Shown here piece by piece: positions 1 to 40,466 of a stretch of DNA of 40,466 bases (within the stretch, counting starts at the first letter, position 1; every line of letters starts with the position of its first letter). The DNA is taken from IMG/VR virus record IMGVR_UViG_3300036670_000031, positions 1 to 40,466 of that record. One strand, 5' to 3'. The notes under the pieces were generated by a model that did not search any database, had not been told where the DNA came from, and was given only the letters and a program-made list of their open reading frames with translations. Origin of the DNA: a virus. The translations under genes were made by a program, and so were the position numbers.

Positions 1-2
1 CA

Positions 3-650
3 GAACAGCCTAAAGAGTCAAGAGTTGCCGACGGCGGATCAAGAGCTGCACAAACAGCTAACCTAGGAAGATCTAGACCTAAAAAGACTCCAGAACAGAT
101 AGTAGCAATGAAAGGCGGCACTGGCGATTCTAACACTGAGCAACAGGTAGCGGAACAGTTTCATAGAGCATTTACACAGAGCCAAGCAGAGATGGTAACT
201 GTTAATTTGGAAATTTTAGGGGATACCTATTGGGTAGTAGATAGCGGACAGGGAAACTATTTTGCCGCTACTGTAGAACCGCAAGCACAAATTACAGAAG
301 ACGGTACAATGAATTACGAAAGCGGCGATGTTTTCATTTATTTGACCTTTAGAACTCCAATTGATATTAATCAAGAAACAGGATTATATAATTTTCCTAA
401 AGCTGAAAGTCCATTCACTGGGATCTACAGGGTAACTATGTGCGAAAATATATTCAGCGACGGTATTTTTAAACAAAAACTAACTTGTATTAGAATGCCA
501 GGACAGCCAGCTGACTATGCAGACAGCCCAGCAGAGATTAAATCAGATCTCAGAACAGATCCAGCCAATGCATTATCTATTAAACTTGGCCCAGAAGAAA
601 AACCTAAAACATCCGTAATAGATAATACGCCACCAGTGGATTACACATAA
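3..650 (+). CDS. C-terminal part of a baseplate hub-like structural protein (5' end outside window)
   Basis: The reading frame is open back to the window edge, so this is the end of a longer gene. An internal ATG at 108 is not a convincing start: the frame stays open upstream with the same composition and no ribosome site precedes the ATG. The first ~50 residues are polar and linker-like, rich in Ala, Arg, Lys and Gln. A compact beta-rich domain follows, containing GDTYWVVDSG and ending in FTGIYRVTMCENIF and FKQKLTCIRM. That closing pattern (G-x-Y-R-V, F-x-x-G-x-F, Q-x-L, R) is common in tail hub and spike-adaptor proteins. The gene stops one base before the gp5-like gene, which fits a hub partner of the spike. 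The exact family is not recognised; the hub role is inferred from context and the terminal pattern. Confidence 0.75.
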   Translation, partial: EQPKESRVADGGSRAAQTANLGRSRPKKTPEQIVAMKGGTGDSNTEQQVAEQFHRAFTQSQAEMVTVNLEILGDTYWVVDSGQGNYFAATVEPQAQITEDGTMNYESGDVFIYLTFRTPIDINQETGLYNFPKAESPFTGIYRVTMCENIFSDGIFKQKLTCIRMPGQPADYADSPAEIKSDLRTDPANALSIKLGPEEKPKTSVIDNTPPVDYT

Positions 651-651
651 T

Positions 652-2250
652 ATGTCACAACAAAAACGTAGCTCAGTAGCAGTAACAGACAAAAAAGATA
701 TCGGCGCAGGGCCCTACTTGGCTAAAATTATTAGTCACTTAGATCCAAGTTTTATGGGAAGTTTAGAAGTTACTTTACTTAGAAATCAAGGAAACACTAT
801 TGGCGAGGATACACAAACATACATTGTAAAATGTGCCCAGCCATTTTATGGGTACACTGCCTATGAGAACATGGGACAAAATACTGCTACTGACGGAAAA
901 GTTCCAACAATTGAAGCGTTTAACGATACTCAAAAAAGCTATGGTATGTGGTTCGTACCACCAGATCCGGGAGTAACAGTATTAGTAGTATTTGTTGATG
1001 GAGATCCTAGTCAAGGATATTGGATTGGATGTATACCTAGTAGATTTGCTAATAATATGGTTCCTGCAATCGCAGGGTCAACACAAGTCGATATGGACAA
1101 GGCGGACAAAGACAAATATAATACTAAACAGCCATTGCCAATTGCAGAACTAAATCGTAGATTGAATGCAAAAGACCAGTCAGTTGACATTGATAATAAA
1201 AAGAGGCCATTACACCCTATTGCTGAAAGATTCTTAGAACAAGGACTAGTAGAAGATGATGTCCGGGGAGTTACTACTTCAAGTGCTAGACGTAATACTC
1301 CTAGCATGGTATTCGGAATATCTACTCCAGGACCACTAGACAAACGTAGCCAAGCAAAGAAAGCAAGATTAGGAACATTGTCAAGCCAAACAACTGCAAC
1401 AGTTCCAGTCAGCAGACTAGGCGGAACACAGTTTGTCATGGACGACGGCGACGATCGTTATCAACGTGCAACGCCAGCAGGAGGTCCAACAGGCGGCCCT
1501 GTAAAGTATGCAGATGTACTTGCCGGCGAAAAGGGCGACCCTACTATTCCGTACAGCGAATACTTCCGTATCCGTACAAGAACCGGCCACCAACTGCTAA
1601 TGCATAACAGCGAAGATTTAATCTACATTGGAAATGCTAGAGGTACATCATGGGTAGAACTGACTAGCAATGGTAAAATAGATATCTATGCTGCCGATAG
1701 TATCAGTATCCATACTGAAAATGATTTAAACATTAAAGCAGCCCGTGATATTAACATGGAAGCTGGCCGCAACATTAATATCAAAACGTTGTCTGGGCAA
1801 ATGCATGTTGAAACTGCAACAAATTTTGAAGTATTTGCCAATGCTGATGGCAAAATTACTATAGGTAAGAATCTTGATATACTTGTAGGTGCAAATACAA
1901 AAGTATCTCAAGTAGGAACATTTGATCTTAATTCAGGCGGTGATAACAAATTTAGTACTTCTGGAAACACTAGTATAGGTAGTGCAGGGGATCATAAAGA
2001 AACTGCGGCAACTATTAACATGAACAGTGATCTTGCTGCTGATCCAGCAGTAAATGCCGACTTCGTTAGGCCGTTACCGTTACATGCTAATCCAGTAACG
2101 AGTGGTGATAGGAATTGGGCATCAACAAAATATCAGTCAGGTACCACAAACAGTATTATGAAACGCATACCTATGCACGAGCCTTGGCCGCTGCATGAGA
2201 ATCAAGCACCTAACTTATTAACTCCGGATAACACGGATAGGGACGTATAA
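652..2250 (+). CDS. 5: gp5-like baseplate hub/spike protein without lysozyme domain
   Basis: This is the central spike under the tail tube that pierces the outer membrane. Residues ~18-145 form an OB-fold domain like the N-terminus of T4 gp5, with the DPSFMGSLEV and PPDPGVTVLVVF strands and a GYWIGCIP end. Residues ~145-290 are a polar linker. From ~300 a VgrG/gp5C-like region begins (FRIRTRTGHQLLMHNSED). It runs into regular short repeats (DIYAADSISIHTENDLNIKA, then DINMEAGRNINIK) typical of the triple-stranded beta-helix needle. T4 gp5 has a lysozyme domain between these parts; here the middle is short and has no recognisable T4-lysozyme active-site pattern. The gene abuts the gp25-like gene with one base between them, as expected for a baseplate operon. 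The family call is strong; loss of muralytic activity is inferred. Confidence 0.88.
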   Translation: MSQQKRSSVAVTDKKDIGAGPYLAKIISHLDPSFMGSLEVTLLRNQGNTIGEDTQTYIVKCAQPFYGYTAYENMGQNTATDGKVPTIEAFNDTQKSYGMWFVPPDPGVTVLVVFVDGDPSQGYWIGCIPSRFANNMVPAIAGSTQVDMDKADKDKYNTKQPLPIAELNRRLNAKDQSVDIDNKKRPLHPIAERFLEQGLVEDDVRGVTTSSARRNTPSMVFGISTPGPLDKRSQAKKARLGTLSSQTTATVPVSRLGGTQFVMDDGDDRYQRATPAGGPTGGPVKYADVLAGEKGDPTIPYSEYFRIRTRTGHQLLMHNSEDLIYIGNARGTSWVELTSNGKIDIYAADSISIHTENDLNIKAARDINMEAGRNINIKTLSGQMHVETATNFEVFANADGKITIGKNLDILVGANTKVSQVGTFDLNSGGDNKFSTSGNTSIGSAGDHKETAATINMNSDLAADPAVNADFVRPLPLHANPVTSGDRNWASTKYQSGTTNSIMKRIPMHEPWPLHENQAPNLLTPDNTDRDV

Positions 2251-2251
2251 C

Positions 2252-2689
2252 ATGGCCAATAAATTATATAATCAAAAAACTGTTGCAGTTAATAAAGCAT
2301 CGGTCGGCGATGCAGGAGGCAGCTTTGCCTACAAAGGATTTAGTTCAAGCGAAACTAAAAAGAACTTTAAGCTCTATGATATAGACTTAGTCAAACAGGA
2401 TTTAATCAATCATTTTTATATCCGTAAGGGTGAAAAATTAGAAAATCCAGAGTTTGGTACAATTATCTGGGACATGCTGTTCGAACAATTTACTGAAGAT
2501 GTAAAAAATATGATTGCCAAAGATGTTGAGGACATTATCAATTATGATCCTCGTATTGCGGTAAATCAAGTACAAATAGATAGTACTGACCAGGGTATTA
2601 GAATACAAGCAGATATTACATATATACCCTTTAACATTAACGAGCGCATGAGTTTTAATTTCGACAAGGACAATTCCGTCATTAACTGA
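2252..2689 (+). CDS. 25: gp25-like baseplate wedge protein
   Basis: This is a baseplate wedge subunit of the GPW/gp25 family, which helps nucleate the tail sheath at the baseplate. The 145 residues match the usual family size. The typical motif order is visible: DLVKQDLINHFYIRKGEK, then NPEFGTIIWDMLFE, then helical DVEDIINYDPRI, followed by a beta hairpin (VNQVQIDSTDQG) and a final FNIN segment. The first ~35 residues are a basic, Ser-rich leader. The family is sometimes named lysozyme for historical reasons, but no catalytic role is claimed here. It lies between the gp5-like and gp6-like genes, the usual company of this protein in T4-like phages. Confidence 0.92.
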   Translation: MANKLYNQKTVAVNKASVGDAGGSFAYKGFSSSETKKNFKLYDIDLVKQDLINHFYIRKGEKLENPEFGTIIWDMLFEQFTEDVKNMIAKDVEDIINYDPRIAVNQVQIDSTDQGIRIQADITYIPFNINERMSFNFDKDNSVIN

Positions 2690-2705
2690 GCACATTATTT
2701 TGTTT

Positions 2706-2713
2706 GGTAAATA
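2706..2713 (+). promoter_or_regulatory. Possible weak late-promoter variant (GGTAAATA)
   Basis: In the 42-base gap before the gp6-like gene there is GGTAAATA, sharing the TAAATA core of the T4 late promoter. It ends 18 bases before the start codon, unlike the 26 bases seen at the three better sites. An AGGA ribosome site follows at 2721-2724. Such a short match can arise by chance in AT-rich DNA. Confidence 0.22.
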
Positions 2714-2731
2714 TGATTATAGGACTGAAAG

Positions 2732-5700
2732 ATGACAACGACAACAAGACAAAATAACTTAATTTTAAACCAAGATTGGACTAGAATCTATCAGACGTTT
2801 AGTAATGCTGACTTTAAAAGTTACGACTTTGAAAATTTACGTCGTGTCATTATTACCTATCTCCGTGAAAACTATCCGGAAGATTTTAACGATTATATTG
2901 AGTCATCTGAGTACATGGCTCTTATTGATGCTGTTGCATTTTTAGGTCAAAGTCTTGCTTTCCGTATTGATCTAGCATCAAGAGAAAACTTTATTGAGCT
3001 TGCAGAGCGTAAGGAAAGTGTCCTACGTCTTGCTCGTATGTTAAGCTACAACGCCAAAAGAAACATCTCTTCTAGCGGTCTTTTAAAATTCTCTACAGTT
3101 ACAACTACCGAAGACATTCTTGATAGTAACGGTAAAAACTTAGCACAGCAAATTATCTCTTGGAACGACCCAACTAACACTAATTGGTTAGAACAATTCA
3201 TAACTGTGTTGAATTCTGCAATGGCAGATAATACAGAGTTTGGGCGCAGCCAAGGTAGTGCAACTATACAAGGCATTCCTACAGAACAATATAGATTGCG
3301 TAGCACTAGCACAGACGTTGCAGTTTACACATTTAACAAAACTGTAGCCGGCCGCGGCATGGCTTTTGAAATTGTAAGCACATCATTTAATGGTAGCACC
3401 AGCATATACGAAGAACCGCCTGTTCCTGGTAATCAAGTAGGATTTGTCTACCGTAATGACGGCAAAGGGCCTGGTAGTTCTAACACTGGTTTTTACTTGA
3501 TGTTTAAACAGGGCAGTTTAGAGCTTGCAGACTTTAATATTGAAGTTCCTACAACTAATGAAACAGTCTCAGTTGACAGTGTTAACATTAATAACAATGA
3601 TGTATGGTTATACAGCCTAAGCTCAACAGGCACACAACTAAATGAATGGACTCCGGTATCTACGTTACTAGGTAACAATATTGCCTACAATAGTCTAAGT
3701 CAAGATATTAGAAATATCTACTCAGTTGTTACTAAAGAAAACGACCGTATTGATTTAAAATTTGCTGATGGAGTATACGGTAATATTCCACAAGGTGCAT
3801 TTAGAGTTTACTATAGAGTTAGTAACGGATTATCATATACTATTGCACCGGCAGAAATGCGCGGTATTAACATTGCAGTTCCTTATACTAACAAACAAGG
3901 AGTACAGCATACATTAACTATTGGGCTAGCATTGCAGTCAAGTGTATCTTCAAGTGCAGCTTCTGAAGATATTGACACTATTAGAACAAATGCACCTGCG
4001 GTATATTATACACAAAATAGAATGATTACTGGTGAAGATTACAATCTTGCACCGTTATCAAGTAGCCAAGATATTTTAAAAATTAAAGCAGTTAATAGAA
4101 CAAGTAGCGGAATTTCTCGCAACTTTGAAATTATTGATGCCAGCGGAAAATACAGTTCAGTTAATGTATTTGCAAATGACGGATTCTTATATAAAGAAGA
4201 AATTGAAAGAGCATTGACTTTTAAATGGTCAAACCGAATAGATATTATTAATTTTATTAAGCGTAGTGTTGAGCCTGTATTTACAGACACCGATGTTTAT
4301 AACTTCTACATAACTAATTTTGATAAAATAACATTCACTGAAACTAACACTGTATGGGAACAAACAACAACTCAAGTAAATCTTACTACCGGGTATTTTA
4401 AAAACTCAGTAGACCAATCGTTATTCCAAGTTGGCACTTATTCTACTAATAATTTAAAATATGTTAAATTTGGTGCGTTGGTTAAATTTGTTCCTCCTAC
4501 AGGTAAAGCATTTAAGAATGGACAAATTGTAGACATTAACCTTGCAGATTCGTTGCAAACTGATCGACTGTGGACCAAAGTAATTAAAGTTGTCGGCGAC
4601 GGTACAAATTCTGGCAGAGGTATATTAACATCGGGACTAGGTCCTGTGTCGTTTAGTGATACTATTCCGTCTGGAGCAATAGCTCAGCGTATTATTCCAA
4701 AATTTGTAAATGATCTGCCTGCTGCATTAGAATCGGAAATTGTTAATCAAGTATCTCAAAATTTAAATTTTGGACTGCGATTTGAAGTTGAAGCATCAAC
4801 ATGGAATATTATCACTTCATCTAACCTAGATTCAGTTAGTGACTTTAGTTTAGGACGTTCAGGTGACACTACTAGCAACAATTTAGATGCATCATGGATA
4901 ATTGCATTTATTAGAGAAGCAGATCAATATAGAGTACGGATACGAGGCCTAGACTATATTGCTGGTAGTGTTGAACAAAATAGATTTTACTATGATGTTA
5001 ACCAAAAACAATACAATAATCAAGTTGGCGCAGTTGTAAAAGATACTGTAACAATTTTAGGAATCAACACAGTTAGCGATGGATCAGGTAGTGCTATCAA
5101 GCAGGATTTCGCATTTGAAGTTACCGATACTATTAAATTTGACGATGGATATGAAAGTGCAAAAGAAATCAAAGTTGCATTTTCAGATATTGACAGCGAC
5201 GGCGTTATTGATAATCCTGAGCAATTTGAACAGATTATAGGTGAAGATGCAGATTTAAATTATCTATTCTTCCAAGAAGTAACAGATTCTGCAGGAAACA
5301 CAACATACGAATTGGTTGATAATTCTTCTAATAATATCACAGTGGTACAGAAAGAATCACTAGTTAACGTTAATGATTATGCCAACGGCAATTTAATTTA
5401 TTTTTATGACTCTGCAGAAAATCGTGTTAAGCGAGTAAACAAAGTTACTAACACATTGATATTAGAAAGCTCCTACAAAGGAGTAGTTGGTAGAGATAAA
5501 TTAAAATTCCAATACGTGCATAACGCTAGTGTTGATCGCCGAATTGATCCTAGCGTAAGTAATATTATTGATGTATTTTTAATGACTAGAAGTTATGATA
5601 CTGCTTATAGGATTTATCTAGCAGGCGGAAGTACAGAACCAGAAGCACCTAGCAGCGATAGTTTGCAAATAACGTTTGGTACAAATCTAAATGCGATTAA

Positions 5701-6112
5701 ATCGATCAGCGATGAGATTATATATCATCCGGTAACCTACAAAGTATTATTTGGCAGCACTGCGGCAGCGAATCTACAAGCACAATTTAAAGTAGTTAAG
5801 AATCCTAATAAAGCAATCAACGACAACGACCTCAAAGTAAGAATTATCACAGCTATTAATGAGTTCTTTGATATAAACAATTGGGACTTCGGAGATAGAT
5901 TTTACCTAAGTGAAATGAACACATATATACTAAATCAAACAGCACCAGACATTAGCAATTTAACAATAACACCAAGACAGGCTAGTTTAGCATTTGGTAG
6001 TTTATTTGAAATTCAAAGCGGGCCTGACGAAATTTTAATCAGCGGCGCAACAGTAGATGATGTAGAAATAGTGTCAGCAATAACAACCGCCGAAGTCGGT
6101 TCTAGCGTTTAA
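2732..6112 (+). CDS. 6: gp6-like baseplate wedge protein, enlarged
   Basis: This is the wedge subunit that forms the ring holding the baseplate together. The N-terminus (RQNNLILNQDWTRIYQTFSN to about residue 125, with SRENFIELAERKESVLRLAR) is the conserved gp6 start. A baseplate-J-like core lies at residues ~345-470 (FADGVYGNIPQGAFRVYYR, TQNRMITGEDYN, KAVNRTSSGISRNF). The C-terminus has the gp6 dimer-type ending (VTYKVLFGS, INEFFDINNWDFGDRFYLSE). It has 1126 residues against about 660 in T4; the extra length lies mainly between ~500 and ~980. Within that insert, residues 819-830 read DIDSDGVIDNPE, a textbook EF-hand calcium loop pattern. An AGGA ribosome site lies 7 bases before the ATG. Confidence 0.93.
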   Translation: MTTTTRQNNLILNQDWTRIYQTFSNADFKSYDFENLRRVIITYLRENYPEDFNDYIESSEYMALIDAVAFLGQSLAFRIDLASRENFIELAERKESVLRLARMLSYNAKRNISSSGLLKFSTVTTTEDILDSNGKNLAQQIISWNDPTNTNWLEQFITVLNSAMADNTEFGRSQGSATIQGIPTEQYRLRSTSTDVAVYTFNKTVAGRGMAFEIVSTSFNGSTSIYEEPPVPGNQVGFVYRNDGKGPGSSNTGFYLMFKQGSLELADFNIEVPTTNETVSVDSVNINNNDVWLYSLSSTGTQLNEWTPVSTLLGNNIAYNSLSQDIRNIYSVVTKENDRIDLKFADGVYGNIPQGAFRVYYRVSNGLSYTIAPAEMRGINIAVPYTNKQGVQHTLTIGLALQSSVSSSAASEDIDTIRTNAPAVYYTQNRMITGEDYNLAPLSSSQDILKIKAVNRTSSGISRNFEIIDASGKYSSVNVFANDGFLYKEEIERALTFKWSNRIDIINFIKRSVEPVFTDTDVYNFYITNFDKITFTETNTVWEQTTTQVNLTTGYFKNSVDQSLFQVGTYSTNNLKYVKFGALVKFVPPTGKAFKNGQIVDINLADSLQTDRLWTKVIKVVGDGTNSGRGILTSGLGPVSFSDTIPSGAIAQRIIPKFVNDLPAALESEIVNQVSQNLNFGLRFEVEASTWNIITSSNLDSVSDFSLGRSGDTTSNNLDASWIIAFIREADQYRVRIRGLDYIAGSVEQNRFYYDVNQKQYNNQVGAVVKDTVTILGINTVSDGSGSAIKQDFAFEVTDTIKFDDGYESAKEIKVAFSDIDSDGVIDNPEQFEQIIGEDADLNYLFFQEVTDSAGNTTYELVDNSSNNITVVQKESLVNVNDYANGNLIYFYDSAENRVKRVNKVTNTLILESSYKGVVGRDKLKFQYVHNASVDRRIDPSVSNIIDVFLMTRSYDTAYRIYLAGGSTEPEAPSSDSLQITFGTNLNAIKSISDEIIYHPVTYKVLFGSTAAANLQAQFKVVKNPNKAINDNDLKVRIITAINEFFDINNWDFGDRFYLSEMNTYILNQTAPDISNLTITPRQASLAFGSLFEIQSGPDEILISGATVDDVEIVSAITTAEVGSSV

Positions 6113-6134
6113 CAGAGTATTAAGAAGATAAAAT

Positions 6135-9100
6135 ATGGCAGATAAAAAATTCCCTCAAAGCGGTTTACCAATCAGAAAAACTGTTGAATTGTTACCAACA
6201 GTTTTTAGATCAGACGCGAATGACAAATTCATGTCGGCAGTGGTTGATCCGTTAGTTCAACCAGGCACCTTACAAAAGTTAGTAGGATATGTTGGAAGAC
6301 GCTATGGAAATACATACAACGGATCTGATATCTATATTGATACTGATAATACACTACGTAGCAGATATCAGTTAGAACCTGGAGTAGTTTCTAGAACCAA
6401 TAACACTGTAGACAGTTTCTACGATTATCTCGATTTTAAAAATCAATTACAGTTCTTTGGAAATACAGAGGAACGTGACGACTTAATCACAGGCCAAGAA
6501 CACTACAGTTGGAATCCTCCTATTGACTGGGACAAGTTTATTAACTATCGCGAATACTACTGGGAACCTAGTGGACCACCAGCGATACCAGTATTCGGTC
6601 AATCAGCAAAAATTATTAGCACATACAAAGTTGCTCTCGGATTAAACTCTTTTATCTTTACTCCTGATTCATTTACTAATAATCCAACAATTACACTATA
6701 CCGTGGCCAATCATATAAATTTCAAATTAAAGCACCTAAAGAAGGGTTTGCAATTAGAACAAACTATGACACTGGCTCATTAATATTCAATCCAGCCCGC
6801 CCATATTCTGCAAACGAACAAGCGGTATATGATGGCAAACTATGGAAAGCTAAAGTAGCAATTGCGTCTGGAGCCAGCAGTAGTATTACGCTTGGAAGTC
6901 AGGATTGGGAATTTATAGCACTTGTAGCGTCAGGCACTGCCCTTGACTATAGCATTGGTGTTACTAATAATGGAATTGAAAACGGAACCTTAACTTTTAA
7001 AGTACCGTACGACGCACCTGATGTATTATTCTATCAAAGTTTAATTGATCCTAACAAGTTTGGTAGATTTCTAATTACTGATATTGAGGCAAACACAAAG
7101 ATAAACATTGATAAAGACATCATTGGCAAAATAACCTACACTAGCAGCAACGGAATAACATTCTCAAACGGCATGGTTTTAGAATTTAGAGGACAAGTTA
7201 CTCCTTTAAAATATAGTCTAGACAGTTGGCTAGTAGAAGGAGTAGGCACAGCAATTACATTAACACGGTTTGCAGATCTTATTGTTCCTGTGTTGACAAC
7301 AGATACTCCGGAAGTTGTATTTGATAATGAAGGATTTGATACTCAGCCGTTTGACGATGCAACAACATATCCTGCACAGAAAGATTATATCACTATCAAA
7401 CGTGATAGCAAAGATACTAATCCTTGGAGTCGTTATAACCGTTGGTTCCACCGAAATGTATTAGAATATTCTTACACTTTACGAGGCGAAGATTTTTCAG
7501 CAACTGAATCTCAAAGAGCAAAACGTCCTATCATTGAGTTTAAGTCAAACATTCAATTGTTTAATCATGGTAGTATTTCTAAAGAAGTTGTAGACTATAT
7601 TGATGATTATACAACAGATGTATTTTCTAAAATAGAAGGTAGTGTTGGCTACAACATTGATGGAGAAAATTTATTTGAAGGCGCTCGAATTTTAGTAACT
7701 GCTGATACTGATATTCTTGCAAACAATAAAATTTACGAAGTTAACTTTATTACACATAATAACAAAAAACGAATACATTTAGCAGAAACTACAGATTCTG
7801 ATTCTGTAGCAGGCGCCGGAGTATTAGTACGTCGAGGTAAGAATAACGGCGGATTGATGTATTATTTCAATGGATCAAGTTGGTTAGCTAGCCAAGCAAA
7901 AACAGCAGTCAACCAGCCTCCGCTATTTGATGTGTTTGACAGTAATGGAATAAGTTTTTCCAATACTGATACGTACCCTATAAATTCTTTTAACGGAAAC
8001 AAACTATTTGCATACAAGATTGGAAACAGTATTGCGGACAAAGAATTAGGATTTAGTCTAAGTTACTTGAATATTGACAATGTGGGCGACATCCAGTTTG
8101 ACTGGAATTGGGAAATTGATAATTTCACATACACTCTTGATCAATTAGAGTTGACTAAAAATATATCTAGCGGATATTTCAAAATTAATCCAGACGATGT
8201 TTATTTAAACGGATGGACTAAAACTGATAATACATATATCCAGCCTATCATTGATAGTCAGGTCATTACCGAAGTAACTAACACTATAAAGTTAACAACT
8301 ATTAACTGGGATAATGTTACTGATAATACTAATTTAATAATTAATTTCTATGTTAACCAACAGCAAAAACAAGTAACGCCTATTACTAGAGAGCGCGGAG
8401 TATTCACTTTTGCAAATAATTTTGCAGTTGACGACGTTGTATATGTTAAAATAATTACAGATTTGTCTCCAGATACCGGGTATTATGAAATGCCGGTTAG
8501 TCTTGAAAAGAATCCGTTAAATCAAGCATTAACAACTTTTACATTAGGCCAGGCAATTGATCACGTAGCTGGATCAGTTGAGTTTGATACTAGATATTCT
8601 GGAAATATTCCAGGCATTTCTAATATTCGAGATCTAGATGACTACCAACCGTTTGCAAAAAGATTTTTAAAGCATTCTGGAATTGCACCGTTAGCAGTTA
8701 GTTTATTATGTGATAAAACTTCTAACATAATTAAATCAATTCAACATGCTAGAAAATCTTATACAGATTTTAAAAATAATTTTATTGCTAGGTCTACTAC
8801 TATAGATTATAACGATAACTTAATTAATTTTGTTGATGATATCATTACCGACTTAACCAAGACAAAAAATGCAGATAGTGCATTTTCAAATTCTGACATG
8901 ATTGGCAGCGGCGCATTTATTGCTATCAACTATACAGTAGAAGATACTGGAATTACAACATTTGCATTATCAGAGAAATTTACACTAACTGAACTAAGCA
9001 ACAGAGCAGTTTATGTTTACATAAACAATCAACAGTTATTGAACGCTACAGAATATGAATTTAATGCTACTTTTGGTTTTATAACTATTTTAGCTGACTT

Positions 9101-12100
9101 GGCAGAAAACGACGAAGTTGAAATTAGAGAATATATTTCGACAGCAGCAAACTATATTCCGTCAACACCAACATCAATGGGACTGTATAAAAAATACACA
9201 CCAATGAAATTTGTCGATGATACTTACCAAGAACCTAGAGAAGTAATTCAAGGCCACGACGGTAGTATTACTGCCTCTTACGGTGATTTCCGTGATGATC
9301 TATTATTAGAACTAGAATACAGAATTTACAACAACATTAAGCAAGAATATAATACAGCTATTTTTGATAATGATTTAGTAGTAGGCGGATACTACAGTAA
9401 CGTATTGTATACTAAATCTCAATTAGACGGCATTGTTGTGCAAGAGTTTTTAAAGTGGGTTCAAAACACAAATATTAACTATACAATTAACGAGTATTTT
9501 GATAGTGAAAATTCTTTCACTTACACATACAGTAACATGACCGACCCATCTGGTACACAAAATTTGCCAGGGTACTGGAGAGGAGTATACCAGTGGTTCT
9601 TTGACACTGATCGCCCACATCGTTGCCCTTGGGAAATGTTAGGATTTTCAGAGCAGCCAGTATGGTGGGAAGCAGAGTACGGTTCTGCTCCTTATACTAG
9701 CGGCAACTTAATTCTTTGGGAAGACCTTGAAGCTGGCATAATCCGCAAAGGCACTACTGCTGGAACGTATGATAGATACAAGCGTCCTGGATTAACAACA
9801 TATATTCCGGTTGATAGTGACGGTAACTTACTAAGTCCGTTAGACGCCGGGGTATCTAAAAACTTTACATTGATAAACAACAGAGGAAGCTTCGTATTAG
9901 GGGATGTTAGCCCAGCAGAGTATGCTTGGAGATCTAGCAGCGAATGGCCGTTTGCTGTAACATTAGCAATGTGTTTAATGAAACCGTTTGAATTTATTAC
10001 AGACAGCTTTGATAGGTCCAATACAACTACAAATATATTAGGGCAAACAATTAATTCTAAGACAGGAGTGTTTTCAACTCTTAAAGATATTGTAATATCG
10101 ACAGCTAGTAACGAACTAACATCTGGGCTAGTGAAATATGTCTCAAGTTATATTAGATCTATTGGTGCAGATATTTCAGAAGTTAATACAAAGCTACGAA
10201 ATCTTGATGTTAATTTATCTACTAGATTGTCAGGCTTTGTTGACAAAGCTCAACAAAAGTATATTTTAGACAGCAAGAATCCAAGTGCAACTTCTAGTAA
10301 CATTTACATTCCTGCAGAAAACTACGACATTATTTTTAATGTTAGTTCTCCGATCGCAAGTGTTTCCTATAGCGGAGTGATATTAGAAAAATCTGAAGGC
10401 GGATGGGTTATAAGTGGCTACGATAATATTCACCCGTATTTTAACTACTATCCAGCTGTAGCTAATCAAGCCGATCCTACAATCTCAGTAGGCGGAGTTA
10501 GTGAAACATTTACTGACTGGACAACAAATAAAACCTATAACAATGGACAGATAGTACGTCGGAATAATACATTTTATAGAGCATTAAGAACTCATAGTAG
10601 CAGTACGGTCTTTGATACAGCCCAGTGGAAAAAATTACCACAGTTGCCACTAGTTGGCGCAGTGGAAGCACAACGTCGTAGAACTTTTAATACTTTGAAT
10701 CTTTCTAGACTCAGCTATGGTGCTAGATTAGATACTGTGCAAGAAGTAGTTAACTTTCTGCTAGGGTATGAAGCATATCTAAAATCTGTTGGGTTTACCT
10801 TTAATAGATACGATCCAGCAAATCAAGTTTCTCAAGACTGGACAACAAGCTGCAAAGAATACATGTTCTGGACCAGACAGAATTGGGCAGTAGGGTCTCT
10901 AATTACATTAAGCCCAGGCGCAGAAAAATTAGATATTACAATTCCAGTAGGAGTTGCTGATAATATTCTAGATGGATTCTACAGTTACCAGTTATTAAAA
11001 GCCGACGGAAAACCGTTAGCTCCTAATTTTATTAACGTTAACAGAAGTTTTCAAAATATCACAGTAGCGACTACTAATACTACAGAAGGTATCCATTACC
11101 TAACAGTATACTATGTGCTTAAAGAACACGTTGCTATTTTCTCTGATCGTACAGTATTCAATGATATTATCTATGACAAGTCAACTGGGTATCGCCAGGA
11201 TAGGCTAAAGACACAAGGATTCCGCACAGTTGATTGGGACGGGGATTACACTAGCCCTGGCTTTTTGTTTGATAACGTTAACATTACTGCCTGGGCTCCT
11301 TTTAATGATTATAAGTTAGGAGACATTGTTTCTTATAGAAGTTACAATTGGACTAGCCTTGTAAACCAATTAGGGTCAGAAACATTTAACAATACTAGCT
11401 GGACAAAACTAGATTCAACCCCGGAAAAACAACTAGTTGCAAACTTTGATTATAAGATCAATCAATTTGAAGATTACTATAATGTAGATGCTGAAGGTAC
11501 AGGTGAAAGCCAACGTGCTCTAGCACGTCACGCAGTTGGTTACCAGACTAGAGAATATTTACAAACTCTAGCTGAAGATCCAGTAACACAGTTCCAATTA
11601 TATCAGGGATTTGTTAGAGAAAAGGGCACAGCAAATGCAATTTCTAAAGTGTTTAATAAACTAAGTCGTTCAACAGGAGACAGTATTGTACTCAATGAGG
11701 AATGGGCATTTAGAGTTGGCCGCGTCGGCGGAACAGATCAATTAAGAGAAATTGAGTTTGAATTTTCAAAGAATAAATTTAAAATTGATCCCCAACCGTT
11801 TTTATTAACAGCTAATATTGATACAGCTATCACTGATCAATATTATAGAATCGCACAATCAAATTTTACAGTATCTCCTATAGACTTTACTTTTAATGTA
11901 ACTCCTGTAGCATACAGCAATGGATTAGAAAAAACGGCTGGATATGTAAAAAATGATCAAATAGATTTTATATTGAAATCTAGAGACGACATTTTAGATC
12001 TTGATATTAATAGTGTTGTAGAAAATGATCATATCTGGATCACATTTGATTCATACACCTGGACAGTTTTACGATATAACCAAGCACCACAACTTAATAT

Positions 12101-15100
12101 TATTGACGTATCTCTAGCAGATGGGCAAGTAACAATTACACTGTCACGCCGTCATAGTCTTATAGTTGACGACATTGTTGGGGTTAAGGAAATTCCTAAT
12201 CTTACAGGATTTTTTAAGATTGTTGAAGTTGGAGATTATACATTAGTAGTTGAAGCAACCTCAACTACTGCACCTGAATTTGATGCTAGCACACTTACAA
12301 CATTGTACACGTTGACTACTGCTCGTACTGCATCCTACGACACATTGGATCCAGAAGCAGCCGCATTATTAGTTAATGGCGCTAAACTGTGGGTTGACAA
12401 CAACGGCAGTGACCTTTGGGAAGTTATTAGAAAAAATAAACAATTTGTAAACAAAGAATTAACTGAGTATGGCATTACAACTCCTATTAATGCAGGAACT
12501 AAAGTTATCTATGATGACAATTTAAAACAGACTATATCTAGTATTCCAGGATCCGGATATGTAATGAGTTATATTGAATCACATAATGGTCTAACACTAA
12601 AACAAATTATTGCTCCTCTAAGCGGGTTCGAGTCAAATGTTGTTGGATCGTTTGGTAGCAAGATGGCGATAAGTCCAGACAGTCGTTGGTTAATCGTGTC
12701 ATCACCATTGGCCAGCGGAATCAAGAGTAATTACCAGGGTGGTTTTTCATCAGCATCATACATAGAGGATGATATTGTTCTATATGCTGGTAGTTTATGG
12801 AAAGCAAACAAGGATATAAACACTAGCGATTACAGCACGATTGATCTTGATTCAGAAAATTGGGAACAAGCTAACTCTATTCCTGCACTATCGTCCGGAA
12901 GAGCTCCTGGATTTACTCAGCAAGGTATGATTTCTATTTACGAATGGAGTAACCAACAATGGAATATACATTCTTCATTTGTTAGCCCGCGTCCACAAGA
13001 ATATGAATTCTTTGGCTCAGAAGTTGCAATTGGAGTAAGCGGCACAGAATATTACATGGCAGTCTCTGCAATCGGTTCACTAGAAAATCGAGGAAGAGTT
13101 TACCTATTTGAATACGACGGCGTAGAGTGGACACACAAAGAAAATTCTAGCTATGCTGGAATCTATGATCCAACAGGAGCAACTAGTTACCCAGCAGGAA
13201 CAATTGTTTGGTTTAACGAATCTTTGTGGCAGTCTCTAGAAGACCAACTAGGTGACGGCAGCTCTATTACTGTAGACTCACAACAGTGGACACAACTAGA
13301 TCCAGGATCTACACATACCTCACTACCATCAAATATCTCCATTGACGATGATGGATCAACATTAGCGCTTATAAATCTTACAGAAGAAGCTACTATTGGT
13401 ATATTAGGCAACACGCAATTAGCAGAATTAATTAAAGTAGGAGACGAGTTCGGTACTTCGATGACTATGAGCCGAGACGGTGGCATTCTTGTTATCGGTG
13501 CACCAAACAGCGACGGCCAATATTTTGCAAACTACAGAGGACAATGGAGAGCAGATGTAGAGTATGCTGAAAATGATGTAGTGAAGTCTGAAACACAATA
13601 TTATAAATTAACAGATGCAACAAGCATTAACGACGACCCGTCAGGCAGTGGACTGCCTTGGATTAATGTGGGCGATAGTACCACAGTATCATCTGGCAAA
13701 GTTTACATTTACCAACGGTCTACATTGGGAACATATGATCTCAAGCAGACAATCAATGCTGGATCGATGGTAGGGTTAAATGATATTACTACCGGCAATA
13801 CAGAAATTAATGCAGGCGACCAATTTGGATTTGCTATTGATGTTGATTATTCAGGAACTACACTAGTAATAACAAGTCCTAGGGCAGACTTAAATCTTAT
13901 AAATCAAGGCTCTGCTTATGTGTTCGAAACTGCAGGACTTGCAGCCCTCGAATTTAGATTGAAGCAAAAACTAGAAAGTTTTGAACAGTATGCTGATGAA
14001 TGGTTCGGCCAAAGTATCTCTATTAGCTCTGGTACAGAAAGAATTGCCATCGGCGCAAAGAATACTCCGTTTGTTAATGTCACAATGTTTGATACTCTAG
14101 ATGGTACATCGTTTGATCAGTCGCTAACACGATTTATCGATGCAAAGGGATATGCAGGCGCAGTATATGTATTTGAAAGAAAAGCAGATAGCTATTTCCT
14201 AACTGAAAAATTAGAAGCAGAGTTATCGCCGTTTGAATCTTTTGGTAATAGCATAGATTGTACTAGATCTGCAATAGCTGTAGGATCTCCCAGATTTGTT
14301 GCGCCGGTATTGTCTGGATCAGCATTTACATACCCTGGACAAAAGATAGGCACAGTTAGATTGTTTAGAAAAGATGAAACTATCGAATCATGGGAAGTGT
14401 TATCAACTAAGCAAAAAATTGTTGACCTTGCAAAAATTCGAAGCATTGGGTTATATGACAATGTTAAAAACACAAAAATTCAAGACATAGACTATGTTGA
14501 CCATGCTAATTTAAAAATATTAAATTCTGCAGAACAGGAACTTGCATTCAAAACTCCGTTTGATCCGGCAGTGTACACACTAGGAACTGATGATCAAGTT
14601 GTTGAACCAACACAGTCATGGACTACTAAACATGTAGGTGAACTTTGGTGGGATTTGTCACAAGCTAAGTGGATAGACTATCAGCAAGGCGATATTGCTT
14701 ATCGAGTAGGCAACTGGAATACTCTTGCAGCAGGCGCAAGTATTGACATTTACGAATGGGTAGAAAGTTTACTGCTACCGTCAGAATGGAGCGGAGTTGC
14801 AGATACTAACGAAGGTATAGCCGAAGGTATTTCCGGACAGCCATTATATCCTAATGATAATGTGTATTCAGTTAAAGAACTGTTTAATTCTAATACTGGG
14901 CTAGCAACCTCAACCTTATACTATTATTGGGTCAAGAGCAAAGTAACAGTACCTGAAAATATGCCAAGCAGAAGAATATCAGCTGCATCAGTTGCATCAT
15001 ATATCAGTAGCCCAGCAGGAACCGGAACAGCATTTGTTGCACTACTAGATACAGACAAAATATTAACGTATAACTTTACCTCGGTTATCTCGTCTGATAC

Positions 15101-18100
15101 AGCATTGTTGAATATTGAATATCGTAAAACCACTGATAGTTTAAATGCAATACACAACGAATATCAATTGTTAACTGAAGGTGTAGCAGATAGCGTACCT
15201 ACAAAACAGTTAGAAACAAAATGGATTGATAGTTTAATTGGTATAAATTTAACAGGTGACCGAGTTCCAGATTCTACATTATCTGACAAACAAAAATACG
15301 GAATAAGTTTTAGACCAAGGCAGTCAATGTTTGTTAATAATATAGCAGCACTGAAAGCAGCTATACAACGAGTTAATACTGTGTTGCAACAGGAATCGTT
15401 TGCAGATATTATCAATTTTAATAACTTAAATTTAATTGACCAAGCACCTAATGCTGTATTAAATCGCTATGATGTTGCAGTAGATACATACGCAGACTTA
15501 TTATTAGTGGGTACAGCTAAAACTCGTCAAGCGACTTTATCAGTTAACATTGTAGACGGATTAATCGATACTATTGATATTGTTAGTCCGGGATTTGGTT
15601 ACAAGCCAACAGAATTAGTTAATCAATCAATTCCTGGAGTGTATGTTGGTCCAACGATTAGTATAACAGGTACAGGTACAGGAGCCACAGCAGCATGCCG
15701 CATTGATGGCCAGGGCAGAGTTATTGCAGTTGTAATAACTTCAAAAGGTAAGAAATATAGTTCAGCATCTGCAACAGTAAGACAGTTCTCGGTTTTAGTT
15801 AATAGTGATGCTACTTCTAATAATTTCTGGAGTATATATGCATGGGATGATGTAAGAAAAGTGTTCTTTAGAAGTATATCGCAATCGTATGACACAACAC
15901 GTTATTGGAGTCTATCAGATTGGTGGAAAGAAGGATATACTCCAACAGACCGCATTGTTAAGGAAATTACAAATCTTTCAGAGTATCCTGCGATAACAAA
16001 TCTTGAGGCAGGAGATCTAGTCCGTATTAAAGAATACGGCGCTGGCGGATGGGCAGTCTTTGAAGAACTAACTAATTTGCAAAATACTAGCATTAATACA
16101 TTTTTAGATAACCATCAACTAGTAGGTAGAGAAAAAGGTACTGTGGAATTATCTAGCAGTTTGTATGATATTACATCATCTGGGATTGGGTATGATACTG
16201 CCCAAACATTTGATGCTACTTACTATGATATAGGAAATTCTACCGAATTAAGAAATATTTTTGCGGCAATCAAAGAAAACATATTTATTGGCGACTATGC
16301 AATCGAATGGAACCGACTATTCTTTAATTCTGTAAGATATGCATTTGCTGAACAGACATATATTGACTGGGCGTTTAAAACTAGTTTCTTAACGGCTACT
16401 CATAATGTAGGTCCGCTAACGCAAAAACTTAATTACAAAAATGATAACATTGAAAGTTTCCAAGAATATATTAACGAAGTTAAGCCATATAGAACAACGG
16501 TAAGAGAATATATCAGCAGATACGACACAATAGAAGCGGCACCGTCTGCAATTTCAGATTTTGATTTACCTCCAACTTACTCAGTTGAAGCAGGAAAAAT
16601 TGTTCCAGTGAATCAATACAGTATCGAATTGCAATCGTATCCGTGGAAATGGTGGACGGATACTAACGGATATTCTATAACAGCAATTACTACATATAAA
16701 TCAGGTGCAGATTATATTTCAGCTCCTGCAGTATTAATTACCGGAACAGGTACGGGTGCAACAGCGCAGGCATACATCTCAAACGGTGCAGTCTCTGGAA
16801 TTAAAGTAACAAATCCGGGAACAGGATATACATCAGCGCCAACTGTTACATTAGTCGGAGGCAATCCAGCAAGTTCAGAGCAAGCAAAAGCGGTAGCATT
16901 CATTGGAGACTCGAAAGTTCGAACTTTCGATCTAACTATGAAATTTGATAGGATTAGCAAGACAGGCCTGTTCACAACATTTTCACAGTCTCAGACACTT
17001 GTTGGAACTGGAAATGTTTCCGTGTTCAATTTAAACTATGCTCCAACTAGAGATAAAAGTAAAATTTCAGTTGTTAAGAATGGACAAGTTTTGTTAAACA
17101 ATCAATATTTTATTAGCTTGTTCACCTCTACTACTGATACTTATAGTTTACTAAAAGGAAAGATTAGCTTTGCAGAAATTCCAGCTAGAGGAGATAGTAT
17201 TGTAGTTAACTACGAAAAGAATGATTCTTTACTGGACAGTGTTAATAGAATACAAAAATACTATGCACCTACAGCAGGAATGAAAGGCAACGAGTTAACC
17301 CAGTTAATGACAGGTATTGACTTCGGCGGTGTGCAAATACAAGGTACAACATTCGATGTCACTGGCGGCTGGGATGCACTACCATGGTTTACTGATAATT
17401 GGGATAGTGTTGAGTCGAGTGCAGATTATTATGTTGTATGCGACGGCAGTACTGTTAATATTACATTACCGTTTGTTCCGGCCACAGGTCAAGAGATTAA
17501 CATCTACATTAAAAGAGTAGGCGATCAAAGATCTATTAGAATTGACGATCCGGCATTTAACAATCAAGTAGATTCGTCAACTTCATCAAATCCTAATGCA
17601 GAAATGCCAACCTTTATCGGCGACGGAGTTACTGCAACAGTTGATTTTGTAAATCAACTAACTGACTTTCCTTACGTTGAAACTGCTGCCGGCGACATTT
17701 TAATATTCCGCCCAATCGAAAGTGATGGATCTGTATCAATCAACGATGGTAATTTATTAGACACTAATTTAAGCGGTGGTACACTAGCAAGTATGACCGG
17801 CGCATATTCTACAGCTACCGGTATCACAGCAGACGAAATTTCAATAGACGGTGACAAATTTATTAGTCCTGATCAAGTGCCTGCTACTGAAGAAAACGTA
17901 CCAGGTCAGGTCCTAGATAGTGTAAGCATCAAAGTGTTTAACAACACATCAACTGGAGCTGCACCTTTACAGTCTAAAACTATCATAGCTGACGGTACTA
18001 CTAAGTTATACACTATTGATTTGAATGTATTAGAAACAACGTCTGTATTAGTTTATGTTAACAAGATTAATCAAGAAGATAGTTATACAATTGATTTTGT

Positions 18101-19922
18101 ATCTAACCAAATTGAGTTTATAGTGGCACCTACCGCAGAATCAATAATCGAAATAATATCTGTAGGCATTGGTGGAATTGTATTGCTAGATTATCAAGAA
18201 TTTGTGGCAGATGGCGAAACTAGTTTATTCTTAACAGCAGCAAATTTTGCAGATACAAGTTCAGTATTTGTAACAATAAACGGTCAGCGAGAGGATATTG
18301 GATTTACCAATAGTTCTGCGCTAACATCTACGACTAATAAAACATTAATCCAATTTGGAACAAATCCAGAGTTTAGAGATGTTGTTAAGATTATTTGTTT
18401 AGGATCGTCAACGGTTACTGATTCTTCAGGAGTTTCGCTAGTACAAGTTCACAAACAGTCATTTGAATTTGAAGGAAGTACTAGAAATTTTGACCTTGCA
18501 GAATTTGTTAATTTACCATCTGCATCAGCTGCATCGTCGATGATAGTAGAAGTTAATGGAGTTGCGCTACGTGGACCAGATACTAGCTATTATGTCTACG
18601 ACGGTATTACTAATAAGTTTGTGCTAGGCCTTGACCCGGTAGAGAGTGCTGGTGCAATTTTAACAAGCAATATTAAATTGTTTGTGAATAATGTAGAACG
18701 CACAGTTATCCGAGACTATGTGTATGACGGCACTAATAAAATAATTACTATTACACCTGCAATTTTAAGTAATGGCAATACTATTAGAATTGAAAATAAT
18801 CTACGATCTGAATACTATGTAGAAAATAACAACATTGTTATTGCTGCTGGAGTTGAACTTACATCAACTAATGAAACAGACAATGATATCATTGATGTTA
18901 CTTGGTTTAGCGAATATCCAACTATGCGTATTATATCAGATGAGTTCACTGGAGGAAAAGTAAATTATTTCCTACAACGAACTCCGTTGTCAATTAATTA
19001 TGTATGGGTGTACAAGAACGGAATACGATTAACTAAAGATATTGATTATTTCATCACGTTGCCAAGAGGATCTATCTACCTAACAGATAACAGTACTACT
19101 AATGATTTAATCAAAGTCGTAATGTTTGGGACTGATATTTATAAATTGCCAAGTGCTTATGAAATACACAAAGATATGTTAAACATCTACCGTTTTACTA
19201 GATATTCAATTAATTCTGTAACACTAGCTGTAGCATTAAACTATTATGATCAAACTATCACAGTTACCGACGCTACTGAATTAACAGCTCCTATAGCATC
19301 TAGAAATATTCCAGGTGTTGTTGAAATTAATGGCGAGCGCATAGAGTATACACGGAAAGCAGGTAATGTATTGTCTCAACTAAGGAGAGGTAGTCACGGA
19401 ACATCAATTGGCAATTTATATGCTATTGGGACACCGGTAGTTGATCAAGGATCTCGAGAAGTTATTCCGTATAACGAAAGTCAAATTAGAGAAGACTTTA
19501 TTAGCGACGGAAATACTATCTTAATTGGACCCCTAAACTATGTACCAGCTAAGTCTTCTAGAAATAACTGGGTACGTACTACAATTCCTACAACTTATGG
19601 ACCATGCGACGAAATAGAAGTGTTTGTAGGCGGAAGACGATTACGTAAAGATCCGTTAGCTGTATATAATGAAATTAACGGTGCAAGTAGCCCAGGTGCA
19701 GACATTACATTAGAAGCAGAATTTTCAGTAGATGGATCTGCAGTAATTATACGACTTACTGAAGCCGTTTCTGCAGGAACTCGTATATCTATTATTAAAC
19801 GAACAGGAAATTCATGGTATGATCGAGGTGAAGATACCGCTACTAGCGGGATTACATTGCTAGAAAACGCAACTCCTATTGCTAATTTCATAGCTAAACG
19901 CACAACGAAATTGCCTGAATAA
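6135..19922 (+). CDS. Giant 4595-residue baseplate/tail protein in the gp7 position
   Basis: One uninterrupted frame encodes a virion protein that probably belongs to the baseplate wedge or its periphery. The start (FPQSGLPIRKTVELLPTVFR) and a Trp-rich block at ~1149-1206 (WRGVYQWFFDTDRPHRCPWE) resemble large structural proteins that follow gp6 in marine T4-like phages. Domains by residue: adaptor 1-150; CBM5/12-like modules near 226, 1462 and 1716; helical block ~836-890; FG-GAP-type propeller ~2155-2755 with three more CBM-like modules inside; two Gly-Thr-rich repeats at ~3136-3215 and ~3514-3577. Several Ig-like beta modules with a recurring ADG/EGS...V-x-V-N-x-x pattern lie between ~3616 and ~4330, and a beta-rich end at ~4369-4595 contains VVEINGERIEYTR. 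T4 gp7 has about 1030 residues. Position suggests gp7; homology to T4 gp7 itself is not shown. Confidence 0.9.
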   Translation: MADKKFPQSGLPIRKTVELLPTVFRSDANDKFMSAVVDPLVQPGTLQKLVGYVGRRYGNTYNGSDIYIDTDNTLRSRYQLEPGVVSRTNNTVDSFYDYLDFKNQLQFFGNTEERDDLITGQEHYSWNPPIDWDKFINYREYYWEPSGPPAIPVFGQSAKIISTYKVALGLNSFIFTPDSFTNNPTITLYRGQSYKFQIKAPKEGFAIRTNYDTGSLIFNPARPYSANEQAVYDGKLWKAKVAIASGASSSITLGSQDWEFIALVASGTALDYSIGVTNNGIENGTLTFKVPYDAPDVLFYQSLIDPNKFGRFLITDIEANTKINIDKDIIGKITYTSSNGITFSNGMVLEFRGQVTPLKYSLDSWLVEGVGTAITLTRFADLIVPVLTTDTPEVVFDNEGFDTQPFDDATTYPAQKDYITIKRDSKDTNPWSRYNRWFHRNVLEYSYTLRGEDFSATESQRAKRPIIEFKSNIQLFNHGSISKEVVDYIDDYTTDVFSKIEGSVGYNIDGENLFEGARILVTADTDILANNKIYEVNFITHNNKKRIHLAETTDSDSVAGAGVLVRRGKNNGGLMYYFNGSSWLASQAKTAVNQPPLFDVFDSNGISFSNTDTYPINSFNGNKLFAYKIGNSIADKELGFSLSYLNIDNVGDIQFDWNWEIDNFTYTLDQLELTKNISSGYFKINPDDVYLNGWTKTDNTYIQPIIDSQVITEVTNTIKLTTINWDNVTDNTNLIINFYVNQQQKQVTPITRERGVFTFANNFAVDDVVYVKIITDLSPDTGYYEMPVSLEKNPLNQALTTFTLGQAIDHVAGSVEFDTRYSGNIPGISNIRDLDDYQPFAKRFLKHSGIAPLAVSLLCDKTSNIIKSIQHARKSYTDFKNNFIARSTTIDYNDNLINFVDDIITDLTKTKNADSAFSNSDMIGSGAFIAINYTVEDTGITTFALSEKFTLTELSNRAVYVYINNQQLLNATEYEFNATFGFITILADLAENDEVEIREYISTAANYIPSTPTSMGLYKKYTPMKFVDDTYQEPREVIQGHDGSITASYGDFRDDLLLELEYRIYNNIKQEYNTAIFDNDLVVGGYYSNVLYTKSQLDGIVVQEFLKWVQNTNINYTINEYFDSENSFTYTYSNMTDPSGTQNLPGYWRGVYQWFFDTDRPHRCPWEMLGFSEQPVWWEAEYGSAPYTSGNLILWEDLEAGIIRKGTTAGTYDRYKRPGLTTYIPVDSDGNLLSPLDAGVSKNFTLINNRGSFVLGDVSPAEYAWRSSSEWPFAVTLAMCLMKPFEFITDSFDRSNTTTNILGQTINSKTGVFSTLKDIVISTASNELTSGLVKYVSSYIRSIGADISEVNTKLRNLDVNLSTRLSGFVDKAQQKYILDSKNPSATSSNIYIPAENYDIIFNVSSPIASVSYSGVILEKSEGGWVISGYDNIHPYFNYYPAVANQADPTISVGGVSETFTDWTTNKTYNNGQIVRRNNTFYRALRTHSSSTVFDTAQWKKLPQLPLVGAVEAQRRRTFNTLNLSRLSYGARLDTVQEVVNFLLGYEAYLKSVGFTFNRYDPANQVSQDWTTSCKEYMFWTRQNWAVGSLITLSPGAEKLDITIPVGVADNILDGFYSYQLLKADGKPLAPNFINVNRSFQNITVATTNTTEGIHYLTVYYVLKEHVAIFSDRTVFNDIIYDKSTGYRQDRLKTQGFRTVDWDGDYTSPGFLFDNVNITAWAPFNDYKLGDIVSYRSYNWTSLVNQLGSETFNNTSWTKLDSTPEKQLVANFDYKINQFEDYYNVDAEGTGESQRALARHAVGYQTREYLQTLAEDPVTQFQLYQGFVREKGTANAISKVFNKLSRSTGDSIVLNEEWAFRVGRVGGTDQLREIEFEFSKNKFKIDPQPFLLTANIDTAITDQYYRIAQSNFTVSPIDFTFNVTPVAYSNGLEKTAGYVKNDQIDFILKSRDDILDLDINSVVENDHIWITFDSYTWTVLRYNQAPQLNIIDVSLADGQVTITLSRRHSLIVDDIVGVKEIPNLTGFFKIVEVGDYTLVVEATSTTAPEFDASTLTTLYTLTTARTASYDTLDPEAAALLVNGAKLWVDNNGSDLWEVIRKNKQFVNKELTEYGITTPINAGTKVIYDDNLKQTISSIPGSGYVMSYIESHNGLTLKQIIAPLSGFESNVVGSFGSKMAISPDSRWLIVSSPLASGIKSNYQGGFSSASYIEDDIVLYAGSLWKANKDINTSDYSTIDLDSENWEQANSIPALSSGRAPGFTQQGMISIYEWSNQQWNIHSSFVSPRPQEYEFFGSEVAIGVSGTEYYMAVSAIGSLENRGRVYLFEYDGVEWTHKENSSYAGIYDPTGATSYPAGTIVWFNESLWQSLEDQLGDGSSITVDSQQWTQLDPGSTHTSLPSNISIDDDGSTLALINLTEEATIGILGNTQLAELIKVGDEFGTSMTMSRDGGILVIGAPNSDGQYFANYRGQWRADVEYAENDVVKSETQYYKLTDATSINDDPSGSGLPWINVGDSTTVSSGKVYIYQRSTLGTYDLKQTINAGSMVGLNDITTGNTEINAGDQFGFAIDVDYSGTTLVITSPRADLNLINQGSAYVFETAGLAALEFRLKQKLESFEQYADEWFGQSISISSGTERIAIGAKNTPFVNVTMFDTLDGTSFDQSLTRFIDAKGYAGAVYVFERKADSYFLTEKLEAELSPFESFGNSIDCTRSAIAVGSPRFVAPVLSGSAFTYPGQKIGTVRLFRKDETIESWEVLSTKQKIVDLAKIRSIGLYDNVKNTKIQDIDYVDHANLKILNSAEQELAFKTPFDPAVYTLGTDDQVVEPTQSWTTKHVGELWWDLSQAKWIDYQQGDIAYRVGNWNTLAAGASIDIYEWVESLLLPSEWSGVADTNEGIAEGISGQPLYPNDNVYSVKELFNSNTGLATSTLYYYWVKSKVTVPENMPSRRISAASVASYISSPAGTGTAFVALLDTDKILTYNFTSVISSDTALLNIEYRKTTDSLNAIHNEYQLLTEGVADSVPTKQLETKWIDSLIGINLTGDRVPDSTLSDKQKYGISFRPRQSMFVNNIAALKAAIQRVNTVLQQESFADIINFNNLNLIDQAPNAVLNRYDVAVDTYADLLLVGTAKTRQATLSVNIVDGLIDTIDIVSPGFGYKPTELVNQSIPGVYVGPTISITGTGTGATAACRIDGQGRVIAVVITSKGKKYSSASATVRQFSVLVNSDATSNNFWSIYAWDDVRKVFFRSISQSYDTTRYWSLSDWWKEGYTPTDRIVKEITNLSEYPAITNLEAGDLVRIKEYGAGGWAVFEELTNLQNTSINTFLDNHQLVGREKGTVELSSSLYDITSSGIGYDTAQTFDATYYDIGNSTELRNIFAAIKENIFIGDYAIEWNRLFFNSVRYAFAEQTYIDWAFKTSFLTATHNVGPLTQKLNYKNDNIESFQEYINEVKPYRTTVREYISRYDTIEAAPSAISDFDLPPTYSVEAGKIVPVNQYSIELQSYPWKWWTDTNGYSITAITTYKSGADYISAPAVLITGTGTGATAQAYISNGAVSGIKVTNPGTGYTSAPTVTLVGGNPASSEQAKAVAFIGDSKVRTFDLTMKFDRISKTGLFTTFSQSQTLVGTGNVSVFNLNYAPTRDKSKISVVKNGQVLLNNQYFISLFTSTTDTYSLLKGKISFAEIPARGDSIVVNYEKNDSLLDSVNRIQKYYAPTAGMKGNELTQLMTGIDFGGVQIQGTTFDVTGGWDALPWFTDNWDSVESSADYYVVCDGSTVNITLPFVPATGQEINIYIKRVGDQRSIRIDDPAFNNQVDSSTSSNPNAEMPTFIGDGVTATVDFVNQLTDFPYVETAAGDILIFRPIESDGSVSINDGNLLDTNLSGGTLASMTGAYSTATGITADEISIDGDKFISPDQVPATEENVPGQVLDSVSIKVFNNTSTGAAPLQSKTIIADGTTKLYTIDLNVLETTSVLVYVNKINQEDSYTIDFVSNQIEFIVAPTAESIIEIISVGIGGIVLLDYQEFVADGETSLFLTAANFADTSSVFVTINGQREDIGFTNSSALTSTTNKTLIQFGTNPEFRDVVKIICLGSSTVTDSSGVSLVQVHKQSFEFEGSTRNFDLAEFVNLPSASAASSMIVEVNGVALRGPDTSYYVYDGITNKFVLGLDPVESAGAILTSNIKLFVNNVERTVIRDYVYDGTNKIITITPAILSNGNTIRIENNLRSEYYVENNNIVIAAGVELTSTNETDNDIIDVTWFSEYPTMRIISDEFTGGKVNYFLQRTPLSINYVWVYKNGIRLTKDIDYFITLPRGSIYLTDNSTTNDLIKVVMFGTDIYKLPSAYEIHKDMLNIYRFTRYSINSVTLAVALNYYDQTITVTDATELTAPIASRNIPGVVEINGERIEYTRKAGNVLSQLRRGSHGTSIGNLYAIGTPVVDQGSREVIPYNESQIREDFISDGNTILIGPLNYVPAKSSRNNWVRTTIPTTYGPCDEIEVFVGGRRLRKDPLAVYNEINGASSPGADITLEAEFSVDGSAVIIRLTEAVSAGTRISIIKRTGNSWYDRGEDTATSGITLLENATPIANFIAKRTTKLPE
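12598..14400 (+). other. FG-GAP-type beta-propeller region with inserted CBM-like modules (protein domain)
   Basis: Six repeats of the type F-G-x-S/A followed by a strand and a Gly/Ser-Pro turn start at about residues 2173, 2293, 2439, 2564, 2623 and 2702 of the giant protein. Examples are DEFGTSMTMSRDGGILVIGA and ESFGNSIDCTRSAIAVGSP. Each is paired with a G-x-V-Y-x-F/Y strand. This is the pattern of integrin-alpha-like propellers. The first three intervals (about 120-146 residues) each hold a module of the type Y-x-x-D/G-x-I/V...W-x-A...W (at ~2204-2246, ~2344-2389, ~2466-2513). The later intervals (59 and 79 residues) have none. Confidence 0.65.
15541..15780 (+). repeat. Gly-Thr-rich structural repeat, copy 1
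   Basis: This encodes a module with ITGTGTGATAACRIDGQG followed by a V-x-x-V-x-I-x-S-x-G-x-x-Y-S strand. It is a diverged version of the segment at 16676-16866. The module type is common in phage tail proteins. The two copies match clearly in protein and only partly in DNA. Confidence 0.6.
16676..16866 (+). repeat. Gly-Thr-rich structural repeat, copy 2
   Basis: This encodes LITGTGTGATAQAYISNGAV and then TNPGTGYTSAPTVTLVGG, the second copy of the module at 15541-15780. The copies are separated by about 900 bases encoding unrelated sequence, so this is a dispersed internal repeat and not a tandem array. Confidence 0.6.
16911..16930. repeat. Perfect 20-base palindrome inside the giant gene
   Basis: TCGAAAGTTCGAACTTTCGA reads the same on both strands with no central loop. 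The symmetry stops at the flanking bases (C before, T after). It lies within the coding frame near residue 3593 of the giant protein, encoding part of SKVRTFD, just after the second Gly-Thr-rich repeat. Confidence 0.85.
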
Positions 19923-19925
19923 ATA
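19918..19925 (+). promoter_or_regulatory. Late-promoter-like element AATAAATA
   Basis: AATAAATA overlaps the stop codon of the giant gene and ends 26 bases before the ATG at 19952. This is the same distance as at 27283 and 31002. It differs from the T4 late consensus TATAAATA at one base. If transcription began about 6 bases downstream, the leader would be about 20 bases and would contain the AAGAG ribosome site at 19941-19945. Confidence 0.5.
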
Positions 19926-19951
19926 CATATATGGAAACACAAGAGACTAAA

Positions 19952-20593
19952 ATGCCAGAAAATACAGATCAAAATACTAAACAAACTCGCCCTAATGAAA
20001 CGGGAGGCTTTCACTTTGAAGGTCACATTAAAATATTTGACCCTGAAACTGGAGAAGTTTTTCAAGATAAGCGAAATGCTATTCATTATGAAAACATGTC
20101 AGTGGCTATGGTACAAAGTTTATCAAACCAAGGGCAAGGAACAGTATATGAAATGTCATTTGGCACAGGCGGAACTACTGTAGATCCTACAGGACTTATT
20201 ACATATCTGACACCTAATACTGTTGGAGTTAACTCTAGTCTTTATAATCAAACATATACAAAAGTAGTTGATCAAAATTCAACTAATAATGTTGATCCTA
20301 TAAGAAATAAAATGGAAGTTCGCCATATTAGCGGTGCTACTTATAGCGATATCATTATTAGTTGTTTGTTAGACTATGGTGAGCCAATTGATCAAGAAGC
20401 ATTTGATAACTCAATTAGTCTAAGCGGAAATTTTGTGTTTGACGAATTAGGACTTAAATCTTACAACCCAGACGGTATCGGAAAATTATTAACTCATGTA
20501 GTTTTTCATCCAGTACAAAAATCTTTAAACAGACTCTTACAAGTTGATTATACAATTCGTGTACAGAGCTTAACCGGCTTTACAGAGGTATAA
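19952..20593 (+). CDS. Virion structural protein of unassigned type
   Basis: The gene encodes 213 residues. An in-frame ATG at 19931 would add seven residues but has no ribosome site. The ATG at 19952 has AAGAG six bases upstream and sits at the conserved 26-base distance from the AATAAATA element, so it is preferred. After a polar leader, the protein has FEGHIKIFDPETGEVFQDKR, a segment with TVYEMSFGTGG, and a C-terminal beta-rich part with NFVFDELGLKS and HVVFHPVQKSLNRLLQVDYT. I do not recognise a named family. Its place after the giant gene and before the fibres is where T4-like genomes carry gp8 to gp10, so a wedge or fibre-attachment part is plausible but unproven. Confidence 0.8.
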   Translation: MPENTDQNTKQTRPNETGGFHFEGHIKIFDPETGEVFQDKRNAIHYENMSVAMVQSLSNQGQGTVYEMSFGTGGTTVDPTGLITYLTPNTVGVNSSLYNQTYTKVVDQNSTNNVDPIRNKMEVRHISGATYSDIIISCLLDYGEPIDQEAFDNSISLSGNFVFDELGLKSYNPDGIGKLLTHVVFHPVQKSLNRLLQVDYTIRVQSLTGFTEV

Positions 20594-20596
20594 TAA

Positions 20597-22744
20597 ATGC
20601 CATATACAGTTAAATTTACCGACAGCGACAATAAAACACCATTAACGGTGTTTGACAATACTTCTAGCACAGACACTAGTTTAACATTTCCAGGCAGGAA
20701 TGTTACCGGGTACGGGCAGATTATTGCAGAAAATTTCCTACACGTATTAGAAAACTTTGCTAGTGCCGACCAACCAATTAATCCAACTGAAGGACAACTT
20801 TGGTATGATAGTGGTAACGGATTTTTACAATTATTTGACGGAACTAATTGGAAAGCAGCTAGTAACATTCAAAAGAGTCCAAATGAACCGAGCGTAGAAA
20901 CTTCTAAAGTTGGAGAACTATGGGTCGATACTACTAATCAGCAGTTACGTATCTATACAGGAACGCGATGGATTTTAGTTGGACCAAGCGAAAGTTCGTT
21001 AGACGGTCTACGATACGGACCTTCTGTGGAATCTATTATTGACTCAGATAACGCAACTAGATCTGTATTAGCATTTTATATCGCTGACATTCCGGTAATT
21101 ATTATTAGTAAAGATAGTTTCACCCCAAAAGTTACTATCTCTGGATACCCGCTAATCAAGAGTGGTATTAATATTAATATACCTGCAACTAGTGAAGAAA
21201 TTACAAGCTTCGAAGGTGGATTCCTACCTAAGTATTATGGGACCTCATTAATTGCTAACGCATTAAAAGTTGATTCAACTTACACTCCTACTGACACTTC
21301 AATTATTTCAGCTAGTAAATTTTTAAGATCAGATATTACTAATACTACTGATTTTGGAATTGTTGTTAAAAACAATTCGGGAGTAACACTTGGACTTGAT
21401 GGAAACTTTAATATCTCAACTAGCGCCACTTCTGCTCGAATTTATAATTCAGCCGCAGGTAGTTCTGTAGATTTGCAAGTTAACCGAAACGGTGTACCTA
21501 CTACAATTTTGCGTGTGCTTGATAATAAGATAGGCATCAACAAAGCAGTTCCTGAAGAAGCATTAGATGTTGATGGAAACATTACACTAAACGGAAATTT
21601 AATAGTAACAAACGCAACCGCTAGCACTAACTTTGGCAACGGCAGCATCCGCACACTAGGCGGATTAGCAGTTACTAAAAACGTATTAATTGGAGAAGGT
21701 CTAAACGTTACCGGGACTACTCAACTTAATGACTTGCAACCTGCAACTACTGATACCTATGATAACGGAACATCACTAAAACGCTGGAACACTGTAAGAG
21801 CAAAAACCGTTATTGCAGACACTATCCGAGGTGTATTAGACGGCAACATTAGTGGAGATGCAAACAGAGCTATTAGTTTAAAAAATGTAACTACCTTTCA
21901 GTTAACTGGAGACGTAGTATCTCCGGCTATCCAGTTCGATGGACAAGTTGGCAGTTATACTAAAACATTTGCTACTTCACTAACTGCAAATATTATTTCA
22001 GCAAAAAGTAATCCTTTTCCTAACGTATCTAAGAAAACAGATTTTATATTAACCTACAGAGAATCTGAAGCAGCTAGTGTATCAAGTGGATTATTAAAAC
22101 AAACTAGAGATACGTTTGTAGGCGATTTAGGTATACCAATTGGTGCTATCCTTCCGTATGCAGGAGGGTCTGTACCTTATGGATTCTTATTTTGTGATGG
22201 CAGCGAAATTGAACGCATTAAATATCCTGAACTATTCGACATTATTTCTACAACATACAATGGTACAGCAGCTCTCAGTGGCGTAAATACATATAGATTG
22301 CCAGACTTACGAGGACGATTTCCGTTAGGTAGAGACAATATGGATAATGCTGGTACAGTTCCTAACAGTATCGGCGGGTATGTTGACGCAGGCGGTGGAA
22401 CCGCTAGTCGGGTTCCAGACACTAAAGCACAGCAGTTAGGTGCCGATGCTGGTGCAAGTTCAGTGACATTATCCTTAGGAAATCTTCCAGATCACGAACA
22501 CAGTTTACAAAATGCAGGCACACAGTATTCTGCAATCCGAGTTGATACCGCAATTAATCCACCTGCAACAACTGGGTTTGGCCCAACAGCACCTGGACAA
22601 GCACAGTTCCTAAATACTTCTGGACCTATTAAGAAGCCAAGTTCCGATTTTACATTTAGTACAGCAGTTGGTATAATGAATCCGTATCAAACATTAAATT
22701 ACATTATTAGATCAGGTCCTCCTGCATTTACTACGGCGGTATAA
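20597..22744 (+). CDS. Tail fibre protein 1 with C-terminal tail-collar domain
   Basis: The first of four related fibre genes. Residues 1-~200 are the shared adaptor: RNVTGYGQIIAENFLHVLEN, two W-containing repeats (GQLWYDSGNGFLQLFDGTNW and GELWVDTTNQQLRIYTGTRW), then ISKDSFTPKVTISGYPL. The middle (~250-510) is beta-rich, with short fibre repeats such as VDGNITLNGNLIV and DTYDNGTSLKRWNTVRAKTV. From ~512 to the end is a phage tail-collar domain: IPIGAILPYAGGSVPYGFLF, then YRLPDLRGRFPLGRDN, NLPDHEHSL and a final NPYQTLNYIIR. Such domains end short tail fibres of the gp12 type and many receptor-binding fibres. Only 3 bases separate it from the gene before, with a GAGG ribosome site inside that gene's end. 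The receptor is unknown. Confidence 0.9.
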   Translation: MPYTVKFTDSDNKTPLTVFDNTSSTDTSLTFPGRNVTGYGQIIAENFLHVLENFASADQPINPTEGQLWYDSGNGFLQLFDGTNWKAASNIQKSPNEPSVETSKVGELWVDTTNQQLRIYTGTRWILVGPSESSLDGLRYGPSVESIIDSDNATRSVLAFYIADIPVIIISKDSFTPKVTISGYPLIKSGININIPATSEEITSFEGGFLPKYYGTSLIANALKVDSTYTPTDTSIISASKFLRSDITNTTDFGIVVKNNSGVTLGLDGNFNISTSATSARIYNSAAGSSVDLQVNRNGVPTTILRVLDNKIGINKAVPEEALDVDGNITLNGNLIVTNATASTNFGNGSIRTLGGLAVTKNVLIGEGLNVTGTTQLNDLQPATTDTYDNGTSLKRWNTVRAKTVIADTIRGVLDGNISGDANRAISLKNVTTFQLTGDVVSPAIQFDGQVGSYTKTFATSLTANIISAKSNPFPNVSKKTDFILTYRESEAASVSSGLLKQTRDTFVGDLGIPIGAILPYAGGSVPYGFLFCDGSEIERIKYPELFDIISTTYNGTAALSGVNTYRLPDLRGRFPLGRDNMDNAGTVPNSIGGYVDAGGGTASRVPDTKAQQLGADAGASSVTLSLGNLPDHEHSLQNAGTQYSAIRVDTAINPPATTGFGPTAPGQAQFLNTSGPIKKPSSDFTFSTAVGIMNPYQTLNYIIRSGPPAFTTAV

Positions 22745-22757
22745 TTAGGTAGAAAAT

Positions 22758-24587
22758 ATGGCATATCAAGTTAACAAAACAGACGGCACTATTGTTGCTA
22801 CAGTAGCAGATGGACAAATAGATACTCTATCAACAGATATAACTCTTATCGGTAAAAACTATAGCGGATTTGGAGAAGCTCTTAACGAAAACTTTATTAA
22901 ACTTCTCGAACATTTTTCAAGTACTGCTAGTCCGGTGCACCCTATTACCGGGCAACTGTGGTTTGATACGGCAGAAAATAAATTAAAAGTTTATAATGGT
23001 ACTACATTTATACCAGTTAGTTCTGCTACAATTGCAAGCACACAACCCGGTACATTAGGAATTGGCGATCTTTGGTTTAGTAGTACAGATGCTCAATTAT
23101 ATTTCTTTGATGGAACGACACCAATTTTATTAGGACCGGCTTATTCTGCTAGTCAATCGTTGAGTGGATTAAAAGTTGATAGTATTTTAGACACGTTAAA
23201 CCAAACTCGTGTTATCACAAGTTTATATAATAACGGAATTTTATTAGGCATATTTGCTAAAGATGCATTTACTCCAAAAAATGCAATTATTGGATTTAGT
23301 GGAAACATCAGTCCAGGATTTAATGCTGGCAGCTTATCGGGATTAAAGTTTAATGTTACTGCAACTAATTCAGATAGTTTAGGTGGCGTGCCGTCTACTA
23401 CCTATGTAAGAACAGATACTAACAATCAATTAAACGGTTCTCTAACTATTCAAGACGATCTTGGAGTTGTTATTGGATTAGCTAACGAGCTTATTTTACA
23501 AGTATCCAACGGAAACGTATTAATCGCAAATTCTTCATCAAACAAAAATATAACATTTCAAGTTAATAAAGATGATACAACTTCAGATGCAGCCATAGTA
23601 ATATCATCATCGACTAGGGTTATTAACTTATATGAAGGCGCTACTGATAGTCAAGTCAATGTTGGCGGAAATTTAACAATTGCTGGAAACTTTACAGTTG
23701 AAGGAACAACAACTACAGTTAACTCTACAACATTAACAGTTGATGATAAAAATATTGAATTAGCAGCATCTAACAGTCCATCTAACGCTAATGCTGACGG
23801 AGGTGGAATCACACTAAAAGGTACTACTGATCACACCTTAACTTGGACTGATGCATCTCGTGCATGGAACAGTTCCGAACACATAAATTTAGTTACATCA
23901 GATTCAGTTCCCGCTCCGGAATACAAAATTAATGGTGTAACAGTACTTAATACTGATACAGTTTTTGTAACAAACTTTCCTAACGTTAATCAGCTTGGTA
24001 CGCAATTATCAATTACTGTTGGACCGTATCCGTTAGGAGTTGCTGACCCGCAACTGCTGTTAGAAAATAATAGGATATCAACAGTACCTTCTGATCTTAA
24101 TCTTGAGTTAGCACCAGACGGCGTAGGTAATGTTGCGTTAATTGGTGATCCTAGAATTATTGGTCTAGCTGATCCTGTTGATCAGCAAGACGCTGCTACA
24201 AAAGAATATGTTGATAATACTATAGAACTACGAAACTTATTGTTCAGCATGGACTTATCAGACGGTAAGCCAAATAGTTACATTATTACCAACATTTTAA
24301 ATAATCTTGCCCCGACTGCCTATTACAGAGTAGGAACAATTGCAAGAATTTTATGTACTACGCTAACTAACAACACTGTGTCATTAGATTTAAATACATT
24401 GTTAGCAGCAGGTAAATCGACAGCAACTTTTAATACCCCGACAGGAACTGCACCGGCAGTAACAAATTATTCAATCGGTACGGCTACGGTGCCATCGCCG
24501 TCGATCACTACAACAAGAATTATTAAACAATTTTATTTGGGAGTAGGCGGTTGGGTATGGGTATCCGACACGATCCTTCCACCGTAA
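22758..24587 (+). CDS. Tail fibre protein 2
   Basis: This 609-residue fibre paralogue carries the adaptor in residues 1-~200: KNYSGFGEALNENFIKLLEH, GQLWFDT at 65-71, a second GDLWFSS repeat near 102, and AKDAFTPKNAIIGFSG. Residues ~300-375 contain GNFTVEGTTTTVNSTTLTVD and NADGGGITLKGTTDHTLTW, a module common in marine phage fibres. Near 480 is a DAATKEYVDNTIELRN helix of the type that starts a trimeric neck. The C-terminal ~110 residues are a beta-rich tip ending in GVGGWVWVSDTILPP, which differs from the other three fibres. Its first bases (ATGGCATATCAAGT) are shared with fibre 4, indicating relatively recent duplication or exchange. Receptor-binding function is inferred. Confidence 0.87.
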   Translation: MAYQVNKTDGTIVATVADGQIDTLSTDITLIGKNYSGFGEALNENFIKLLEHFSSTASPVHPITGQLWFDTAENKLKVYNGTTFIPVSSATIASTQPGTLGIGDLWFSSTDAQLYFFDGTTPILLGPAYSASQSLSGLKVDSILDTLNQTRVITSLYNNGILLGIFAKDAFTPKNAIIGFSGNISPGFNAGSLSGLKFNVTATNSDSLGGVPSTTYVRTDTNNQLNGSLTIQDDLGVVIGLANELILQVSNGNVLIANSSSNKNITFQVNKDDTTSDAAIVISSSTRVINLYEGATDSQVNVGGNLTIAGNFTVEGTTTTVNSTTLTVDDKNIELAASNSPSNANADGGGITLKGTTDHTLTWTDASRAWNSSEHINLVTSDSVPAPEYKINGVTVLNTDTVFVTNFPNVNQLGTQLSITVGPYPLGVADPQLLLENNRISTVPSDLNLELAPDGVGNVALIGDPRIIGLADPVDQQDAATKEYVDNTIELRNLLFSMDLSDGKPNSYIITNILNNLAPTAYYRVGTIARILCTTLTNNTVSLDLNTLLAAGKSTATFNTPTGTAPAVTNYSIGTATVPSPSITTTRIIKQFYLGVGGWVWVSDTILPP

Positions 24588-24608
24588 TGAGAACCAGGAG
24601 CGCCTTAG

Positions 24609-26915
24609 ATGTCGTATATAATTAATAAATTTAGTGGACCGCAGTTAGTTGTCCTTGAAGACGGGACAATTGATACGTCTACTAGCATTGGGTTGGTTGG
24701 CAGAAATTATGTTGGCTATGGAGAAACTCAGAATGAAAATTTTGTATTCTTATTAGAAAACTTTTCTAATGATTCGGCGCCATCGAGGCCGATCCAAGGG
24801 CAAACGTGGTTTAACTCTACCAACAGTTTACTATACGTGTATAACGGAACTGCATGGGCTGTAGTCGGCGCAGCAATATTATCAGCTACTGCGCCAGAAC
24901 AGCCAGCTAACGGTGCATTGTGGTTAGACAGCGATATCAATACATTAAACATCTGGAATGGTACTGCATGGGAATTTATCGGACCCGAAGTTGCTGAAGG
25001 ATTTGACACTACTCGAGCAAAGTCTACTACTGTATTAGGTATTGATGGTAATCGGCATCCCGTCATACTATTGACTATTGACGGCACAGTAACAGCTATC
25101 TGTTCTACAAGTGCATTTACAATTTCACTATCTGAAACAATTGAAGGATTTTTAGATGTAGTAGCAGGCATTACAATGTCAACACTTCGAACATTTAAAG
25201 GCGATATTATAGGCAATGCTTCTAGTGCAAGTCAATTAGAAGAATTAAGAACAATTAACGGTATAGGATTCAACGGCACATCTGACATTATAGTGCAGGC
25301 CAGCACCTCTAATAATTTAATTAGAGGTGATTATTTAACTGGTTCTAATTTTAACGGATCTATGCCGATTACATGGAGCGTTGATGCAAGCTCTGCAAAT
25401 GTTATTGGAAAAGTTGTAGCAAGAAATAGCCAAGGCGGATTTGCTGCTGGGACTATCACTGCTGACCTAGTTGGCAACGTTGTGGGTAATGTGACTGCAA
25501 CTACTGGAACTAGCGTATTTGATATAATACAAGCTACTCAAATTATTGGACCGGTATTAAGAGGAAATTCGTCTTCAGCAACAAGGTTACAGACAGGCAG
25601 GAATATTAACGGAACTTATTTTGACGGATCTTCAGATGTTACAGTTACCGCTGCCGCAGGCACATTGACCGGCACAACATTAAATGGTGCAGTAACTACA
25701 TCAAGTCTTACTAGTGTTGGAATTTTAACATCTCTTAAAACCGCAGCAACCGGAGTTGAAGTTGATAGTAGTATTAAAATGTTTACCGACACAGGCGGAA
25801 TTCCTACGATTAGAGGATTGGCAAGTAATAAACAAATTAAATTTGACATAGTAGATACCCGTCAAGGAAATATCACAGACATTAGGTTTATTCCATCTGC
25901 TGATTCTCTAGCGTTAGGCGGCCAAGATAGTCCGGCTCTTATACCTACTACTGGAACTATTACTAATTTAGGACACCCTACTGCTGTTTGGAATCAAGTG
26001 TATGCTAGCAACCTAGTTGGAAATGCAGATACTGCAACCTTAGCAGCTACTGCAACAAACATAGCAGCCGGCGCAGCAGGATCTATCCCTTACCAGACAG
26101 CAGCTAGCACAACAAATTTATTGCCTGTCGGGATAGCTGGAACAGTGTTAACTGCCGGTGCAGCAGGTACATTATCTTGGCTAGCAATTGGTCAAGAGGC
26201 TCTATCAAGTGGAACACATTTAAGTTTTATTAACACAGTGAGCGGTTCGCCAGTATTGTCCTACAGTCTATCAACTCCGACAACGCTGTCAATTGATGCA
26301 ACATCGTCTAATACTGCCGGTACAGTAGTTGCTAGAGATAGCAGTGGTAATTTTAGTGCAGGTACTATAACTGCTACAGTGTCTGGTAATGTTACTGGTA
26401 ACGTAACTGGAAATTCAACTACTGCAACTCAACTGCAAACAGCAAGAACAATCAACGGTACGCTGTTTAACGGTACATCGAATATTACTATCTCGGCTCC
26501 AGACACTACAAAAGTTCCGTTAGCAGGCGGCGCAATGACTGGGTATTTAACTTTGGTTGGAACTCCAGTAGCCACTAACCATGCTGCTACAAAAGCATAT
26601 GTTGACAGCAGGATACCACAGTATCAAATTATTTCAGGTTCCTCTTTTAGTACCTCAGGGTTTACTAATCAAGTTGGATCGTTCAATGATGGTGCTAACT
26701 ACTTTGATTTATATCCACCGAGTGGAAAAACAATGGCTAATCTAGTGGCATTTATACCATCAATCCGCATGATTCACTTTGCAGGCGGCGTGAACGGAGA
26801 CGACAGTTTACGATGCACATACTCATACCTTAGCGATAGAGTTCGAGTTTATGTACAAAATACAGAACAGCGATCTACACCAGCAGCAAACTACCTAGTA
26901 ATTTGGAGTCAATAA
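24609..26915 (+). CDS. Tail fibre protein 3
   Basis: This 768-residue fibre has the shared adaptor at 1-~200 (RNYVGYGETQNENFVFLLEN, GQTWFNSTNSLLYVYNGTAW, GALWLDSDINTLNIWNGTAW). It has the most shaft repeats: units like TQLQTARTINGTLFNGTSN recur near residues 201, 317 and 601, with Gly-Asn-rich turns such as GNVTGNVTGNS. Near 640-665 GGAMTGYLTL and NHAATKAYVDSR mark the end of the shaft. The last ~100 residues (NYFDLYPPSGKTMANLVAFI, VNGDDSLRCTY, VRVYVQNTEQRSTPAANYLV) form a conserved tip that I recognise from marine T4-like phage fibres. AGGAG lies 8 bases before the start. The tip is probably the receptor-contacting part. Confidence 0.9.
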   Translation: MSYIINKFSGPQLVVLEDGTIDTSTSIGLVGRNYVGYGETQNENFVFLLENFSNDSAPSRPIQGQTWFNSTNSLLYVYNGTAWAVVGAAILSATAPEQPANGALWLDSDINTLNIWNGTAWEFIGPEVAEGFDTTRAKSTTVLGIDGNRHPVILLTIDGTVTAICSTSAFTISLSETIEGFLDVVAGITMSTLRTFKGDIIGNASSASQLEELRTINGIGFNGTSDIIVQASTSNNLIRGDYLTGSNFNGSMPITWSVDASSANVIGKVVARNSQGGFAAGTITADLVGNVVGNVTATTGTSVFDIIQATQIIGPVLRGNSSSATRLQTGRNINGTYFDGSSDVTVTAAAGTLTGTTLNGAVTTSSLTSVGILTSLKTAATGVEVDSSIKMFTDTGGIPTIRGLASNKQIKFDIVDTRQGNITDIRFIPSADSLALGGQDSPALIPTTGTITNLGHPTAVWNQVYASNLVGNADTATLAATATNIAAGAAGSIPYQTAASTTNLLPVGIAGTVLTAGAAGTLSWLAIGQEALSSGTHLSFINTVSGSPVLSYSLSTPTTLSIDATSSNTAGTVVARDSSGNFSAGTITATVSGNVTGNVTGNSTTATQLQTARTINGTLFNGTSNITISAPDTTKVPLAGGAMTGYLTLVGTPVATNHAATKAYVDSRIPQYQIISGSSFSTSGFTNQVGSFNDGANYFDLYPPSGKTMANLVAFIPSIRMIHFAGGVNGDDSLRCTYSYLSDRVRVYVQNTEQRSTPAANYLVIWSQ

Positions 26916-26916
26916 T

Positions 26917-27273
26917 ATGTATTATGTATGTATAGAGAACGCAGCAGTAACAAGTATTATGTCCTACGAGCCAGCAGTACCGAGCACAGTCAGTATTACC
27001 TTAATTACTGACGAGCAGTATGCTCAAATAATGTCACAAACACACTATTTTAATGTTGAGTCGGCTAATGTATTATCTGTTTCTGCAGAAGTAATTACGC
27101 AAAAAGAAATAGAGATTACAAACGGTCAAGAAAGAGAATTCCTTAATAGTACAGACTGGAAAGTGTTGCGCCATATTAGACAAAAAGCACTAGGTATTAC
27201 AACTAGTTTAACAGAAGAACAATACTTAACACTAGAGTCACAACGAGAAACAGCAGCCAGCAGAATCGTTTAA
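26917..27273 (+). CDS. Small fibre-assembly-like protein
   Basis: 118 residues, starting one base after fibre 3 stops. The N-terminal half is short strands (MYYVCIENAAVTSIMSYEPA). The C-terminal half is helical, with REFLNSTDWKVLRHIRQKAL and then TSLTEEQYLTLESQRETAAS. This Leu-x-x-x-Asp-Trp-x-Val-x-Arg helix followed by a Tyr-x-x-L-x-x-x-R helix is the hallmark ending of many phage tail-fibre assembly proteins, and its place directly after a fibre gene supports that role. It probably helps fold or trimerise fibre 3. A minor virion component is the alternative. Confidence 0.75.
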   Translation: MYYVCIENAAVTSIMSYEPAVPSTVSITLITDEQYAQIMSQTHYFNVESANVLSVSAEVITQKEIEITNGQEREFLNSTDWKVLRHIRQKALGITTSLTEEQYLTLESQRETAASRIV

Positions 27274-27282
27274 TTGGCTTCG

Positions 27283-27290
27283 AATAAATA
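27283..27290 (+). promoter_or_regulatory. Late-promoter-like element AATAAATA
   Basis: This AATAAATA lies in the 43-base gap before fibre 4 and ends 26 bases before its ATG at 27317. The same element at the same distance precedes the genes at 19952 and 31036. A GGGA, possibly the ribosome site, lies at 27303-27306. Confidence 0.55.
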
Positions 27291-27316
27291 CAACTACACT
27301 TTGGGACTATTGAATC

Positions 27317-29089
27317 ATGGCATATCAAGTAAATAATTTTAACGGAACGTTTTTAACATCTGTAGCAGACGGAACCATCGATTCCACTACAGATTTACGT
27401 TTCGTTGGTAAGAACTACGCAGGTTACGGCGAAGTGCAAAATGAAAACTATCTACATTTAATGGAGCATTTTGCTAATACTACTCAACCTCCTAAAGCAG
27501 TTACCGGTCAAATTTGGTACGATAGTGCAAACAAAAAATTAAAGTTTTATAATGAGACAGATGCAAAGTGGAAAGTTGCCGGCGGCGCCGAAGTAGCAGC
27601 TACTGCACCTAGCGGATTAGCAATAGGTGAATTTTGGTGGGATAGCTCTGCTAAACAGTTGTATGCATATACCGGAACCGACTTTATACTAGTTGGTCCA
27701 GCAGCTAGTCCAGATTTAGGTACAAGTTCAGTAATTGCCCAAGTAGTTAAAGATACGTTAAACACTAGTCATACTATTCTTAAATTTATCGCCGGCGGCA
27801 CGACAACCAAAACTATAGCAATTGTAAGCCAAGACGAATTTACGCTTAACAGCGGAGTGAATCCTATTACTGGATTTACAGTAATCAAGAAAGGTATTAC
27901 ATTAATTAATACAAATAGCTCCGGAGTAGGGTCAAGCGATGAATTAGTATGGGGAACAGCATCTAACTCTTTAAGATTAGGGGGAGTGTTGGCAACCCAG
28001 TTCTTACAACGCGGCGAAAATTCGTTTACGTCTGGAGTTAGTTTTGCAACTGACGCTGGAATAACTATCGGTGTAGATAGCGACATACGCCTTTGGATTG
28101 ATCCAACCGCAGGTGCTCTTATTGAAAATCAAATTGGCGAAACAATTACTGTACGGATCACGAACCCAATCGGGTCAATTTCTAAAGATGTTGCAGTGTT
28201 TAGCGACACTGGTATAACGCCGTCACAGACTAGCACATACGATCTAGGAACTACTAGTTCAATATGGCGTAACATATATGCAACTACAGTAACAGCTAAC
28301 TTAGTTGGTAACATTACTGGAAATTCCACTGGAAATCATATTGGCAATCTAATAGCAACTGATTCTACAGTGATGATTAATGGTAGCTCAAAAGAAATTG
28401 GCTATGCTGGTGCAATACTCAGAGGAACATTATTTGGAAACGTGCAAGGAAACTTAACTGGTAACTCAGACAATGCTAGCAAGTTAGGAGAGAACAGCCC
28501 ATCAGTAACATTGCCTAGTACCGCTGATAAAAGTTCAATTCCTGTTAGAAGTACAGACGGTGATATCACAGCTAGAAAATTTATAGGAACATCAAACAGT
28601 GCTGACCAACTATTAGTTGGAGCAATATATCGATCTTCTTCTACATCAGCTGATATCAATACTATTGCAGTTAGAGATAGTGCAGGCGATATTTATGGAT
28701 CGATATTTCAAGGAACAGCAGCAGCAGCTAGGTACGCTGACTTGGCAGAAAAATATTTACCAGATGCAGAATATGCTCCTGGCACTGTTATGTGCATTGG
28801 CGGTAACGCAGAAGTTACTGCTAGCATGTTAGGTAACCGTGCTATTGGAGTAATTAGTACCAATCCTGCCTATATGATGAACAAAGATCTAGAAGGCGGT
28901 GTGTATGTTGCACTTAAAGGGCGTGTTCCTTGTAAAGTAGTTGGTTGTATTAAGAAAGGTGACGAGCTAGTAGCATCAAATGATGGATGTGCTATAATAG
29001 CAGCGCCACATGCAAGCGGAGTATTTGCTGTTGCACTAGAAAGCAGTGATGACGAAGGTGCAAAAGTAATCGAAGTATTGGTACTATAA
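27317..29089 (+). CDS. Tail fibre protein 4
   Basis: This 590-residue fibre has the shared adaptor at 1-~190 (KNYAGYGEVQNENYLHLMEH, GQIWYDSANKKLKFYNET, GEFWWDSSAKQLYAYTGTDF, SQDEFTLNSGVNPITGFT). The shaft contains STYDLGTTSSIWRNIYATTV and Gly-Asn repeats (GNITGNSTGNHIGN), echoing fibres 1 and 3. Residues ~473-590 (YADLAEKYLPDAEYAPGTVM, GVISTNPAYMMN, VALKGRVPCKVVGCIKKGD) form a C-terminal domain common in marine phage structural proteins. It is reminiscent of the autocleaving G2-type fibre-end domains, but I cannot point to a catalytic pair, so no cleavage is claimed. It has its own late-promoter-like element, separate from fibres 1-3. Confidence 0.88.
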   Translation: MAYQVNNFNGTFLTSVADGTIDSTTDLRFVGKNYAGYGEVQNENYLHLMEHFANTTQPPKAVTGQIWYDSANKKLKFYNETDAKWKVAGGAEVAATAPSGLAIGEFWWDSSAKQLYAYTGTDFILVGPAASPDLGTSSVIAQVVKDTLNTSHTILKFIAGGTTTKTIAIVSQDEFTLNSGVNPITGFTVIKKGITLINTNSSGVGSSDELVWGTASNSLRLGGVLATQFLQRGENSFTSGVSFATDAGITIGVDSDIRLWIDPTAGALIENQIGETITVRITNPIGSISKDVAVFSDTGITPSQTSTYDLGTTSSIWRNIYATTVTANLVGNITGNSTGNHIGNLIATDSTVMINGSSKEIGYAGAILRGTLFGNVQGNLTGNSDNASKLGENSPSVTLPSTADKSSIPVRSTDGDITARKFIGTSNSADQLLVGAIYRSSSTSADINTIAVRDSAGDIYGSIFQGTAAAARYADLAEKYLPDAEYAPGTVMCIGGNAEVTASMLGNRAIGVISTNPAYMMNKDLEGGVYVALKGRVPCKVVGCIKKGDELVASNDGCAIIAAPHASGVFAVALESSDDEGAKVIEVLVL

Positions 29090-29090
29090 T

Positions 29091-29987
29091 ATGGCAAAGT
29101 TAGATTCACAGACTCCTGCAAGAATTTCAAATCTTGACTATAATGCAATCCGCAACAAAGCGGTTACATTATTAGGTCCTGGTCTTGGTAGTAGAGGCTA
29201 CGGACAAGCAACAAGTAGCTCAGCTGTGACGTCTGGGAATACTATCCTTAAATCTCATTGGGATTTACTTAGATACGATTTAATAAATGTAAAGACACAC
29301 CAGGACGGAATTGAACCTCCTATTGTTACTTTACAACCAGGTGATGTCATTCGATACGGTGCTAGCAACCCAAACACTAACTATGAAACAATTGCTGCTC
29401 AAGCAGATCTAGCAAGATTTAATATCGGAGCTAACCAATTAATTATTTCATCAAAAGCTAATACCTCCTACAGTAGCAGTTGGAGTACGCAAGCATCATG
29501 CACCTTAACAATTGTATTTGGCACAGCAAACGAAGCTAGATATTTTTTTAACAGCGGTGGCAAAATTCAATTTTTTAGCAGCCGATCTGCAGGATCAAGT
29601 ACGCCACAAAACAATGCTTGGACAGAATTATTAGCAGCAGTTGGCACACAAGCGTTCGGTGGCGCCACTCCTAGTCTTGCTAATTTTTATACACTAACAT
29701 CAAGCTACCAACCATTTTATCAACTTGCTCAAAGTACTCCTTATTCTAATAATTTTTGTCAATTAGCTGCATTATGCAATGTTGCTAATAACTCAACTGG
29801 AACAGCTACATCGGTTACTTTTAAAATAACTTGGCAAGATAACTACGCTAATACAGCAGATCTAGTTAATGGAACACTATCAATTGCAATTAGTGAATTA
29901 AAAGCTACCGGAACACTAATACCTAGTGGTTCACCGTTTACAATAACTAGTCCTAGCTATTCACTATCTAGCATTACCGCAAGTTAA
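29091..29987 (+). CDS. Virion structural protein, first copy of a duplicated pair
   Basis: 298 residues, starting one base after fibre 4. It aligns by eye along its whole length with the next gene: a helical start (LDYNAIRNKAVTLLGPGLGS then RGYGQ), a VIRYGASNPNTNYETIAAQA segment, the strand ARYFFNSGGKIQFFSSRS, WTELLAAVG, FKITWQDNYA, and a Ser/Thr-rich C-terminus with LKATGTLIPSG. I recognise the type as a conserved structural protein of marine T4-like phages but not its position in the particle. No membrane segment or signal peptide is seen. Proximity to the fibre genes suggests a tail or fibre-attachment part. Confidence 0.82.
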   Translation: MAKLDSQTPARISNLDYNAIRNKAVTLLGPGLGSRGYGQATSSSAVTSGNTILKSHWDLLRYDLINVKTHQDGIEPPIVTLQPGDVIRYGASNPNTNYETIAAQADLARFNIGANQLIISSKANTSYSSSWSTQASCTLTIVFGTANEARYFFNSGGKIQFFSSRSAGSSTPQNNAWTELLAAVGTQAFGGATPSLANFYTLTSSYQPFYQLAQSTPYSNNFCQLAALCNVANNSTGTATSVTFKITWQDNYANTADLVNGTLSIAISELKATGTLIPSGSPFTITSPSYSLSSITAS

Positions 29988-29991
29988 CATT

Positions 29992-29999
29992 GTTAAATA
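29992..29999 (+). promoter_or_regulatory. Possible weak late-promoter variant (GTTAAATA)
   Basis: GTTAAATA lies in the 32-base gap before the second structural paralogue and ends 20 bases before its ATG. It shares the TAAATA core but neither the A before it nor the 26-base spacing of the better sites. A strong AGAGGAAAG ribosome site follows at 30004-30012. Confidence 0.25.
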
Positions 30000-30019
30000 G
30001 AGTAGAGGAAAGTTAATAC

Positions 30020-30976
30020 ATGGCTGTAAATGATAAAATTAAATTCGCAGATTATAACGATATTAGAAACAAAGTTATCGAGATATTAGGCACAGGATCT
30101 GGTAATTCAGGCTACGGACAACTGATTAAAAGTTCTGCACTTTCACAATCAACTAAAGTAGGAGTAAATGATTGGACGAATTTGTTTTTCGATATATACA
30201 ATGCCTATTATCATCAAACAGGTAGCGCACCGTCTTTAGGATCAATTGCAGAAAACGAAATAGTTCGATACAACGCAGCCAAGCCAAATTTTCAATACGA
30301 TACAATTGCTAATACAATCGTTGCTAACAAATTTAATATTGCAGCAGGTCAAAGTGCAACACGATCTAAAGGCAGTACGAGCACCGCATGGCCTGGACCG
30401 TACGGAAACAGTTGGAATACATTAGCGCAGGCTGTTGTTACTGTAACATTTACTTCGCCGGCACAAGCTAGGTATTTTTTCAATTCAGGCGGCCAGATAA
30501 GATTTAATTCAACTAGGACAGGTGGAACGTCATCTGGACAAAATACAGGCTGGACAAATTTGTTAAACACAGTTAGTTCTATCAACGGTGGTGCAGGTCC
30601 TATATTTGGCGGGAATGCCCCTGGAACTGGTACAGAACCAAACAATGGAACTAACTTTTACCGATTATCTAATACTTACGCAGCATGGTATGCAGCTTCT
30701 GCTTCTAGTCCATACGGCGCAAACACTTTTAGCATATTTGCCAGAAGTCCAAGTGTTGCCGATAATAGCAACGGCACCGCTTCTCAAATTGAACTTTTAG
30801 TCTATTGGCAGGATAACTATGTTGATCCAGGCGCACCTGCACCCGGCGATAGCGTAGACGGAACATTAACCCTTGCAGTTTCTACATTGTATGCTACAGG
30901 AACACTTGTTCCAGCAAGCGCTGGTAGTTTTGTAGTAGAAGATCCTACTGTAACATTGGGTGCAATTAGCGCTTAA
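30020..30976 (+). CDS. Virion structural protein, second copy of a duplicated pair
   Basis: 318 residues, paralogous to the preceding gene. Shared landmarks in the same order are DYNDIRNKVIEILGTGSGNS, GYGQ, IVRYNAAKPNFQYDTIA, ARYFFNSGGQIRFNSTR, WTNLLNTVS, LLVYWQDNYVD and LYATGTLVPA. It differs by a loop insertion around residues ~195-215 (GGNAPGTGTEPNNGTN) and a longer, Pro-rich end loop. The gene has a strong AGAGGAAAG ribosome site and its own short gap, suggesting it can be expressed at a different level from its twin. The function within the virion is not known to me. Confidence 0.82.
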   Translation: MAVNDKIKFADYNDIRNKVIEILGTGSGNSGYGQLIKSSALSQSTKVGVNDWTNLFFDIYNAYYHQTGSAPSLGSIAENEIVRYNAAKPNFQYDTIANTIVANKFNIAAGQSATRSKGSTSTAWPGPYGNSWNTLAQAVVTVTFTSPAQARYFFNSGGQIRFNSTRTGGTSSGQNTGWTNLLNTVSSINGGAGPIFGGNAPGTGTEPNNGTNFYRLSNTYAAWYAASASSPYGANTFSIFARSPSVADNSNGTASQIELLVYWQDNYVDPGAPAPGDSVDGTLTLAVSTLYATGTLVPASAGSFVVEDPTVTLGAISA

Positions 30977-31001
30977 AATATTTCTCTCTAGCAGCATCGC
31001 A

Positions 31002-31009
31002 AATAAATA
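31002..31009 (+). promoter_or_regulatory. Late-promoter-like element AATAAATA heading the modification cassette
   Basis: This AATAAATA lies in the largest gap of the window (59 bases) and ends 26 bases before the ATG at 31036. An AGGAGA ribosome site is at 31026-31031. It is the last such element I see upstream of the coupled genes that run to the window end, so it may drive the whole cassette. Confidence 0.55.
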
Positions 31010-31035
31010 AACTGCTATGTTAATTAGGAGAAACA

Positions 31036-31386
31036 ATGGACGATCAACTCAAACAAGCTCTGGACTTTGCCAATTATCGCCAGACATTTTCAATCCAACG
31101 ACAAACACTTAAAGAAAAAATTGAAGCCAAACTAACTTACGGCGTTAGCGGAGGCATCTTTAAAATTGATAAATCTCTAATTGCCTATGTGCAAATGTTA
31201 GTAGATAGAGGGCGCACTGGAGGCGTGCCGTTAATTGATTCAAACGATAATCCTATTCTTATTACTAATCTCGAAGATTTCCGCGATAAAATCTTAGACA
31301 GATACTATACTACTACTTTTGAGTACTACGATCAATACCAAGAGTTAAAAAAAAGTAGATCAGTAGAAAAATTGTTAGATCTATGA
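31036..31386 (+). CDS. Conserved phage protein of unknown function, first gene of the cassette
   Basis: 116 residues, mostly helical at both ends. The N-terminal part is charged (FANYRQTFSIQRQTLKEKIE). A central segment reads GGIFKIDKSLIAYVQMLVDR then PLIDSNDNPI, and the C-terminal helix has DRYYTTTFEYYDQYQELKKS. I recognise it as a small protein found widely in marine T4-like phages but know no function for it. No catalytic motif or membrane segment is visible. It overlaps the next gene by ATGA, which couples its translation to the glycosyltransferase genes downstream. Confidence 0.82.
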   Translation: MDDQLKQALDFANYRQTFSIQRQTLKEKIEAKLTYGVSGGIFKIDKSLIAYVQMLVDRGRTGGVPLIDSNDNPILITNLEDFRDKILDRYYTTTFEYYDQYQELKKSRSVEKLLDL

Positions 31387-32246
31387 AATGCGGCGCACTA
31401 ATATTTGCACATAATAACAGAGAGGTTGATTACGCTTTACTGTCTGTAATATCTGCAGGGCTAGTTAAAAAGAATTTACAAGTCCCAGTATCTCTAGTTA
31501 GTGATGAATCTACTATTGAGTGGATGAAAACTTCTAACATTTATAGTAGAGCTGTAGAAGTATTTGATCAAATTATCCAAGTAGAAAAACCTGTTACTAA
31601 TAACTATCGCAATCTACATGATGGTACAAGTAAGAAAATCGTGCCTTTTGTAAATTCTAATCGTGCCAGCGCCTACGACCTAACACCGTATGATAGGACA
31701 TTACTGCTTGATAGTGATTTTTTAATATTTTCAGATAGATTAAATGAATATTGGGAAGTAGATGAAGATGTCCTAATAGCAGAATCAATGTTAGATTTTT
31801 ACAGCCAATCACGCATGGGTTATCATGACAAGTATATTTCTGATACTGGAGTACACATGTTTTGGGCTACCACTGTGATGTTTACTAAAAATAAAAACGG
31901 AAAAAGATTTTTTGACCTAGTAAATTTCGTTAGAGAAAACTATCAATACTACGGAGATCTGTTTAGATTTGATACAAAACAATATCGAAATGATATTGCA
32001 TTTAGTGTTGCTAATCACATACTTTTTGGGTTTAAAACTGATAAACGCATTAGCCTGCCAAAGTTATTAACTGCTATTGACAAAGACATATTACACAGCG
32101 TAGACGACTCTGGAAAATTAATTTTTCTAATCAATGCAAATTTAAACGATAAATTTTGCGCAGCAGCAATTAAAGATATCGATGTGCATGTTATGAACAA
32201 AGAAAGCATTGTGAGAAATGCAAAATCTCTATTGAGGTTAATATGA
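31383..32246 (+). CDS. GT-A-like glycosyltransferase, pair A copy 1
   Basis: 287 residues with a nucleotide-sugar transferase layout. It has an N-terminal strand and helix (MKCGALIFAHNNREVDYALL), a substrate-side segment with alternating strands, and YDRTLLLDSDFLIF with a D-S-D motif at residues 110-112, the usual metal and nucleotide-binding position. A later MFWATTVMFTKNKNGKRFFD strand-helix follows. The start overlaps the previous stop (ATGA), as does its own stop with the next gene. It resembles the next gene in overall order, suggesting duplication. Acceptor and donor sugar are unknown. Assignment rests on fold-like features and the DxD motif, not on an identified subfamily. Confidence 0.72.
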   Translation: MKCGALIFAHNNREVDYALLSVISAGLVKKNLQVPVSLVSDESTIEWMKTSNIYSRAVEVFDQIIQVEKPVTNNYRNLHDGTSKKIVPFVNSNRASAYDLTPYDRTLLLDSDFLIFSDRLNEYWEVDEDVLIAESMLDFYSQSRMGYHDKYISDTGVHMFWATTVMFTKNKNGKRFFDLVNFVRENYQYYGDLFRFDTKQYRNDIAFSVANHILFGFKTDKRISLPKLLTAIDKDILHSVDDSGKLIFLINANLNDKFCAAAIKDIDVHVMNKESIVRNAKSLLRLI

Positions 32247-33082
32247 ACTTTGGATATCTAATATTTGTAGCCAAGCACGAAACAGTTGACTATGCTAAAC
32301 TAGCGTATGCATTAGCATTAAGTATTAAGAATACACAAAAAGAAGGGTACGATAAGGTTGCAATAGTAATTGACAATCCTGCCGACCTAGATAGATTTGA
32401 ATCTAAATGGGTATTTGATCACATTATTCCGTGGGATCAAGAAACTTTTTGGAACGGTCGTAGTTGGATGGATAAGCTAACCCCGTTTGAGTACACTGTC
32501 TGTTTAGATGTTGATATGTTGTTTCTAAAAGATTATAGTTACTGGATTGATTATTTCATTGAAAATAATAAGTTATATATTCCAAATAAAAGCTACACAT
32601 ATCGAGGTGAGATAGTAACTAGCGACGACTATCGTAAAACTTTTACCAAAAATAATCTGCCAAATTTATATTCATTCTTTACATTCTTTAAGAAAGATAG
32701 TACACTAGTTAATGAGTTCTTTACTCTTGGACGTTATATTATTAAAAATCCCAAGGAGTTTTCTAACTTGTTTCTTACTGCACTTAAACCAAAAGTAGTA
32801 GGGACAGATGAAGCGTTTGCCCTTAGTGCAAAGATTTTAGGAATAGAAGATATAATTGCCTATGATTTAGAATTTCCTAGGGTAGTGCATCTAAAACCGC
32901 TAGTACAGAATTGGCCATGGCCTGCCGACAGGTGTTCTGATCATGTTGGATTTTATTTTAATAAACAGGGAAAATTAAAAATAGGAAATTATCAGCAGAA
33001 TGATATTGTACACTATGTTGAAAAAGATTTAATTACAACCGAAATGATAAACATCTTAGAGGAACTAGCATGGAAGAAATGA
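32243..33082 (+). CDS. GT-A-like glycosyltransferase, pair A copy 2
   Basis: 279 residues, similar in layout to the previous gene: MNFGYLIFVAKHETVDYAKL at the start, then PFEYTVCLDVDMLFLKDYSY with a D-V-D motif at residues 89-91. Later come a FFTFFKKDSTLVNEFF stretch, TDEAFALSAKILGIEDI (a T-D-E-A segment often seen near the acceptor side of GT-A enzymes) and a C-terminal VHLKPLVQNWPWP. The two genes may add successive sugars or different sugars to one acceptor. It overlaps the previous gene by ATGA and the next by 13 bases. Enzyme activity is inferred. Confidence 0.75.
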   Translation: MNFGYLIFVAKHETVDYAKLAYALALSIKNTQKEGYDKVAIVIDNPADLDRFESKWVFDHIIPWDQETFWNGRSWMDKLTPFEYTVCLDVDMLFLKDYSYWIDYFIENNKLYIPNKSYTYRGEIVTSDDYRKTFTKNNLPNLYSFFTFFKKDSTLVNEFFTLGRYIIKNPKEFSNLFLTALKPKVVGTDEAFALSAKILGIEDIIAYDLEFPRVVHLKPLVQNWPWPADRCSDHVGFYFNKQGKLKIGNYQQNDIVHYVEKDLITTEMINILEELAWKK

Positions 33083-33693
33083 GTGACTTAGAAACATTGA
33101 TGGCAAATATAGAAATGCCTGAAATTAAGTACGTTGCAGTATTTGATCCTGATACTGGGGAAGTAACCAGTGTCGGACCGTCTTATGCGTTTCCTGAAGA
33201 AAAGTTTACCTTAGATCTCGATGACGAAACTGCACTTTCTATAATAGAAGGCAGAACAAAGATACATGCGTGTTTTGTTGACCCTACATCAAATACTCTA
33301 GAGCTAACTGGACGCAGGACAGAGCTTAAAATGGACGATGTGCTGCATAGAATAGTTGATAGTCGATGGAGCAATATAGAAAAACCAGACCTTCACATTA
33401 CATACGATAATAACACTATAGTTTTTCAACTAACGGAAGAATTATATGGAACTTATATTTTAGATAAGAAGTTCCAACCGGTAAAGAAAAGAGAAGTTAG
33501 ATGGGATAGGGACATGCAGCTTCATTTTTTTATAACAGAATACAATGATCCTAATATACTTTATCAGTCTGTTGTTGTAACACTTGCTGATATTATAGCA
33601 AAATCTCATACAGTTGATGTAACAAATTTACCAGTAAAGTTTAGTATATATACTAGGCGTGTTTTTAAAAATTACGTGATTGAAAAATTATGA
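33070..33693 (+). CDS. Unrecognised phage protein between the glycosyltransferase pairs
   Basis: 207 residues with no family I recognise. It is acidic at the start and mostly beta after that: KYVAVFDPDTGEVTSVGPS, IHACFVDPTSNTLELTGRR, LHITYDNNTIVFQLTEE and VRWDRDMQLHFFITEYNDP. The closing segment (PVKFSIYTRRVFKNYVIEKL) is basic. No signal peptide, membrane segment or catalytic motif is seen. The start at 33070 has AGGA six bases upstream. An alternative ATG at 33079 would give an ATGA overlap with the preceding stop, like its neighbours. The beta-rich make-up and the DPDTGEV strand, which recalls DPETGEV in the protein at 19952, would suit a virion component. That is only suggestive. Confidence 0.8.
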   Translation: MEEMSDLETLMANIEMPEIKYVAVFDPDTGEVTSVGPSYAFPEEKFTLDLDDETALSIIEGRTKIHACFVDPTSNTLELTGRRTELKMDDVLHRIVDSRWSNIEKPDLHITYDNNTIVFQLTEELYGTYILDKKFQPVKKREVRWDRDMQLHFFITEYNDPNILYQSVVVTLADIIAKSHTVDVTNLPVKFSIYTRRVFKNYVIEKL

Positions 33694-34571
33694 GAATAGT
33701 TGAATTTGATATTATTTTTCTAAGTTATGATGAGCCTAATGCAGATTTGCATTACGCAGATTTATGCAATAAAGCACCATGGGCTAAACGTGTACATGGA
33801 GTTAAAGGCAGTGACGCTGCTCATAAAGCAGCAGCTGAGTTAAGCGATACTGATTGGTTCATTACAGTTGATGCAGACAATATGGTAGATCCTAAATTCT
33901 TTGATCTAGAACTAGACATGAGCGATCCTAAGATACAAGTCTACGGATGGTGTGCTAGAAATTCTATCAACGGTTTACGTTATGGTAACGGCGGCCTAAA
34001 GATTTGGAAAAAAGAGTTTGTGTTAAACATGCGCACACACGAAGCAGCAGAAAGCGATCGTGCCCAAGTTGATTTTTGTTGGGAAGATGGATACAAGAAC
34101 TTTCCAAAGATCTATAGTGACAGCATTATTACAGGATCGCCTTTTCAAGCGTGGAGAGCAGGGTTTCGTGAAGGTGTTAAAATGACTCTGCTTGACGGCG
34201 AAAAAGTGCCAGCACAAGAAATACAAGAACGTATTTGGTGGCATAATATTCATAGACTGCGTATGTGGTCGACTGTAGGTATGCACGAAGAACACGGTGC
34301 CTATGCAATCCTTGGCACACGTATGGGAACATACATGACTAACTGTACAGATTGGAACTATGTAGATGTTAGAGACTTCGAGCTATTAAAAGATATCTAC
34401 GAAGAAAAAGTTAACCACATCGACGTCGAAGCCGATGCACAAGTGCTAGGTGAAAAGATTAAACAAGAGCTAGGTCTTAAGTGGCCTTGGTTAAATGCAG
34501 AACAGAGTAAGTACACATTAGCGCTTTATGATGAAACAATTAATTTAGGCTTAACTTATTACCGACAATGA
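33690..34571 (+). CDS. GT-A-like glycosyltransferase, pair B copy 1
   Basis: 293 residues. The start FDIIFLSYDEPNADLHYADL is a beta-strand and loop typical of GT2-like enzymes. DWFITVDADNMVDPKFFD gives a D-A-D motif at 61-63 for metal and nucleotide binding. NSINGLRYGNGGLKIWKKEF and SPFQAWRAGFREGVKM follow and are shared with the next gene. The C-terminal third is helical and Trp-rich (WWHNIHRLRMWSTVGMHEEH). It overlaps both neighbours by ATGA. I recognise this type from marine T4-like phages near tail genes. Whether it modifies DNA, virion or cell surface is not visible from the sequence. Confidence 0.7.
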   Translation: MRIVEFDIIFLSYDEPNADLHYADLCNKAPWAKRVHGVKGSDAAHKAAAELSDTDWFITVDADNMVDPKFFDLELDMSDPKIQVYGWCARNSINGLRYGNGGLKIWKKEFVLNMRTHEAAESDRAQVDFCWEDGYKNFPKIYSDSIITGSPFQAWRAGFREGVKMTLLDGEKVPAQEIQERIWWHNIHRLRMWSTVGMHEEHGAYAILGTRMGTYMTNCTDWNYVDVRDFELLKDIYEEKVNHIDVEADAQVLGEKIKQELGLKWPWLNAEQSKYTLALYDETINLGLTYYRQ

Positions 34572-35236
34572 AATACGATATAATCTTCATTAGTTACAGT
34601 GAGCCTAACGCGGACGAAAACTTTAATAAACTAAAGGCAAGATTTCCCTACGCTCAACGAGTTAGCGGAGTTACAGGAATACACCAGGCACACATTGCAG
34701 CAGCTAGGAAAGCCTTTACTAAGATGTTTTGGGTAGTTGACGGCGATGCTGTAATTGTAGACACATTCAACTTTAATTATGTAGTAAGCAAATACGATCT
34801 AGAATGTGTACATGTTTGGCGCAGCCAAAATCCAGTTAATGGACTAGAATACGGATACGGCGGAGTTAAACTACTTCCTAAGAAGTTGACTATGACTATG
34901 GACTTAGCTAGACCTGACATGACAACAAGCATTAGTCCGCTGTTTAAGGCCATGGAAGAGATCAGTAACATTACTGCATTTAACACTGATCCTTTTAACA
35001 GTTGGAAAAGTGCATTTAGAGAATGTTGTAAATTATCTAGTCGCGTTATTGATAGACAAGACGATACTGAAACTCAACAACGATTAGACACCTGGTGTAC
35101 AGTTGGCACAGACATCGATGTACTTGCAGGAGCAATTGCTGGCCGCAAGTACGGTGAAGAAAATAAATTAGATGTAGAAGCATTAAAAAAGATTAACAAT
35201 TTTAAATGGTTAGAGGAACAGTTCTATGGACGATAA
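34568..35236 (+). CDS. GT-A-like glycosyltransferase, pair B copy 2, shortened
   Basis: 222 residues, paralogous to the gene before it: YDIIFISYSEPNADENFNKL, AQRVSGVTGIHQAHIAAARK, VVDGDAVIV with D-G-D at 58-60, NPVNGLEYGYGGVKLLPKKL, DPFNSWKSAFRECCKLSSRV and TWCTVGTDIDVLAGAIAGRK. It is about 70 residues shorter, having lost part of the Trp-rich region and the C-terminal helices, yet the DxD-like motif and the central blocks are kept, so it is probably active or a partner subunit. Its end overlaps the radical SAM gene by 11 bases and supplies that gene's AGGA ribosome site. Confidence 0.68.
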   Translation: MKYDIIFISYSEPNADENFNKLKARFPYAQRVSGVTGIHQAHIAAARKAFTKMFWVVDGDAVIVDTFNFNYVVSKYDLECVHVWRSQNPVNGLEYGYGGVKLLPKKLTMTMDLARPDMTTSISPLFKAMEEISNITAFNTDPFNSWKSAFRECCKLSSRVIDRQDDTETQQRLDTWCTVGTDIDVLAGAIAGRKYGEENKLDVEALKKINNFKWLEEQFYGR

Positions 35237-36593
35237 ACAACGCATACAAAAATTCATTCCCATAATGAAAGAAGTTAGTCCAACTTTCTGTTTGGCCAAA
35301 TGGCATCACACTACTATCTATTTGCAAACGGGAGAAACACACAGTTGCTACCATCCTGCGCCTCACAAAATTCCCTTGGCTGAAATTGCACTAGACCCAA
35401 GCGCATTACATAATACTAAAGAAAAAATTAGTGAACGTGCTGAAATGATTGCAGGCAAAAAGCCTAGTGGTTGCAATTATTGCTGGAACATTGAAGCAAT
35501 GGGGGAGGATTATATTAGCGATCGCAAGGAGCGTAACGCAAGTATCTATACTGAGGAAAGACTCGGAGCTATAAAAGCTAATCCTCTAGCTCCTGTAAAT
35601 CCACAATACATTGAGGTAAGTTTTGGTAATGAATGCAATTTCAAATGCGGATATTGCCATCCTAAGCATAGTAGTGCATACCACAAAGAGATCAAAGATT
35701 TTGGACCGTATGATATGGTTAAAAATCACCGCAATGATATTAACTGGTTCACTGTCTATGAAGAAGATACTAATCCTTACGTAGAAGCATGGTGGAAGTG
35801 GTGGCCCGAGGTTAGTAAGACCTTAACAATATTACGAATTACTGGCGGCGAACCGCTATTACAAAAATCAACTTGGAGACTCTTAGATGAGCTTGATAAT
35901 AATCCTAAACCTAATCTCGAGCTTAATATTAATAGCAACTTCGGAGTTAAGCCAATACTTATCGATCGATTAGTAGAAAAGGTAAATGCTCTCTTAGCTA
36001 AAGGTGCAATTAAAGACTTTAAGATTTTTACTAGCATGGATACATGGGGACCGCAAGCGGAATACATACGCACAGGGCTAGATTTAACTGTTTGGGAAAA
36101 GAACTTAGATACATATCTAACTAAAACCACGTTACCGGTTACATTTATGTGTACCTTTAATATTCTAACAGTAACAAACTTCCAAAGTTTATTAGAAAAG
36201 ATCTTAGAATGGCGTGTTAAGTATAATGGTTTTGATCAGAACAAATGGCAGCGTATACGCTTTGACACTCCGTTCTTAAAAGAGCCATTACAGTACGACA
36301 TGAATTTATTGCCTAAAGATGAGTTTATGCCTTACATGCAAAGACATCTAGACTTCATTCTAGCCAATCTAGACGATAAAAACCGTAGCAAATTCAACGA
36401 CTTAGAGTATGAAAAATTCCTAAGAGTAGTAAAATACATGGAATCAGCTATCTATACCTCAGAAAAACTAAAAGAAGGCAAACGCGACTTCTTTAATTGG
36501 TTTACAGAATACGACCGCAGACGCGGTACTAATTTCTTAGAAACATTTCCAGAATTGGAAAACTTCTATCTTGAGTGTAGACAAACAGAATAA
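35226..36593 (+). CDS. Radical SAM enzyme with N-terminal auxiliary cysteine cluster
   Basis: 455 residues. The radical SAM cluster motif is at 137-144 (CNFKCGYC, C-x3-C-x2-C), preceded by QYIEVSFGNE and followed at ~206 by RITGGEPLL, which contacts S-adenosylmethionine. Four further cysteines, C22, C41, C83 and C86, sit in a Trp-, His- and Gly-containing context (TFCLAKWHH, HSCYHP, SGCNYCWNIE). That context resembles the SPASM/twitch region that binds a second iron-sulfur cluster, but here it comes before the core and not after it. The rest of the barrel and a helical, basic tail (FNWFTEYDRRRGTNFLETFP) fill 210-455. SPASM-type enzymes often modify peptides or proteins. The substrate here is unknown. 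Ribosome site AGGA is 8 bases upstream. Confidence 0.9.
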   Translation: MDDKQRIQKFIPIMKEVSPTFCLAKWHHTTIYLQTGETHSCYHPAPHKIPLAEIALDPSALHNTKEKISERAEMIAGKKPSGCNYCWNIEAMGEDYISDRKERNASIYTEERLGAIKANPLAPVNPQYIEVSFGNECNFKCGYCHPKHSSAYHKEIKDFGPYDMVKNHRNDINWFTVYEEDTNPYVEAWWKWWPEVSKTLTILRITGGEPLLQKSTWRLLDELDNNPKPNLELNINSNFGVKPILIDRLVEKVNALLAKGAIKDFKIFTSMDTWGPQAEYIRTGLDLTVWEKNLDTYLTKTTLPVTFMCTFNILTVTNFQSLLEKILEWRVKYNGFDQNKWQRIRFDTPFLKEPLQYDMNLLPKDEFMPYMQRHLDFILANLDDKNRSKFNDLEYEKFLRVVKYMESAIYTSEKLKEGKRDFFNWFTEYDRRRGTNFLETFPELENFYLECRQTE

Positions 36594-36600
36594 GGACACT

Positions 36601-37626
36601 ATGAGCAAAACAATTTTAATTACAGGCGGCGCCGGGTTTATAGCTCACCATTTAGTTGATAAAATATTAACCGAAACTGATTGGAGAATCGTAACCCTTG
36701 ATCGATTAGATTACAGTGGAAATTTAAATAGATTAAACGACGTAGTAATGTCTCACCCTGCAATCGAGCGCAAACGTGTAAGGGTAGTTCATCACGATCT
36801 AAAGGCAGAACTAAATTCTCAAATTAGATCAATGATTGGAAAAGTTGATTTAATAGCGCACCTTGCCGCAGGAAGTCACGTTGATCGATCCATTTCTTAT
36901 CCTATGGAATTCGTACAAGACAATATAGTGGGCACTGTTAATTTAATGGACTACGCTCGTAATTTAGATAGCTTAGATCTGTTTGCGTACTTTTCAACAG
37001 ATGAAATTTTTGGACCGGCACCTGTTGGAGTTAGCTACAAAGAAAACGATAGATATAACAGCACCAATCCTTACAGTGCTAGCAAAGCTGCCGCAGAAGA
37101 AATGGTAGTTGCATACGAGAATACTTACGGTCTTCCGGCAATTATTACTCACACTATGAATGTATTTGGGGAAAGACAACATCCTGAAAAGTATATTCCT
37201 ATGTGTATCAGAGGTGTTCGAGATAACGAAAAAATTACAGTACATGCTAACTCAGAAAAAACAATTGCAGGATCAAGGCATTACATACATGCTCGAGACG
37301 TTGCAGATGCATTGATGTTTTTATATCATACTGACCTTAGTAAATTAGAACCAGACTACGGTGGCGCAAAATGTCAAAAATTCAATATTGTAGGATCTAC
37401 AGAGATTGACAATTTAAAATTAGCACAGTTTATTGCTGAAGTTCAAGACAAACAGCTCAACTACGAAATGTGTGATTTCCACACTAGTCGACCTGGCCAC
37501 GATTTGCGATATGCACTAGATGGTACTAAGATGAAACAGTTAGGATGGGAACCGCAGCCAGCATATGAAAGATTAGAAGAAGTTGTTCGCTGGACATTAA
37601 AAAATAATAGATGGCTAATAGTTTAA
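36601..37626 (+). CDS. RmlB-like NAD-dependent sugar-nucleotide dehydratase/epimerase
   Basis: 341 residues of the extended short-chain dehydrogenase family. The Rossmann motif ITGGAGFIAHH is at residues 7-17, HLAAGSHVDRS follows, SFSTDE-type FSTDEIFG has T133-D134-E135, and Y158-S-A-S-K162 is the catalytic YxxxK. The T-D-E triad plus YxxxK is the signature of dTDP-glucose 4,6-dehydratase (RmlB), though the sugar could differ. The ATG at 36601 is preferred over an in-frame ATG at 36571 because AAGGAC lies just before it and the latter would overlap the radical SAM gene more deeply. It would supply a 4-keto-6-deoxy sugar nucleotide to the glycosyltransferases alongside. No other sugar-nucleotide gene is seen in the window. 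Confidence 0.9.
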   Translation: MSKTILITGGAGFIAHHLVDKILTETDWRIVTLDRLDYSGNLNRLNDVVMSHPAIERKRVRVVHHDLKAELNSQIRSMIGKVDLIAHLAAGSHVDRSISYPMEFVQDNIVGTVNLMDYARNLDSLDLFAYFSTDEIFGPAPVGVSYKENDRYNSTNPYSASKAAAEEMVVAYENTYGLPAIITHTMNVFGERQHPEKYIPMCIRGVRDNEKITVHANSEKTIAGSRHYIHARDVADALMFLYHTDLSKLEPDYGGAKCQKFNIVGSTEIDNLKLAQFIAEVQDKQLNYEMCDFHTSRPGHDLRYALDGTKMKQLGWEPQPAYERLEEVVRWTLKNNRWLIV

Positions 37627-38399
37627 TCAATATTAATAATTTATCAACATCATTTGATAATTTTCATAAAGAAAAATATTCACACTGTGTAATTGATAAT
37701 TTTTTAAATGAAGATGTTGCTACCCAGATAGCAGCAGATTTTCTTGCGTATGATTCTGGATTATTTAACGGCAACTATGATAATCAAATTGAACTGAAGC
37801 GTACTTGTAATATATGGGATAGATTCCCAGCAAGCATTTATAAGCTAATAACGTATCTTAACTCAACAGATTTTATTAATGTTCTATTAAGTCACACCGG
37901 ACTTGATCACTTATACAGTGATCCTGGGATTCACGGTGGTGGAATGCATTCGCATCCTCGAGGAGGCAAACTTAATCCTCATCTTGATTACAGTCTTCAT
38001 CCTAAGTTAGGATTACAACGAAAATTTAATCTTCTCATTTACCTTACTCCCGAATGGCAACATACTTGGGGAGGGAATTTTGGAATATGGGATACAGACG
38101 GAACATCTCCAACAGCATTACTTAAAGAAATATTACCAACATTTAACAGAGCTATATTTTTTGATACAACCCAACATTGTTGGCATGGGTTATCTACGCC
38201 TGTAACTTCACCGATAAATATATCAAGAAACAGTATAGCAATGTATTACTTAATATCCCCTCCTGCAGATACCAATCAACGAAACCGGGCATTATTTGCC
38301 CCGACCGCTCATCAAAAAAATAACCAAGATATTCTAGATTTAATAGAACGGCGCAGTGTTACTAACGGAACGTCAGTTGAACAATGGAATCGATTATGA
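37611..38399 (+). CDS. 2OG-Fe(II) oxygenase-like protein
   Basis: 262 residues. The double-stranded beta-helix core shows H124-x-D126 in LNPHLDYSLHP, a distal His in TQHCWHGLSTP (H192 is the best candidate, with H189 beside it) and R206 in SRNSIAMYY. Together these are the iron and 2-oxoglutarate ligands of the prolyl-hydroxylase-like family. The strand KFNLLIYLTPEW followed by GGNFGIWDT is also typical. It would hydroxylate a protein or a sugar. The start overlaps the previous gene's end by 16 bases and has no clear ribosome site, suggesting translational coupling. The family call is good; the substrate is unknown. Confidence 0.87.
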   Translation: MANSLININNLSTSFDNFHKEKYSHCVIDNFLNEDVATQIAADFLAYDSGLFNGNYDNQIELKRTCNIWDRFPASIYKLITYLNSTDFINVLLSHTGLDHLYSDPGIHGGGMHSHPRGGKLNPHLDYSLHPKLGLQRKFNLLIYLTPEWQHTWGGNFGIWDTDGTSPTALLKEILPTFNRAIFFDTTQHCWHGLSTPVTSPINISRNSIAMYYLISPPADTNQRNRALFAPTAHQKNNQDILDLIERRSVTNGTSVEQWNRL

Positions 38400-39721
38400 A
38401 TTTTATATTTGAAAATCTACGCACACACACAAATTTTTCACAATGTCCAGATGTTAATACCTCGGGAATACGTAGATTTACCGCAAGCCCGTTAGTAACC
38501 TCGATAATTCGATGGAAGACTATTAAATTGCCATTAGTTGATCTTGATACTATTTCTGTAAATTCTAATTATTGGGATAAGCGAAAATTATATCCAAAAT
38601 ATATTATTTCAGCAGGCGTGACACATTCTCCTTGGGACTGGTGCGGATATACTGATCTAAACAAAAAACACGATACATATATGCTTGAGCGTAAAACAAT
38701 ATTTGCTTACTTATCAGAGAAGCAGCTATCGGCTATTCGCAAAAAGAAATGCTTCTTGTTATTAGACCAATCACACGAAGGATATCATACTAGTTGGTTG
38801 TTTGAATGGTTTCATGATTGTTGTAATCATTACGATATAAATCCTACACAAATAATATATGTAACTGGAAATCTTGCAGTCATTGAACAATATAATAATT
38901 GGTGCAACATCAACACAATACAAGATAAAATGTGTGTAATTCCAAATATTCAATTTGAAGAATTTATACAAGATGCTGCCGAAAAACAAGGTAGTACATT
39001 GCCAACTTCATTCCAACAAATTGAATATAAGACCAAGAATACAGACAATATTAAATTATACAATGCATTTCAAAAGAGAACAAGGCCTCACCGCATTTGG
39101 CTGTTTAGTAAATTATACGAAAATAATTTACTAGACGTTGGCATTAATAGTATGAATTCATTTAGACATTCTAATTCATACTACGAAGGAAAAACACTAA
39201 ATGTTGAACTATACAAGTCCTTGATTAATATATTGCCAATATACCCAAGAACTGACCTTAATGATAAATTTAAAGATGCATTTGAAGGTGGGCTCGGCGG
39301 CCTGTTTGAACGAGACTTAAATCACCAGGCAACGTTAGATACATGGATAAGTGTAATTAGCGAAGCGTCGTTTGCTGAAGATACTTGTTTCATAAGTGAA
39401 AAAAGTTTTAAGCCGATAGCAACGTGTCATCCTTTTATTATGTATGGCAATAAACATAGTTTAAAATATCTTAAAAATTTAGGGTATAAAACATTTAGCG
39501 ATTTTTTTGACGAGTCGTATGATGATTTAGAATCCTGGGATCGATTAGATGCAATTATAAAATTATTAAAAGACATTAACTTAATGGATGCTGATAAAAA
39601 AATACAATGGTTTACATCTATGAAAGATGTGTTAGATTATAACTTTAATGTTTTAAAAGAAAATACAAGGGCCAAAACACCAAGGTCTGCAATACTATTA
39701 TCTAACTACATGGCGGATTAA
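38396..39721 (+). CDS. GT-B-like glycosyltransferase (putative)
   Basis: 441 residues from the ATGA overlap at 38396, preferred over an ATG at 38384. The C-terminal third, residues ~331-385 (FISEKSFKPIATCHPFIMYG, then LKYLKNLGYKTFSDFFDESY), matches the E-K-x-F-K-P-I...H-P-F pattern of retaining or fucosyl-type GT-B enzymes, where Glu and Lys contact the nucleotide-sugar. An N-terminal half with KKKCFLLLDQSHEGYHT and TQIIYVTGNLAV strands fits a second Rossmann-like domain. The family is not certain, but the pattern is one I associate with glycosyltransferases of marine phages. It would act with the sugar-nucleotide gene two places upstream. Confidence 0.7.
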   Translation: MNFIFENLRTHTNFSQCPDVNTSGIRRFTASPLVTSIIRWKTIKLPLVDLDTISVNSNYWDKRKLYPKYIISAGVTHSPWDWCGYTDLNKKHDTYMLERKTIFAYLSEKQLSAIRKKKCFLLLDQSHEGYHTSWLFEWFHDCCNHYDINPTQIIYVTGNLAVIEQYNNWCNINTIQDKMCVIPNIQFEEFIQDAAEKQGSTLPTSFQQIEYKTKNTDNIKLYNAFQKRTRPHRIWLFSKLYENNLLDVGINSMNSFRHSNSYYEGKTLNVELYKSLINILPIYPRTDLNDKFKDAFEGGLGGLFERDLNHQATLDTWISVISEASFAEDTCFISEKSFKPIATCHPFIMYGNKHSLKYLKNLGYKTFSDFFDESYDDLESWDRLDAIIKLLKDINLMDADKKIQWFTSMKDVLDYNFNVLKENTRAKTPRSAILLSNYMAD

Positions 39722-39723
39722 AA

Positions 39724-40466
39724 ATGTATAATACTCAAATTATTGAAATTAATAAAGATTTAAAAAGAACACGAAAAGCAATTATTAGTTTAGGATGTTC
39801 ATTTGTTGAAGGCCAAGGAGCAGTCGATCAAGAAATTTGCGATAGCTATCAATGGTCTATGGCTAAGATTGGAGTTCCTATGGAACCAATTTTATCAAAA
39901 AATGAAAAGTCTAAAATGCTATCTGATCATCCAGAGCTATCAATAGATAACACTGGCCGTATAATTTGGAAATTTATGGAATACAAGAATGCATTTGTTG
40001 AAGTATTATGTAAAAAATATTTTAAGGGCACGTATACTCCTATTAATTTTGGTATTAGGGGAAAGGGCAATCGGGCGTCCATTAAAAGTTTATATTTTCA
40101 TCCTCAAATAAACTGGAACAACATTGACGAATTAATAGTGCTATATGTTCCAAGCGGGCCTGAACGATTTGATTTTGTAAGTGACGAATTCAATGAACAC
40201 CATCAGTTTCAGTGTGCATGGCCTTGGTCCGACGATCAAGAAAAAGGCCCTAGAAAAACGCTATGGAAAGGATACGGTACTGCAATATATAGCGAAAAGT
40301 CAGCAATGCTAGAGCAAATATCAAATGTTATTGAATTAGAAAACTGGTGCAAATTAAAAAATGCAAAATTAATAATTACTCCTGGATTTGATACATCGTA
40401 CAAACAAGAAAGATTTAATGAAATTATTCAAGATCTATCAGAGAGAACTAGTAATCAGAAAACTAT
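39724..40466 (+). CDS. SGNH/GDSL-hydrolase-like protein (truncated by window end)
   Basis: The frame runs from ATG at 39724 off the end of the window (247 complete codons). It opens with a short helix and then AIISLGCSFVEGQG, where S26 in G-C-S takes the place of the GDS nucleophile block. FGIRGKGNRAS is the glycine/asparagine block, and ELIVLYVPSGPERFD the third strand with an unusual loop. This layout is typical of phage SGNH-like proteins near tail genes. The catalytic Asp and His blocks would lie further on and are not in the window. An ester-cleaving or acetyl-transferring role on a glycan is possible but unproven. It starts two bases after the preceding gene and has no strong ribosome site. 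Confidence 0.72.
   Translation, partial: MYNTQIIEINKDLKRTRKAIISLGCSFVEGQGAVDQEICDSYQWSMAKIGVPMEPILSKNEKSKMLSDHPELSIDNTGRIIWKFMEYKNAFVEVLCKKYFKGTYTPINFGIRGKGNRASIKSLYFHPQINWNNIDELIVLYVPSGPERFDFVSDEFNEHHQFQCAWPWSDDQEKGPRKTLWKGYGTAIYSEKSAMLEQISNVIELENWCKLKNAKLIITPGFDTSYKQERFNEIIQDLSERTSNQKT

Follow-up and report, generated by a model that had tools for sequence, protein, structure and literature searches.

Gene organization of the locus

The stretch analysed here, referred to as the window, is the complete IMG/VR record IMGVR_UViG_3300036670_000031 (40466 bases), so that nothing of this record lies past position 40466. Its source is a large uncultivated T4-like phage. Behind a series of tail fibre genes, eleven ORFs (g1-g11), all on the plus strand, span positions 31036-40464. 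The features are as follows.

20597-22744, +, tail fibre gene with a Collar domain (PF07484, 62.8 bits); PHROGs tail or virion-structural family
22758-24587, +, tail fibre gene; PHROGs tail or virion-structural family
24609-26915, +, tail fibre gene; PHROGs tail or virion-structural family
26917-27273, +, fibre assembly protein; PHROGs tail or virion-structural family
27317-29089, +, f0, tail fibre gene; PHROGs tail or virion-structural family
29091-29987, +, f1, virion-type protein, proposed acceptor; paralogue of f2
30020-30976, +, f2, virion-type protein, proposed acceptor, adjoining the operon; paralogue of f1, match to gp360 of phage PA5oct
31004-31009, +, TAAATA core of a T4-type late promoter motif before g1, from a motif scan of relatives
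31036-31386, +, g1, small conserved protein heading the operon (alignment A5, mean column identity 71%)
31383-32246, +, g2, GT8-like putative GT-A glycosyltransferase (PF01501 below cut-off, DxD)
32243-33082, +, g3, putative GT-A-like glycosyltransferase (DxD)
33070-33693, +, g4, fast-evolving beta-rich protein (AlphaFold pLDDT 85, pTM 0.56)
33690-34571, +, g5, putative glycosyltransferase of predicted GT-A fold (AlphaFold pLDDT 86, pTM 0.84; DxD)
34568-35236, +, g6, shorter paralogue of g5 (31% identity)
35226-36593, +, g7, N-twitch radical SAM protein (NF033640), right edge of the core
36601-37626, +, g8, dTDP-glucose 4,6-dehydratase-like SDR (PF16363, PDB match), first cassette gene
37611-38399, +, g9, 2OG-Fe(II) oxygenase (PF13640)
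38384-39721, +, g10, proposed transferase, commonest cassette family
39724-40464, +, g11, SGNH-like putative esterase or acyl transferase (motifs by eye), truncated

That these eleven genes overlap or nearly abut, as described in the initial annotation, is correct, and their order recurs over non-redundant loci. Overlaps from g1/g2 to g6/g7 are 4, 4, 13, 4, 4 and 11 nt; g8 starts at TTG 36571 or, likelier, at ATG 36601; overlaps of 16 nt occur at g8/g9 and again at g9/g10, and a gap of 2 nt separates g10 from g11. The latter gene is incomplete, as the record stops within it. The genes beyond position 40466 could be read in relative L082 (186,312 bases), which is near-identical to the window (99.8% across 23690-40466). 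There, the full-length g11 (343 aa) is followed by another SGNH-like gene (280 aa), after which a convergent operon begins.

Relatives were collected as 148 IMG/VR loci, of which 55 were redundant and were removed, leaving 93. For median identities to the window, loci with at least 99% identity were first left out.

A near-constant core of seven genes

Over the 93 non-redundant loci, g1-g7 (31036-36593), which follow the fibre genes, represent a core that is nearly constant. Abutment was found for g1-g2 in 72 of 72 loci, for g2-g3 in 77 of 77 and for g4-g5 in 83 of 83; this recurrence of order and abutment exceeds chance. A divergent g7 occurs in about eight loci among the matches listed. The median identities of g5 (80%) and g7 (83%) are the highest of the nine genes compared, which places g5 among the two best-conserved genes of the core, while the median is 44.5% for g4, 50% for f1 and 45% for f2.

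Four GT-A-like enzymes had been proposed within the core, and the case is best for g5, which is predicted to have a GT-A fold. VIA Z scores of its model reach up to 10.8, with 141-145 residues superposed on B4GALNT1 at an rmsd of 3.1-3.2; the list contains many GT-A chains but also the nucleotidyltransferases IspD and MobA at Z 9-10. The best Foldseek match is RmlT (E 7e-5), but with a low TM-score (0.35), and the score against the Pfam GT2 family PF00535 (14.2 bits) is below the cut-off of 23.3. D61 and D63 of the DxD motif are invariant across 35 alignment rows. Paralogue g6 follows g5 in this assignment (31-37% identity over six g6 rows); in relatives, it also occurs in forms of 346-760 aa with extra N-terminal half-domain repeats. 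For g2 and g3 the GT-A label holds only weakly. The DxD motif is invariant across 17 rows in both (D110/D112 and D89/D91, respectively), and g2 scores 17.7 bits against the GT8 family PF01501 (cut-off 24.3). The g3 protein of the window has no family match, 17 members of its family gave three matches to chance-level families only, and PDB profile searches with g2 and g3 were without a match.

The radical SAM enzyme reported previously was confirmed in g7, which by its sequence is an N-twitch radical SAM protein (NF033640, N_Twi_rSAM, 323.2 bits over residues 1-398, cut-off 170). The CxxxCxxC cysteines (C137/C141/C144) and four N-terminal auxiliary cysteines (C22/C41/C83/C86) are invariant in 32 rows. 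To our knowledge, no reaction has been established for this family. Gene g1 has no match in Pfam or PHROGs. For g4, structure searches returned three viral proteins at E < 0.001, two of them from uncultured Caudovirales; as VIA Z scores against PDB do not exceed 5.5, mainly over residues 105-207, no fold was assigned.

The two proteins between the fibre genes and the core, f1 and f2, are 42% identical to each other and have no PHROG match. Residues 2-219 of f2 are matched by gp360 of Pseudomonas phage PA5oct (29% identity, E 1e-4), the last gene of the PA5oct tail operon, for which the record notes detection by ESI-MS/MS. We infer that f1 and f2 are the glycan acceptors, against which it counts that PA5oct has proteins of this type without the cassette.

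An exchangeable cassette behind g7

Genes g8-g11 belong to an exchangeable cassette of 2.1-8.2 kb, bounded downstream by one convergent operon. Its genes fall into 15 protein clusters over 29 loci, which remain of the 31 loci with g7 and d1 after removal of L111 and L130. The set of the window is found in only four of these 29 loci. This speaks against the eleven genes being one obligate unit, and the full combination, considered the noteworthy part in the initial annotation, is not supported as such: of the co-occurrence in relatives that had been proposed as a check, the part concerning g1-g7 stands, in nearly fixed order, while the genes from g8 to g11 make up only one among many sets that replace each other.

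The joints between constant and swapped parts are at the end of g7. In loci L022 and L029, g7 is 97.4% identical and the next 2 kb are without any alignable part; L022 and L004 share only 81.8% in g7 and 99.6% after it. Locus L022 may be an assembly chimaera, but the same kind of joint is found in L025/L030 and L013/L020.

SDR-cluster genes like g8 occur in 15 of the 29 cassettes. The protein matches the nucleotide-sugar SDR family PF16363 (172.2 bits, cut-off 27) and, in PDB, a dTDP-glucose 4,6-dehydratase (E 7e-50). The dehydratase label of the initial annotation holds; g8 scores below the equivalog cut-off of RmlB (TIGR01181, 245.5 bits, cut-off 365.1) and is filed only as 4,6-dehydratase-like. 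The assignment of g9 as 2OG-Fe(II) oxygenase was upheld (PF13640, 55.5 bits, cut-off 27; best PDB match OGFOD1, E 6e-6); its cluster is found in 8 of 29 cassettes. The g10 family is the commonest in the cassettes (42 copies in 27 of 29 loci). Its designation as GT-B-like is unsupported: in Pfam, 19 of 20 family members are without a match and one has an irrelevant match, NCBIfam returned none, and the PDB profile search gave chance-level matches only (E at least 0.17). The SGNH label for g11, which is present as a cluster in 16 of 29 cassettes, holds weakly. A GCSF block and a CHPSAKGH end can be seen by eye in the full-length protein, but the full-length copy in L004 has no Pfam or NCBIfam match. 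The functions of g2, g3, g10 and g11 are putative and deduced from motifs or gene company.

A late promoter motif and predicted soluble proteins

A T4-type late promoter motif is located 30-37 nt upstream of g1 in all 67 loci with a mapped g1 start, the chance expectation being 2.1% per 70 nt. The motif does not occur before g2, g3, g4 and g5 (0 of 72, 77, 69 and 88 loci) and is found before g7 in 2 of 84 loci. It precedes the fibre gene f0 in 34 of 39 loci. Two counts weigh against the glycosylation system proposed below: the motif also occurs, with less even spacing, before f2 (39 of 51 loci), and before f1 it is present in 1 of 11 loci. In the parts of PMC5259590 that concern promoters, ATAAATA is treated as a hypothetical late promoter of the related phage CBB and is also predicted upstream of structural genes in GAP32. 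The motif points to late expression of g1-g11.

None of the eleven window proteins (g11 being cut) exceeds the hydropathy threshold for membrane segments (19-residue Kyte-Doolittle mean of 1.6; three membrane controls are well above), and only 2 of 124 cassette proteins do so. Hence, there is no sign of a Gtr-type flippase, a lipid-carrier transferase or a polymerase.

Related genes in Bdellovibrionota

Bacterial kin of g7 and g5 were found mostly in Bdellovibrionota, predators of bacteria for which we know of only few large phages. One Bdellovibrionota contig (L227, genome G168) carries an f1-like gene, followed by g1, g2, g3, a gene of 163 aa in the place of g4, and g5, along with genes that we take to be rplS, trmD, pheS and pheT. 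This suggests that substrate and enzymes may travel together. On the other hand, of 12 Bdellovibrionota genomes in which the g5 family occurs, 11 gave no match to f1 or g1. Among 191 genomes of the phylum, f1/f2 and g1 each matched one, and among 129 genomes of the family g1 matched one, in each case G168 itself; as its rows are part of the query alignments (A4, A5), only the absence elsewhere is informative. A search in Bacteroidota, in a set without a positive control, was empty.

The neighbourhood of bacterial g7 kin was counted in 61 loci (69 minus 8 phage-like ones). Glycosyltransferases are nearby in 19, PqqD in 12 and ABC-2 transporter genes in 8 of them, and carbamoyltransferases are often found alongside. 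The glycosyltransferase, transporter and carbamoyltransferase genes in this company favour the glycosylation system proposed below.

The shared genes make Bdellovibrionota candidate hosts. Host assignment from MAG bins alone was dropped, as deeper phage-like contigs (L183, L204, L206, L208, L216) had been binned as Betaproteobacteria, Rickettsiales, Pelagibacter, Verrucomicrobia and Rhodobacteraceae. Moraphages were not adopted as the lineage; their hosts are mostly predicted to be Bacteroidota, and a search of the main text of PMC12619734 did not find the term radical SAM.

A proposed glycosylation system for the virion

That the phage encodes a glycan pathway next to its tail fibres, as envisaged in the initial annotation, is well supported. 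From the observed near-constant core with its swapped cassette, the promoter motif, the lack of strongly hydrophobic segments, the enzyme families of g7, g8 and g9, and the modelled fold of g5, we consider the best explanation to be a soluble glycosylation system that is expressed late, acts on the tail fibres or virion of the phage itself and has exchangeable finishing chemistry (probability about 0.5). One late promoter before g1 would drive the operon when virion proteins are made. The putative transferases g2, g3, g5 and g6, together with g7, g1 and g4, would build a common stem or attach it, probably to f1/f2, the fibre-type proteins encoded alongside. Interchangeable finishing chemistry would then come from the back cassette, with g8 producing a 4-keto-6-deoxy nucleotide sugar, g9 an oxidation, g10 a transfer and g11 possibly an acyl step. 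Recombination between the conserved g7 and the downstream convergent operon would swap the cassette, so that phages of one lineage would present different terminal glycans. A glycan would be made and be carried by f1/f2 or other virion proteins, where it could serve for shielding, receptor fit or stability. Three observations favour the fibres or the virion as target: the late promoter motif, the fact that no membrane proteins are predicted, and the bacterial contig in which the genes accompany that of a fibre-type protein.

The operon might instead remodel the surface glycan (O-chain) of the infected host and thereby exclude other phages, which we regard as rather unlikely but worth keeping in mind. 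This has been argued, in the pertinent sections of PMC7029224, for the GT8-rich islands beside the tail fibres of pelagimyophages. It would agree with sugar-nucleotide enzymes that vary like serotype genes and with the transporter and glycosyltransferase genes near bacterial g7 kin, but is at odds with the late-type motif and the f1-plus-core module in L227. The lack of clear membrane segments also argues against it, though peripheral enzymes could act on lipid-linked host precursors.

Modification of a fibre or virion peptide itself by the radical SAM protein and the oxygenase, a RiPP-like maturation with sugars as a second layer, appears improbable to us. The N-twitch core of g7 with its auxiliary cysteines would fit, as would the PqqD genes beside its bacterial kin, which could point to peptide chemistry and count against virion glycosylation. 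Gene g9 weakly resembles the peptide-maturing 2OG family NF041706 (17.4 bits, cut-off 150) as well as OGFOD1, and the cassettes of L121 and L126 are made up of radical SAM genes. However, a Pfam search recognised no precursor peptide or PqqD in the window, most cassettes lack g9, and the bacterial company includes many glycan genes.

Glycosyltransferases and 2OG enzymes of phages can modify DNA, and the downstream operon carries what we presume to be a QueE-like gene (L016, 17803-18663); nevertheless, DNA hypermodification with sugars is very improbable given the late motif, the fibre neighbourhood, and the lack of a thymidylate-synthase-type gene (PF00303) in all four long relatives, each possibly a fragment. 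Equally hard to credit are passive islands without function for the phage, the 'stuffer DNA' considered in PMC3037559, as far as consulted, for cyanophage LPS clusters, as only the variable back half would suit them while g5 and g7 are far better conserved than f1 and f2 and catalytic motifs are invariant.

If virion glycosylation applies, a widespread group of uncultivated phages has sugar-coated fibres whose outer part is exchanged as a cassette, a viral counterpart of bacterial serotype switching, and the N-twitch radical SAM family gains a system open to testing, in which a likely acceptor is encoded close by. More speculatively, f1/f2 and g1-g7 could be a self-contained fibre protein with its dedicated soluble glycosylation machine, which takes up plug-in terminal-sugar cassettes behind g7 and is transferred as a whole between large phages and predatory Bdellovibrionota. 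In that case, these phages would infect Bdellovibrionota and vary their virion glycans much like in serotype switching; we hold this to be doubtful.

Comparison with known systems

This type of gene combination is not unprecedented. Host recognition islands of pelagimyophages, as outlined in sections of PMC7029224, comprise tail fibres, GT8 enzymes, UDP-glucose dehydrogenase and radical SAM cassettes. By description, both are variable islands of T4-like aquatic phages with fibre, glycosyltransferase and radical SAM genes. The pelagimyophage cluster, however, is portrayed there as a nonsyntenic island located between VrlC and gp14, whereas in the window lineage the seven core genes are nearly syntenic and have a late promoter motif of their own, and mainly the distal part is exchanged. 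Such gene sets are thus known in water phages; the constant-plus-swappable layout and the links to predatory bacteria are new details. A functional model is the glycosylation of mycobacteriophage virions, with glycans on capsid and tail tube (Freeman 2023, as cited in PMC12619734, on whose brief account the likeness is based). A tblastn search of 50,697 phage records, a set which may lack near records, was without a match for g1, g3, g5, g7, g10 and a bacterial g5.

The tail operon of PA5oct resembles the window by position, with a gene for a giant virion protein, fibre genes and an f2-like gene, the f2 match being the only one measured. Its annotated extent closes with the f2-like gene; the genes beyond are encoded on the opposite strand, and glycan enzymes are not among their annotations.

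The LPS clusters of cyanomyophages S-SM2, S-SSM7 and P-SSM2 likewise combine nucleotide-sugar epimerases and transferases in T4-like phages, according to the relevant part of PMC3037559. The S-SM2 cluster adjoins tRNA genes and is not placed behind tail fibres as in the window. An S-SM2 protein shares 68% identity with g8, and kin of g8 and g9 are separated by 2.6 kb in AG-345-L05, a Kyanoviridae single-cell record, and by 5 nt in AG-345-E08.

Organization of the locus and relation to known clusters

The eleven-gene system g1-g11 is real, widespread and functionally coherent, and represents a variant of the phage glycan islands that are already known. Literature searches retrieved no description of the g1-g11 locus. 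Close precedents are the host recognition cluster of pelagimyophages (PMC7029224), the LPS clusters of cyanophages (PMC3037559) and, in Campylobacter, a T4-like phage that carries radical SAM and carbohydrate genes (PMC3322345). Four features are new: a core that is nearly constant, the joints at which the following genes are swapped, the late-promoter motif, and the module that combines fibre genes with enzymes.

The window is itself a full IMG/VR record (40466 bases) and contains the following features.

2732-6112, gp6, with 31-36% identity to baseplate proteins of Phosso, Atu_ph07, PBECO4, CBB and other large phages
31036 to the record end, plus strand, eleven genes (g1-g11) that overlap by 4-16 nt or are separated by small gaps

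The region upstream of g1 is a T4-like baseplate and tail-fibre region. An ORF of 4595 aa (6135-19922) has the same position as the 11.5 kb virion structural gene gp355 of phage PA5oct, the likeness being one of position only. A related locus, L082, which is 99.8% identical to the window across the last 16.8 kb, supplies the full g11, followed by one additional SGNH-like gene and then by a convergent operon.

Enzyme families

The radical SAM protein g7 is of the N-twitch type (323 bits, the cut-off being 170), and seven cysteines are invariant in 32 aligned rows. For g5, the predicted structure has a GT-A fold (pLDDT 86). Its top Foldseek match is RmlT (E 7e-5, TM 0.35), and VIA matches reach Z 10.8, with the nucleotidyltransferases IspD and MobA also listed at Z 9-10. 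The DxD motif of g5 is invariant across 35 rows. The g6 protein is a paralogue of g5 (31% identity). In several relatives, g6 carries additional N-terminal stretches which match roughly the initial third of the profile for g5/g6 (17-28 bits), the forms ranging from 346 to 760 aa. Several such half-GT-A-like repeats are found in g6 kin at L130 10893-13175 and L029 1572-3200, and their number differs among phages. DxD motifs are also invariant in g2 and g3, neither of which has a family match above cut-off. The g8 protein is dTDP-glucose-4,6-dehydratase-like, yet scores under the RmlB equivalog cut-off. The g9 protein is a 2OG-Fe(II) oxygenase. The GT-B identity proposed for g10 in the initial annotation received no support from profile searches. 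The searches assigned neither g1 nor g4 to a family.

A near-constant core, g1-g7

For g7, scans of IMG/VR returned 405 relatives, and for g5 at least 598. The analysis covered the 80 best for each gene (148 loci, 93 of them non-redundant), and its locus counts therefore apply to the best-matching portion of the group. Abutment, defined as a gap of up to 60 nt, was scored among the 93 loci wherever both genes were present, and was found for g1-g2 in 72 of 72, g2-g3 in 77 of 77, g3-g4 in 78 of 79, g4-g5 in 83 of 83 and g6-g7 in 76 of 82 loci. The g5 gene precedes g6 in 88 of 90 loci, with a gap of at most 60 nt in 49; the wider gaps fit the longer g6 forms. The fibre-type gene f2 precedes g1 in all 61 loci scored, at a median distance of 70 nt and never within 60 nt. 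The order f1-f2 was scored in only 46 of 61 loci, a shortfall which may be due to cross-matches between the two paralogues.

Identity to the window has a median (49-50 loci) of 83% for g7 (range 38-99) and of 80% for g5; the medians for f1 and f2 are 50% and 45%. The core has exceptions. Some eight of the non-redundant loci (L111, L122, L124, L125, L130, L132, L141, L144) have a divergent copy in the g7 place (38-43% by best segment, some copies being cut by contig ends). In one locus, L012, g6 and g7 are separated by an inserted gene (8512-10011) that resembles flavin-dependent tryptophan halogenases (PF04820, 283 bits), which hints at halogenated products in some relatives.

Exchange of the genes behind g7

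A g7-family gene occurs together with d1, a marker gene of the downstream convergent operon, in 31 loci. Two of these, L111 and L130, were set aside because their copies show just 38-48% identity, and the other 29 were compared. The stretch from g7 to d1 spans 2.1-8.2 kb (median 4.4) and yielded 124 proteins of at least 80 aa, which group into 15 clusters, with Pfam being run on cluster representatives only. The g10 family is present in 27 of the 29 cassettes, the g11 cluster in 16, SDR enzymes in 15, UDP-glucose-dehydrogenase-like proteins in 11, 2OG oxygenases in 8 and a second SGNH-like cluster in 7. Radical SAM proteins form four clusters, found in 4, 2, 2 and 1 loci; the third and fourth are of the B12-binding type. 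Cassette proteins of the B12-binding radical SAM type lie at L128 17293-19251 and L031 15217-17382. The cassettes of L121 (12433-15845) and L126 are composed of radical SAM genes, one of which encodes 821 aa with two stretches each of radical SAM and SPASM type.

Conserved co-occurrence of the genes in related phages had been suggested as a check. It holds for g1-g7, the order of which is nearly constant over the 93 loci, whereas the set g8-g9-g10-g11 recurs in only four of the 29 (L004, L048, L069 and L074, the last with additional genes in front of the set).

The joints sit at the end of g7. Loci L022 and L029 have g7 genes that are 97.4% identical while nothing is alignable in the next 2 kb; L022 and L004, at 81.8% in g7, are 99.6% identical thereafter. 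Among 107 pairs with at least 90% identity in g7 (82 loci), there are nine in which under 30% of the following 2 kb can be aligned. Since near-duplicates had not been removed from this count, the nine reduce to three independent cases. Near-identical g7 genes are thus mostly accompanied by shared downstream sequence.

In the downstream convergent operon of L016, a gene at 17803-18663 matches Pfam Radical_SAM with 20.4 bits, below the cut-off. We take it to be a QueE-like radical SAM gene, a hint of deazaguanine DNA modification.

Late-promoter motif and probable site of action

In all 67 loci with a mappable start, TAAATA begins 30-37 nt before the start of g1. Within 70 nt, where 2.1% is expected by chance, the motif also precedes the fibre gene f0 (34 of 39 loci) and, with less even placement, f2 (39 of 51). 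It was found for f1 in 1 of 11 loci, for g7 in 2 of 84, and before g2, g3, g4 and g5 in none of 72, 77, 69 and 88. PMC5259590 describes ATAAATA as a hypothetical late promoter of the related phage CBB, likewise predicted before structural genes in GAP32.

Hydropathy was judged by a Kyte-Doolittle 19-residue mean above 1.6, three membrane-protein controls reaching 2.3-2.9. No protein of the eleven (g1-g11) exceeded this value, and of the 124 cassette proteins only two did, both dehydrogenase-like (maximum 1.63). A soluble, late pathway fits cytoplasmic modification of virion proteins better than periplasmic O-antigen conversion; peripheral enzymes that work on lipid-linked host precursors are a possible alternative. 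That the g1-g11 pathway decorates the fibres is an inference, the best supported of those considered.

Residues 2-219 of f2 resemble PA5oct gp360 (29%, E 1e-4), which closes the tail operon and for which the record notes detection by mass spectrometry. One bacterial genome (G168), from the phylum of the Bdellovibrionaceae-titled L175, has a comparable module near the end of a contig of 139,884 bases. There (L227 7061-19001) an f1-like gene is followed by g1, g2, g3, a 163-aa gene in the g4 place and g5 kin, with 27-42% identity. Several radical SAM genes come next, and a g5-g6 fusion is also present. The contig genes adjoining this module are presumably rplS, trmD, pheS and pheT. In 19 kb of the contig, f0, f2, the fibre gene 24609-26915 and the downstream queries d1/d2 gave no match as best query. 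The module is possibly a phage remnant or a misassembly.

Bacterial relatives

The genome scan with g7 gave 69 loci, 52 of which bear the title of a Bdellovibrionota group (Bdellovibrio, Bacteriovorax, Halobacteriovorax and kin, and one Oligoflexia). In a quick, midpoint-rooted tree of 118 proteins, with rows picked by motif patterns, 24 core phage rows and the phage-like L216 form a clade (86). Its sister group consists of two short MAG contigs, L150 and L151, with the titles Bdellovibrionales and Bdellovibrio; SH-aLRT for the whole grouping is 95. Other phage copies are nested among Bdellovibrionota rows.

Among 191 genomes of the phylum to which L175 (titled Bdellovibrionaceae) belongs, 55 have NF033640 over cut-off, as do 3 of the 200 from that of L216 (titled Rhodobacteraceae); both sets include their own centre, which was picked for having the gene. 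The g5 family, sampled in these two phyla and in that of L152 (titled Flavobacteriales), occurs in 12 of the 191 genomes, on contigs of up to 2 Mb, and in one of the 200, namely the centre, a phage-like contig; it was found in none of 198 genomes of the third set, which is without positive control. Because of this gene sharing, Bdellovibrionota would be our best guess for the host.

Within 4.5 kb of bacterial g7 kin (61 loci), the neighbours include an unknown protein (21), glycosyltransferases (19), PqqD (12), ABC ATPases (11), further radical SAM proteins (10), carbamoyltransferases (10) and ABC-2 membrane proteins (8). Eight g7-like matches occur on the Bacteriovoracaceae contig L171 and seven on the bacterial L186, each within about 20 kb.
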